A DNA stretch of 47,296 bases, from the NCBI GenBank assembly GCA_903820285.1, contig CAIJGS010000238.1, positions 1-47,296 of the forward strand, read 5' to 3'. This document shows, piece by piece, positions 1-47,296 of the stretch. The DNA comes from an uncultured Verrucomicrobia subdivision 3 bacterium. GTDB lineage: Bacteria; Verrucomicrobiota; Verrucomicrobiia; Limisphaerales; UBA11358. Position 1 is the stretch's first letter. Each line of letters begins with the position of its first letter. Under the pieces are notes generated by a model. It saw nothing but the letters and a program-made list of their open reading frames with translations, made no database searches and had not been told where the DNA came from. The translations under genes were made by a program, and so were the position numbers.

Positions 1-460
1 CCTTGGCGCGCATGAGGCCGAAGCGCGGGCGGATTTCATCGCGGAATTTCGGGCTGACCTGGTAAAAATTCTTGGGCAACTGGCGGTACGAATTAATTTC
101 GTTCGCGGCGAGCGTGGTGATGACTTCCTCGGCGGTGGGGCTGAGGTACCATTCGCGCTGGGAGCTGTCTTTGACCTTAAAGAGGACGTCGCGGGCGGTT
201 TCGGCGCGACCGCTCTGCTGCCAGATTTCCGGCGGCTGGAGGGCGGGCATGAGCACTTCAATGGCGCCGGCGCGGTCCATTTCCTCGCGGATGATCGTCT
301 CGATCTTGCGAAGCGAGCGCAGGCCGAGCGGCAGAAAGGTGTAAACGCCCGCCGCCAGCTTGCGGATGAGGCCCGCGCGCAGGAGCAGCTTGTGCGAAAC
401 AATCTCCGCGTCAGACGGTGCTTCGCGGAGGGTCGGAATCAATGTTTGTGTCCACTTCAT
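1..460 (-). CDS. proS: Prolyl-tRNA synthetase, N-terminal part (cut by window edge)
   Basis: Charges tRNA-Pro with proline in the cytoplasm. The first about 153 residues are visible, reading from an ATG at 458-460: [20 protein letters not shown], then a region with the class II synthetase pattern ([40 protein letters not shown], then the [16 protein letters not shown] and [10 protein letters not shown] blocks and [20 protein letters not shown]). This is the bacterial ProS type with motif 1 and the ATP-binding TxEE segment. The rest lies beyond position 1. No good Shine-Dalgarno precedes the ATG. Identification rests on strongly conserved family blocks; the length cannot be judged because the gene is truncated. 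Confidence 0.95.
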
Positions 461-570
461 GTCTGGGGAGGTTAACCGAAAACATGGGGGAAAATGAAGT
501 CTTTTCGGTTGCGGGCCACGGCGGCTGGCTGGCGGGAGGATGGCAGCCAGCTTGATGCTTGAACCGAAAT

Positions 571-660
571 TTTAACCGCAGATGGACGCGGATTAACGCA
601 GATAAGGGGAAGAGGGCGAGACGCGAATTTCACGAAGGGGCACGAATTTGGCACAAAAAG
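571..660. repeat. Dispersed intergenic repeat pieces
   Basis: Positions 571-605 have the AACCGCAGATGGACGCGGAT / TTAACGCAGATAAG pattern. Positions 620-655 have the ACGCGAATTTCACGAAGGGG / CACGAATTTGGCACAAA pattern. Both resemble short non-coding repeats I have seen scattered between genes in many environmental bacteria, including Verrucomicrobia and Planctomycetes. No coding potential is seen here. The repeat status is recalled, not computed. Confidence 0.5.
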
Positions 661-724
661 GGTTGCACAGTAATTGGCCTTCGGTCTTATGGAAATAGCA
701 TACTTCTTTTGACCCGTTTTTGCC

Positions 725-1213
725 TTATTCCCCGCCCGAACGTCCTTCCTGCGCGATTTTATGCTTCATGGCCTGCACATCGATCTTGTCCTTGTCCCGC
801 CAAGAGTCCTGCTTGAGGAAAACCAAATCCTCGGGAGCGAGATAGGGAATACGAACGCCGCGAGTTTCCAAATACCGCAGGCGTGGACGAAAGTAATCAA
901 GTGGTTTGCCTTTCATTCGAGTAAACATATCCAGAATGAAATCCTCGATCAGCCGGATGGCCCCTTCATGTATTGAAAAATCCTCAACTTTCAATTCACG
1001 CGCCCAACCTTCGCCCCATTGTTCCAGGCAGCGCAGCAATTTATTCAGATTTTCCGGACTGTCGTCAATGATGATATCTGTGTCTTCCGTTGACCGGACA
1101 TAACCGTTCAAGGAAACAGCAACCCCGCCAACCACCGCAAAATCAACCCCGCTGGATACGAGGGCGACCAACAGTTTTTCGAACTGGGTAAAATTCTCCG
1201 GCTGGGAATTCAT
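725..1213 (-). CDS. Nucleotidyltransferase-fold protein (AbiEii/MNT-like)
   Basis: This 162-residue protein has a pol-beta nucleotidyltransferase core. A glycine-rich strand (FAVVGGVAVSLNGY) is followed by RSTEDTDIIID, which supplies the paired acidic metal ligands (DxD). A C-terminal APEDLVFLKQDSWRDKDKID segment matches the DLVxxKxxxxRxKDxxD pattern of AbiEii-like and related stand-alone transferases. Such proteins occur as toxins of type IV or MNT/HEPN-type systems or as uncharacterised enzymes, so a cellular target cannot be assigned. The ATG at 1211-1213 starts inside the end of a small upstream reading frame, suggesting translational coupling. The gene is visibly more AT-rich than its neighbours and is flanked by dispersed repeats, consistent with acquisition by transfer (inference). 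No HEPN partner is seen. Confidence 0.75.
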   Translation of the reverse strand: MNSQPENFTQFEKLLVALVSSGVDFAVVGGVAVSLNGYVRSTEDTDIIIDDSPENLNKLLRCLEQWGEGWARELKVEDFSIHEGAIRLIEDFILDMFTRMKGKPLDYFRPRLRYLETRGVRIPYLAPEDLVFLKQDSWRDKDKIDVQAMKHKIAQEGRSGGE

Positions 1214-1346
1214 TTTTAGTGAACTTGTGGATGAAGGCGTTTAACTGCTCCAGACGAACCAATGGATTGCTATTGGCCGGAAAACGCCCGACCACTTTGC
1301 GAACTGGCTGCTGTAGCGGTTCAATCTCCGGTTTCATCAGAGTCAA
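1143..1346 (-). CDS. Small ORF overlapping the nucleotidyltransferase start
   Basis: A 67-codon frame starts with ATG at 1346 (MTLMKPEIEPLQQPVRKVVG) and overlaps the nucleotidyltransferase start by 71 bases in another frame. Its first about 45 residues look protein-like (charged, with RLEQLNAFIHKF), while the overlapping tail is basic and proline-rich like out-of-frame sequence. It could be a short partner protein coupled to the nucleotidyltransferase, possibly an antitoxin or specificity subunit. It could also be a chance frame. I do not recognise a family, and the 71-base overlap is long for a bacterial gene pair. Confidence 0.3.
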   Translation of the reverse strand: MTLMKPEIEPLQQPVRKVVGRFPANSNPLVRLEQLNAFIHKFTKNEFPAGEFYPVRKTVGRPRIQRG

Positions 1347-1385
1347 CTTAATCTGTTTCCAAAAATCTTCAACCCCAACCTGCCC

Positions 1386-2141
1386 TTACTTCACCGTGTT
1401 CACCAGGGGCGCGAGGCCTTCGATGCGGACTTCCAGTTTGTCGCCGGCCTTGATGGGGCCGACGCCGCTGGGGGTGCCGGTGAGGATGACGTCGCCGGGG
1501 AGCAGCGTCAGGTTCGTCGAAACAAAGCTCACAATGTCAGCCGGCTTGAAAATGAGCTGGCTGGTGTTGGAGTTTTGCCGCAACTGGCCGTTTTGAAATT
1601 GCTGGATGCTAAGGTTGTTCGGGTCGATCTTGGTTTCCACGAACGGTCCGAGGGGCGTGAAGGTGTCGAAGGATTTGCAGCGCGCCCATTGGGACTCGGC
1701 CTTTTGGATGGTGCGGTCGCTGATGTCCTGCGAGGCGGTGTAACCGAAAATGTAGCGGCCGGCCGAGGAGGGAGCCACGTTGCGGATCTTGCGGCCGATG
1801 ACGATGGCCAGTTCGGCCTCGAAATCGGTGCGATGCTGGGGAAAGGGAATTTCGATCTTGCCGCCATCGGGCAACAATGAGGTGGTGGCCTTGAACCAGA
1901 TCAGGGGTTCCTTGGGCAGTTCGCGATTCATCTCGCGGGCGTGATCCAGATAATTGATCCCGACGGCGATAATTTTGGTGGGGACAACCGGGACCAGAAT
2001 TTTGACGCCCTTGCGCGGCGTGGGCTTCTTATCGAAGGTCGGCGAACCAAACACGTCTCCGTGCAACCGGAAGATTTCTCCATCCACCACCTTGGCATGG
2101 AAGATCTCGTTGTCTTTTTGGAACCGCCCAATGGCTGCCAT
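1386..2141 (-). CDS. Fumarylacetoacetate hydrolase family protein
   Basis: A FAH-superfamily enzyme, a metal-dependent C-C bond hydrolase, isomerase or decarboxylase acting on beta-diketo or 2-oxo acids. Visible features are the GINYLDHAREMN segment, the acidic metal-ligand stretch TDFEAELAIVIGRK, the usual GYTxxxDxSxRxxQ block seen here as GYTASQDISDRTIQ, and the closing signature VILTGTPSGVGPIKAGD. Length (251 residues) fits the short single-domain subfamily annotated as 2-hydroxyhepta-2,4-diene-1,7-dioate isomerase or acylpyruvase. I chose the ATG at 2141 (MAAIGRF); a TTG six codons upstream is less likely. The gene stands alone, so its substrate cannot be inferred from context. In other sugar-degrading bacteria some relatives act on 2-keto-3-deoxy sugar acids, which is only suggestive here. 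Confidence 0.88.
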   Translation of the reverse strand: MAAIGRFQKDNEIFHAKVVDGEIFRLHGDVFGSPTFDKKPTPRKGVKILVPVVPTKIIAVGINYLDHAREMNRELPKEPLIWFKATTSLLPDGGKIEIPFPQHRTDFEAELAIVIGRKIRNVAPSSAGRYIFGYTASQDISDRTIQKAESQWARCKSFDTFTPLGPFVETKIDPNNLSIQQFQNGQLRQNSNTSQLIFKPADIVSFVSTNLTLLPGDVILTGTPSGVGPIKAGDKLEVRIEGLAPLVNTVK

Positions 2142-2360
2142 AGGCGGGGAGGCTAGCAAAGGGGCTTGCTTGGCCGCAAGCTAAATGCTCGGCTCACGGA
2201 CGGCGCCATTAATTCGCAATACACTTGCCACGTGACACTTATATTGCAATATATTCAAACTTTTAAATTTGCGATTTCAAATTAATGGGGCGAAATCCCC
2301 ATTGACGTACCGGCGCCATGGGTTCTTACTGGTAGCAGAAGCCGAAAGAATCAATCCGCC

Positions 2361-3080
2361 ATGGGCAAAGCCGATCTCCATATGCACACCACTTCCAGCG
2401 ATGGGATGATGAGCCCGGCCATGCTGTTGAATTACGTGGCGGTCTGCACTGACTTGGACCTGATTGCCATAACCGACCATAACAGCTTGGATGGGTGGCA
2501 GCGGGCGCGGGAATTTCAGCTTCGTCCGGAAAACGACCATTTGCATGACCTAGAACTGGTGCCGGGATTGGAGATTTCTTCACGGGATGGGCACATCCTG
2601 GGCATCGGCATTTCGAAGCTAATTCCCCGGGACATGAGTGCGGCGGAAACGGTCGCGGCCATCCATGAACAGGGTGGACTGGCGCTGGCGCCGCATCCGC
2701 TGGCGTGGGTGCCCGGGCTGAAGGATTTTGCCGGGGTTGGGCAACTGGTGATCAACCTGCCTTTCGATGCGATTGAGACGCGCAACTCGACGGTAACGGA
2801 ATGTTGGAACAATGTGCGAGTGGCCTGGAAGAATCGGCGGCGTCCGGAACCGCTGGCGGAATATGGCGGGAGCGATGCGCACTTTCTTTGGGCGGTCGGC
2901 CGGACGTGGACCGAATATCCCGGACGAGGGTTTGCCGCGCTACGGCAGGCGGTGGCGGATAAGACCACACGGGCGGGCGGGCTGACGTGGGGAGCGGTGA
3001 GTTTGCTACGCTATTTTCATGACCGTCATCGTTGGAAACAATTCTGCCGGGAACATGATGTTCAGCTGGCGGATGTTTGA
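2361..3080 (+). CDS. PHP-domain phosphoesterase
   Basis: A 239-residue PHP-fold protein (polymerase and histidinol phosphatase family) with all the usual metal-binding motifs in order: DLHMHTTSSDG near the N-terminus, IAITDHNSLDG, PGLEISSRDGHILG, a conserved HP pair in LALAPHPLAW, and GGSDAHFLWAVGRTWTEYPG near the C-terminus. Related stand-alone proteins are trinuclear metal phosphoesterases acting on small phosphates such as pAp, nucleotides or histidinol phosphate; the substrate here is unknown. It has no fused polymerase or tRNA-processing domain. It starts at the ATG at 2361, which gives the DLHMH motif at residue 5 as is typical. It is transcribed away from the FAH gene, with 219 bases of AT-rich sequence between them. 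Confidence 0.88.
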   Translation: MGKADLHMHTTSSDGMMSPAMLLNYVAVCTDLDLIAITDHNSLDGWQRAREFQLRPENDHLHDLELVPGLEISSRDGHILGIGISKLIPRDMSAAETVAAIHEQGGLALAPHPLAWVPGLKDFAGVGQLVINLPFDAIETRNSTVTECWNNVRVAWKNRRRPEPLAEYGGSDAHFLWAVGRTWTEYPGRGFAALRQAVADKTTRAGGLTWGAVSLLRYFHDRHRWKQFCREHDVQLADV

Positions 3081-3191
3081 CGGGCGGATAATCGGGCGCA
3101 CTTCCCAGGGTGAAAACTGACGATGACTTGGCAGCAGATGGGAGATTCCAAATAAGCGAATGCTTCAGAAATATTTGAGCCTTTGTATGTC

Positions 3192-3525
3192 CTTGTCATT
3201 ACCCACATCTTTTTTGCGGTTGGACAAGCAAGGAGGGAAATTGCCAGCCAGCGCAACGATTTTAATGGTGCCATTGTTTTGGATCAGCGAGCCATGGCGT
3301 GACGACACACCCCCATCCGACCTTCGGCCACCTTCCCCCATCCGATGGGGGAAGGGAGAACTTTATGCGGCAATACCAGGGGTGGCGGCCCATCGGATGG
3401 GCCTTACCCCTGGCTAATAGCCTGCATCCCTTCAGGATGCCCAGAGGCCACTGTGTTGTTCACAGCCTTTGGCCAAACGATAGAATTCCTTATTCGACAT
3501 CCACAAAAATGTGGGTAATGACAAG
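3192..3525. repeat. Hairpin-rich intergenic element with 17-bp inverted ends
   Basis: The gap 3081-3558 holds no convincing gene. Positions 3192-3208 (CTTGTCATTACCCACAT) are repeated exactly in inverse orientation at 3509-3525. Between these ends lie three hairpins. The first is a 12-bp perfect stem 3331-3342/3344-3355 (CCTTCCCCCATC and complement). The second is nested, with outer stem 3376-3383/3406-3413 and inner stem 3387-3394/3396-3403. The third is a small GCATCC stem 3424-3429/3435-3440. None has a T-run that would make it a terminator. The layout suggests a non-autonomous mobile element or a REP-type repeat island; no transposase is present. Confidence 0.55.
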
Positions 3526-3529
3526 CCTT

Positions 3530-3545
3530 ACGTCGGCTCCTACTA
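3530..3545. repeat. Dispersed 16-bp repeat, copy 1
   Basis: ACGTCGGCTCCTACTA occurs here and again at 7260-7275. Both copies lie just beyond the 3' end of a leftward gene (mnmA here, the FucP-like permease there). It abuts the right end of the hairpin-rich element. It resembles a repeat motif I recall as common between genes in Verrucomicrobia. Confidence 0.6.
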
Positions 3546-3558
3546 CTTAGATGAGCTG

Positions 3559-4644
3559 CTAGCGCATGATCCAGCCGCCGCCGACGACGAGGTCGTCCTG
3601 ATAAAAGACGGCCGCCTGGCCGGGGGTGATGGCGCGTTGCGGGGTGTGCAATTTCACCTTCACCTTGCCGCCTTCCAGCGGGGTAATGGTGGCGTCCGTG
3701 CCGGGATGGTTGTAGCGGATTTTGGCCATGACTTCGAGGGGGCCGGTGAGTTGCTCGAAGGGATGCCAGTTGCAGCGCTCGGCGATGAATTCAGCGCGGT
3801 CGAGCGCGGATTCATCGCCGACGACGACACGGTTGGTTCCGGGGTCCAGTTCAACCACGTACACGGGCTTGGCGGTGGTGATACCGAGGCCGCGCCGCTG
3901 GCCGATGGTGTAAAATTCGATGCCGTCGTGATGGCCCAGGACGTGGCCGTACACGTCGGTAATTTCGCCGCGATGTTTTTGTACGAGGTTGGCCTGCTGG
4001 AGAAAACCGCCGTAGTTGTTGTCCGGCACGAAACAGATTTCCATGCTCTCCTCCTTGTCGGCGGTTTTGAGCTGACAATGGCGGGCGACGTCGCGGGTGT
4101 CGCTCTTGGTCTTTTCGCCGAGGGGAAACAGGATGCGGGCGAGCTGATCCTGGCGGAGGGAAAAGAGAAAATAGCTTTGATCCTTGCGGCGGTCGCGGCC
4201 GCGCTTGAGCAGCATGCGGGAGCCATCGGCGCTCTTTTCCACACCGGCAAAATGGCCGGTGGCGATGAAGTCGGCGCCGAGCTGGTCGGCGCGGTCAATG
4301 AGGCGGCCGAATTTGAGGTTCTGATTGCACATCACGCAGGGATTGGGCGTGCGGCCGGCCTTGTATTCATCGGCAAAATACTGGATGACGTGCTTCTGGA
4401 ACTCGCCGGATTCGTCGATGAGATAATAAGGGATGTCGAGCTTGTTGCAGACGGAGCGGGCATCGGTGACGGCTTGGGGGCCGCAGCACTTGTCCTCGGC
4501 GCGGTTCACGCAGTCCTGCGGCCAGAGCTTGAGGGTGATGCCGATGACGTCGTAGCCCTGCTCCAGCAACAAGGCGGCCGTGGCGGAGGAATCAACTCCT
4601 CCGCTCATCCCACAGACCACGCGCTGACGCTTGGGCGAATTCAC
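3559..4644 (-). CDS. mnmA: tRNA-specific 2-thiouridylase MnmA
   Basis: Catalyses the s2U34 thiolation of tRNA-Lys, Glu and Gln wobble uridines in the cytoplasm, taking sulfur from a cysteine desulfurase relay. The sequence has the N-terminal PP-loop for ATP (CGMSGGVDSSATAALL), the catalytic cysteine segment TPNPCVMCNQNLKFG, the GHFAGV region, DQSYFLFSL, and the second catalytic cysteine in ESMEICFVPDNNYGGF, followed by the two C-terminal beta domains (GQRRGLGI, KIRYNHPG). At 361 residues it is normal for the family. The start is taken as GTG at 4642-4644 (VNSPKRQRVVCGMSGG), which matches the usual distance to the PP-loop. A TTG at 4674 would lie upstream of the putative -10 box. A good sigma-70-like promoter ends 9 bases before this GTG, implying an almost leaderless message. 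Confidence 0.95.
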   Translation of the reverse strand: MNSPKRQRVVCGMSGGVDSSATAALLLEQGYDVIGITLKLWPQDCVNRAEDKCCGPQAVTDARSVCNKLDIPYYLIDESGEFQKHVIQYFADEYKAGRTPNPCVMCNQNLKFGRLIDRADQLGADFIATGHFAGVEKSADGSRMLLKRGRDRRKDQSYFLFSLRQDQLARILFPLGEKTKSDTRDVARHCQLKTADKEESMEICFVPDNNYGGFLQQANLVQKHRGEITDVYGHVLGHHDGIEFYTIGQRRGLGITTAKPVYVVELDPGTNRVVVGDESALDRAEFIAERCNWHPFEQLTGPLEVMAKIRYNHPGTDATITPLEGGKVKVKLHTPQRAITPGQAAVFYQDDLVVGGGWIMR

Positions 4645-4653
4645 AGAAGCGAC

Positions 4654-4681
4654 AGTATAGCACAGGCAGAACAAGTGTAAA
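4654..4681 (-). promoter_or_regulatory. Putative sigma-70 promoter of mnmA
   Basis: On the minus strand a -35 box TTTACA (4676-4681) and a -10 box TATACT (4654-4659) are separated by 16 bases. Each matches the consensus at five of six positions. The expected transcription start falls within a few bases of the GTG chosen as the mnmA start. Confidence 0.5.
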
Positions 4682-4708
4682 TTGACTTGTTGTTCGAACC
4701 GTTATAAT
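4682..4708 (+). promoter_or_regulatory. Possible rightward promoter antisense to the PEP-CTERM gene
   Basis: TTGACT (4682-4687) and a perfect TATAAT (4703-4708) are 15 bases apart on the plus strand. The spacing is shorter than optimal. Transcription would run into the 3' end of the leftward PEP-CTERM gene, so it would give an antisense RNA if active. It could also be chance in an AT-rich gap. Confidence 0.25.
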
Positions 4709-4741
4709 CAAAAAACGTTCTATCTCCATAGCAGGTCAGGG

Positions 4742-4777
4742 CAAAAAAACGGGGTTCGCCAGCTCGGCAAACCCCGG
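4742..4777 (-). terminator. Rho-independent terminator of the PEP-CTERM gene
   Basis: Read on the minus strand, an imperfect GC-rich stem (CCGGGGTTTGCCG, loop AGCT, GGCGAACCCCG) is followed directly by seven T residues. It lies about 30 bases past the stop of the PEP-CTERM gene. Confidence 0.75.
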
Positions 4778-4806
4778 TGACAGATACAGGTTGGCGCTCG
4801 AGTCGT

Positions 4807-5619
4807 TCAGGCTTTTTTGCGTTTACGCAGTAAGGCGAGGCCCAGCCCACCGACAGCCGCCAGCGCGAGGGAAGCGGGTTCTGGTACCGGGGCCAAGCCA
4901 GAGAAGCCGGAGAAGCCGCCGGGGATTCCGGTAACTGCGGCTGAAGAAATCACGCTCCCAGACAACTGGTTAAGCACATCCACATCGAACGCGGGCGTGG
5001 CCTGACTGCCGTAGAGGGTGTTATTTTCAAAAATTAGGGCGGACATATCGTCCGAACCAGTGCTGCCGACTGAGGTGGGGGCGCCGGTGGCCGTGTTTAT
5101 CTTAAATATTTGATTATTATCCGAGAAATACAACTGACTGCCGCCATCGGAAAGCCCGCCCCAAGTGGTGGCGTTGGCACCGCTCAGACCAGTATTGCCA
5201 ATGATGGTGGCGATGCCGGTCAGGGGATTTATGGAATAGAGCGTGTAGGAATTGGCGCCACCCAAAGCATACAAACCTCCGGTCGTGGTGGAACCAAAGG
5301 CGGTAATATTAATGTTGTCCCCGCCGATGTGGGTCAGCGTTCCATTGGCGGTGTTTACTTCATAAAGGCCGGTGGAAGAGGCGTTATACGTAGCCGCGTA
5401 AACATTACCGTTGGCCAGGCCAAACCCGGCTAAACTGATGCCCAAATTGTCGAGTTTGGTAAACCCACCCGTGGTCAAATCAAGGGTTCCAAAATCGGCA
5501 TTATATGCCATGGCATAGGCCAGATCGTCCGCTTTGGCGGAAACGAGGCTGGCGGCGGCAAGCAGGGCAACCGTGGTGGTTTTGGCCAGGACGCCAAAAT
5601 TTTTGGTGTGGTGATTCAT
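4807..5619 (-). CDS. PEP-CTERM sorting-domain protein, propeller-like repeats
   Basis: A 270-residue exported protein. It starts with a signal peptide (MNHHTKNFGVLAKTTTVALL then AAASLVSAKA) and ends with a PEP-CTERM tag: VPEPASLALAAVGGLGLALL followed by RKRKKA. That tag is the recognition sequence for exosortase, which cleaves at the PEP motif and is thought to hand the protein to the cell surface or extracellular matrix. The body has at least four degenerate units of about 40-45 residues with LY/VYA ... INxxTGxxTxIG (around residues 70-90, 115-140, 160-185), suggesting a beta-propeller. The exosortase itself is not in the window. Gly, Ala, Ser, Thr and Asn are abundant, as is usual for such surface proteins. 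Function unknown; an extracellular matrix role is inference. Confidence 0.88.
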   Translation of the reverse strand: MNHHTKNFGVLAKTTTVALLAAASLVSAKADDLAYAMAYNADFGTLDLTTGGFTKLDNLGISLAGFGLANGNVYAATYNASSTGLYEVNTANGTLTHIGGDNINITAFGSTTTGGLYALGGANSYTLYSINPLTGIATIIGNTGLSGANATTWGGLSDGGSQLYFSDNNQIFKINTATGAPTSVGSTGSDDMSALIFENNTLYGSQATPAFDVDVLNQLSGSVISSAAVTGIPGGFSGFSGLAPVPEPASLALAAVGGLGLALLRKRKKA

Positions 5620-5987
5620 TAGTTAATTATGAGTTTATGGTTTAAATTCGGATTTCCGATTTGGTTTCTGGCTTACGAACAGCATAAGCCCTCATTATTT
5701 TGGTTCTTCTCGGTTGGTTTGCAAGTCCTTTTTCCCGATCGGCCTCCGTTTTTGATGGCAGAGGGGGCCACGAATGGCTTCGCAGTCCTGGTCCAGAACC
5801 GGAGGGATCGGCTCCGGCCGGTTCATTAGTTGTCGCGCTGGTGGTTAGGCGAATTCACAAGCCATAAAATTTGGCCCTGGAAGGTCGCATACCAAAACCG
5901 AGTTTAAGGCAGATGTTGATCTAATTGCTTTCAACCAGCTTTTTTACGCGGTCTGTTTTTGTCAAAAGCCCCGGTTTCCCTTAGTCT
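5620..5987. other. Intergenic region without a recognisable gene
   Basis: This 368-base AT-rich gap separates the divergent PEP-CTERM and dihydrouridine synthase genes and should hold both promoters. A short inverted repeat (CCGGAG 5799-5804 / CTCCGG 5812-5817) sits in the middle. A weak -35-like TTGTCA (5959-5964) and TAGTCT (5982-5987) lie directly before the dihydrouridine synthase ATG. The 66-codon frame at 5629-5829 shows no protein-like composition. No RNA gene is recognised. Confidence 0.4.
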
Positions 5988-7097
5988 ATGCCGGTGCAAA
6001 TCGGTTCGCTCACATTGTCATCCAACCTGTTTCTCTCGCCGCTGGCGGGTTATACCAACCTGCCCTTTCGTCTCGTGGTGCGGGAGGTGGGCGGCGTGGG
6101 CATGTGTACCACGGACCTGGTCAATGCGCGGTCGCTGCTGGAGAAACGCGACAAGGCGTACAAGCTGATCGAAACGCGCCCGGCGGATTCACCGCTGGCG
6201 GTCCAGCTTTTCGGCTCGGTGGCGGAGGAGATGCGGGACGCCGCGCTGGTGGTGGAATCGCGCGGCGCGGTTTCGGTGGATATCAACATGGGCTGCCCGG
6301 TGCGCAAGGTGGTCAAGATCGGCGGCGGCTCGGCCATGATGACGGAACTGGACAAGACGGCCGCGCTGGTCCGGGGCATGGTGAACGCCGTGAAAATCCC
6401 GGTGACGGCCAAGATGCGGCTGGGCTGGGATGATGATAATTTAACCGCGCCGGATCTGGCGCGGGCCTTGGAGGATGCGGGCGTGGCGGCGGTTTTTGTC
6501 CACGGCCGTACGCGGGAACAGGGTTTTGGTGGCACAGTGAATCTGGCGGGCATCCGCAAGGTGGTGCAAGCGGTGAAGACGATTCCGGTGATTGGTAACG
6601 GGGATGTGGTGACGCCACAGGCGGCCAAAAAGATGTTCGATGAGACGGGCTGCGCCGGCGTGAGCGTCGGGCGCGGGGCGTTCTATGATCCGTGGATTTT
6701 TAAGCGCACCCGTGAATATATGCTTACAAATGTGCTGCCGCCGGAGCCGTCCTTTGAGGAGCGCGTGCGGGTGTTGGTCCGGCATCTGGACCTGATGATT
6801 GAGGTGTTTGGCGAAGAGCTAGGCTGCCGGATGTTCCGCAAGGTGGCGCCGTGGTATTCCAAACGGTTCGGGCCGTGCCATGAGTTCAACAAGAACGTGG
6901 TGCGGATGTCCACGCGGGCGGAATTTGACGGCATCCTGGCGAATTATATTCAGTGGCGGGAACCGTTTCTGGATGGGAACGGCGAGTTGCAGGTGCGGTT
7001 TCAGCCGGCCCCGCTGGTGGCGTCTTTTATGCGCGAGCCGGATTCGGTGACGCGCCAGCACATCCCGGTGCCCAAAGGGCCGGTGGAAGTTTGGTGA
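5988..7097 (+). CDS. dusB: tRNA-dihydrouridine synthase (DusB-like)
   Basis: FMN- and NADPH-dependent enzyme that reduces specific uridines of tRNA to dihydrouridine. The TIM-barrel motifs are clear: LFLSPLAGYTNLPFRLVVRE near the N-terminus, QLFGSVAEEMRDAA, the catalytic cysteine block VDINMGCPVRKVVKIGGGSA, KMRLGWDDDN, FVHGRTREQGFGG and the phosphate-binding PVIGNGDVVTPQAA followed by VGRGAFYDPWIF. These match the DusB/NifR3 branch. A C-terminal helical domain with RMFRKVAPWYSKRF follows. Length (369) is slightly above E. coli DusB. The ATG at 5988 places the barrel start at the usual position. It stands alone, without the fis partner common in Proteobacteria. Confidence 0.93.
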   Translation: MPVQIGSLTLSSNLFLSPLAGYTNLPFRLVVREVGGVGMCTTDLVNARSLLEKRDKAYKLIETRPADSPLAVQLFGSVAEEMRDAALVVESRGAVSVDINMGCPVRKVVKIGGGSAMMTELDKTAALVRGMVNAVKIPVTAKMRLGWDDDNLTAPDLARALEDAGVAAVFVHGRTREQGFGGTVNLAGIRKVVQAVKTIPVIGNGDVVTPQAAKKMFDETGCAGVSVGRGAFYDPWIFKRTREYMLTNVLPPEPSFEERVRVLVRHLDLMIEVFGEELGCRMFRKVAPWYSKRFGPCHEFNKNVVRMSTRAEFDGILANYIQWREPFLDGNGELQVRFQPAPLVASFMREPDSVTRQHIPVPKGPVEVW

Positions 7098-7110
7098 CGG
7101 ATGGGGGCAT

Positions 7111-7241
7111 TTAACGCGGAGACGCCGAAAGCGCGGAGATTCGCAGAGAGGGGGCAAGGGAATGCAAAAACGTGGCGGCTACATGCATCTGAGAGTTATT
7201 CTTCTCAGCGAAACTTTGCGTCCACCGCGTTTCGGCGTTAA
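7111..7241. repeat. Inverted pair of a dispersed intergenic repeat
   Basis: TTAACGCGGAGACGCCGAAA near 7111 and the reverse-complement-like TTTCGGCGTTAA ending at 7241 form an imperfect inverted pair about 90 bases apart. The AACGCGGAGACGC pattern resembles a well-spread non-coding repeat in environmental bacteria. The gap 7098-7276 holds nothing else that I can identify. Confidence 0.45.
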
Positions 7242-7259
7242 CCAGATTTGAACCTCCTG

Positions 7260-7275
7260 ACGTCGGCTCCTACTA
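7260..7275. repeat. Dispersed 16-bp repeat, copy 2
   Basis: An exact second copy of the 16-mer at 3530-3545 (ACGTCGGCTCCTACTA). It lies immediately beyond the terminator of the leftward permease gene. Confidence 0.6.
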
Positions 7276-7280
7276 ATTAA

Positions 7281-7314
7281 TAAAAAGGCGGCGTGCAGGA
7301 AATGCACGCCGCCA
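7281..7314 (-). terminator. Rho-independent terminator of the FucP-like permease
   Basis: On the minus strand a perfect 11-bp stem (GGCGGCGTGCA 7287-7297 with its complement 7303-7313) and a five-base loop are followed by a T-run (TTTTTATT). It starts about 16 bases after the stop codon. Confidence 0.9.
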
Positions 7315-7329
7315 TGATTGAAGATAGAC

Positions 7330-8802
7330 TTAGGACTGGCTGTCTTTGTTTTCGAGTTTCTGCCAGACGAGGCCGTAGAGGGCGATCAGCACGAAGCAAA
7401 CCAGCGGCACGACGAAACCGACGCGCATGGAATGGGTGTCGGCGATGTGGCCCATGAAGGGCGCGGCAATCGCGCCGCCCACGATGGACATGACGATGAG
7501 GGAAGCACCGAGCTTGGTATAGTCGCCGAGGCCACGAATGCCGAGCGCAAAGATGGTCGGGAACATGACAGACATGAAGAAGAAGGTGCCAAACAAAGCA
7601 TAAAAGCCCATTTTGCCGCCGCCCATGCAGACGATCGTAAGCACGACGTTGATGGCCGCATACGCCGCGAGAACCAAGTGCGGTTTGCACTGGCTGATGA
7701 CCACGCTGCCGCAGAGGCGGCCGAGCATGAACATACCAAATCCGAAGAAGCCGAGCCAGGAGGAAGCCTGAAGCTTCGTCACCCCGGGATCATTTTCCAG
7801 GACATAATTCACGAAGAAACTGAAAATACCGGTCTGGGCGGCCACGTACAGGAACTGGGTGCCGATGCCGAAGGTGAAATGTTTCCGGCGGAACATGTCC
7901 CAGTTTTTGGAAACGAGCAGGAAGGCCGCGACATAGGCCGCGATCAGCAAACCAAATTTGACCGGCTGAAACAGGGCGTCAGGCAGACTGAGCAACGCCC
8001 AGATCAGGCCGAGAATCGGAGCGATAAAGAAATAGAGCAGGCCACAGATAATGGCCAAAGCAAGGCCAATGCCGGCCAACTGGCCGGAGGAAGGTTTGAG
8101 GCTGGATTTTTGCCCGGGGGATTTCTGGCTTTCATCCGCAGCCTGCAAATCCGGCACCTTGGAAACGGCAAAAATAATCAGCAGAATGGCTACAAACACG
8201 CCGATGCCCATGTAAGGCGTGGACAGACCGGCATTGGCATTGGCCCCCTCCCCGCTGCCGAAGACGAACTTCCCGCCGACCACCGGCCCGAGCATCCAGC
8301 CGGCGCCATTGATGGTCTGGGCGATATTGATGCGCGTTGCCCCGTGTTCGGTGGCACCTAGCACAGTCGCATAGGGATTCGCAATCGTTTCGAGGCAGGT
8401 CATGCCGGTGGCGATGACGAACAGGCCGAGCAAAAACGCCCAATACGCGCCGATGCTGACGGCGGGAATAAACCAGAAGGCGCCAGCCGCGATCAGGGAC
8501 AGCCCCACCAGAATGCCGCCTTTGTAGCCGAATTTGCGCGCAATCAAACCAGCGGGAATGGCCATGAGGAAATACGCCAGATAATTGGCAGATTGCACCA
8601 GCCCGGACTGCTCCTTGTTAATGTGCAAGGAGTCCTGAAAGTGCTTGTTAAGGATGTCAATCATGCCGTTGCAAAATCCCCACAACAGGAACAGGGAGGT
8701 TACTAGAATGAAGGTAACAAAAAGATTTTTGCCATCCGCCGTGCGGAACAAACCGCCACCGCTTTTGGCACCGGGCGAGGAATTGGATACGGGAGCGATC
8801 AT
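7330..8802 (-). CDS. fucP: FucP-family MFS sugar:proton symporter
   Basis: A 490-residue inner-membrane permease of the FucP branch of the major facilitator superfamily, which imports L-fucose, L-arabinose, glucose/galactose or similar sugars with protons. TM1 carries FLLWGFCNGMIDILNKHFQD, whose Asp corresponds to the proton-coupling Asp of E. coli FucP. TM4 has CLETIANPYATVLGAT, whose Glu corresponds to the sugar-binding Glu. Twelve hydrophobic segments can be traced, with a longer insert in the middle (about residues 225-250, polar and Lys/Ser/Gln rich, then two extra hydrophobic stretches). It is divergent from the ROK regulator and next to the arabinose genes, so a pentose or arabinoside-derived sugar is the likely substrate. 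The gene symbol reflects family, not proven specificity. It has its own terminator. Confidence 0.88.
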   Translation of the reverse strand: MIAPVSNSSPGAKSGGGLFRTADGKNLFVTFILVTSLFLLWGFCNGMIDILNKHFQDSLHINKEQSGLVQSANYLAYFLMAIPAGLIARKFGYKGGILVGLSLIAAGAFWFIPAVSIGAYWAFLLGLFVIATGMTCLETIANPYATVLGATEHGATRINIAQTINGAGWMLGPVVGGKFVFGSGEGANANAGLSTPYMGIGVFVAILLIIFAVSKVPDLQAADESQKSPGQKSSLKPSSGQLAGIGLALAIICGLLYFFIAPILGLIWALLSLPDALFQPVKFGLLIAAYVAAFLLVSKNWDMFRRKHFTFGIGTQFLYVAAQTGIFSFFVNYVLENDPGVTKLQASSWLGFFGFGMFMLGRLCGSVVISQCKPHLVLAAYAAINVVLTIVCMGGGKMGFYALFGTFFFMSVMFPTIFALGIRGLGDYTKLGASLIVMSIVGGAIAAPFMGHIADTHSMRVGFVVPLVCFVLIALYGLVWQKLENKDSQS

Positions 8803-8851
8803 GATATTTGGTGAATGTGGTTCACGGTTACTGGTGGAAAATGTTGAGCGA

Positions 8852-8881
8852 ACAATAAGTATTAACCGGCCGGTGCGTCAA
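8852..8881 (-). promoter_or_regulatory. Candidate promoter of the FucP-like permease
   Basis: On the minus strand a -35-like TTGACG (8876-8881) and a -10-like TATTGT (8852-8857) are 18 bases apart, about 50 bases before the permease start. The -35 is good and the -10 moderate. The 16-bp palindrome lies 18 bases upstream of the -35. Confidence 0.35.
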
Positions 8882-8899
8882 GTCATTCATCAGGGCAAA

Positions 8900-8915
8900 A
8901 ATGTACTAGTACATT
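8900..8915. promoter_or_regulatory. 16-bp perfect palindrome, candidate ROK operator
   Basis: AATGTACTAGTACATT is its own reverse complement and lies in the 200-base divergent gap between the permease and the ROK regulator. Its TGTAC...GTACA core resembles pentose-repressor operators such as the AraR boxes of Bacillus subtilis (ATTTGTACGTACAAAT). Binding by the adjacent ROK protein is inference. I noticed no second copy in the other intergenic regions of the window. Confidence 0.5.
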
Positions 8916-9002
8916 AGGGCGACGCCCGGCAGGAGCGGGGCAGACGACAAATTTTTTATTTTCCCGCTTGACCCCGGACACATTTCGTAAGTTAATTAAT
9001 TA

Positions 9003-10223
9003 ATGATCTTCTCCCCCTCCCGCATGGGCCGCTTGAACAAGCATGCCCTGTTGCGGCAATTGCAAAAGGCTGGAACAGCCTCGCGGGCGGATCTTGCCCG
9101 GTCGCTGGGAATGAGCCAGCCGACGGCAGGAAAGATCGCGGATGCACTGATTGAACAGGGCGTGCTGGAGGAAATTGAGGTTCCGGGTGAAGCCGCTGAA
9201 AATGGGGGCAATGCGCCCCGGCTGGGGCGGCCGGGCCGGAAGCTGCAATTGAACCGGTCGCAGCCAAAATTTCTGGGTCTCCAGCTCGGCCTGGAAGAAA
9301 CCCAACTGGCGGAATTGCCGCTGGGGGGCATGGATGAGGACCACTGGCAGGTGGCATTTACGGTCAAAAAATCCCACAAGGATCCGGCGGCGGAATGGGA
9401 ACGGCAACTGAAGGCGGCGGCGGGCAAGCTCGGCAGCAAACAATTTTTGGGCATTCTCCTAAGTGTGCCCGGCGTGATTGACAGTGCCAACGGGCGGATT
9501 CTGTTTTCCCCCAACATTCACTGGAGCGAAAAGGCGGATCTGCCGGCGATCATCCGGCGCGTCTGGCCGAGTCCGGTACTGCTGGTGCAGGAGGAACAAG
9601 CGCTGGCTTTCGGGCATCTGACGGTCTATCCGGACTGCGAAGACTTTTTGCTGGTGGATTTTGGCGAAGGCATCGGCGGCGCGGTGATCGTGCAGGGCAA
9701 ACCGCTGGCCAATCCCCTGCCCATCAGCGGCGAACTGGGACACACCCCCGTGCTGGGCAACCGGCGCGAATGCGGTTGCGGCGCGACGGGGTGCATTGAA
9801 ACCCTGCTTTCCACGCGCGGGCTGCTGGAAAGTTTTGCCCAGACACATCCCAAGAAAGCCCGGAGCTGGCATGCCCTCGCCGCGCATATCACGGAAAACA
9901 GCCTGGAACCGTGGCTGGTGGAATCGCTGGAGGCTGCGGCCGCGGTGATTGCCGGGGCGCTGAATGTGCTCGGCCTGCGGCAGGTGGTCATCACCGGCAG
10001 CCTGAACGAATTGCCGCCTGCCGTGATGGAACATCTGGCTAACGCCATTAAGCGCGGGGCCATGTGGGCCCGTTTTGGCGAAGTGACCTGCCTGACTCCC
10101 CCCCGCCGCCGGACCGCCGGTCTGGCCGCCCTGGGCATTGATCATTTTCTCGTCCCCGGCGACAGCCATCGCCACGCCGGCAAGATCGCCTTTTCGCGTG
10201 AGTTACAGCGCGCGGAAGCTTAG
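9003..10223 (+). CDS. ROK-family transcriptional regulator (XylR/NagC-like)
   Basis: A repressor-type ROK protein of 406 residues. The N-terminus holds a winged helix-turn-helix (residues about 8-60: [40 protein letters not shown]). A ROK sugar-binding domain follows, with an N-terminal subdomain ([20 protein letters not shown]), the phosphate-loop-like [30 protein letters not shown] and the zinc-binding [12 protein letters not shown] motif that marks ROK proteins. The likely inducer is xylose, arabinose or a related sugar, given that xylose and arabinose isomerase genes start 31 bases downstream. An ATG at 9024 ([10 protein letters not shown]) is an equally plausible start. Neither start has a Shine-Dalgarno. 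It probably controls both its own operon and the divergent permease gene (inference). Confidence 0.9.
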
Positions 10224-10254
10224 TCAATTAGTCCAACAACCAAACCAAAGCATC

Positions 10255-11568
10255 ATGAAATCAGCGTTCCCCAACATCAGCAGCATCGCCTACGAAGGTC
10301 CCCAGTCGAAAAATCCGCTGGCCTTCAAGCATTACAATCCCGAGGAAATTGTCGAAGGCAAAACCCTGCGCGAGCATCTGCGGTTCGCCGTGGTCTATTG
10401 GCATACGTTTCGTGGCACGGGCAGCGATCCGTTCGGCGCGGGCACGATGCAACGTCCGTGGGATGATGGCTCCAACTCGGTGAAGAACGCGCAAAAGCGC
10501 GCGCAGGTGGCGTTTGAATTCATCCAGAAGCTGGGTGCGCCCTACTATTGCTGGCATGACCGCGACGTGGCGCCGGAAGGCAAGACGCTGGCGGAATCGA
10601 ACAAGAATTTTGACGCGGTCGCCAAGGTGCTCAAGGAAGAGCAGAAGCGCACGGGCGTGAAGCTGCTGTGGGGCACGGCGAACCTGTTCTCCAATCCCCG
10701 CTTCGTTCATGGCGCGAGCACGAGCTGCAATGCGGATGTGTTTGCATTTGCCGCCGCGCAGGTGAAGAAGGCCATGGAAGTGACGCACGAACTGGGTGGC
10801 GAAGGCTACACGTTCTGGGGTGGCCGCGAAGGTTACATGACCCTGCTCAACACGGACATGAAGCGCGAGCAGGAACATCTGGCGAAATTGCTGCACCTGG
10901 CCGTGGGCTACAAGAAGCAGATTGGTTTCAAAGGCCAGTTCTACATCGAGCCCAAGCCGAAAGAACCGACCAAGCACCAGTATGATTCCGATGCGGCGGC
11001 CTGCCTGAATTTCCTGCGCGAATACGATCTGCTACCCCATTTCAAACTGAACATCGAAACGAATCATGCCACGCTGGCGGGTCATACGATGCAGCATGAA
11101 TTGGAAACGGCCGGCGCGGCCGGCGCGTTGGGTTCGATTGACGCGAACACCGGCGACGAACTGTTGGGCTGGGACACGGACCAGTTCCCCACGAACATTT
11201 ATCTGACCACGTACACAATGCTGTCCGTGCTGAAATATGGCGGATTCACCACCGGCGGCGTGAATTTTGACGCCAAGGTGCGCCGCGAAAGCTTCGAACC
11301 CATTGACCTGTTCTACGCCCACATTGGCGGGATGGACGCGTTTGCGCGCGGCCTGAAGATTGCCGCCGCCATCCGCAAGGACGGCCGTCTGGCGGAATTC
11401 GTCAAGCAACGCTATGCGTCCTGGGACTCCGGCATCGGTGCGAAGATCGAATCCGGCAAGGCCAGCCTCAAGGAAATCGAAGCCTACATCCTGAAGAAGG
11501 GTGAAGTGACGCCGAATACCAGCGGCCGCCAGGAATTTCTCGAAAATCTCATCAACGAATTCATCTGA
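10255..11568 (+). CDS. xylA: Xylose isomerase
   Basis: Interconverts D-xylose and D-xylulose (also glucose/fructose in vitro) using two divalent metals, in the cytoplasm. The motifs of the longer class II enzymes are present: [40 protein letters not shown] (catalytic His and Asp), [52 protein letters not shown] with metal-ligand Glu, and the GSIDANTGD block. I take the ATG at 10255 ([20 protein letters not shown]), giving 437 residues, which is the family norm; in-frame codons further upstream lie inside the regulator gene. It starts 31 bases after the ROK stop and ends 37 bases before araA, so it is probably co-transcribed. No xylulokinase gene is in the window. Confidence 0.97.
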
Positions 11569-11605
11569 ACAACTCCCAGTCATACTTACCTCATTGCAAC
11601 CCATT

Positions 11606-13120
11606 ATGAACATCAACCTGAAGCAGTTTGAAGTCTGGTTTGTCACCGGCAGCCAGCATTTGTACGGACCCGAAACCCTCAAAGCCGTGGCGGAGCATTC
11701 GCAGGAAATTGCGAAGGCGCTGAACGTGGCTCCGGCGATTCCGGTAAAGGTGGTGTTCAAGCCGGTGCTCGTTACGCCGGACGCGGTCACCGAACTGTGC
11801 CAGGCGGCGAACAACGCCGCCAAGTGCATCGGGCTGATCACGTGGTGCCATACGTTCTCGCCGTCCAAGATGTGGATCAACGGCCTGAAGCAGCTGCGCA
11901 AGCCGGTGGCGCATCTGCACACGCAATACAACCGAGACATTCCGTGGGCGAGCATCGACATGGATTTCATGAACATGAATCAGGCTGCGCACGGCGACCG
12001 CGAGCACGGCTTCATCTGGAGCCGGCTGCGGTTGAGCCGCAAGGTGGTGGTCGGGTTCTGGCAGGAAGCGGCGGTGCAGGCCAAGCTGGGCGCCTGGGCG
12101 CGCGCGGCGGCGGCGTGGGCCGACTGGCAGACGGCGAAGTTTGCGCGTTTTGGCGACAACATGCGCGAAGTGGCCGTGACCGAGGGTGACAAGGTGGCGG
12201 CGCAGATCAAGTTCGGCTTTGCCGTAAACGGCTATGGCGTGGGCGATCTGGTGAAGTATGTCAAAGAAGTGACGGACAAGGAAATTGACGCACTCGTAAA
12301 AACGTATGAAGACGTTTACGAAGTGGCCAAGGATCTGCAAAAGGGCGGCAAGCGGCACAAATCCATCCGTGAAGCGGCGCGCATCGAACTCGGCATGCGG
12401 GCGTTTCTCACGACGGGCGGATTCAAGGGTTTTACCACCACGTTCGAAGATCTGCATGGTCTGGCGCAGTTGCCCGGTCTGGCCCCGCAGCGGTTCATGG
12501 CGGAAGGCTACGGCTTCGCCGGCGAAGGCGACTGGAAGACGGCGGCGCTGGTGCGCGCCATGAAGGTCATGGCAGCGGGCCTGAAGGGCGGCACGTCGTT
12601 CATGGAAGATTACACCTATCACCTGAACCCCGGCGGCAAGGTGGTTCTGGGTGCGCACATGCTGGAGATCTGCCCGAGCATTGCCGATGGCAAGGCGTCG
12701 TTGCAGGTACATCCGCTGGGCATCGGCGGCAAGGCTGATCCGGCCCGCCTCGTGTTCAACACGCCGGCCGGTCCGGCGCTGAATGCGGCGCTGATGGATT
12801 TCGGCAACCGCTTCCGCCTGCTCATCAACGAAGTGGACACGGTGAAACCCGAGCAACCCATGCCGAAACTGCCGGTGGCGCAGGCGGTGTGGCAGTGCCG
12901 GCCGAATTTCGAGGACGCGTGCGCGGCGTGGATTTACGCGGGCGGCGCGCATCACACCGGCTTCAGCCATGCCGTCACCACCGAGATGCTGGAAGACTTC
13001 GGCGCGATCGCCGGGTTGGAAGTGGTGGTCATTGATGCGGACACGAAACTGCGCCAGTTCAAGCAGGAACTGGTCTGGAATGATTGCGCCTACGGCCTGA
13101 AGAGCGGCTGGGTTTCCTGA
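11606..13120 (+). CDS. araA: L-arabinose isomerase
   Basis: First step of bacterial L-arabinose catabolism: L-arabinose to L-ribulose, manganese-dependent, cytoplasmic. The family blocks are easy to follow: [20 protein letters not shown] at the start, [89 protein letters not shown] (metal-ligand Glu), [22 protein letters not shown], and the [10 protein letters not shown] histidine cluster near the C-terminus. Length is 504 residues with the ATG at 11606 ([11 protein letters not shown]); a TTG four codons earlier is rejected. It lies between xylA and the GH51 gene in one transcription unit. Confidence 0.98.
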
Positions 13121-13167
13121 GCCGCAGCAACCAATAAACAATATAACGCCTCGAAGAAAATTGCCCC

Positions 13168-15549
13168 ATGAAGAACGTTTGTGTCAAATCCTGGCTGACC
13201 GGCACCCTGCTGGCGGCCATCATTTCAACCAACGCCGAGCCGGCGAAGATATCGGTGTCCGTGGACAAACCCGGCCACGAGATAGCGCCGACGCTATGGG
13301 GCATTTTCTTCGAGGACATCAACCTATCCGCCGACGGCGGCATCTACCCGGAAATGGTGCGGAACCGGTCGTTTGAAGACGCGGACAAGCCGACGGACTG
13401 GAACATCAGCGGCGCGGTGGCCAAGATTGACGAGAGCCGGCCGCTGAATGCCTTCAACCGGCGCAGCCTGCTGCTGAAAACAGACGGGGCGTTCATCGTG
13501 GAAAATTCGGGCTACTGGGGCATGAACATTGTCGCCGGTGAAACCTACCGGCTGAAACTGGCGGCCCGGGCGGCGGCCGGTTTCAATGGAACGCTCGCGG
13601 TGACGCTGCTGGGGGTGGATGGCAAGGAACTGGCGACCGGCGAACTGGCGGCGCCCACGGGTGACTGGAAATATTACACGCTGGAACTGAAGGCGACCGG
13701 CACCGACCCGAAGGCCAAGCTGGAAATCTCGGGCAAGGGCAAGGGCAGCCTGAGTCTTGATATGGTATCGTTGCTCCCGGAAAAGACCTGGAAAGATCAC
13801 GGCCTGCGCGTGGATCTGGCCGAATCGCTGGATGAACTGCATCCGTCATTTCTTCGTTTCCCTGGCGGCTGCTGGGTGGAGGGCGATGATTTCGCGCACA
13901 TGAACCATTGGAAAAACACCATTGGCAACATTGATACGCGCACGCCGCTGTGGAACATCTGGGGTTATTATGCCACGCACGGGCTGGGTTTCTATGAATA
14001 CCTGCAACTGGCGGAAGACCTGGGCGCCGAGCCGCTGTTTTGCATCAACGTGGGCATGTCGCATCATGAGACCATTCCGCTGGACCGGATGGATCAATGG
14101 GTGCAGGACGCGCTGGACGCGGTGGATTTTGCCAATGGCCCCACGAACAGCCTCTGGGGCGCGCGCCGCGCACAGATGGGCCATCCCGCGCCGTTCAATC
14201 TCAAGTACATGGAAATCGGCAATGAAAACGGCGGCCCGGATTATCTGGCTCGCTGGCCGCTTTACGTAAATGCCCTGCATGCAAAATATCCTTACCTGCA
14301 ATTCGTCTGCAACTCGGATTTGCGCGGCGGGCCGCATCCGAAGTCCCCGGCCCCGGATTTCGTGGACGAGCATTATTATGAATCCCCGGAGTCCTTCATG
14401 AACCGGGCCGGCCAGTATGATGATTACAACCGCAAGGGACCGAAGATTTTCATCGGCGAATACGCGGTGACCTCCAAGTGCGGCCAGGGCAACCTGCGCG
14501 CCGCCATTGGCGAAGCGGCATTCATGACCGGCATGGAACGCAACTCGGACATTGTCCAGATGGCGAGCTATGCGCCGCTGCTGGTGAACCTGAACCACCG
14601 CGCGTGGAATCCGGACCTGATCAATTTCGACAGCTCCAAATGGTATGGGCTCCCGGGCTATTATGTACAGCAGATGTTCAGCCGTAACCGGGGCGATGTG
14701 GTGCTCCCGGTGCAGGTGAATTCGCCGGAAGCCGAGAGCAGCGCACCCAAGGGCCAGATTGGCGTGGGCACCTGGAATACGGCGGCGGAGTACAAGGACA
14801 TCAAAGTCACCGCCCCGGACGGCAAAGTGCTGTACACCTCGGATTTTACGAAAAATTCCGAGGGCTGGAAAAAACTGGGCGGCGGTGAGTGGACCGTGGT
14901 GGACGGGGCGTTGCAGGAAAATTCCGAGAAGGAGTTTGTACGCGCGCTCGCCGGTGACCACAACTGGTCGGATTACACGCTGACGCTGAAGGCGCGCAAG
15001 CTCCACGGTGCGGAAGGCTTCCTCATTCTGTTTCATATTGCGGGCGATGAAGACCGCGTCTGGTGGAATCTTGGCGGCTGGGGCAACACGCAGGATGCCA
15101 TCGAAAGCGGTTCCACCCTGGACAGCAAAGCGGGCCAGATTGAAACCGACCGCTGGTACGACATCCGGGTGGTGGTCAGCGGCAAAAACGTAAAATGCTA
15201 TCTCGATGGCCAGCTGGTCCACGATGTGAACTACGAATCCGGCAACAAGATCAAGGCGCTTTATGCCTGCTCTTCGCTGGACAAGCAAACGGGCGAGGTC
15301 ATTGTCAAAGTTGTCAATGCCGACGCCAATCCGCTGGCCACGACGCTGGAGCTGTCGGGAACCGCCGGACTGACCGGTCAGGGGACGGCCACGGTGCTGA
15401 CCTCAGACAGTCCGTCGGATGAAAATTCATTGGCGGAGCCGACCAAGGTTGCGCCGAAAACGGAAACGTTTGACGTCAGCGGCACCAGTCTGACGCGCTC
15501 GTTCCCCGGCAATTCCTTCACGGTGTTGCGCCTGAAAACCAAAAACTAA
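13168..15549 (+). CDS. Secreted GH51 alpha-L-arabinofuranosidase with accessory domains
   Basis: Releases terminal L-arabinofuranose from arabinan, arabinoxylan or arabinosides outside the cytoplasm. A signal peptide (MKNVCVKSWLTGTLLAAIIS to about residue 23) is followed by a start typical of GH51 (SVDKPGHEIAPTLWGIFFED INLSADGG). A CBM4/9-like beta-sandwich (about residues 70-200) comes next, then the TIM barrel, with the acid/base Glu in KYMEIGNENGG and the nucleophile Glu in KIFIGEYAV. After the barrel a LamG/DUF1080-like jelly roll of about 175 residues (about 529-705) is inserted in the C-terminal beta domain, which resumes with VIVKVVNADANPLATTLEL and ends TVLRLKTKN. The 793-residue length is explained by these insertions. 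It is embedded between araA and araB, coupling polymer cleavage to catabolism. Confidence 0.94.
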   Translation: MKNVCVKSWLTGTLLAAIISTNAEPAKISVSVDKPGHEIAPTLWGIFFEDINLSADGGIYPEMVRNRSFEDADKPTDWNISGAVAKIDESRPLNAFNRRSLLLKTDGAFIVENSGYWGMNIVAGETYRLKLAARAAAGFNGTLAVTLLGVDGKELATGELAAPTGDWKYYTLELKATGTDPKAKLEISGKGKGSLSLDMVSLLPEKTWKDHGLRVDLAESLDELHPSFLRFPGGCWVEGDDFAHMNHWKNTIGNIDTRTPLWNIWGYYATHGLGFYEYLQLAEDLGAEPLFCINVGMSHHETIPLDRMDQWVQDALDAVDFANGPTNSLWGARRAQMGHPAPFNLKYMEIGNENGGPDYLARWPLYVNALHAKYPYLQFVCNSDLRGGPHPKSPAPDFVDEHYYESPESFMNRAGQYDDYNRKGPKIFIGEYAVTSKCGQGNLRAAIGEAAFMTGMERNSDIVQMASYAPLLVNLNHRAWNPDLINFDSSKWYGLPGYYVQQMFSRNRGDVVLPVQVNSPEAESSAPKGQIGVGTWNTAAEYKDIKVTAPDGKVLYTSDFTKNSEGWKKLGGGEWTVVDGALQENSEKEFVRALAGDHNWSDYTLTLKARKLHGAEGFLILFHIAGDEDRVWWNLGGWGNTQDAIESGSTLDSKAGQIETDRWYDIRVVVSGKNVKCYLDGQLVHDVNYESGNKIKALYACSSLDKQTGEVIVKVVNADANPLATTLELSGTAGLTGQGTATVLTSDSPSDENSLAEPTKVAPKTETFDVSGTSLTRSFPGNSFTVLRLKTKN

Positions 15550-15585
15550 GAAGAGCGCCACCGGGCAACCATAAGATCTTTTTTC

Positions 15586-17259
15586 ATGAGCACAAAATAT
15601 ACGATCGGTCTCGATTACGGCACCAACTCGGTGCGCGCATTGATAGTCAACGTCGCCAATGGCAAGGAAGTTGCCGCCGCCGTCTGGACTTATGCCCACG
15701 GCACGCAAGGCGTGATTCTGGCCCGCGACCCTAACCTCGCGCGGCAACATCCGCTGGATTACGTCAATGGCGCGGAAACCACCATCAAGGAAGCCCTCGC
15801 CACCGCGAAAAAGAATGTCAAAAACTTCTCGCCCGCCCAGGTGATCGGCATTGGCGTGGACACCACCGGCAGCACTCCCCTGCCCGTCGATGCGAATGGC
15901 CAGCCGCTCGCGTTCCAGAAAAAATATGCCAATAACCCGGCGGCGCTCGCGTGGCTGTGGAAGGATCATACCGGCGTGGCCGAGGCGGCGGAAATCACGG
16001 CGCTCGCCAAAAAGATACGCCCGCAATATCTCGCGAAGTGCGGCGGCACCTATTCCAGCGAATGGTTCTGGAGCAAGGTGCTGAAATGCCTGCGCACGGC
16101 TCCGGACGTGTTCAATGCCGCCCATTCCTGGGTGGAACTTTCCGACTTCGTTCCCGCCGCCCTCACCGGCACGGAACACCCGGATGTCTTCATTGCCGGC
16201 GTTTGCGCCGCCGGTCACAAGGCGATGTGGAATGCCGGTTGGGACGGTTATCCCGACACCAAGTTCCTGAGCAAACTGAATCCTAAGCTGGCGGAATTGC
16301 GCGCCCGGCTCACCCCGCGCGTGCATTCGATTGACCGCGCGGTGGGCGGCCTGACCGCCGGCTGGGCGAAAAAGACGGGCCTGACGGCGGGCATTCCCGT
16401 GGCGGTCGGCGCCTTCGATGCGCATCTCGGTGCAGTCGGCTCGGGCGTGGCACCGGGCACGCTGGTGAAGATCATCGGCACGAGCACGTGCGACATCGCC
16501 ATCTCGCCAACCAATCGCAAGCTAGCCGATGTGCCCGGTCTGTGCGGCATCGTGGACGGCAGCGTACTGCCGGGAAACTTCGGGCTGGAAGCCGGTCAGT
16601 CGGCGGTGGGCGACATCTTCAATTGGTGGGTCAACTACATCCAGCCGCATGGCGAAAAACTGTCGCACCAGGCGTTGAACGAACAGGCGCTCAAACTCCA
16701 ACCCGGCGAAAGCGGATTGCTGGCGCTGGATTGGAACAACGGCAACCGCACGATCCTCGTGGACCAGCGGCTCACCGGTCTGCTCGTCGGCCAGACGCTC
16801 TACACCACGCCGGCGGAAGTCTACCGCGCGCTGGTGGAGGCCACTGCGTTCGGCGCGTTGACGATCATCAACCGTTTTGAAGAATACGGCGTGAAGATCA
16901 AACAGGTGGTGAACTGCGGCGGTATCGCGGAAAAGAGCGCGCTGACGATGCAGATTTACGCGGATGTCACGGGCCGGCCGATGAAGGTCTCGCGTTCCGC
17001 CCAGACCTGCGCACTGGGTTCCGCCATTGCGGCCGCGGTGATCGCCGGAGCCCACAAAAATTACGCCGCCGCCCAGAAGGCAATGACCGGTTTGAAACCC
17101 AAGGTCTACCAGCCCAATCCCAAGGCTCATGCCGTGTACAAGAAACTCTACGCCTGTTACAAGGAACTGCACGACGCCTTCGGCACGCAGGAATGGAACG
17201 GCAACCTTTACGGCGTGATGAAGGAACTCATTGAAATTCGTAGTCAGGTAAGAAAATAG
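15586..17259 (+). CDS. araB: Ribulokinase
   Basis: ATP-dependent phosphorylation of L-ribulose to L-ribulose-5-phosphate, the second step of arabinose use. This is a FGGY-family kinase of 557 residues with the actin-like ATPase fold: N-terminal TIGLDYGTNSVRALIVN, VIGIGVDTTGSTPLPVD, the ribulokinase-specific KYANNPAALAWLWKDHT and GGTYSSEWFWSKVL, then the second half with AVGAFDAHLGAVGSGVAPGT, KIIGTSTCDIAI, FGLEAGQSAVGDIFNWWV and the C-terminal VVNCGGIAEKSALTMQIYAD and CALGSAIAAAV. These mark AraB rather than xylulokinase or glycerol kinase. It starts 36 bases after the GH51 stop. Part of the ara transcription unit; an unrecognised gene separates it from araD. Confidence 0.97.
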   Translation: MSTKYTIGLDYGTNSVRALIVNVANGKEVAAAVWTYAHGTQGVILARDPNLARQHPLDYVNGAETTIKEALATAKKNVKNFSPAQVIGIGVDTTGSTPLPVDANGQPLAFQKKYANNPAALAWLWKDHTGVAEAAEITALAKKIRPQYLAKCGGTYSSEWFWSKVLKCLRTAPDVFNAAHSWVELSDFVPAALTGTEHPDVFIAGVCAAGHKAMWNAGWDGYPDTKFLSKLNPKLAELRARLTPRVHSIDRAVGGLTAGWAKKTGLTAGIPVAVGAFDAHLGAVGSGVAPGTLVKIIGTSTCDIAISPTNRKLADVPGLCGIVDGSVLPGNFGLEAGQSAVGDIFNWWVNYIQPHGEKLSHQALNEQALKLQPGESGLLALDWNNGNRTILVDQRLTGLLVGQTLYTTPAEVYRALVEATAFGALTIINRFEEYGVKIKQVVNCGGIAEKSALTMQIYADVTGRPMKVSRSAQTCALGSAIAAAVIAGAHKNYAAAQKAMTGLKPKVYQPNPKAHAVYKKLYACYKELHDAFGTQEWNGNLYGVMKELIEIRSQVRK

Positions 17260-17279
17260 ACGAATGCTGACTCGCAATA

Positions 17280-17840
17280 ATGCTCGCGCCGTTATACATA
17301 GCCAAAGAACGCTTTGACCCCTCAGATGGGGAAAAGTGGCAGGGATATATTGCCTGGGCCAAACTGCCGTCATTGATTGAGGTTGTTAGTTTAGATTCAA
17401 TGCTATGTCCGGGGCTGCTCGAAGAAATTCGAGACGAAGACTGGGAGCATATTGTAAATGAGGATTTTCGCTTGGATTATTATATCCATCTGAACTGCCT
17501 GCTAGACCGGGTGCAACCGTTCAAACGACGGAACATTTTGGGTCTTTATCGAAATCCCTCAGCACACATTGACGAGTCACCTTTTGCGACTGAGTCCAAG
17601 TTCATGGGTTATGATTTAATTGATGAGCAAACTCAAATCAGCGCTCTAATCAATTGCGGCGGTTTTCCAGATGTGTTCCAAAACAATGAAATAAACTGTT
17701 ATGGCTTGCTCGACAATTTTCAACGTGCAAGCGAAGTCAGGAGTGACTTGTCCAGGAAGCACCCGAACGAACCCCATGCCCAATGTGAATTGTACGCCAT
17801 TTGGCGATTGAACGAAACAATACCACCCAGCCAGCATTAA
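17280..17840 (+). CDS. Unrecognised 186-residue protein inside the ara operon
   Basis: I do not recognise the family. The protein is soluble, without signal peptide or membrane segment, and acidic to neutral. It is rich in aromatic residues and Leu in the first half (KLPSLIEVVSLDSMLCPGLL, IRDEDWEHIVNEDFRLDYYI). A polar second half follows (ESKFMGYDLIDEQTQISALI, NCGGFPDVFQNNEINCYGLL, SRKHPNEPHAQCELYAIWRL). Five Cys residues are scattered with no obvious metal motif. It lies 20 bases after araB and 17 before araD on the same strand, so it must be co-transcribed unless it has its own promoter. Its base composition is clearly more AT-rich than both neighbours, which suggests a later insertion into the operon. 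I recall similar unnamed proteins in Verrucomicrobia, but no function. Confidence 0.8.
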   Translation: MLAPLYIAKERFDPSDGEKWQGYIAWAKLPSLIEVVSLDSMLCPGLLEEIRDEDWEHIVNEDFRLDYYIHLNCLLDRVQPFKRRNILGLYRNPSAHIDESPFATESKFMGYDLIDEQTQISALINCGGFPDVFQNNEINCYGLLDNFQRASEVRSDLSRKHPNEPHAQCELYAIWRLNETIPPSQH

Positions 17841-17857
17841 CGACTCAATTCTAATAT

Positions 17858-18556
17858 ATGCTCAAAAAACTTAAAAAACAGGTCTGTCAGGCGAACCTGG
17901 ACCTGGTCACCAAAGGCCTGGTTATCGAAACCTGGGGCAACGCCAGCGGGGTGGATCGTGAAAAGGGCGTAATGGTTATCAAGCCCAGCGGGGTGCCGTA
18001 CGACGGCATGAAGCCGGAGCACATGGTCGTGGTTTCGCTGAAGGATGGCAAAGTCGTGGAAGGCAATCTGAAGCCGAGCTCGGATACGCCTACGCATCTG
18101 GTGCTGTATCGCGCGTTCAAGGACATCGGCGGCGTGGTGCATACGCACAGTCTCTACGCCACGGCGTGGGCGCAGGCCTGTCAGGGGCTGGCCGCATATG
18201 GCACCACGCAGGCGGATTATTGGTATGGCGACGTGCCGGTCACACGCAAGCTGACACCGGCGGAAATCAAAGACGAATACGAAGCCAACACGGGCGAGGT
18301 GATTGTGCAGACGTTCAAGGATTTGAAATACGATCCGCTGCATCATCCCGCCGTGCTGGTGGCCAGCCACGGGCCATTCACCTGGGGCAAAGATGTGGCC
18401 GGGGCGGTGCACAATGCGGGCATACTCGAATTCATCGCCCGGTTGAACAGCGAAACTCTGCGCATCAATCCCAAGCTTCAGCCGATGCAGTCGGCGCTGC
18501 TGGATAAACATTTTCTCCGCAAGCATGGGCCGAAGGCCTATTACGGGCAGAAATAA
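17858..18556 (+). CDS. araD: L-ribulose-5-phosphate 4-epimerase
   Basis: Zinc-dependent epimerase of the class II aldolase/adducin fold that turns L-ribulose-5-phosphate into D-xylulose-5-phosphate, the entry to the pentose phosphate pathway. Signature elements: LVIETWGNASGVDREKGVMV (phosphate-binding GNxS), IKPSGVPYDGM, SSDTPTHLVLYRAF (the conserved Asp), the zinc-binding pair in VVHTHSLYATAWAQ, and the third His in VLVASHGPFTWGKD. At 232 residues it has the length of E. coli AraD. The tail AYYGQK also matches the family. It follows the unknown gene by 17 bases and precedes the GH43 gene by 24, completing an AraA-AraB-AraD route in one unit. Confidence 0.96.
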   Translation: MLKKLKKQVCQANLDLVTKGLVIETWGNASGVDREKGVMVIKPSGVPYDGMKPEHMVVVSLKDGKVVEGNLKPSSDTPTHLVLYRAFKDIGGVVHTHSLYATAWAQACQGLAAYGTTQADYWYGDVPVTRKLTPAEIKDEYEANTGEVIVQTFKDLKYDPLHHPAVLVASHGPFTWGKDVAGAVHNAGILEFIARLNSETLRINPKLQPMQSALLDKHFLRKHGPKAYYGQK

Positions 18557-18580
18557 GCAGCGCAAAAAATTATATACCCC

Positions 18581-19567
18581 GTGAAAAAGATCCTTCCACT
18601 TCCCTGCCCCATGGTACAAACCCTGAACCGGTTCAGCCTGCTCCTGGCGGTCTGGCTAGCAGCCCTGCTCCCGGCACATGCGGCGGACACTAACAACGTG
18701 TACCTTTACACGTTTTTCCGGGAACCGAATGGCCAGAACGGCCTGCAACTGGCGACCAGCACGGATGGGTTGAAATGGACGGAGCTGAAAGCGCCCAACG
18801 GCAGCGGCTTTTTGAAACCGAAGGTGGGCGGCCAGTTGATGCGCGACCCCAGTCTGCAACGCGGACCGGACGGCGTGTTTCACATGGTATGGACCACCAG
18901 TTGGGGACGGCCGCCGGTGTTTGGCTATGCCAGTTCCACGGATTTGATTCACTGGTCCGAAGAACAGGCAATTCCGGTGATGGAAAACGATCCAACGGCC
19001 AAAAACGTCTGGGCGCCGGAACTGTTTTATGACGCAGCCAAGAGCCAGTGGCTGATCTTCTGGGCCACGACCATTCCCGGCAAATTTCCGGAGACCGAAA
19101 ACTCCGGCGACAACAACCACCGGATCTATTACGTGACCACGAAGGATTTCACGACGTTCTCCCCGACGAAACTGCTGTACGACGGCGGCTTCAACGTGAT
19201 TGACGCCATGATCCTGCCGGCCAACGGAAAGTATTATCTGGTCGTGAAAGACGAAACGAAAAACCCGGTAAAAAAACATATCCGCCTGGCGGAAGCGGCG
19301 AATGCAGAGGGACCCTATGGGCCGGCGGGGCCGGCGATCAGCTCCGACTGGGTGGAAGGTCCCTCCGCCATCAAAATCGGTGAGGCGTACTACATCTATT
19401 TCGACCACTACGTGAACCCGCATTATTATGGTGGCATCAAATCCACCGACCTGAAGCATTGGGAGGATATTTCCCCACAATTATCGTTTCCAAAAGGCAT
19501 GCGGCATGGCACAGTTTTGAGCGTCTCCCCCGATGTCATAGAACACATAAAAGCTTTCCAACCCTAA
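18581..19567 (+). CDS. Secreted GH43-family arabinosidase/xylosidase
   Basis: A glycosidase with the five-bladed beta-propeller of family GH43. A signal peptide is clear (MVQTLNRFSLLLAVWLAALL PAHAA). The blades show the expected acidic residues: the base Asp in QLMRDPSLQRGPDG, the middle Asp in FNVIDAMILP, and the acid Glu in WVEGPSAIKIGEAYYIYFDH. WAPELFYD and the STDLIHWS/STDLKHWED repeats also fit. Members act on arabinofuranosyl or xylosyl linkages; the setting in an arabinose operon favours arabinosidase. The start may be GTG at 18581 (MKKILPLPCP) or ATG at 18611, which alone gives a complete signal peptide; I list the longer form. 25 bases separate it from araD. Confidence 0.88.
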   Translation: MKKILPLPCPMVQTLNRFSLLLAVWLAALLPAHAADTNNVYLYTFFREPNGQNGLQLATSTDGLKWTELKAPNGSGFLKPKVGGQLMRDPSLQRGPDGVFHMVWTTSWGRPPVFGYASSTDLIHWSEEQAIPVMENDPTAKNVWAPELFYDAAKSQWLIFWATTIPGKFPETENSGDNNHRIYYVTTKDFTTFSPTKLLYDGGFNVIDAMILPANGKYYLVVKDETKNPVKKHIRLAEAANAEGPYGPAGPAISSDWVEGPSAIKIGEAYYIYFDHYVNPHYYGGIKSTDLKHWEDISPQLSFPKGMRHGTVLSVSPDVIEHIKAFQP

Positions 19568-19583
19568 ACCAACCAACACAGTT

Positions 19584-20744
19584 ATGACCCACATCACTCA
19601 AACCATATTGCAAACAATGGTGGCTGGACTGCTTGCCGCCAGTTTGGCAGGATGCGCCGATATGCCCTCCACGAATAAAACCTCCACCATCACGAAAGAT
19701 GCTTTCGGTACCGCGCCGGACGGCCAGGCCGTTGACATCTACACTCTCAGCAACGCCAAGGGCGCGCAGGCGCGCATCATGACCTATGGCGGTGTGGTGC
19801 AATCGCTGTCGGTGCCCGACAAGCATGGCAACTTCGCCGACGTGGTGCTCGGCTATGACAACCTGGACGGTTATCTCGACAAAAAGACGCCGTACTTCGG
19901 CGCGCTGATCGGCCGCTACGGCAACCGCATTGGCGGCGCAAAATTCACGCTGGAAGGCCAGACATATACGCTGGCGGCGAACAATGGGGTTAATTCCCTG
20001 CACGGCGGCCTGAAGGGCTTTGACAAGGTCGTCTGGACGGCCACTCCGTCTCTGGGCGTGGACGGACCGGCGCTGACACTCACCTACCTCAGCAAGGATG
20101 GCGAGGAAGGTTTCCCGGGCAATCTGCAGGTAAAGGCGGTTTATACGCTCACCGAAGACAATGCGTTGAAACTGGAATACACCGCCACCACCGACAAGGC
20201 CACGGTCGTCAATTTGACGCACCATTCCTACTTCAATCTGGCCGGCGCGGGGAACGGCAATATTCTGAAACATGTCGTCTATATCAAGGGCGACAGCACG
20301 ACGCCGGTGGATTCCGGGCTGATTCCCACGGGCGAAATCAAGCCGGTGGACGGCACGCCGTTTGACTTCCGCACGCCGACGGCCATTGGCGCGCGCATCA
20401 ATGATCCCGACCCGGTTCTGCAATACGGCCCCGGCTATGACCACAACTGGATCATCAACAAGGCGCCGGGCGAATACGCCCTGATGGCGCGGGTGGTGGA
20501 ACCAACTTCCGGCCGCACGCTGGAAGTCTGGAGCGACGAACCGGCCCTGCAATTCTACGCCGGCAATTTTCTCGACGGCACGATCACCGGCAAGGGCGGC
20601 AAGGTTTACAAGCACCGCAGCGCGTTCTGCATGGAACCCCAGCACTATCCTGACTCCCCCAACAAGTCGAACTTCCCGAACGTGGTGCTTAAGCCGGGCG
20701 AAACCTACCACAACATCATTGTTTACAAGTTCGGCAACCAATAA
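19584..20744 (+). CDS. galM: Aldose 1-epimerase (mutarotase), predicted lipoprotein
   Basis: Interconverts alpha and beta anomers of aldoses such as arabinose, xylose, glucose or galactose. The N-terminus is a lipoprotein signal peptide with a lipobox (LLAASLAGCADM; Cys at residue 25), so the enzyme is probably membrane-anchored outside the cytoplasm. The catalytic domain shows GALIGRYGNRIGGAKF (Arg), NSLHGGLKGFDKVVW, the catalytic His in VVNLTHHSYFNLAG, the PGYDHNWII motif and the catalytic Glu in FCMEPQHYPDSPN. The total of 386 residues fits a GalM with a leader peptide. Its position just before the symporter gene suggests it converts released sugars to the anomer that is transported (inference). 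Confidence 0.95.
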   Translation: MTHITQTILQTMVAGLLAASLAGCADMPSTNKTSTITKDAFGTAPDGQAVDIYTLSNAKGAQARIMTYGGVVQSLSVPDKHGNFADVVLGYDNLDGYLDKKTPYFGALIGRYGNRIGGAKFTLEGQTYTLAANNGVNSLHGGLKGFDKVVWTATPSLGVDGPALTLTYLSKDGEEGFPGNLQVKAVYTLTEDNALKLEYTATTDKATVVNLTHHSYFNLAGAGNGNILKHVVYIKGDSTTPVDSGLIPTGEIKPVDGTPFDFRTPTAIGARINDPDPVLQYGPGYDHNWIINKAPGEYALMARVVEPTSGRTLEVWSDEPALQFYAGNFLDGTITGKGGKVYKHRSAFCMEPQHYPDSPNKSNFPNVVLKPGETYHNIIVYKFGNQ

Positions 20745-20767
20745 CCCGTTGTTCCCATTAAAATGTT

Positions 20768-22603
20768 ATGAACGAAATCGCAACCAATGCGGTCACTGCG
20801 GCCGAGACAGCAACCAACAGCCTGGGGGAAACCATGGCGGCTGTGAACCACGGTTCCGTGTTTAACGGACTCGACTGGCTGATCATCGCCCTGTTCGCCG
20901 TGGGCATGGTGCTCACGGTCCTGTTCTCCATGCGGAAGAAGAATGAATCGGGCAAGGATTACTTCCTGTCCGGACGGGACGCCAACTGGCTCCAGATCGG
21001 CTCCTCGATCTTCTCCTCCAACATCGGCTCGGAACATCTGGTCGGTCTCGCTGGCGCCGGTTTTGCCACCGGCATGGCGATGGCCCACTGGGAAATGCAC
21101 GCCTACTGGATTCTGATCCTGGGCTGGGCGTTTGTACCGTTGTATGACCGCATGAAAGTGTTCACCATGCCGGAATTTCTGGAACTCCGCTTCAGCCGCG
21201 GTTCCCGCAACGTACTGAGCCTGCTCACCATGGTAAGCCTGGTGCTGACCAAAATCGCCGCCACCATTTACGCCGGCGACGTCGTCATCCGCACACTCCT
21301 AAACGTGGATCATGTGGACATATTCGGCAACCGGATTGACATCTTCTGGGTCATCGCCCTGGGGCTGGCCTTCACGACGGGTCTGTACACGGTATTCGGC
21401 GGCATGCGCGTAATCATGTACACGGCGGTGCTGCAAGCGCCGGTGCTGATCTTTGGCTCGGTTTGCATCCTGTACATCGGCCTTACCAAGCTGGGCCATG
21501 GCAGCCTCGTGGAAGGCTGGCATTCCACTCTGGCGGCGGCCGGTGAGAACATCCATCTAATTCGTTCCAATAACGATCCCGACTGGCCGTGGCTGGCGAT
21601 TCTGCCCGGTTCGGCCATCATCGGCTTCTGGTACTGGTGTACGGATCAATACATCGTCCAGCGCGTGCTGGCGGGTCGTAACCAGCAGGAATCCCGGCGC
21701 GGCACGATCCTGGCCGGTTTCTTCAAGCTCACGCCGGTCTTCATCTTCCTGGTGCCGGGCATGATCGCCTTTGCGCTCACCCAGACGCCCGGTGCCAATT
21801 TCAAGACCAGCGGCGACGCGGCGTACACCTCGATGGTGGCGCAAATCCTGCCGCACGGTCTCCGTGGCATGGTGGCCTGCGGCATGATCGTGGCGCTGAT
21901 GGCTTCGCTCGGCTCCAAGTTCAATGCGTCCGCGACGCTGTTCACCATGGACTTCTACCGCGAATGGTATCCGAATGCCTCCGGCAAAACGGAAGTGATC
22001 GTCGGCCGTATTGCCACGGGAGTCATCGTCCTCATCGGCATCTGCTGGGTATTGGTAATCAAAAACCTGCAAATGCCGCTCTATGAGTATCTGCAGAACG
22101 TGCAGGCCTATTTGTCACCCGCCATCGCCGTGCTGTTCGCCATGGGTGTGTTCTGGAAGCGGGCGACCGCCCCGGCCGCGCTGTGGGCGTTTGTGATCGG
22201 CATGGTGGGCGGGTTTGCCCGCCTGGGCGCCGACCTGGTCATGCATGGCGACGCCAAGGCCGTATCCAAACTCAAGGGCGACCACTATCACAAGCTGATT
22301 GATCAGGCCCAGTATGATGCGGGCATCGCCGCCATCCGGGCCACGCACAACGGGCTGCTGTTCGACTTCTGGAACATCCACTGGCTTTATTACTGCGAAG
22401 GTTTGTTTGTGCTCACCGCCCTGCTCATGGTCGTGATCAGTCTCGTGACCAAAGCCCCCGACGCCAAGACCATTGCCTATACTTGGTACGGCGCAACGCC
22501 GGCGGAAAAAGCCGCCACCAAGGCCAGCTGGAACATGCTCGACGTGGTGTTAAGCCTCGTCGTGGTGGCCTGCGTGGTCATCTTCTATATCAAGTTCTTC
22601 TGA
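20768..22603 (+). CDS. Sodium/sugar symporter of the SSS (SGLT) family
   Basis: A large inner-membrane secondary transporter (611 residues, about 14 predicted helices) that uses the sodium gradient for uptake. Family marks: FLSGRDANWLQIGSSIFSSN at the sodium-site helix, GLYTVFGGMRVIMYTAVLQA, IIGFWYWCTDQYIVQRVLAG (a strong SGLT-type motif), RGMVACGMIVALMASLGSKF and VLFAMGVFWKRATAPAALWA. A loop of about 60 mostly polar residues (about 480-540) precedes the last helices. As the last gene before a strong terminator in the ara unit, it probably imports L-arabinose or a related monosaccharide; the exact sugar cannot be read from sequence. 23 bases separate it from galM. Confidence 0.95.
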   Translation: MNEIATNAVTAAETATNSLGETMAAVNHGSVFNGLDWLIIALFAVGMVLTVLFSMRKKNESGKDYFLSGRDANWLQIGSSIFSSNIGSEHLVGLAGAGFATGMAMAHWEMHAYWILILGWAFVPLYDRMKVFTMPEFLELRFSRGSRNVLSLLTMVSLVLTKIAATIYAGDVVIRTLLNVDHVDIFGNRIDIFWVIALGLAFTTGLYTVFGGMRVIMYTAVLQAPVLIFGSVCILYIGLTKLGHGSLVEGWHSTLAAAGENIHLIRSNNDPDWPWLAILPGSAIIGFWYWCTDQYIVQRVLAGRNQQESRRGTILAGFFKLTPVFIFLVPGMIAFALTQTPGANFKTSGDAAYTSMVAQILPHGLRGMVACGMIVALMASLGSKFNASATLFTMDFYREWYPNASGKTEVIVGRIATGVIVLIGICWVLVIKNLQMPLYEYLQNVQAYLSPAIAVLFAMGVFWKRATAPAALWAFVIGMVGGFARLGADLVMHGDAKAVSKLKGDHYHKLIDQAQYDAGIAAIRATHNGLLFDFWNIHWLYYCEGLFVLTALLMVVISLVTKAPDAKTIAYTWYGATPAEKAATKASWNMLDVVLSLVVVACVVIFYIKFF

Positions 22604-22619
22604 ACTGACCGTTCTCACA

Positions 22620-22655
22620 AAGTGGCGATGCCCCCCGGCATCGCCACTTGTTTAT
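22620..22655 (+). terminator. Rho-independent terminator closing the arabinose operon
   Basis: A 12-bp perfect stem AGTGGCGATGCC (22621-22632) pairs with 22637-22648 around a CCCC loop, followed by TGTTTATTT. It begins 18 bases past the symporter stop and separates that gene from the ABC ATPase gene. Confidence 0.88.
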
Positions 22656-22771
22656 TTCCCGCCATTATCTGGGGCACATCCATGATGGCCCATTGTCAGT
22701 TTACGCAAGGAAAACGCCTTGCGGGAGCCGACCGGCAACGCCACCATTTGTCCCATTATCATTACCCCAGC

Positions 22772-24295
22772 ATGACACCCCTGCTCGAAATGCGCGGGAT
22801 TTCCAAAAGATTTCCCGGCGTGGTCGCCTTGGACAACGTCCGCCTGCACATCGGGCGCGGCGAGGTGCTGGCCTTGTGCGGCGAGAATGGTGCGGGCAAA
22901 TCCACCCTCATGAAAATCCTCGGCGGCGTCTATCAGCCGGATGCCGGAGAAATCCTTATCGACGGCCAGCCCGTGACCCTGCAAGGCGTGACCGATTCCA
23001 TGCGCCACGGCATCGCCTTCATCCATCAGGAACTGAATGTGCTGGCCAACCTGGATGTGGCGGCGAATGTGTTTCTTGGGCGCGAACCGCGTAATGTTCT
23101 TGGGCTGATTGACGCCCGAAAAATTCATGCGGACGCCGCGCCCTTCATCCGGCGGCTCGGGCTGGAAGTGCCTACGAATACGCCGCTCGACCGGCTGTCC
23201 ATTGCGCAGCAGCAGCTGGTGGAGATTGCCAAGGCGCTGTCGCTGAATGCGCGGATGATCATCATGGATGAGCCGACCTCCAGTCTTACCCTCACCGAGA
23301 CCAAGCGGCTGCTGGAGCTGGTCCATGAATTGAGCGAGCAGGGCGTGAGCATTGTTTACATTTCCCATCGCCTCGGCGAAATCAGCGACTGCGCCACGCG
23401 GGTGGTGGTTTTGCGCGATGGTAAAAATGCGGGGGAACTGGCCCGCGAACAGATCAGCCATGACCGGCTGGTGAGCATGATGGTCGGACGTGAGATCGAA
23501 AACCGCTACATTCCCTCCACGACTCCGCGAACTGCGGGCCATTTTCAGGTGCGCAACGTATCCACCTCGCGATATCCGGGCCGGCTGGTTTCCTTTGATG
23601 CGGCCGGCGGCGAAATTCTGGGCTTTGCCGGTCTCGTCGGCTCCGGGCGTTCGGAGTTGATGAAAGCCATCGTGGGGCTGGAACACTCGCCTGGGAAGGA
23701 AGTCACTTTGGACGGGCGGAAGCTCACGATCAACCAACCGCGCGATGCGATTGACGCGGGCATTTACCTGGCACCGGAAAACCGCCGCACTGAGGGATTG
23801 GTGGTGGAATTGTCCGTACGGGAGAACATCAGCCTGCCCTCGCTGGAAAATCTTTCACAATTCGGCCTCATCAGCCGTCGTCGTGAGCAGGCCATGGCCA
23901 AGGAACAGGTGGCTTCACTGCGGGTCAAAACCCCGAGCACCGAGGCCCGGGTGCTGAATCTGAGCGGCGGCAACCAGCAGAAGGTGGTGCTGGGCAAATG
24001 GCTGGCGATGAACCCGCGCGTGATGATTCTGGATGAGCCGACCCGGGGTATTGATGTGGGCGCCAAGGCGGAGATTTACCGGCTGATGCGGGAACTTGCC
24101 GGCCGGGGCGCGGTGATTCTCATGATCAGCAGTGACATGGAGGAGGTACTCAACATCAGTGATCGGATTGCCGTGATGCACGAAGGCACTATCGCCGGCG
24201 TGCTGGAGCGGGATGATTGCACGGAAGAGAATGTGATGCAGCTCGCCGTGGGCAAGAGCCTCAACGCCGCCCGGCCGGCGTTCACTGCTCCGTAA
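22772..24295 (+). CDS. Sugar ABC transporter ATPase (RbsA/XylG/AraG type), no partners nearby
   Basis: Energises monosaccharide uptake at the inner-membrane face. Two tandem ATP-binding domains are seen in 507 residues, the family norm. Domain 1 has Walker A GENGAGKST (37-45), the Q-loop region FIHQELNVLANLDVAANVFL, signature LSIAQQQLVEIAKAL and Walker B MIIMDEPTSSLT. Domain 2 has the degenerate Walker A GLVGSGRSE typical of RbsA-like proteins, APENRRTEGL, signature LSGGNQQKVVLGKWL and Walker B VMILDEPTRGID. I chose the ATG at 22772 (MTPLLEMRGISKRF); upstream in-frame sequence includes the terminator. No permease or periplasmic binding protein gene is adjacent: the next gene is convergent. 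Either the partners are elsewhere or this is a remnant. Confidence 0.93.
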   Translation: MTPLLEMRGISKRFPGVVALDNVRLHIGRGEVLALCGENGAGKSTLMKILGGVYQPDAGEILIDGQPVTLQGVTDSMRHGIAFIHQELNVLANLDVAANVFLGREPRNVLGLIDARKIHADAAPFIRRLGLEVPTNTPLDRLSIAQQQLVEIAKALSLNARMIIMDEPTSSLTLTETKRLLELVHELSEQGVSIVYISHRLGEISDCATRVVVLRDGKNAGELAREQISHDRLVSMMVGREIENRYIPSTTPRTAGHFQVRNVSTSRYPGRLVSFDAAGGEILGFAGLVGSGRSELMKAIVGLEHSPGKEVTLDGRKLTINQPRDAIDAGIYLAPENRRTEGLVVELSVRENISLPSLENLSQFGLISRRREQAMAKEQVASLRVKTPSTEARVLNLSGGNQQKVVLGKWLAMNPRVMILDEPTRGIDVGAKAEIYRLMRELAGRGAVILMISSDMEEVLNISDRIAVMHEGTIAGVLERDDCTEENVMQLAVGKSLNAARPAFTAP

Positions 24296-24647
24296 TGACC
24301 GTATCCGCATGTTCGTAGGCCGGTGCGCACAGGCAGAGCAGTTTCAGCACCTCGGTGCCGGTATTCCACAATTTGTGTTTCTGACCGGGCGGAATGGCAA
24401 TGGCGTCGCCCACTTGCACTGGCTGAACCTCATCACCGATGCGCAGCTCTCCCCTGCCCTCCGTGATGTAATAAATCTCCTCGGTCACCACGTGGTAATG
24501 CTCCATGGTGCTGCCGCCCGCGGGCACGCGCGCCTCGGCGAGGCTTTGGTTCCGGATGGCGGAATTGCGATAGGCCAGCAATTCGCGGATTTCCGAGCCG
24601 TCCTTGGTGGTGAATGACGGCACAGCATTGAGATTTTTGATTTCCAT
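24282..24647 (-). CDS. Single-domain cupin protein
   Basis: A 121-residue beta-barrel protein of the cupin superfamily. The metal-binding motif 1 is complete (MEHYHVVTEEIYYITEGRGE, with two His and a Glu) and motif 2 ends with the third His (GDAIAIPPGQKHKLWNTG). Small cupins of this type include mannose-6-phosphate isomerase-like and ectoine-type enzymes, and sugar-binding or dioxygenase proteins; the reaction cannot be assigned. The 3' end overlaps the 3' end of the convergent ABC ATPase gene by 14 bases, so no terminator fits between them. The upstream gap to the small zinc-ribbon gene, which is divergent, is 109 bases. Confidence 0.88.
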   Translation of the reverse strand: MEIKNLNAVPSFTTKDGSEIRELLAYRNSAIRNQSLAEARVPAGGSTMEHYHVVTEEIYYITEGRGELRIGDEVQPVQVGDAIAIPPGQKHKLWNTGTEVLKLLCLCAPAYEHADTVITEQ

Positions 24648-24756
24648 AGATTACGGCGGCTGCCGACGGGCAGCCCGGCGGAAAACATATCGCCCGGGGA
24701 TTTGACTTTCCAGCCCAATGCGCACATGTTGAATCAACTTCAACCCAGGAATTTGT

Positions 24757-24936
24757 ATGGACGAATGGATCGACATCGAGTGTCCGTACTGCGGACAGCA
24801 CTTTGAAATCGCCGTGGACACTACCACGGCGCACCAGAATTTTGTGACCGATTGCGACGTCTGCTGCCGTCCTTTTACCGTCAATGCCGAGTGCGCCAAC
24901 GGCGAGGTAGTGCGCTGTGATGTTTTGGCGAACTAG
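24757..24936 (+). CDS. CPXCG-motif cysteine-rich zinc-ribbon protein
   Basis: A 59-residue protein: ATG at 24757, TAG at 24934-24936. It begins MDEWIDIECPYCGQHFEIAV and continues with QNFVTDCDVCCRPFTVNAEC. The CPYCG pair and the DCDVCCRPF pair are the two halves of the small CPXCG family (a zinc-ribbon domain of unknown function found as a stand-alone protein in many Gram-negative bacteria). Six cysteines lie in the usual places, with an extra one near the C-terminus. It is read divergently from the cupin gene and ends 18 bases before the 3' end of the convergent response regulator gene. Confidence 0.88.
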   Translation: MDEWIDIECPYCGQHFEIAVDTTTAHQNFVTDCDVCCRPFTVNAECANGEVVRCDVLAN

Positions 24937-24954
24937 AACAATTCCAGCAAGCCT

Positions 24955-25662
24955 CTATTGGGGTGTTTTCGAGGCCATATAACGGACGACCGCCTCGGTG
25001 CGGGAACTGACATGTAATTTGGTGAAGACATGCTTCAAATGGCTGCACACCGTATCCACGCTCAAATCCAGTTTGTCGGCAATCATCTTGTTGGAATAGC
25101 CCTGGGAAAGGAGCACCAAAATCTGTTCTTCGCGCATCGACAGGCGGGAGGATTCATCCCGGATTTTGGCCTTCTGCCGGAATGACTCGATGACCCGCCG
25201 GGCAATCTGGCTGGTCATGGGCGCGCCGCCGCCCAGGACATCGAGCAGGGCGGTTCGTAAATCCGACGGTTTGGTGCGCTTGAGCAAATAGCCATCGGCA
25301 CCCGCTTCCAGCGCCAGGAATACCAGTTCCTGATCGTCCATGGCGGTGAGGATGACGATCTGAGTTTGCGGGAGCAAAGCCTTTAGCCGCACGGTGCATT
25401 CAATCCCGGACATGCGGGGCAGGAAAATATCCATAAGCACCACGTCCGGCATCTCGAGGGGGATGGTGCGGACGGCCTCTTCACCCGTCGTGCAGGCGCA
25501 TATGCAGGTGAAATCGGGAAACGAGTTGATGAGTTTGATCCAGCTTTCACGAACCTTTGGCTGGTCCTCAACCAGCGCCACTTTGATCTGACGCCGGGGG
25601 GCGGAATCCGCCGAACGACCGCTTTTGGCCGGTTTCAAATTTTTAGCATTTGTTGGAATCAT
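24955..25662 (-). CDS. NarL/LuxR-family response regulator
   Basis: A cytoplasmic DNA-binding response regulator paired with the kinase gene directly upstream. The receiver domain has the acidic pocket VALVEDQPKVRES and the phospho-acceptor Asp in PDVVLMDIFLP (residue 78 from this start), then QIVILTAMDD and GYLLKRTKPSDL, with the switch Thr/Ala and the conserved Lys. The C-terminal LuxR-type helix-turn-helix is intact (LSMREEQILVLLSQGYSNKM, IADKLDLSVDTVCSHLKHVF). The start is taken as ATG at 25662, overlapping the kinase stop by 20 bases, which gives 235 residues. An ATG at 25710 would add 16 residues. Expected targets are the glycosidase genes of this locus (inference). Confidence 0.92.
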   Translation of the reverse strand: MIPTNAKNLKPAKSGRSADSAPRRQIKVALVEDQPKVRESWIKLINSFPDFTCICACTTGEEAVRTIPLEMPDVVLMDIFLPRMSGIECTVRLKALLPQTQIVILTAMDDQELVFLALEAGADGYLLKRTKPSDLRTALLDVLGGGAPMTSQIARRVIESFRQKAKIRDESSRLSMREEQILVLLSQGYSNKMIADKLDLSVDTVCSHLKHVFTKLHVSSRTEAVVRYMASKTPQ

Positions 25663-27172
25663 GTGGATGTGCAAGTTCGTCTGTCCGGCTGTTTTTGGTT
25701 TCGCGGTCATTTTTACCGGACAAAAGCCAATTCCAGATACTTCCCCGCTGGTGGCGCAAGGGAACGTTAAATTCAACGCGGCACCCCTGCCCCGGCTGGC
25801 TGGTGATGCGGCAATGGCCACCGAGTTCTTTCATTCGCTGGACCATGTTGGCCAGGCCGTTGCGCTCCGATTTCGGCACGGCGGGGTCAAAGCCTTTGCC
25901 ATTGTCTTCGACCACCACGGCCAGGTGCTGGCCTTCCCAATGGATTTTCAGGCGCAGTTCGGTGGCACCGGAATGTTTGGCGGCGTTGTTGAGGGTTTCC
26001 TTGATGGCCATGAGGAGACTGCGCCGGAGCGGCAGGTCAAAGGCGGCGGACGACATTTCCGGCCCCACTTCAAACAGGCAGAGGATTTTGGTCGGGGCCA
26101 GATACCCCTCGGCATACTTGCAAACGTAGGCAGCGAAATCACGCAACGTATCCCGCTGGGGATTTACCGCCCAGAGGACTTCATCCATGGTGGACAGCAG
26201 GCCGCGGGCTTCCTCACAAAACCAGCTGAGTTGCTGGCGGATTTCCGGATTAACGCACTCTTCATTTTGGGCCAGCTCACCGTGCAGCACCAGCTGGGTC
26301 ATGCGGGCACCAATGTCATCGTGAATATCCCGGGCAATCCGGGCGCGCTCACGTTGCAGGAGAAAACGTTCTTTGCGATGCAGTGCCAGCTGGGTCATGA
26401 GCCGAAGGCTTACCAGAATGACAATGCCACAGACAGTGAGCAGCGAGACCTGGAACCAACCGGTTTGCCAGAAGTACACCTTGATCGGTTTCAGCGACGG
26501 CATCATGTTCACCGCTTCGGGAGCCGTCCACCAGGGACTGCCGCCCAAGGGCGCGATGTTGGTCGCGGCCGGCCAATCCGCTGGCGCTTCGGCGCGGGTT
26601 TTCCACCGGCTCACACCGTCCGGCACAACCCGCCAGCTGGGGTCCGACTTGATTTCCACGCTTTGACCATTCGTCAGGTCAATGCGCAACCCCAAAAGCA
26701 CGCCCGCAAAAAAAGAGCCGTTGAAACACTGGATACCCAGAACATGCCGTCCCGGCGGCAGCAGCGGGGCCAGATCAAAGACAAACAACTCGCGCCACTC
26801 GGCTCCCCGCCCCAGTTCGCGGCCATCCAAAAAAAGCGTGAATTCATTGTCCGTCGTCATGACCAGACGCGCTTTGGCGACCTTGGCATCCAGGGGAATA
26901 TCAAAGGCGTGCCAGAACTGGCAAGTTTGGTTATCCTCGGTTTTATCCGCCCAAATCCAGGAACCCAGGCCGTTGGTGGGGCTCACGTAGGGCTCCGCCA
27001 ATTCCATCAGGGCTTTCTGGTCATTAGTCACACTGACGTCGGCGAGCGCCGGCAGGGGCATGTTCAGCAGCAAGACAAACAACAGCACTGCGCCGGCACC
27101 CAACAGGGCACGGTGCCAACGCCAGCTCAACCAAGTAAAATGAATATTGGTTTGGTGCAGATGCGATAGCAT
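25643..27172 (-). CDS. NarL-type histidine kinase with a glycosidase-like sensor domain
   Basis: A membrane sensor kinase of 509 residues. TM1 lies at about 21-44, TM2 at about 238-258. The periplasmic loop (about 45-235) is a beta-sandwich: SWIW start, TTDNEFTLFLDGRELGRG, LPPGRHVLGIQCFN, AGVLLGLRIDL and SDPSWRV. This follows the same pattern, in the same order, as the accessory domain inserted in the GH78 protein at 40912-44160 (QWIW, TADDQYQLYFNGQEAGHG, LKPGRNVLEVVARN, AGLLCKLKVRL, TDDQWKC). The cytoplasmic part is a HisKA_3 dimerisation domain (phospho-His in ARDIHDDIGARMTQL, about residue 284) plus an HATPase (KETLNNAAKHSGA, VVVEDNGKGFDP, NGLANMVQRMKELGG). A direct carbohydrate or glycoside signal is inferred. 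It is co-transcribed with the response regulator. Confidence 0.93.
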   Translation of the reverse strand: MLSHLHQTNIHFTWLSWRWHRALLGAGAVLLFVLLLNMPLPALADVSVTNDQKALMELAEPYVSPTNGLGSWIWADKTEDNQTCQFWHAFDIPLDAKVAKARLVMTTDNEFTLFLDGRELGRGAEWRELFVFDLAPLLPPGRHVLGIQCFNGSFFAGVLLGLRIDLTNGQSVEIKSDPSWRVVPDGVSRWKTRAEAPADWPAATNIAPLGGSPWWTAPEAVNMMPSLKPIKVYFWQTGWFQVSLLTVCGIVILVSLRLMTQLALHRKERFLLQRERARIARDIHDDIGARMTQLVLHGELAQNEECVNPEIRQQLSWFCEEARGLLSTMDEVLWAVNPQRDTLRDFAAYVCKYAEGYLAPTKILCLFEVGPEMSSAAFDLPLRRSLLMAIKETLNNAAKHSGATELRLKIHWEGQHLAVVVEDNGKGFDPAVPKSERNGLANMVQRMKELGGHCRITSQPGQGCRVEFNVPLRHQRGSIWNWLLSGKNDRETKNSRTDELAHPHDSNKC

Positions 27173-27296
27173 GCCCGATTATACGCACAATTCCAAACAA
27201 GATGTGCGCCGGCAGCCTATCCATGACCGAACCCCAGTAGCCGCAACTGCCGAACGGAAGCAGGAGTGGTGGCGGAGACAGCCACGGCATGTTCAA

Positions 27297-30200
27297 TCAA
27301 GGTATGGTCGTGACTTCCTGGCTTTGAAGGATCACGGGTCCGATCAAGCCGGATTTCGGCAGGGCGGAATCACGGTTGAACGGCTCATACGAACTCCAGG
27401 TGAAGCGCTCCGCCGCCGGCAACGCGGCGTCACCGATCATGCGGTTAGGCCACAGATTGGCGACGCGGATTTCCAGCGCGTTGCCACCCGACTGCAAGGC
27501 GCCGGTGATATTAACGCGAAACGGTGCCTTCCACAAAATACCGAGATCATGGCCATTTAGTTTTACCTGCGCCATCACCTGCACGTCACCGAGGTCCAGC
27601 CAGGTTTCGGTCTTCTGTTTCCCGGCAGGGGCCACCGGCTGCCAATCAAAGGTCTTGGTGTATGTAGCCGTGCCCGAGAATAATTTCACCCCGGGGTTGG
27701 TGGAGTCGCTTAACGAACCCAGGTGATCCAAAGCAATTTTGTCCGGCGCGCCCCACTTGGGCGGAAACTGCACCGCCCATGAACCGGTGATTTCCTGGGG
27801 CGCAGACACGTTTTTGATTTCGACGCGCCGTACCCGGCCGCTTGCCCTGGTCATTGAATAGAGCCCAGACTGCGACGCGACCAGTTCCAACTGTCCCGCC
27901 GGGTCACAACGGATTTCAGCCGGACGACCAGCCACGGGAGCCAGCCAGCTCAAGTGAATCTGATCGTTGCCGCCACCTTGAAAGTATTCCACGCGGAAGT
28001 GGCAGGGCTTTCCCGCCACAAGGTTTATCTTTCCAACATGCGCCTCGCTGCCGGTGTCCAGGCTCCAATGATCAATTACCAGCCGGTCATTCACCCACAA
28101 GCGGCATCCATCATCGGCATAGAGACAGAATGCATATTCACCTGATTTCATCGCCGTCAGGTTGCCCGTCCAGCGTGCCGACCAATTATTGGCCGGAATT
28201 CCCGGGGCCGGGGAACCGCTGTTCCAGGCAAAATCAACCCCGGCATCCGTGCGAACCAGAGCGGGCGCGCCGCTCAAATCGGGATTGGCAAAATATTCGC
28301 CGGTCAATCCGCAAACCCCGTCGGCCCCGGTAGTGAACGCGATTTCTGGATTCAGGCTGATCTGGTCCGGGTCCTGGCCGCTGACGGTGTAGGGCTGCCC
28401 ATCGGCGGTATATTTCAGAACCAGTGTTTTCACCGTGCCGAAGGCCGGATCATCGCCGGCCGCCAGTTGCGCCACTTGAAACCTGAGTTCACCCTGCTCC
28501 ACCAATGCCCGCACCTTGGCCAGCACATTGCGGGTACGCGCCGCATCGCCGGGGACACCGTAGGTGGCTTGTTCAACCCTGATCACCGGCGGCTGGCTCA
28601 GCGGCACCACCGGGCGGTCATCCCGTGTGAAATTCACGACGGCATCAAACGGCCGGGCGGAGGGGCCAAACACCACAAACGTTGAGCCGCTCGGCTCGAG
28701 ACGCAAGGGGATGGAAATGCCCGCAGCGGTTTCTTCGTACGTTGCCAGCGGAGACACTTCACCAGTCTGCGGATTCCATAATTCAGGCCGCAAACCCGTT
28801 ACCCGAAAACTGCTTCTGGTTTCCACGGCGGCAGCGGAATCGTTGGCTACGAAATAAACTTCCCGGTCGCCCACCGACCGGTGAATCCAGTTCAGTTTCA
28901 CATTGGAGACAAAGTCCGCCGGTGCCCGCAACTGTTTCAATACGGTTTTGAGTGACCGCCCCCAGATCACCCGGCCCTGGCCAAGAGAATGTTCGGTAAC
29001 CGTCCGGCCGTCGCAATTGCCCCAGACTTCCGCCGCCAGCTGCGCAACTTCCTCGTCGCATTTGGGGAAACCGGTGAGACTCGGCGAGCTGGCAGGACGC
29101 GGCCCCACCACGGTGGCTCCGGCCTGGACAAGCTGTTTTATTTTTTGAACCAAGGCGGGCGTCATCTGCGTATTATGTTCAGGCAGGACCAGCAGCCGGT
29201 AGCTCATGCCATCCGGCAGCACCAGCCGTCCATCCTTCACGCTCATGCGTGCGATCAACGCTTCCGCACTGCACTCATCGTATTTGTAACCGGCGGGGAT
29301 TTCCGGCGTGGGCGTCAGATAAGTTTGGTCGGGCAATTCGGGGCGCAAACAGCAGACATCAGCGACGAACAGACCTTGCCGCAGCAGGTATTGGCAACGT
29401 GCCAAGTATTGATGCCAGGCAATCGACATTTCCCACCAGGTCTGGGTGCGTTCATAGTGCAGGCCCCAGGGGCCCATGGTTGATCCGGGAAAGCGGTCGA
29501 GATAGGGTTGATGGGCGTACCGATGGATTACAAAGCGGTTGATGCCCTGAGAAAATTCATAATCCCCCAGCGCCTTGATGGTGGCCGGATGGAATTTCCA
29601 TTGTTCATTGTCACCGGAGGTAAACGCTTCCGCGCCGACAATTTTTTCGCCCATGATATGCGCCACAGACGCCATCTGCCGGCCTTTGACCTGATTTTGG
29701 CTGCCGCCTGTCGCCCAAAATTCACTCATGGGTTCATCCGCACGCTGGGTGTAGGTGGCCTCGTCGCCAAAAGGCAGATCGTAGCCTTCGAGTGTCAGGC
29801 GCAAGCCGTGCTCATGCGCGCGTTCAGCCAGCCGCCCGACATAATTTTCGGCAAGCAGTTCGGCGAGCGTCTGATTGAAGTCCCACCGAAACCGGCTGGC
29901 GATGCTTGGGTCACCAATGGCAAATTTGGCACCCTGACCGAGCCCTGGAACATCCGGCAGATACGGAATGGGATCGTAGCCGCGGCGTTTGATGAATTCA
30001 TCGCGAAATTTGGGCGTCCAGTTTTGAGAACCGACTTCCCAACTGTCAATGTGCGTCGCTGTGAGTGCGGTGCCAGCCAGGGGGCCGACTTCGGCGATGA
30101 GTTTGCCCATCATGTTCGTAAAATGAACATCCATGGCCTCCCGGCTCAATTTATCACATTCCAAGCCGTTGCCACCCTTGACCGGCGGACGGGTAGATGA

Positions 30201-30881
30201 ACCGGTGGAGGTGTGGCCGATGCGCTGGATGATCCATTTACCGGCCGGGACCTCCCAATTTAAGGTTCCGGTGCCATCCAATTTGGCCGTCAGGTCAATT
30301 ACGCCGTCAGGCGCCACCGTGCCTTCGGACGTTTCCGGAATCGCCAGCACGGCGATGTCATGATAAAAATCCTTATACTTGACCGTGCTATTAAAGCCGT
30401 CACGCCCTTGTTTGGGCTTGGTGGGCGAGGGCAGAATTTGTGAAAAATGGAGCGGACCGGCCACCGGCAGGTTGGTGGAGATGAGCATTTGCATGGAAAG
30501 CTCCGGGGTGATCCAAGGACCGCTGCTGCCGCACCAGCCGGGGCCGTTGGTCATGTTAATTTCGATTCCCAACCGATGGGCCTCGGCGACCGCAAAGCAA
30601 AACAAATCCTGCCATTCGGCATTCATGAAATCGGCCGAGCCGGGCGGCGGGGCGAAGCGTTCCACCACGTCCATGATGATGACGCCGCCGATGCCGGCGC
30701 GCTGCATCGCCTCCAGATCGGCGGTGATGCCCGCCTTGGTGACATTGCCGTTGTTCCAGAACCAGTAAACCCACGGCCGCGCCGAGGCCGGCGGCCGGAC
30801 GAATTGCGCCGCCAGATCATCGGCCAGCAATGGCCCGGCACACAGCGTCAGTAACAGAACAACGAGCAGTTTCACCTTCAT
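27297..30881 (-). CDS. GH106 alpha-L-rhamnosidase-type hydrolase with PA14 domain
   Basis: Secreted (signal peptide MKVKLLVVLLLTLCAGPLLA) 1194-residue enzyme. The N-terminal two thirds match GH106: RPWVYWFWNNGNVTKAGITA, LEAMQRAGIGGVIIMDV, GIEINMTNGPGWCGSSGPWI, THIDSWEVGSQNWTPKFRDE, RLTLEGYDLPFGDEATY, GAEAFTSGDNEQW and NRFVIHRYAHQPY. GH106 enzymes remove terminal alpha-L-rhamnose with inversion. A small beta domain similar to DUF3395-type modules (about 766-846) follows, then a PA14 lectin-like domain (about 856-982: GLTGEYFANPDLSG, ADDGCRLWVNDRLVIDHW), then a GH2-like sugar-binding domain (about 1028-1190: WLDLGDVQVMAQVKLNGHDL). It lies between the GH99-like and kinase genes and is preceded by a hairpin-rich repeat, so it may have its own promoter. 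Confidence 0.9.
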   Translation of the reverse strand: MKVKLLVVLLLTLCAGPLLADDLAAQFVRPPASARPWVYWFWNNGNVTKAGITADLEAMQRAGIGGVIIMDVVERFAPPPGSADFMNAEWQDLFCFAVAEAHRLGIEINMTNGPGWCGSSGPWITPELSMQMLISTNLPVAGPLHFSQILPSPTKPKQGRDGFNSTVKYKDFYHDIAVLAIPETSEGTVAPDGVIDLTAKLDGTGTLNWEVPAGKWIIQRIGHTSTGSSTRPPVKGGNGLECDKLSREAMDVHFTNMMGKLIAEVGPLAGTALTATHIDSWEVGSQNWTPKFRDEFIKRRGYDPIPYLPDVPGLGQGAKFAIGDPSIASRFRWDFNQTLAELLAENYVGRLAERAHEHGLRLTLEGYDLPFGDEATYTQRADEPMSEFWATGGSQNQVKGRQMASVAHIMGEKIVGAEAFTSGDNEQWKFHPATIKALGDYEFSQGINRFVIHRYAHQPYLDRFPGSTMGPWGLHYERTQTWWEMSIAWHQYLARCQYLLRQGLFVADVCCLRPELPDQTYLTPTPEIPAGYKYDECSAEALIARMSVKDGRLVLPDGMSYRLLVLPEHNTQMTPALVQKIKQLVQAGATVVGPRPASSPSLTGFPKCDEEVAQLAAEVWGNCDGRTVTEHSLGQGRVIWGRSLKTVLKQLRAPADFVSNVKLNWIHRSVGDREVYFVANDSAAAVETRSSFRVTGLRPELWNPQTGEVSPLATYEETAAGISIPLRLEPSGSTFVVFGPSARPFDAVVNFTRDDRPVVPLSQPPVIRVEQATYGVPGDAARTRNVLAKVRALVEQGELRFQVAQLAAGDDPAFGTVKTLVLKYTADGQPYTVSGQDPDQISLNPEIAFTTGADGVCGLTGEYFANPDLSGAPALVRTDAGVDFAWNSGSPAPGIPANNWSARWTGNLTAMKSGEYAFCLYADDGCRLWVNDRLVIDHWSLDTGSEAHVGKINLVAGKPCHFRVEYFQGGGNDQIHLSWLAPVAGRPAEIRCDPAGQLELVASQSGLYSMTRASGRVRRVEIKNVSAPQEITGSWAVQFPPKWGAPDKIALDHLGSLSDSTNPGVKLFSGTATYTKTFDWQPVAPAGKQKTETWLDLGDVQVMAQVKLNGHDLGILWKAPFRVNITGALQSGGNALEIRVANLWPNRMIGDAALPAAERFTWSSYEPFNRDSALPKSGLIGPVILQSQEVTTIP

Positions 30882-30920
30882 AAATTAAAAATCCGTGACC
30901 ATCCGTAAGTTATTTATTTT

Positions 30921-31129
30921 ACCACTTCCAGTTTGCAACTGCCTCGATCGGTTCCTACGGAGCGCGGGCTTCAGCCCGCTTCAATGACCAAAGTGGCAAG
31001 GCACCAGCAATGTTCCGGCCCGCCTTCATTTTGGACGCTGAAGCGGCGTGAACGCCGCGCTCCGCTCGCGCCCAACGCGTTCCACCCGCAGGCACGAGGC
31101 TCTTAGTGCAGTTGCAAACTGCAAGTGGT
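30921..31129. repeat. Large imperfect inverted-repeat element
   Basis: The outer arms are 30921-30942 and 31108-31129, 22 bases each with one mismatch (core CAGTTTGCAACTGC). Inside, GGAGCGCGGGCTTCAGCCCGCTTCA (about 30959-30983) faces its near complement near 31036-31062 (TGAAGCGGCGTGAACGCCGC then GCTCC). Each half also contains its own palindrome, GCGGGCTTCAGCCCGC or GCGGCGTGAACGCCGC. The whole 209-base unit can fold on itself. Its right end touches the stop codon of the GH99-like gene at 31131. No transposase and no clear target duplication are seen. Confidence 0.65.
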
Positions 31130-31130
31130 A

Positions 31131-32873
31131 CTAGCGAGCGCCAAAGACAGACTTGACCGCTTCGAGATAGCCGTAGCCAGTCTGCTGCGTGGGTTCCAGG
31201 CAACTGCCTTCCGGCCACTCGTTCCATGCGTTGATGGTAAGGATTTTAGGCTGTACCGGCGCAGCCAGCAACCGTTGTTTGATAATTTCCAAGGACTGCC
31301 GGAACGCCGCCGGCGTGTTGCCCGTGACCACCGAGTTCACGGTTGGCCCGGCAGGATGACTCCAATCGGCGTTGGCGGCGGCGCGCGGACTGTTATCCCA
31401 ATTGATCATGGCGTTCGGGAAATAAGGGATGGTGTAGTCCACTTTCGCGTGGGACCAGAATGAAAGATATTTCCGGCGACCGGCGAGATAATCCGACAGC
31501 GGGAAGGTATTGTTATTCAAGGCGCCATGATGCACCCATGTATAGCTGGTGAGACTGTCGAGCGCCAGATCGCGGCAGAGCTTGGGCCAGCCGGGTGGAG
31601 TTTTGCCGCCGGGCAGATTCGGCTCGCCCCAGACAATCGCATTGACGTGCAAACCGGGAAAGCCGGCGGCAACGACCTTGGCCCGGAATTGGTCAATGGC
31701 GGTGCGGGCGTTTTCAATTGAGCCAAAGCTGTCGAGGAACTGGCTCATCTCATAGATGGAAAAATACGGTTTCCCGTCCACCAGCCAGTAGCTGGGGTGC
31801 TTGAAATAACGGGCGATGACCAGGTCGCAAATCTTGTCCCAGGTTGCGGGTGTGACCTTGCCGGGATACAGGAGTTTGAGATTGTTGTCGGCGGGGTTGT
31901 AGCCCTGGATGTCATACCAGTCATGATTTGCCCACATGAGGGCAAACTTCACCCGGGCATTGTTGGTGGCGTGAAGAAAGCCTTGGTCCAACGCATCGTC
32001 AAGATATGGTCCATCGTTGTAATAATACCAGTCGAAGATGAAGGCGTTCACGCCGTAGTCGGCGGCAGCGGCGATCTTTTGTGCCATGACTTCGGGCTTT
32101 GCTTCGTTTTGATAACCCCAGAGCGGCGGTTTGGGCTGCACATGGCCGGGAAAGCGTGGCTTGGCGGCTTTGATTTCATCCCATTCCGTGAACCCGGGAT
32201 ATTTGTTCTTGTCCCAGCGCGGATCCGGATGAGTGCCTGGGTAATAATAGGCGGCCACGGTGATGGGCGTGGTGGACGCAGCGGCTAGCTGGGTGGCAGC
32301 GGAACCCGACTCCCGGACCGTCACGGAAACATTGTCGAGTGCGGGGGTAGATTGGGTGGCTTGGAATTGGATGATGATGGCCGTGCCGGCGGGCACTTGT
32401 GACGCCACGAGGATATGCTGGTCGCCATCCGTAAAATCGCCGGTCGCGAGGGGACGCTGCCCGCCGTCCAAAATGGACGCCTTTAAAACGGTCTCGCCAT
32501 TGAAGACATCCGAAACATCAAACGTTAGCACGACATCGGCGGTTTTTTCCAGCGTGCCAACTGGCTGGGACAGCTGCCCCAATTGGGACGGGTTGCAGAT
32601 TGGCGGCGTCGCACCTTCCCGGACATTGAGCGTATAGAGATTGCTAGTGCCGATCCAGCCCGATGGCAGGCCGGCATACCAGCCATCGTTGCCCTGGGTC
32701 AGGCCGGCTAGGTCGCTGAAGTCGCCGTTGACAACGGCCAGGCCACCCTGCCCGGCTGATGCCAGGGCCGGCAAGACAGTCATGCACAGTGTCAGCCATT
32801 TCAGCGTTTTCAAAATGGCAATTGATAGGTGGCCGGATCGCAAAAATGCGCCGAAAGGTAGGACTGTTTGCAT
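31131..32873 (-). CDS. GH99-like/WbsX-type secreted hydrolase with N-terminal CBM-like domain
   Basis: A 580-residue exported protein (signal peptide from MQTVLPFGAFLRSGHLSIAI to about residue 41). Residues about 45-185 form a beta-sandwich of carbohydrate-binding type (NGDFSDLAGL, SNLYTLNVREG, LDNVSVTVRES). The rest is a TIM barrel of the GH99-like/WbsX family: VAAYYYPGTHPDPRWDKNKY, GVNAFIFDWYYYNDGPYLDD, FALMWANHDWYD, RYFKHPSYWLVDGKPYFSIY, and the closing ILTINAWNEWPEGSCLEPTQ with its conserved Glu. Related enzymes are endo-alpha-mannosidases or act on bacterial surface glycans and complex plant glycans; the substrate here is unknown. I chose the ATG at 32873, 23 bases past the GH78 stop, rather than a TTG that overlaps it. 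Confidence 0.88.
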   Translation of the reverse strand: MQTVLPFGAFLRSGHLSIAILKTLKWLTLCMTVLPALASAGQGGLAVVNGDFSDLAGLTQGNDGWYAGLPSGWIGTSNLYTLNVREGATPPICNPSQLGQLSQPVGTLEKTADVVLTFDVSDVFNGETVLKASILDGGQRPLATGDFTDGDQHILVASQVPAGTAIIIQFQATQSTPALDNVSVTVRESGSAATQLAAASTTPITVAAYYYPGTHPDPRWDKNKYPGFTEWDEIKAAKPRFPGHVQPKPPLWGYQNEAKPEVMAQKIAAAADYGVNAFIFDWYYYNDGPYLDDALDQGFLHATNNARVKFALMWANHDWYDIQGYNPADNNLKLLYPGKVTPATWDKICDLVIARYFKHPSYWLVDGKPYFSIYEMSQFLDSFGSIENARTAIDQFRAKVVAAGFPGLHVNAIVWGEPNLPGGKTPPGWPKLCRDLALDSLTSYTWVHHGALNNNTFPLSDYLAGRRKYLSFWSHAKVDYTIPYFPNAMINWDNSPRAAANADWSHPAGPTVNSVVTGNTPAAFRQSLEIIKQRLLAAPVQPKILTINAWNEWPEGSCLEPTQQTGYGYLEAVKSVFGAR

Positions 32874-32896
32874 GGGTAATTCACTATTGTTTTCCC

Positions 32897-35800
32897 TCAA
32901 GGCACGCGCAATTGAAAGAAACCGACGGGTTGTGACGCGTTAATGGGAATGCCATTTGAGAAAGCGCCGGCACCATCCAATGTACCGGTACTGTTCGTCT
33001 TCCAGTGGATTGGGGCCGAGAGATTGGTTGCGGCCAGCCACGTGTAGCCACTGTTCGGCGTACCGTTGGTACCGGACAGGATCAGGTTGGTCCCGGTAAC
33101 CTTCAGCACCCCTAACTCCGGCACTTTAAGGCTGACCGGCGTGGCCACCAAACGCACATTGTCAAAATCCGCCTGAATGGTGGTGCCGTTGCCGGGCACG
33201 GACAGAACAATGGTCAAATCTCCACTAACCACCGCACCGGAGGTAAATGAGACTGTATAGTCCTGCCAACTATTCTGCGCGGTGGGCAGCCCGCCACCGC
33301 TGGCCAATACCGCGCCGCCATCGTTGCCGCCATTGACGAGCAAAATGGTTCCGGGTGAATTCAGCCGGTCACTGCGGGAACCAATTGCCACGGTCAGCGT
33401 GTAGGTGGTGTTGGGTTGAAGCGCCCCCACATCCTGATAGATGCCGCCCGTCACGCCCGCGTTGAACATGTTGATGAAGCAGTACTGGTTGCCATCCGCC
33501 GGACTCGCGAGGGGCGTACTGACGGTATAATCCACGCCGCCCGCCCACTGCGAACCGATATCTCCCGAGCCGCCCTGATTGAATTCCGACCAACCGGTGG
33601 GAACCGTGGTGGTCTCCGTCCCGGGCCCGCTGGCGACGTTGGCCTCAAAACTGAAGTTGAACACGCTGACCGGGAGCGTGGCGGAAACCAGAAAAGGCGA
33701 GGTGAACGAATACGTTCCGGAACCCACCGTATAGATGGCGGCATTATTGGAAACCCCGACATAGGTGACCCCGGGCGCGCCTGCCGCCGGCAATCCGCTT
33801 TCGGTGATGGCGGCGGCATTGGTGGTGGGCACATGAATTTCGGCGGTGGCATTGGCGGGAATCGTTACGTTGAGAGTGAGCAGGTTGTTAGTCAACTGCC
33901 AGGCGGAACCAATGCGGCCAGCAATGGAATCGTAATAGCCCTGTGCCGAAGTCAGAGCGCCGCCGGGTTGGGGATTGATGAGTATTTTGGCAAAGCCGGG
34001 CGATAACAAGTCGATGCCCAGAATGCCTTGGTAAAACCACTCCGCGCAGGTTCCCAAATTCGCATGGTTCAGGGAATCCATGGGATAATTGTAGCAGGCC
34101 GTATTGATAGTTCCGTCCGCATTTACACTGTTCCACTGCTCCCACATGCTGGTGGCACCAAGCTTGATCCAATAGCCCCACGACGGGTAATCGGTTTTGG
34201 CCAGCATTTGGTAGGCGAGATCGCTGCGTCCACTGGCGGTCAGGGTAGACAGCAACCAATGGGTTGTGACCATGCCGGTGGAGATGTGCCCGTTCTGAGC
34301 CTGAACAGCGTTCACCAGTTTCGCCGCCGCCAGTTGGCGCTGGGCCGGTGTCAAAAGATTGAAATGGAGCGCCAGGACGTAGCCGCTTTCGGAACCCGAC
34401 CCCACCGTGCCATCGCTGCTGACAAAATTTGCCTGGAAGGCGGAACAAATGTTGGTGAACAGGAGTCCATAGGCGGCCGCATCGGCCGGCTTGCCGAGCA
34501 CCAGAGCCAGCTCGGCCATTTCACTGGCGCAACCGGCATAGAAGGCCGTGGACATCAGATTGCCTGGGGTGGAAGTATCAGTTGCAAGCCAGTCGCTATA
34601 GCTGCCGCTTTGCCCGATATAAGTGATGGCGGTCGCAGCGTAGTGTTGCATGTGGCTTTGCATGTCCGCATAAAAGCGGCTGGCCAGCCGGGTATCGCCA
34701 TACGTTTGATAAACCCAATACGGCAGCAACACACCACAATCGGACCAGCCGGAGGCAAATCCGAAATTTTTATGAGGGCTCGGGGCCATTTGCGGAAAGG
34801 TCGTGGCATCCAGCTTGCCGTCCACCATGTCCTGATACCATTTGCCGTAGAAACTTTCGCTCTGCGCCATGAACATGGCCGAGCGCATCACCTCCGTGCC
34901 GTCGCACCAGCCCATGCGTTCATCGCGCTGCGGGCAGTCGGTGGGAATATCGAACGAGTTGGCGCGCACCGACCAGAGCATGTTTGAGTAAATGTGGTTG
35001 ATCAGGTCATTGGAACATTGAAAAGCGCCGGTCTCAGCCAGTCCCGAATGCACCACCACGCCGGTGAACGTTTTGGTGGTCGGTGCCTGCGCCAGACCCT
35101 GAACTTGCACGTATTGAAATCCGTGATAGGTGAAGTGCGGCTCCCACGTCTCCACGCCGCCCTTGCAAATGTAGGTATCCGTGGCCGCCGCCGAGCGGAG
35201 GTTGGCCCGGTTCACGGTTCCATCCGGGTTTAACCACTCGGCAAAGCGCATCACCACCGCGCCGCCCGCCGGCTGATTGCTGAGGGTCAGGCGCGCCCAC
35301 CCGGCGAAGTTCTGCCCGAAGTTCACCACATAAACTCCGGGTTGCGGCTGGGTGATGGCGATGGGGGTAATGGTCTGATTCGTGCAGACCGGTTCGGCGG
35401 GAGCAGCCGTGATCAACGGCGTGACACTCGCCCCGGTTGTCACCGCGGTCCAAGTGGCATTGGTGTATCCCGGGCGATCCCAACCCGGCACCTCCAATTG
35501 GGCATTGTAATATTCGCCAGACTGGATGTCGCTCTGACGGATCGGTCCAAAGCCGGCCGACCAGGAACTGTCGCTGACGATCACCTGGTTTGTACCATTG
35601 GCATAAAACAGGTGCAGCTCGGCGTCCAACCGGGTTTTGCTCCCGTAATAATTCTGGCCCAGAATGCTGATGTTGCCACGGAACCAGCCATCGCCGAGGA
35701 TCGCTCCCAATGTGTTTGTGCCCGACTGCAACAGCGACGTGACATCGTATGCCCGGTAATAGACGCGCTTGCTATAATCGGTCCAGCCCGGCACAAAATA

Positions 35801-37066
35801 ATCATTCCCCACTTTTGCCCCGTTCAGGTGCGGCTCCACCAATCCCAGACTGGTGACATATAAAACGGCGCGCACCGGCATTTGCGACAGTGTGAAATCT
35901 TTCCGCAGGTGGGTTGCGGCGAGGTAACTCTTTCCATCATTGGTATTAGCGTACGCGGGCGCATTGTCCCGGCCAATCCATTGGCCGGTCCAGCGGCTTT
36001 GCAACACGTAGTTGGTGGCCGGCGAAGTATTGGTGAGCAATAGGATGGCGTTGTATTGGGAATTGAAAGCGGAGCCATTGCCATTTTCCACTGTATAAGA
36101 CTGCGTTGTGGCGGTAGCGGTGAAGGTGCCGATGAAATAGCCGCCGACCGCCGGCGAGCCATTGGCGAAGGCATACGTTTGATTGGGACTGAAACTCACG
36201 CCATCTGTGATGCGAAAAACGGATCCGCCGGCGGCGGCACCACGGGTGTCTGCCAGCAGCGCCATCACCGTGTAGGACTGGCCCACCGTCAGGTTTTTCA
36301 ACGTCGCCGTATTGGCCGTACTCCCGTATAGACCATGCGTCAAAATGCTGTTGAGTGCGGTATCACCGGTGGTGGCGCCGCCGGTCAGGTAACTTCCATA
36401 CAGCGCATAACCGCTACCGGCAATGGCCACTTTGCCGGAGGTGGCGTAGTCGGCAAAGGTGTAACCGTTCACGGTTCGTGCCCCCGAGCCGCCGAAATCC
36501 ACGCCGTAAACTTCATTGCTGGTGGCACCGGCCAGGCTGAGCACTGAATTATTGGTGAAGATGCCTTGTGCCCCCCAAGTGATCTGGGCCGTCACAACCG
36601 GTGCATTGGTGAGTAACAAGCCCATGCTCCAGGAGGCAGGCGGACTCCAGTCCGAAGGTTGGCCGTATTTGTCCCAGACCTGCACGTGCCAATAACATAC
36701 TTGATCCGTCGCCAAGGGTGATCCGGCATAGGAAATTTGAGAAGCTTGATTCGTGATCACCTGACCGGTGTCCCACAAGTCGCCCAGATTATTGGTCAGG
36801 TTTTGCAACGAGCTGGCGACCTCGATCCGGTAGCCGGTCAGGTATTGTCCCCGTTCACCAGGTACAGTCGCCACGATCTGCCAGCTTAACCTTGGGCTGG
36901 TCTCGGTCAGGCCAAGGGGATTCAGTTTTGATTCACACTGCAAATCCACCGGCATGACGGCGGCAATCGCGGAACCGGTCAACAGCAAGATGAGCCAGCA
37001 GCCACTTGCGATCAGACTGCCTCGCTGGCAAACTGTCCCCATCGCATATGCAACGATTTTAACCAT
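32897..37066 (-). CDS. GH78 alpha-L-rhamnosidase A, multidomain (1389 aa)
   Basis: Secreted enzyme cleaving terminal alpha-L-rhamnosides. The signal peptide ends near residue 36. Order of parts: FnIII-like domain (MPVDLQCESKLNPLGL to WSMGLL, 37-150); an inserted beta-rich domain of about 195 residues (about 155-350: ITWGAQGIF, RTVNGYTFADYATSG, YNAILLLT); the rhamnosidase N-domain (VTSLGLVEPHLNGAKVGNDY); VYVVNFGQNFAGWARL; then the (alpha/alpha)6 barrel with the catalytic motif TDCPQRDERMGWCDG (709-723) and TSMWEQWNSV (972-981). A C-terminal beta domain is followed by a jelly roll (about 1135-1310) and a terminal module (about 1320-1389, LSGTNGTPNSGYTWLAATN). The ATG at 37066 has an AAAGGA site four bases upstream, one of few in this window. 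Confidence 0.94.
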   Translation of the reverse strand: MVKIVAYAMGTVCQRGSLIASGCWLILLLTGSAIAAVMPVDLQCESKLNPLGLTETSPRLSWQIVATVPGERGQYLTGYRIEVASSLQNLTNNLGDLWDTGQVITNQASQISYAGSPLATDQVCYWHVQVWDKYGQPSDWSPPASWSMGLLLTNAPVVTAQITWGAQGIFTNNSVLSLAGATSNEVYGVDFGGSGARTVNGYTFADYATSGKVAIAGSGYALYGSYLTGGATTGDTALNSILTHGLYGSTANTATLKNLTVGQSYTVMALLADTRGAAAGGSVFRITDGVSFSPNQTYAFANGSPAVGGYFIGTFTATATTQSYTVENGNGSAFNSQYNAILLLTNTSPATNYVLQSRWTGQWIGRDNAPAYANTNDGKSYLAATHLRKDFTLSQMPVRAVLYVTSLGLVEPHLNGAKVGNDYFVPGWTDYSKRVYYRAYDVTSLLQSGTNTLGAILGDGWFRGNISILGQNYYGSKTRLDAELHLFYANGTNQVIVSDSSWSAGFGPIRQSDIQSGEYYNAQLEVPGWDRPGYTNATWTAVTTGASVTPLITAAPAEPVCTNQTITPIAITQPQPGVYVVNFGQNFAGWARLTLSNQPAGGAVVMRFAEWLNPDGTVNRANLRSAAATDTYICKGGVETWEPHFTYHGFQYVQVQGLAQAPTTKTFTGVVVHSGLAETGAFQCSNDLINHIYSNMLWSVRANSFDIPTDCPQRDERMGWCDGTEVMRSAMFMAQSESFYGKWYQDMVDGKLDATTFPQMAPSPHKNFGFASGWSDCGVLLPYWVYQTYGDTRLASRFYADMQSHMQHYAATAITYIGQSGSYSDWLATDTSTPGNLMSTAFYAGCASEMAELALVLGKPADAAAYGLLFTNICSAFQANFVSSDGTVGSGSESGYVLALHFNLLTPAQRQLAAAKLVNAVQAQNGHISTGMVTTHWLLSTLTASGRSDLAYQMLAKTDYPSWGYWIKLGATSMWEQWNSVNADGTINTACYNYPMDSLNHANLGTCAEWFYQGILGIDLLSPGFAKILINPQPGGALTSAQGYYDSIAGRIGSAWQLTNNLLTLNVTIPANATAEIHVPTTNAAAITESGLPAAGAPGVTYVGVSNNAAIYTVGSGTYSFTSPFLVSATLPVSVFNFSFEANVASGPGTETTTVPTGWSEFNQGGSGDIGSQWAGGVDYTVSTPLASPADGNQYCFINMFNAGVTGGIYQDVGALQPNTTYTLTVAIGSRSDRLNSPGTILLVNGGNDGGAVLASGGGLPTAQNSWQDYTVSFTSGAVVSGDLTIVLSVPGNGTTIQADFDNVRLVATPVSLKVPELGVLKVTGTNLILSGTNGTPNSGYTWLAATNLSAPIHWKTNSTGTLDGAGAFSNGIPINASQPVGFFQLRVP

Positions 37067-37183
37067 GTGTCCTTTCAGTTAAAATCGGATGGGCCATCCA
37101 CACCGAAACGGTTTTCACCGCAACCGCGTTTCCACCGAAGGTCAAAGCGAAAGCTGGGCGCATTTCCTAAAATTATGAGCATG

Positions 37184-37199
37184 GTATGATGCGTATGAT
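37184..37199 (-). promoter_or_regulatory. Candidate regulator site: direct heptamer repeat
   Basis: GTATGAT occurs at 37184-37190 and 37193-37199, separated by two bases, about 120 bases before the GH78 A start. The 7-2-7 spacing recalls NarL-family sites, although those are usually inverted. The rest of the 267-base gap (37067-37333) shows only a short ATCACC/GGTGAT hairpin at 37247-37264 and no gene. Confidence 0.25.
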
Positions 37200-37333
37200 A
37201 AGCGACGCACCTGAATCGGCAAATGCCCCAAAACGGTTAAACCCGCATCACCGAAACAGGTGATACCCAAAAACAAATACAAGTCCGGGTGTTGGCCGGA
37301 ATCTCCTGTTTCCATGTGAACAGAAGCTCTGGT

Positions 37334-40300
37334 TTAACGCAGGTGCCGGGATTCAGAAACGAATTGGTATTGGCCGGAGCCGACTTGCAAAACGACGCAA
37401 CCATCTTCCTGCCGCAGAAATTGGATTCCTTCCGCCTGACTCAGCGGCTGGCCGTTTTCGGTGACTGATCCCACAGTTTTCGCCGGCACATAAACCGTGG
37501 CCGTGGTATTCGCAGGGATGGCAACCTTCAACGTAAATTTGCTGCCCTCAGAATTCCAATCGCTGGCGATCGTGCCGCGGATGGAATCATAGCTAGCCTG
37601 GCACCAAGTGACTTCCCGAACCGGCCGCGGGTGAATCGTGAAGGACTGGTAGCCGGGATGCTGCTCGTCGGGATTCAGCCCGGCAATGTTGCGCCAAAGC
37701 CATTCGCTGACCGCGCTGTGCGTCCAATGATTGAGGGACAGATTTTGCGTGTTGGCGTTAAAGGCCTCCCAGAAGGTGGTGTTGCATTCGGCCATGTAAC
37801 CCCAGGAAGGTTCATCGCGCTGGTTCATCATTTTGGCAACGTCCGCCTGATAACCGGCGTCGGCCAAGGCGAGCAACATTTCAACACTGCTCCAAAACCC
37901 GGTCGTCGGATGATGTTTGTTCCGGACCACCAATTCATCGAGCCGCTTGGCGGCCAAAGAACGCAGCGGCTCATCGAGGAGGCCAAAACGCAGCGCGAGC
38001 GCATAGCTGCCCTGGGTATCGCCCAAGTCGGTGGCGTCATAGCCATAGGCAGCCGAAATAATTTCAACGGGCTGATCATTTTGACCGCTCACTTCCACCT
38101 TGCCGCCTTCGATGATGGACTGTTCTTCGGTTGTGTTTCCCCGGCGGATAACGAGGTGAAGATTTTTGATTTGATTGAGCGCCGGATCACCACCGAGCAC
38201 ATCATTGTGCACCGTGAAATTCCATTTTCCGTTACTGGCCAGGGCGCGAACATTGGCGGTCACGTCACGCATGACGGTTTGGCCGGGAACCCGGCCGCCA
38301 ATGATCCCCGTAGCACTAACATGGTCTTTCACAAACCCCTGCCGGATGCCTTGGAATAAGGCCTGATATTTCGCTGCCTCAGCCGTTCGCCCCAAGGCTT
38401 GAGCCATGCGGGATAACAGGTCGGCGGAGTGCGCAAAGAAGGCGGTCGCACCAATCTCTCTGGGCGTCTCTGCGCCGGCGCTCAACCAGTCGCCCCAGTC
38501 CTGGCCACGATTGTTCCGCCAGCGCAAGTCGGGATTGCTGGCATGAATGGCCTCCACCCAGCGCTGTGCGGCTGCGAAATGGTCGGCCAGCAGCCGGCGG
38601 TCGCCGGTGTTCACATAGACTTCCCACGGGAGCGAGACGCCCGCATCCCCCCATCCCGGCGACCCCACGCAGGTGGTGGTGCCGCGCAAATGGGCATGCG
38701 GCGCAATGTCGGTAAAACGGCCATCGGGCGCCTGATCATCCCGGATATCGGCGGCATATTTGGTCAGCAGCGGGGCGGTGTCGAAATTGAGCAGCAATGA
38801 CTGCACACAGGGCCGGATGTCGCCCATCCAAGCGACTCGTTCGGAGCGCGCGGCGCAACCGTTCGGCACATCGAACAACAGGTTGGCCTGGGTCCAGGCC
38901 GCCGCCGACCGGATGCGGTTATACAATTCGTTTGAGCATTCGAAATGCCCCGCTATCGCGGCATCAGTGCGCACGTTGACCGCCACCAGGGTGTCGGGTT
39001 TCAACTGGCCAGGCAGCCCAGACAGTTCGACGTAACGGAAACCATGATAGGTGAAGTGCGGTTCCAGTGTGCGCGAACTTTTGCCATCCAAAATGTAATC
39101 CTCCTCCTGCAGCGTGCCCATGAGCGTTCCGATGTCGATATTGCCATCGGGTGAAGTCATCTCTGCATGGCGCAGCCGCACATGCGTGCCGGCCGGGCCA
39201 TCGGCCTGCAACCGGCACCAGCCGGTGAATTCCTGACCGAAATCGAACACATAGACACCCGGCTTGACCTCCTTCACCGCAACGGGCTTAAACTCGCGGA
39301 TCACCCGCACAGGTTGGGTACGATCCCACACCAGCGGCACTTCGTTGCGCGGTTGGGACCAAGCCGGTTGCCAGGCACGGTCATCAAAACCGGGCTGATC
39401 CCAGCCGGACATTTCCCGGCGGCAATCATAACCTTCGCCATCGAGCAAATCTGACCATCGCACCGGGCCATCCAGGGTGCTGCGCCATTGGCCATCTGTC
39501 CCTAGGCGAGCATGGGTGCCGTCCGTCAGTTCCACATCGAGCTGGGCAAGAAATTGCGGGAAATAGCCATAGATGGAGCGCATTTCAAACAGGTTCATAT
39601 GGCCGGCATACCAGCCATACCCAAGCAACGCACCGATGGCATTCGTCCCCTGTCGGAGCAGGCTGGTGACATCCACAGTCTGATATTGGAGGCGCATACC
39701 ATAGTCGGTGTAACCGGGAGCCAGCAGTTCATCCCCCACCCGCTGGCCATTGATCCGCACTTCGTAAAAACCCCGGGCCGAAACGGAAAGCGTGGCGCGG
39801 CGGATTTGGCCGTTAAGATTAAATTCACGGCGCAACAGGGGCACACGCGACACGGTAAATCGTTTCGTTGTATCCGCCATGCCTGCGTCCAACGCCGCAG
39901 AATCCACCAAATCGACCGCCGAGCGGCCATTTACGAGATACTTTTGGGACCATTGTCCGGACTCGATGGAGTCGAAGCAATCCACTCCCGCTCCCACGGC
40001 GATGGACCGTGAGCCATCAAAAACGGAAATGCCGCTCAGCGCGACCCCATAATCCTGGCCATCCCAGCAGGACAGGCGGGTAACCGTCAAACGGACATAA
40101 CGCGCCGTGACCGCCGGAAACTGGAAATGGCACGAGTCATGGCGCGGATTGGGATAATCGTTGGCCGTGTTATCCACCACCAGGTGCGCATCACCAAAAT
40201 CCCGCTGATCCGCTGCTTCAACTTTGAAGCGCAGCGGAAACATCGCAGTGCGAAAATCACTATTCTGGCCCGGCGGACGGGCAGGTAGGAGATCCACCGC

Positions 40301-40861
40301 ATCCATCCGTTTGCTTACCCCAAGGTCGAGAATTATCCGTTTGACGGCATCGGGCTGCGATGCCAGTTCGCTGCGGTAACAGTGGACCGGCGCCAGCGGC
40401 CGGTTGGCCGGGTCCGCGAGGACCGGATCGCTGATCCACTGGGCGCTCCAATCGGAAGGCGAGAGCAATCCCATGCTCCATTTGGCAGGCTGACTCCAAG
40501 CGGACGGTTGGCCGGCGCGATCCCAGGCCTTGATTTTCCAAAAGCATGTTTCGTGGGAAACCAGCGGCTGGCCCGCATAAGTAATTTGGGCGCTGGCATC
40601 GGTCAGGACCTTGCCGCTATCCCAAAGATCGCCAACATTAGCATTGAGATTGTCGGATGATGAAGCCACCAGAATTTGATAAGCCGACTGTTTCTCGCCG
40701 CGTTGATCCGAAGTTAAAACCCAACTCAACTGCGGCTGAACGACGTCCATACCGATAGGATTATCCCGTTGCTCGCAACGCAACTGGCTCACGCCCAATG
40801 CAGCGGCCGCTTTCGCGGTCAGCAGGCACACCAAGAGCCCGCACAGTGTCAAAGTCTTCAT
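37334..40861 (-). CDS. GH78 family protein B with two inserted domains, altered motif
   Basis: A 1175-residue secreted GH78 protein (signal peptide MKTLTLCGLLVCLLTAKAAA). It has the FnIII-like domain (to about 132), then an F5/8-type-C-like domain (about 155-335: RIILDLGVSKRMDAVDLLPA, FQFPAVTARYVRLTVTRLS). The N-domain follows (RGFYEVRINGQRVGDELLAP), then YVFDFGQEFTGWCRL and the helical barrel. Inside the barrel a module of about 90 residues (849-940: RDVTANVRALASNGKWNFTV, HNDVLGGDPALNQIKNLHLV) interrupts the loop before the GSYALALRFGLL helix. The usual DCPQRDERxGWxGD motif reads NGCAARSERVAWMGD (667-681): the Glu is kept, but the preceding Asp of DER is Ser. The second motif is TTFWEAFNA (1028-1036). 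It may be a rhamnosidase with altered specificity. The next GH78 gene lies 50 bases upstream. Confidence 0.92.
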   Translation of the reverse strand: MKTLTLCGLLVCLLTAKAAAALGVSQLRCEQRDNPIGMDVVQPQLSWVLTSDQRGEKQSAYQILVASSSDNLNANVGDLWDSGKVLTDASAQITYAGQPLVSHETCFWKIKAWDRAGQPSAWSQPAKWSMGLLSPSDWSAQWISDPVLADPANRPLAPVHCYRSELASQPDAVKRIILDLGVSKRMDAVDLLPARPPGQNSDFRTAMFPLRFKVEAADQRDFGDAHLVVDNTANDYPNPRHDSCHFQFPAVTARYVRLTVTRLSCWDGQDYGVALSGISVFDGSRSIAVGAGVDCFDSIESGQWSQKYLVNGRSAVDLVDSAALDAGMADTTKRFTVSRVPLLRREFNLNGQIRRATLSVSARGFYEVRINGQRVGDELLAPGYTDYGMRLQYQTVDVTSLLRQGTNAIGALLGYGWYAGHMNLFEMRSIYGYFPQFLAQLDVELTDGTHARLGTDGQWRSTLDGPVRWSDLLDGEGYDCRREMSGWDQPGFDDRAWQPAWSQPRNEVPLVWDRTQPVRVIREFKPVAVKEVKPGVYVFDFGQEFTGWCRLQADGPAGTHVRLRHAEMTSPDGNIDIGTLMGTLQEEDYILDGKSSRTLEPHFTYHGFRYVELSGLPGQLKPDTLVAVNVRTDAAIAGHFECSNELYNRIRSAAAWTQANLLFDVPNGCAARSERVAWMGDIRPCVQSLLLNFDTAPLLTKYAADIRDDQAPDGRFTDIAPHAHLRGTTTCVGSPGWGDAGVSLPWEVYVNTGDRRLLADHFAAAQRWVEAIHASNPDLRWRNNRGQDWGDWLSAGAETPREIGATAFFAHSADLLSRMAQALGRTAEAAKYQALFQGIRQGFVKDHVSATGIIGGRVPGQTVMRDVTANVRALASNGKWNFTVHNDVLGGDPALNQIKNLHLVIRRGNTTEEQSIIEGGKVEVSGQNDQPVEIISAAYGYDATDLGDTQGSYALALRFGLLDEPLRSLAAKRLDELVVRNKHHPTTGFWSSVEMLLALADAGYQADVAKMMNQRDEPSWGYMAECNTTFWEAFNANTQNLSLNHWTHSAVSEWLWRNIAGLNPDEQHPGYQSFTIHPRPVREVTWCQASYDSIRGTIASDWNSEGSKFTLKVAIPANTTATVYVPAKTVGSVTENGQPLSQAEGIQFLRQEDGCVVLQVGSGQYQFVSESRHLR

Positions 40862-40911
40862 GGGTTCAATCTGGGAACGGTGGATTTCAATGGAACGTCG
40901 ATGTTATGACA

Positions 40912-43900
40912 TTAGCGGTCGGACGCAAAATGATAATCGCCTGAACCAATCTCCACCACAACCTGACCGGCTTCGAGCTTAACGGATTTCACACCGGCGA
41001 CCTTTGCCAGCGGGTGACTGCCTTCGGTGACCGATTGAATATCGCGTGTCGGCAGGAAGACGGTAGCCGTGGTGTTCGCCGGAATGACCACCTGCAATTC
41101 AAATTTACCGGCGGTTTTATGCCATTCGCAACGGATCGGCCCATGAATCGAATCATAATTCGCTTTGGCCCAGTCGAGGCCGTTGATGTCTGCGGGCTTG
41201 ATGATTATTTTTTTGAAACCCGGCGCTGCGGGATCAGGGCGGATGCCGGCCACATATTCATGCAGCCAGATGTTGAGATCGCCAATCATCATGACGATGT
41301 TGCGGGAATTCATTCCGGAATCGGCGGTGTCGCCATTCCATAATTCCCAGATCGTGGTGGCACCTTTGGAAATCATATAACCCCAGCCAGGATAGGTCGT
41401 CTGCGTCGCAATCGTATAGGCAAGGTCAGGCCGGCCATTGTCCGATAGCACGCGCATCAGATAATGCCCGCCAATCAAGCCGGTCCCGAGGTGATTGTTG
41501 CTCTCCACCGTAATTTTTTCGACCAGATGGGCAAACACTCTCGCCTTCTCCTCCGCCGGCACCATGCCAAACGCCAGCGGGAGAATGCCGGACGTCTGGG
41601 TACCATTGTCGTAATAGCCAAGTTCGGGATGATAGAAACGGTGGTTAAACGCCACTTTAATTCGATCTGCGAGCGTTTCAAAACGTTCGGCATCCGCGTT
41701 TTGACCCAGCAACCGGGCGGACCGCGCCATCAAGCCGAGGTCGTGATAGAAAATCGCCGTGCTCATCAGGCTACCGTCTGTGGTCAGCTTGGGGTCGCTG
41801 GAATTGATCACCGTCATCTCCGCCGGGGATCGGGGAGGAAAGCACCAGTCGCCATACGTGTTCCGCGGCATGACGTCATGATCAAGGAAGGTAGCCATGT
41901 GGTCAGTCCACAGTTTCATCGAGGTGTAATGCTTTTGCAGAATGCCCAAGTCTCCGTATTGATCGTACAGCATGTGTGGAACCATCATGTAGGTGCTGGC
42001 CCAAACCAGACCGTCCTGATACAGCAACCAATAAGCCGGGCAAACGTCCGGCACACTGCCGTCGGGATGCTGATCGTCCTGTATATCAGCCAGCCACTGG
42101 GCATATAGCGGTGCCACGTTGAACAGGTACGATTCGCCTTTGGACACTTCCTGCCGGTCACCCATCCAGCCCTGACGTTCATCGCGGGGCAGATCCGTGG
42201 GCATACTGCGGTAGTTGTCGCGGACGGTCCAATAGATGTTGCTGGCAATCTGGTTGAGCAAGGGATTGGCACAGGCAAACCCACCCGCCCCGGGTAAATC
42301 GTCGTGGACAATTTCGCCTTCAATCGCGTCCAGTCCGGGTTTGCCCGGAAAACCGGTTAACTCCACGTAACGGAAACCATGATAAGTGAAGCGCGGTTCA
42401 TACGTTTCCGTCCCCTGCCCTTTCACCGTGTAAATATCCTCGGCTTTGGCGGAGCGCAGATTATCCGTGTAGATCATGCCATCCGGCAGGAGCGATTCCG
42501 CGTGGCGGAGTTTCACCACGGTGCCAGCTTCCCCGCTGACTTTCAAACGGCACCAGCCCGCAATGTTCTGGCCCAGATCATAGACGTATACCCCCGGCTT
42601 GGGATTGGTAACCGTCAACGGATGAAGCTTGCCCGTGACGCGGATGGGTTCACCAATTTGGGCTGATAACACCGGCGCGCCGGGTTCGACCAACTGCACC
42701 GGCTGCCAGTTGGCCTCATTAAATTTCGGCTGGCACCAGCCCGGCATTTCCATCCGGGCATCATATTCCTCGCCGTCATACTCATTGTTGGCGCTGATCG
42801 GACCGGCGGTGGTCAGCTTCCAGGTTCCATCGCTGACAACTTCGCCCGTTGTGCCATCGGCATATTCGATGTTCAGTTGCAGCCGCAATTTGGGATAACC
42901 ATAGGACCGCAGGCTCGAACGCGTGTCAAAAAAACGGCCGTTGCCGAGGATAACGCCCACGGCGTTGTCACCCCGACCGAGCTGCTCGGTCACGTCATAC
43001 GTCCGGTAAAATGCCCGTTTCTCATATTCCGAAAGCGCGGGGGCCAAAACATCATCACCCACCTTTTTACCATTCAAATAGAGTTCAAATAGTCCCAACC
43101 CGCAGGCATAAGCCGTGGCACGGCGAACTTTTTTCTCCACGGCAAATTCATGCCGCAAGTAACGGGCAGGCAGCCGCCGGTCGCCATTTTGAATAATCCC
43201 CCACGTTTGTGTGCCGTAAACGCCCAGCGGCTTGGCCGCCACCCATGCGTGGTCGTCGAAAGCCGGGGACGTCCATCCATCCTTGGCATCGGTGGCACAC
43301 TTCCATTGGTCATCCGTGGTCAGTAAAAAATCTTTCCCCGGGCCCAACCGAACCTTCAGCTTGCACAGCAAGCCCGCCGGGTTGGGCGAATTCCCGACAT
43401 TGCGCGCGACCACCTCCAGCACATTCCGGCCCGGTTTCAAATAAGTACCGATGGCAATGGTTGCCGGCGCACTCCAACTGTCACCATGGCCGGCTTCCTG
43501 ACCATTGAAATACAGTTGGTATTGATCGTCCGCCGTAATATTGATGATCGCCGAACCCGCCGTCGCATCCGCCGGCAGCTCAAAAACGCGGCGGAAGTAG
43601 CGGGTGCAAACCGGCGCGCTCTCTGCCGGATTTCCCTCGGGAAACCAGATCCATTGCGCCCCGGCAAAATCATTGGTTTTTTCGCCCTGATCCAGTCCAA
43701 TCCAGTTCCCGTGCCAGTCGCTTTGATTGAGCAATCCCATGCTCCACCTGGCCGGCGTGCTCCAGGCCGAGGCCCGGCCAGCCTTGTCCCAAATTTTGAC
43801 CTTCCAGAAACAGGGCGTTCCGGACGCCAGCGGTTTGCCGCCATAAAGAATGCCGGTCGTTTCATCACTGGAAATCCTGCCGCTGTCCCACAAATCGCCC

Positions 43901-44160
43901 TCATCGTTGCGAAGTGGTTTTTCCCCGCTGGCCACGAGAATTTCATAGGCGGTCTGGGTTTGACCGCGTTCGTCCGACCGCACCTGCCACATCAGCCGCG
44001 GCGGCGCCACGTCAAGGCCCAGGGGATTGACCCGGAATTCACATTGCAAATTCACCGGCATCGTTGCCGCCGACAACGAAAAAATCTCGCCCGACACTAA
44101 AGTTGCGGCAATAACAAAAACCGCGCTCAGCTTACAATTGAACAAGTTCCGGCGATTCAT
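40912..44160 (-). CDS. GH78 alpha-L-rhamnosidase C
   Basis: Secreted alpha-L-rhamnosidase, 1082 residues from the ATG at 44160 (MNRRNLFNCKLSAVFVIAAT); an ATG at 44184 would add eight residues. Numbering below is from 44184. FnIII-like domain to about 150; inserted beta-sandwich at about 173-335 (QWIWFPEGNPAESAPVCTRY, TADDQYQLYFNGQEAGHGDS, LKPGRNVLEVVARN), which matches the sensor domain of the kinase in this locus; rhamnosidase N-domain (CGLGLFELYLNGKKVGDDVL); YVYDLGQNIAGWCRL; barrel with TDLPRDERQGWMGD (663-676, one residue shorter than the family consensus but with DER intact) and TTIWELWNGDT (943-953); C-terminal beta domain with IPANTTATVFLP. It is probably the first structural gene of the GH78 set, 145 bases after the AraC gene. 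Confidence 0.95.
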   Translation of the reverse strand: MNRRNLFNCKLSAVFVIAATLVSGEIFSLSAATMPVNLQCEFRVNPLGLDVAPPRLMWQVRSDERGQTQTAYEILVASGEKPLRNDEGDLWDSGRISSDETTGILYGGKPLASGTPCFWKVKIWDKAGRASAWSTPARWSMGLLNQSDWHGNWIGLDQGEKTNDFAGAQWIWFPEGNPAESAPVCTRYFRRVFELPADATAGSAIINITADDQYQLYFNGQEAGHGDSWSAPATIAIGTYLKPGRNVLEVVARNVGNSPNPAGLLCKLKVRLGPGKDFLLTTDDQWKCATDAKDGWTSPAFDDHAWVAAKPLGVYGTQTWGIIQNGDRRLPARYLRHEFAVEKKVRRATAYACGLGLFELYLNGKKVGDDVLAPALSEYEKRAFYRTYDVTEQLGRGDNAVGVILGNGRFFDTRSSLRSYGYPKLRLQLNIEYADGTTGEVVSDGTWKLTTAGPISANNEYDGEEYDARMEMPGWCQPKFNEANWQPVQLVEPGAPVLSAQIGEPIRVTGKLHPLTVTNPKPGVYVYDLGQNIAGWCRLKVSGEAGTVVKLRHAESLLPDGMIYTDNLRSAKAEDIYTVKGQGTETYEPRFTYHGFRYVELTGFPGKPGLDAIEGEIVHDDLPGAGGFACANPLLNQIASNIYWTVRDNYRSMPTDLPRDERQGWMGDRQEVSKGESYLFNVAPLYAQWLADIQDDQHPDGSVPDVCPAYWLLYQDGLVWASTYMMVPHMLYDQYGDLGILQKHYTSMKLWTDHMATFLDHDVMPRNTYGDWCFPPRSPAEMTVINSSDPKLTTDGSLMSTAIFYHDLGLMARSARLLGQNADAERFETLADRIKVAFNHRFYHPELGYYDNGTQTSGILPLAFGMVPAEEKARVFAHLVEKITVESNNHLGTGLIGGHYLMRVLSDNGRPDLAYTIATQTTYPGWGYMISKGATTIWELWNGDTADSGMNSRNIVMMIGDLNIWLHEYVAGIRPDPAAPGFKKIIIKPADINGLDWAKANYDSIHGPIRCEWHKTAGKFELQVVIPANTTATVFLPTRDIQSVTEGSHPLAKVAGVKSVKLEAGQVVVEIGSGDYHFASDR

Positions 44161-44197
44161 GGGTTGTGATTGAATGGGTAACATTGAGATCAGGACC

Positions 44198-44209
44198 GCG
44201 CGTACGCGC
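44198..44209. promoter_or_regulatory. 12-bp perfect GC-rich palindrome upstream of GH78 C
   Basis: GCGCGTACGCGC is self-complementary and lies about 40 bases upstream of the GH78 C start, in the gap after the AraC-family gene. It could be an operator. The gap 44161-44305 shows no clear promoter or terminator. Confidence 0.25.
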
Positions 44210-44305
44210 TCGGCGACACATGGTTCATGCCGGAATTGAACCAGTTAAGCCAAGATTCAACAATGGAGACAATGACCTATTCAGTGGATATTTTGGCAAA
44301 CCGCT

Positions 44306-45253
44306 TCACTCGCCCCTGACCGGGGGCTTTCTGGCGGAAATGTGCTTTAGCGCTGGACGGCCCATGGAACGCGACCGCCACAAGCCGGGCGTCAAACCCG
44401 TCTTCATTTTGAAAAAACGGCAAAAATAATGTTCGTCCTCGAAACCGGTCTGTTGCGAAATTTCCTTCACACTCAGTGACGTCTCCGTCAGCAGATTACG
44501 GGCGCGCACCAGGCGCAACTCCAGCAGGTACTGGTGTGGACTGGAGCCGGTATGCTGCTGGAAAAGATGGCGGAATGAACTGTAGCTCACGTTCAGTTCA
44601 CGGGCCAGCGCCTGCGCATTCAGTCCCTTCTCCAGTTCAGTTTGCATCCGGGTGATCGCTTTCTGGACAATCAGCAGTGCCTGGTCATCACCCGCCAATC
44701 CCGCCTGCTGCCCGGAGTAAAGGAGTCCCAACATTTGCGCGGTGAAACCCGCCATCACCTGTTGCAGTGCGGGTCGGTTCAGTTTGATGACCGTGAGCAG
44801 TTCCGTAAAAAGGGTCAGCCATTTCTCTTCCTGGCCCGGCTTGAACACCGGTGCACGGGATGAAAAAAATTTGTTTTTTACCCAGCTGCGGGCCATGACC
44901 CCATCAAAACCCACCCAGTGCTCGTCCCAGCCGGTTTGGGGATCCGGCCGATAACGATGCCAGACGCCGGGAAACAAAAACATCACCTGCCCGGCATCAA
45001 TCACCTGTCTGGCGCTATGGCGCGACTCAAAAATTCCGCTGCCCCGGGAAATGTAAACCAGCGCGTGGGAGTCGAGAACCCGGCCTTTGGTCCAGTCGAA
45101 GTTGTAACCCTTGGGATGTCCGGGCGGCGGATACGCCTGCCCCGGCTGCATTCGCATTTGTCCCGCCGTCGTTACATGCCAGCCCCATTTCCGGTCGCGT
45201 ACGCTGACCGGAAAATATCGGGAAAAACCTTTTTGGGCGGCAACGGGTTCCAT
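44306..45253 (-). CDS. AraC-family transcriptional regulator
   Basis: A 315-residue DNA-binding regulator. The N-terminal part is the cupin-like ligand-binding arm of AraC proteins (HALVYISRGSGIFESRHSAR, VIDAGQVMFLFPGVWHRYRP, GWDEHWVGFDG). The C-terminal part has two helix-turn-helix motifs: LNAQALARELNVSYSSFRHL FQQHTGSSPHQYL, and LSVKEISQQTGFEDEHYFCR FFKMKTGLTPGLWR. The second carries the family signature. It lies directly upstream of three rhamnosidase genes on the same strand, as RhaS/RhaR-type regulators often do, so rhamnose or a rhamnoside is the likely effector (inference). Its ATG is at 45253, 78 bases after the Gfo/Idh gene. Confidence 0.93.
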   Translation of the reverse strand: MEPVAAQKGFSRYFPVSVRDRKWGWHVTTAGQMRMQPGQAYPPPGHPKGYNFDWTKGRVLDSHALVYISRGSGIFESRHSARQVIDAGQVMFLFPGVWHRYRPDPQTGWDEHWVGFDGVMARSWVKNKFFSSRAPVFKPGQEEKWLTLFTELLTVIKLNRPALQQVMAGFTAQMLGLLYSGQQAGLAGDDQALLIVQKAITRMQTELEKGLNAQALARELNVSYSSFRHLFQQHTGSSPHQYLLELRLVRARNLLTETSLSVKEISQQTGFEDEHYFCRFFKMKTGLTPGLWRSRSMGRPALKHISARKPPVRGE

Positions 45254-45331
45254 GGGGATGAACGACGGCTAATATGTCGCCCGCCGGTGGCCCAAGTCAA
45301 ATATGAAACCGGACCATCGAGCTTACTCCTG

Positions 45332-46420
45332 TCAAATTCCCGAAACCCTTCCGCCTGCTGACCGACGCGGACGGATGACTTCATTCCGCCCAGTCTGGGC
45401 CGATTGACACGCCGACTGAATGATCTCCATGGAGGCCAGCCCAAGATCGCCCGGCGAACCATTCAAGGCGTTGCCTAGAATGACCTCAATAAAATGCAAC
45501 GCCGGCGCCTGGGCCGGATAAACTTCATCGGCCGTCAGGGGTTTGAAATCCGTCCGCTGCCCGGCAAAGTCAATCATCGTCATGGTGCCGCGCCACAGTT
45601 CCATTTGCAGAATCGCCCTGGTGCCGAAGAGGCGCACCTCATAGTTGCGTTCGGCGAGCGGCGTTGCCCCGGTGCTGGCCAGCGAAACGAGGGCGCCATT
45701 TTCCATGGTGATCGTCAGCGCGTTGTAGATGTCGTTGGGCGCTCCATCGTTTTCAAACCGTGCAAAAACCTCAGCCGGCCGCAAGCCGGTGAGAAATGTG
45801 AGATAGGCCGCCGCATGGGATACCTGACAATAAATTTGCCCGCCGCCGGCGATGGCGGGATCGTTGTAGGAGCCCGGGCTCGGCTCGACATAAACATTGG
45901 CCTGACCATGCGTGGGCGAGGTGTTGGTGCCGCGCAACAATTGGTCAATCGGGTTGGTCATCAGCACCGAAACCATTTTGATTTCACCGAGCGTGCCCGC
46001 GCGGATCAACCGCTGCGCCTCCAAGCCATGCGCGGTGAAATGCCACGGACAGCTCATGACGAGATGCCGCTTTCGCTCCGCCGCCAGTTCGACCAGCTCA
46101 CGGGCTTCATCGGCCGTGAAGGTCATGGGCTTTTCCAGCAGAACGTGACGGCCACTTTGCAATGCCGCCTTGGCCTGCGCGAAATGGGCATTGGGCGTCG
46201 AGGCAATGATGACAGCATCAATTCCTTCCAGCGCGAGCAACACTTCCGCACTGGTGCAGGCGTGTTTCGCGCCAAAATCGCGGGCGGTTTTTTCTGCCCG
46301 CTCGCGCTCGCGATTCTGCACGGCCACCAGTTCAGCCTGGGGATGTGAACGGATGGCCGGGATATGGGCGGAAGTCGCCCACCACCCTGCGCCAATCACC
46401 CCAATGCGTGCTGTTTTCAT
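45332..46420 (-). CDS. Gfo/Idh/MocA-family oxidoreductase
   Basis: NAD(P)-dependent dehydrogenase of the glucose-fructose oxidoreductase/inositol dehydrogenase family, 362 residues, cytoplasmic (no signal peptide). A Rossmann fold opens the protein (ARIGVIGAGWWATSAHIPAI), followed by IDAVIIASTPNAHFAQAKAA and the EKP cofactor motif in GRHVLLEKPMTFTADEAREL. The C-terminal alpha/beta domain includes GGGQIYCQVSHAAAYLTFLT, where the His is the usual catalytic-region residue. These enzymes oxidise or reduce sugars, inositols or sugar-like compounds; the substrate is unknown. The ATG at 46420 (MKTARIGVIGAGWW) is preferred over one six codons upstream. It precedes the AraC gene and could be the first gene of the rhamnoside unit. 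Confidence 0.92.
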   Translation of the reverse strand: MKTARIGVIGAGWWATSAHIPAIRSHPQAELVAVQNRERERAEKTARDFGAKHACTSAEVLLALEGIDAVIIASTPNAHFAQAKAALQSGRHVLLEKPMTFTADEARELVELAAERKRHLVMSCPWHFTAHGLEAQRLIRAGTLGEIKMVSVLMTNPIDQLLRGTNTSPTHGQANVYVEPSPGSYNDPAIAGGGQIYCQVSHAAAYLTFLTGLRPAEVFARFENDGAPNDIYNALTITMENGALVSLASTGATPLAERNYEVRLFGTRAILQMELWRGTMTMIDFAGQRTDFKPLTADEVYPAQAPALHFIEVILGNALNGSPGDLGLASMEIIQSACQSAQTGRNEVIRPRRSAGGRVSGI

Positions 46421-46667
46421 TTTAAATTGCCGGAGCATCTTCGCCGGCCCATTCGCAAAGGGTTCACCATGCGGCCATCCACGACGGGCAGAGAAAATGT
46501 TGGGCTACCAATTTTTCGTTTTAATGGCGCTTTGACAATGCACAGAATGGCACATCCGGTGGAGAATCTGGCAAATGTCACCAGTGTGGCCGCCTGCTTG
46601 AAACTTCTTTGCCATTTACCGACTGGCTGCTTGATTACGCCCATATTAATCACGTACATATCCATGC

Positions 46668-47296
46668 ATGAACTTTTACCATGGCCATCGGCCTTTGTGG
46701 CGGGCATGGCCCAAGCGCCAGACACTTCCCTCACCCGCAGGTAAAATCACCGGTCGAAACCGCCTCCTTGGCCCGATTCTGCCTTGGGCGGTAATTGCCT
46801 GGCTGGTCACCGATGCCACGGCCCTCTTTGCCAACCAAGGGACCATCAGTCTGGATGCCGAGCGAAAACTGATCACGCTCGTTGACGGCCAGGGACAATT
46901 GGCGCTGCGATTGAATTACGATGACCGCTGCGTGTTGGACCAGGTGATCGTGCGCGGGCGTGAAGTGGCGGCGAATTCAGGTGTGAGCAGCGGCATTTGC
47001 ACCGATGGACACTGGTTCACCACGCAAAGCAACATTCCCGCCCCTACCATCGCCTCCAGAAATGACACTCTCACCGTCACCGGAATTCGCTTCGGCCAGC
47101 CGGGAAACGAGGTTGGCGAAACCTGGAAATTTACGGTACTGGCTGACCGCATTGCGTGGCAGATTACCCGAAAATATTCCAAAGCGGCCATGCTGGACGA
47201 CGCCGCGTTTCCCGAGTGGGATTTCCGCAGTATGTCCGCCTGGACCGGCGGCATGCTGGATAACGGCGGTGTGGTCTGGAACAAATATTTGGAAAC
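46668..47296 (+). CDS. Exported protein of unknown family, N-terminal part (cut by window edge)
   Basis: An open frame runs from ATG 46668 to the right edge (about 209 codons). It begins MNFYHGHRPLWRAWPKRQ, has a hydrophobic export signal (residues about 34-56: LLGPILPWAVIAWLVTDATA), then a beta-rich body starting TISLDAERKLITLVDGQGQL and including DQVIVRGREVAANSGVSSGI, LTVTGIRFGQPGNEVGETWK and RIAWQITRKYSK. The body resembles the N-terminal beta-sandwich of large glycosidases, but I cannot name the family. The long positively charged segment before the hydrophobic stretch suggests that the true start may be further in. It is divergent from the Gfo/Idh gene across a 247-base gap in which I see no clear promoter and nothing else. 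Confidence 0.7.
   Translation, partial: MNFYHGHRPLWRAWPKRQTLPSPAGKITGRNRLLGPILPWAVIAWLVTDATALFANQGTISLDAERKLITLVDGQGQLALRLNYDDRCVLDQVIVRGREVAANSGVSSGICTDGHWFTTQSNIPAPTIASRNDTLTVTGIRFGQPGNEVGETWKFTVLADRIAWQITRKYSKAAMLDDAAFPEWDFRSMSAWTGGMLDNGGVVWNKYLE

Follow-up and report, generated by a model that had tools for sequence, protein, structure and literature searches.

Gene content of the locus

The window, that is, the whole stretch of 47,296 nucleotides analysed here, carries on its minus strand a sensor kinase gene, the gene for a response regulator and several rhamnosidase genes:

24955..25821, minus strand: NarL-type response regulator P0002 (Response_reg E 6e-23, GerE E 3e-17)
25643..27172, minus strand: sensor histidine kinase P0001, 509 aa (Pfam: HisKA_3 275-339, E 3.9e-8; HATPase_c 385-473, E 2.7e-13)
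27297..30881, minus strand: GH106 alpha-L-rhamnosidase with PA14, 124 bp upstream of the kinase gene (Glyco_hydro_106 E 2e-192, PA14 E 1e-28)
31131..32900, minus strand: secreted-type protein with a WbsX-like domain (Glyco_tran_WbsX E 9e-49)
32897..37066, minus strand: GH78 A, the first gene behind a candidate operator (Bac_rhamnosid6H E 5e-93)
37334..40861, minus strand: GH78 B (Bac_rhamnosid6H E 8e-74)
40912..44184, minus strand: GH78 C, which bears a CBM67-like domain (Bac_rhamnosid6H E 8e-102)

P0001 shows hydrophobic stretches at about residues 20-49 and 236-265. Its HisKA_3 domain with the phospho-acceptor histidine (H284), its HATPase_c domain, and an adjoining receiver plus GerE regulator are all found, with kinase and DNA-binding regulator encoded by separate, unfused genes. 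The top NCBIfam match of P0002 is NarL, under that model's cut-off, and the true start of P0002 probably lies inside the annotated reading frame, past the overlap with the kinase gene. An arabinose-type set (GH51, GH43, FGGY kinase) occupies the other strand of the window.

The kinase loop is homologous to a rhamnosidase domain

Two regions of the locus, one in the kinase and one in an enzyme, were compared:

26522..26977, minus strand: predicted CBM67-like periplasmic sensory domain of P0001, residues ~66-217 (profile, fold, NCBIfam)
43195..43653, minus strand: CBM67-like domain inserted in GH78 C, residues ~178-330 (phmmer against PDB: POL 4.7e-33, SaRha78A 3.5e-29)

The original prediction held that these regions share one ordered pattern of motifs, and every motif was found in both translations. 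The P0001 loop has WIW (72-74), TTDNEFTLFLDGRELGRG, LPPGRHVLGI, AGVLLGLRIDL and SDPSW, in that order; GH78 C has WIW, TADDQYQLYFNGQEAGHG, LKPGRNVLEV, AGLLCKLKVRL and TDDQW. BLASTP aligns residues 46-237 of P0001 with GH78 C at 66.2 bits (E 7e-17), with 43 of 163 positions identical and 8 gaps. A search of the 5.2-Mb genome of the same organism with the P0001 loop gave nine matches at E<=0.001, of which the first five are kinases and the next, the best non-kinase, is GH78 C of the same locus (E 7e-15); the remaining matches fall in proteins identified as GH78 by Pfam on contigs C267 and C49, the C49 protein being matched twice. The BLASTP score and this genome-wide ranking place the likeness far above chance. 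Among the GH78 proteins of the locus, the loop matches GH78 C and neither GH78 A nor GH78 B.

Homology is also seen at the profile level. A profile built from five kinase loops found the POL lectin (1.3e-25) and SaRha78A (3w5m chain, 4.4e-18) in the PDB, and it matches the 139-295 stretch of SaRha78A alone, the CBM67, at 6e-12. Independently of this profile, the NCBIfam model for a Streptomyces alpha-L-rhamnosidase matches P0001 at 65-217 (E 4.9e-14, model positions 132-294). We assign the kinase loop to CBM67 by its likeness to SaRha78A and POL rather than by dbCAN's CBM67 model. Pfam returned no match to the P0001 loop at E<=0.01; across 28 loops it returned weak matches to Glyco_hydro_2_N and Bac_rhamnosid_N and nothing else, Glyco_hydro_2_N matching all 28 weakly (best E 7e-6; P0001 loop 0.036, below cut-off), which indicates a faint relationship to the sugar-binding domain of GH2 as well. 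Membership of the loop in another sensor family was rejected on these results.

Predicted fold and putative ligand residues

The structure model predicted for the P0001 loop has a pLDDT of 84.3. A Foldseek search of the PDB with this model placed the SaRha78A entries 3w5n and 3w5m at ranks 1 and 2 (TMq 0.66, rmsd 1.9 over 162 columns), and the top match, 3w5n, is SaRha78A in complex with rhamnose. The predicted fold of the loop is the beta-jelly-roll of this rhamnosidase module, CBM67; a different fold, the outcome named beforehand as counting against the original proposal, did not appear. The five-loop profile alignment pairs two residues of P0001 with D179 and N180 of SaRha78A:

26846..26851, minus strand: codons of D108-N109, which align with D179-N180 of SaRha78A

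D179 and N180 are said, in work by Fujimoto in 2013, to be calcium/sugar residues of the SaRha78A CBM67. In a CBM67-type lectin, two acidic residues next to each other act in a similar way (PMC11512411). Over 74 kinase copies, D108 is conserved in 72, N109 in 70 (with D in three more), N151 in 73 and W126 in 67; the count leaves out domain matches shorter than 110 model positions or weaker than E 1e-8, and locus L201, its frame broken by a stop, contributes no copy. The putative calcium/sugar residues are kept in 28 of 28 loops of set A3. The likeness of P0001 to GH78 C is incomplete at this pair, where GH78 C has D-D and P0001 has D-N. By eye, none of the 28 A3 loops has the proline that adjoins the sugar in SaRha78A and POL, a position that may tune the choice of sugar (PMC11512411).

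Phylogeny and genomic neighborhood of the kinase family

P0001 belongs to a kinase family almost confined to one order of Verrucomicrobiota. All 74 kinase domain copies form one clade in the tree, apart from the 15 GH78 domains compared (100/100, with the bootstrap not fully settled). In a tree that includes SaRha78A and POL and keeps 20 of the 74 kinase copies, the kinases again form one clade, and SaRha78A and POL fall among the GH78 domains. Because the kinase copies make up a single clade apart from the GH78 domains, the loop domain appears to have been gained once, long ago. Recent borrowing from a neighboring enzyme was rejected on the same separation, which contradicts the earlier suggestion that the kinase took its domain from the enzyme of this locus.

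Of the 73 loop kinases, 30 have a GH78 or GH106 gene within 6 kb, on the same strand in 26 cases; among 58 sister kinases that lack the loop, none does (Fisher p 8e-10, kinship ignored). The 73 loci are those left after removing the duplicates L191 (of L069) and L202 (of L060); the 58 control loci are the best 18 of 27 loopless kinase matches of the organism's own genome plus the best 40 of 112 from seven other genomes. The recurrence of such neighbors in other genomes agrees with the original prediction, which had named their absence as evidence against itself. As a background, GH78 matches occur about 1.4 times per Mb (133 over the ~95 Mb of 21 genomes). Since the rhamnosidase-neighbor label changes 15 times on the kinase tree, the linkage is not the accident of one clade. 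The other 43 of the 73 loop kinases have no GH78 or GH106 within 6 kb, some stretches stopping early at a contig end, and so rhamnosidases are not the sole output of the family. A response regulator is encoded within 2 kb of 71 of the 73 loop kinases; the window's other regulator gene, AraC, turned up in 0 of the 50 other loci compared.

A candidate operator of tandem palindromes

Three elements upstream of GH78 A were recognized:

37248..37263, minus strand: candidate operator site 1, gene-sense TCACCTGTTTCGGTGA (motif scan, module alignment)
37224..37239, minus strand: candidate operator site 2, gene-sense TAACCGTTTTGGGGCA, 24 bp from site 1 (module alignment)
37195..37200, minus strand: -10-like box TATCAT, 129-134 bp ahead of the GH78 A start codon (read from the sequence; weakly conserved in the module)

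Together they follow a module of tandem palindromes, TCACC-TGTTTC-GGTGA with a second copy at +24, and then a -10-like box. The training set of the 78-bp module came from 14 loci in kinase clade A and was cut from 20 to 17 sites for near-identity; leave-one-out scores were 30-66 bits. Above 8 bits the module has 39 sites in 25 of the 73 loop-kinase loci, the window among them, and none in the 58 controls. All seven loci of sister clade B, which lies outside the training set, have the module; at the 8-bit threshold 6 of 24 clade-A loci do not, for a total of 25 of 31 loci in clades A and B against 0 of 42 other loop loci. Nearly all sites (37 of 39) lie 19-360 nt ahead of a same-strand start codon, in 11 cases that of a GH78 gene. 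Numerous sites instead precede genes for large secreted Ig/LamG-type proteins, so the regulon appears wider than rhamnosidases.

Searched genome-wide with at most one mismatch, the tandem pattern gave 50 matches in 30 genomes, versus 2 for the reversed pattern, and was present in 18 of the 19 genomes that have a loop kinase and in 3 of the 11 that lack one. Among the latter three, G012 has a fragment of a kinase where one of its contigs ends, and the matches in G033 and G035 lie inside long reading frames. The exact 16-mer has 33 matches in 21 loop-kinase genomes (six with none) and 11 in 28 genomes without the kinase; the reversed pattern has 1. A single-site matrix at 13 bits gave 55 matches in 34 of 73 loop loci versus 16 in 15 of 58 controls, and at 20 bits 26 sites in 19 loop loci and none in controls, where the best score was 19.8 (inside a frame). 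The candidate operator became convincing only once the A-rich spacer, and then the tandem copy, were recognized. In the window alone, TCACCN6GGTGA with one mismatch has 2 matches, a number equalled in 34 of 100 shuffles and thus not above chance; shared 10-mers or 5-bp palindromes upstream of GH genes reached at most 3-4 loci per word. No promoter for GH78 B and C was found in the window.

The tandem site ahead of GH78 genes in these loci fits the original proposal that the kinase switches on rhamnosidases through its regulator; the 43 loop kinases lacking nearby GH78 or GH106 genes weigh against rhamnosidases as the sole output.

Proposed mechanism and alternatives

In this Verrucomicrobiota bacterium, a rhamnosidase's sugar-binding domain seems to serve a sensor protein as its antenna, and a DNA site common to the upstream regions of rhamnosidase genes suggests that the sensor turns these genes on when the sugar is close by. 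In our best reading, to which we give a probability of roughly 0.6, P0001 and P0002 are a CBM67-headed, NarL-type two-component system that induces rhamnosidases via the tandem palindromes. P0001 would be a membrane-bound sensor kinase of the NarX/HisKA_3 type that carries, in the periplasm, a calcium-dependent lectin head of the CBM67 type. This head would most likely bind L-rhamnose, or some similar sugar, at the ends of glycan fragments freed outside the cytoplasm. The signal would pass via the second transmembrane helix to the kinase core, which would phosphorylate P0002, encoded right behind it. P0002 itself would then bind the palindromes at 37248-37263 and 37224-37239, just upstream of the -10 box, and would act there as an activator rather than a repressor of the presumed transcript GH78 A - WbsX-like - GH106 - kinase - regulator. 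Induction of a run that includes the kinase and regulator genes would form a positive feedback loop.

The alternative that survives best, with an appreciable but clearly smaller probability, keeps the same device with another ligand: L-fucose, galactose, arabinose or a rhamnogalacturonan/arabinogalactan oligosaccharide, the rhamnosidases being induced because their substrate is the same polymer. PDB entries of POL, which ranks first by sequence, contain melibiose, GalNAc and rhamnose, so the fold is open to sugars other than rhamnose. Five other loop kinases adjoin microcompartment genes of a kind that PMC8857213 reports for fucose or rhamnose, and the arabinose-type genes of the window can be read the same way. 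Rhamnose is favored by the nearest solved fold, the SaRha78A rhamnose complex, and by the rhamnosidases, drawn from the unrelated families GH78 and GH106, that are the strongest neighbors across genomes.

It is unlikely that the tandem site belongs to a different polysaccharide-gene regulator and that the kinase and its regulator act on other targets, or on their own genes alone. The site does precede genes on kinase-less contigs (G019 C15, for example), G031 has four exact 16-mers and no loop kinase that we found, and we infer the binding of P0002 to the site. Yet site and kinase co-occur both by locus and by genome, in the counts given above, and the only regulator gene beside nearly all loop kinases is that of the response regulator. 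Still less probable is a head that serves as a structural or protein-contact module, by which the kinase would read a partner (secreted Ig-type proteins, an enzyme) or tension on bound wall glycan. Other HisKA_3 kinases here do use large beta-propeller heads (Reg_prop plus Y_Y_Y in the two controls scanned), and big secreted proteins with no assigned role recur behind the candidate operator; however, few positions of the domain are as well conserved as the putative calcium/sugar residues, and a purely structural role would not require this. Folds of the galactose-binding-like beta-sandwich type are widespread, and GH2_N gives weak matches, but a chance or loose resemblance without meaning is contradicted by the pairwise E of 7e-17 and by profile and fold matches specific to GH78 and POL (ranks 1-11), and we regard it as negligible.

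We are evenly divided on a broader extension of the CBM67-headed sensor: that one Verrucomicrobiota group grafted CBM67 onto a propeller-type kinase once and then diversified it into an undescribed signalling lineage with its own tandem-palindrome operator, the CBM serving as the kinase's direct glycan sensor. Held with the same reserve, this lineage would take in single, tandem and F5/8 plus GH43-like composite heads, several paralogues per genome, and both rhamnosidase and fucose/rhamnose microcompartment loci. In our literature search, no paper was recognized as describing a CBM67-headed kinase.

Comparison with known systems

Verrucomicrobiota are major polysaccharide degraders. To our knowledge, little is known of how they sense which glycan is present, and the many kinases that they have are without assigned ligands. 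If a kinase has a lectin head whose fold and sugar site are known, its ligand can be predicted from the head itself, and an operator ahead of enzyme genes makes regulons readable from sequence.

The CBM67 of SaRha78A (PDB 3W5M/3W5N) and POL (6T1D, 6KC2) have in common with the loop the profile and the predicted jelly-roll fold, and the D-N pair, the Trp of 'AEWR' and the Asn at 151 align. In those proteins the module belongs to an enzyme or stands alone as a lectin; in P0001 it heads a membrane kinase, with the neighboring proline absent and with putative sugar binding. The NarX, NarQ and UhpB kinases with their NarL and UhpA regulators resemble P0001 and P0002 in the HisKA_3 plus HATPase_c core and the adjoining, separate receiver-GerE regulator, but their heads show no kinship to that of P0001 by any Pfam match above cut-off. 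The closest kinase cores are those of Reg_prop/Y_Y_Y kinases in the same genomes, in a similar polysaccharide-degrader setting. These have a propeller head where P0001 has CBM67, Pfam finding Reg_prop and Y_Y_Y in both sister kinases scanned and neither in P0001, and none of the 58 tested has GH78 or GH106 beside it. Bacteroides hybrid two-component sensors (PMC10766802) are chassis relatives of the Reg_prop/Y_Y_Y kinases; in those hybrid systems (HTCS) kinase and regulator are fused, so the separate P0001 and P0002 are not an HTCS. The RsgI anti-sigma factors of Clostridium thermocellum sense substrate by an extracellular enzyme-type carbohydrate-binding module and induce degrading enzymes (PMC12203970). 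RsgI works through proteolysis and sigma release, in contrast to the histidine kinase and response regulator here, and P0001 has kinase domains in place of a sigma-binding N-terminal domain and a SigI partner. The idea established with RsgI, that the binding modules of enzymes can double as sensors, would thereby extend to histidine kinases.

Homology of the kinase head to a rhamnosidase module

The kinase under study and the genes around it in the window are as follows.

25643-27172, minus strand: sensor histidine kinase, 509 aa, HisKA_3 and HATPase_c domains
24955-25821, minus strand: response regulator, next gene after the kinase, receiver and GerE domains
44306-45253, minus strand: AraC-type regulator, upstream of GH78 C
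7330-24295, plus strand: ROK regulator, xylose-isomerase-like protein, GH51, FGGY kinase, GH43, aldose epimerase, SSF symporter, sugar ABC ATPase
Within 7330-24295, minus strand: MFS permease

Hydrophobic stretches near residues 20-49 and 236-265 of the kinase are separated by about 200 residues. Upstream of it, also on the minus strand, lie genes for a PA14-bearing GH106 protein, a WbsX-like protein, three GH78 proteins (A, B and C), the AraC-type regulator, which was not detected in the other 50 loop-kinase loci examined, and a Gfo/Idh/MocA oxidoreductase. The WbsX ("glycosyltransferase") match, at 31131-32900 amid the rhamnosidase genes, falls on a signal-peptide-like protein, for which secretion and activity on glycans are likelier than a transferase role. 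The plus-strand genes before the kinase form an arabinose/xylose-type set.

The original prediction, that the periplasmic loop of the kinase resembles the domain inserted in GH78 C, is borne out: the two have 43 of 163 aligned residues in common (E 7e-17), and a search of the same genome with the loop matches only five kinases and three GH78 proteins. Searched by phmmer against PDB sequences, the loop finds POL, a Pleurotus CBM67-type lectin (3e-13), and Bacillus rhamnosidase B (1.7e-4), while the GH78 C insert finds POL (4.7e-33) and SaRha78A, a Streptomyces rhamnosidase with a CBM67 module (3.5e-29). A profile of the five loops matches POL at 1.3e-25 and SaRha78A at 4.4e-18, best over residues 139-295; beta-galactosidases come next, with E of at least 0.01. 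The NCBIfam Streptomyces rhamnosidase model matches kinase residues 65-217 (4.9e-14). Structure prediction, which had been proposed as a check, agrees. The AlphaFold2 model of the loop, built with 27 relatives, has a mean pLDDT of 84.3, with 131 of its 203 residues reaching 90, and Foldseek ranks 3w5n, the rhamnose complex of SaRha78A, first among PDB entries (TMq 0.66 and rmsd 1.9 across 162 columns, E 7.6e-12). Ranks 1-11 go without exception to GH78 enzymes or POL, among them the rhamnose-bound POL structure 6kc2; GH2 enzymes start at rank 12 (E 6e-5).

Alignment places D108-N109, W126 and N151 of the kinase on D179-N180, W203 and N228 of SaRha78A, residues that, by Fujimoto's account of 2013, reportedly bind calcium and rhamnose. 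In the 74 kinase copies, which come from 72 loci, position 108 is Asp in 72, position 109 is Asn in 70 and Asp in 3, position 151 is Asn in 73 and position 126 is Trp in 67; the six-member clade of the kinase on contig C381 is without the conserved Trp. In 15 GH78 domains the Asp is conserved in all and the Asn in 12. According to PMC11512411, CBM67-type lectins bind sugar via calcium coordinated by a pair of neighbouring aspartates, with a contribution from an additional Pro/Val position. The proline next to the site in SaRha78A was not seen, by eye, in 28 aligned loops.

Range of the family and origin of the head

Kinases with such a head (loop kinases) number five in this genome. The window's own kinase is the one on contig C238; those on contigs C346 and C267 adjoin GH78 genes. 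The C381 kinase (L049:3592-6381) has a longer head, with F5/8-type and BT_3657-like (GH43-related) matches. Kinases of about 930 aa form a clade (loci L049, L112, L115, L116, L117 and L127) in which an F5/8-type C domain and a GH43-related propeller, recognized by a BT_3657-like_N match and a weak GH32 match, precede the CBM67-like domain. Two other kinases, in G165 (contig C9) and G162 (contig C13), carry that domain twice in tandem; their loci are L194:8992-11148 and L190:3980-6208 (719 and 743 aa).

A search of 49 genomes of the family gave 45 loop-kinase matches, all with E of 5e-58 or below and separate from the rest, which had at least 6.5e-27. Of these other matches, 28 reached E < 1e-15 in the 21 genomes for which PF17389 was searched too, and 26 of the 28 lay on GH78 frames by eye. 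Across the order, 43 of 320 genomes pass E 1e-30, four of them by matches of about 1e-31 only, in candidate frames of 769-1123 aa. An even draw of 387 genomes from the phylum gave strong kinase-like matches in just two more, of the same class (1e-66 and 3e-65), and weaker ones in G433 (frames of 1114 and 1172 aa). Among named genomes the scan found 27 loci; their titles read Verrucomicrobia, Limisphaerales or Pedosphaera-type MAGs, apart from one Methylacidimicrobium and two given simply as "bacterium".

All 74 kinase copies fall on one side of a branch with support 100/100, and 20 kinase copies stay together in a tree with SaRha78A and POL, which fall among GH78 domains; the CBM67-like module thus joined the kinase lineage a single time. 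Outside the loop family the kinase core matches long kinases best, of which the two scanned have Reg_prop and Y_Y_Y domains, and the simplest account would be a head swap on such a chassis.

Genomic neighborhoods

Of 73 loop kinases, 30 have a GH78 or GH106 frame within 6 kb, as recognized by home-made models from six sequences and one sequence respectively; of 58 loopless sister kinases none does (Fisher p 8e-10, uncorrected for relatedness). Such neighbors occur at 17 of 24 loci in clade A, which holds the window's kinase, 6 of 7 in its sister clade B and 7 of 42 elsewhere; the label requires 15 changes on the kinase tree. GH78 density in such genomes is about 1.4 per Mb (133 matches, 21 genomes).

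Microcompartment-type genes occur within 6 kb at five other loci (L048, L128, L133, L137 and L139; controls 0 of 58, p 0.05), named by eye except for the L048 aldolase and aldehyde dehydrogenase (Pfam). L048 (9087-13974), on contig C338 of this genome, is a methyl-pentose microcompartment locus: its kinase adjoins a class II aldolase, an aldehyde dehydrogenase and, by eye, a BMC-P-like shell protein. Verrucomicrobiota compartments for fucose and rhamnose, with BMC-H, BMC-P and aldolase, are described in PMC8857213. We infer that L-rhamnose is the common denominator of the two settings.

Large secreted Ig/LamG-type proteins recur beside loop kinases and behind the operator described below (L046:5795-8740, L109:11954-14899, L113, L119, L055, L076 and others); they are candidates for surface glycan binding.

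A putative tandem operator

A search upstream of GH genes in clade A and B loci turned up a palindrome of 16 bp whose spacer is A-rich. In gene sense it reads TCACC-TGTTTC-GGTGAT; a second, less strict copy (T-ACC-ATGTT-GGGGAT) follows exactly 24 bp further on, and a weak -10-like TANANT about 25 bp past that. In the window it precedes GH78 A (37066).

37248-37263 and 37224-37239: the two sites
37195-37200: TATCAT

Activators of the NarL/LuxR type usually have a dimer site centred near -43 and a second one 24 bp upstream of it. As a bare palindrome the window site is not above chance, and what gives it weight is its conservation. We built a 78-bp matrix from 17 non-redundant sites (leave-one-out scores 30-66 bits). 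Above 8 bits it matches at 39 places, spread over 25 of the 73 loop-kinase loci, and nowhere in 58 control loci. The 25 loci are 18 of 24 in clade A, 7 of 7 in clade B, which was outside the training set, and 0 of 42 among others. Of the 39 matches, 37 are followed on the same strand by a start codon 19-360 nt past the module; the gene is GH78 11 times and otherwise mostly encodes a large secreted protein. One weak match (L060, 7379) lies within a reading frame.

In 30 chosen genomes the tandem pattern, with at most one mismatch, gave 50 matches versus 2 for the reversed pattern, and was present in 18 of 19 loop-kinase genomes and 3 of 11 others. In G012, one of the three, a kinase fragment sits where a contig ends, and a site precedes a GH78-like gene (by eye); in G033 and G035 the matches lie inside long frames. 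Off the kinase's contig, sites head a GH78-like gene in G019 and a GH106-like gene in G013 (by eye).

Clade B operators (L047, L111, L120, L123, L124 and L125) read TCCCC...GGGGA (L120, L123 and L124) or have otherwise drifted; regulator and site may possibly have drifted together. Genome G031, where no loop kinase was found, has exact 16-mer palindromes at four places, including L258 and L270, the latter flanked by a histidine-kinase-like frame and a gene for a secreted protein.

Proposed mechanism and known systems

The head would bind a glycan fragment with terminal rhamnose; the kinase core, judging by adjacency and domain types, would pass the signal to the regulator, which, from co-occurrence, would act on the tandem site. 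Its targets would be the co-directional genes for GH78 A, the WbsX-like protein, GH106, the kinase and the regulator, presumably on a shared transcript. We give this whole chain, from head to rhamnosidase genes, a probability of roughly 0.6. Homology and linkage are near certain, and the odds that rhamnose is the ligand are about even or somewhat better.

We recognized no description of a CBM67-headed kinase in the open-licence literature searched. The head has the testable features of CBM67, with sugar binding predicted. RsgI sensors, as portrayed in PMC12203970, work alike; here, unlike RsgI, the sensor is a histidine kinase.
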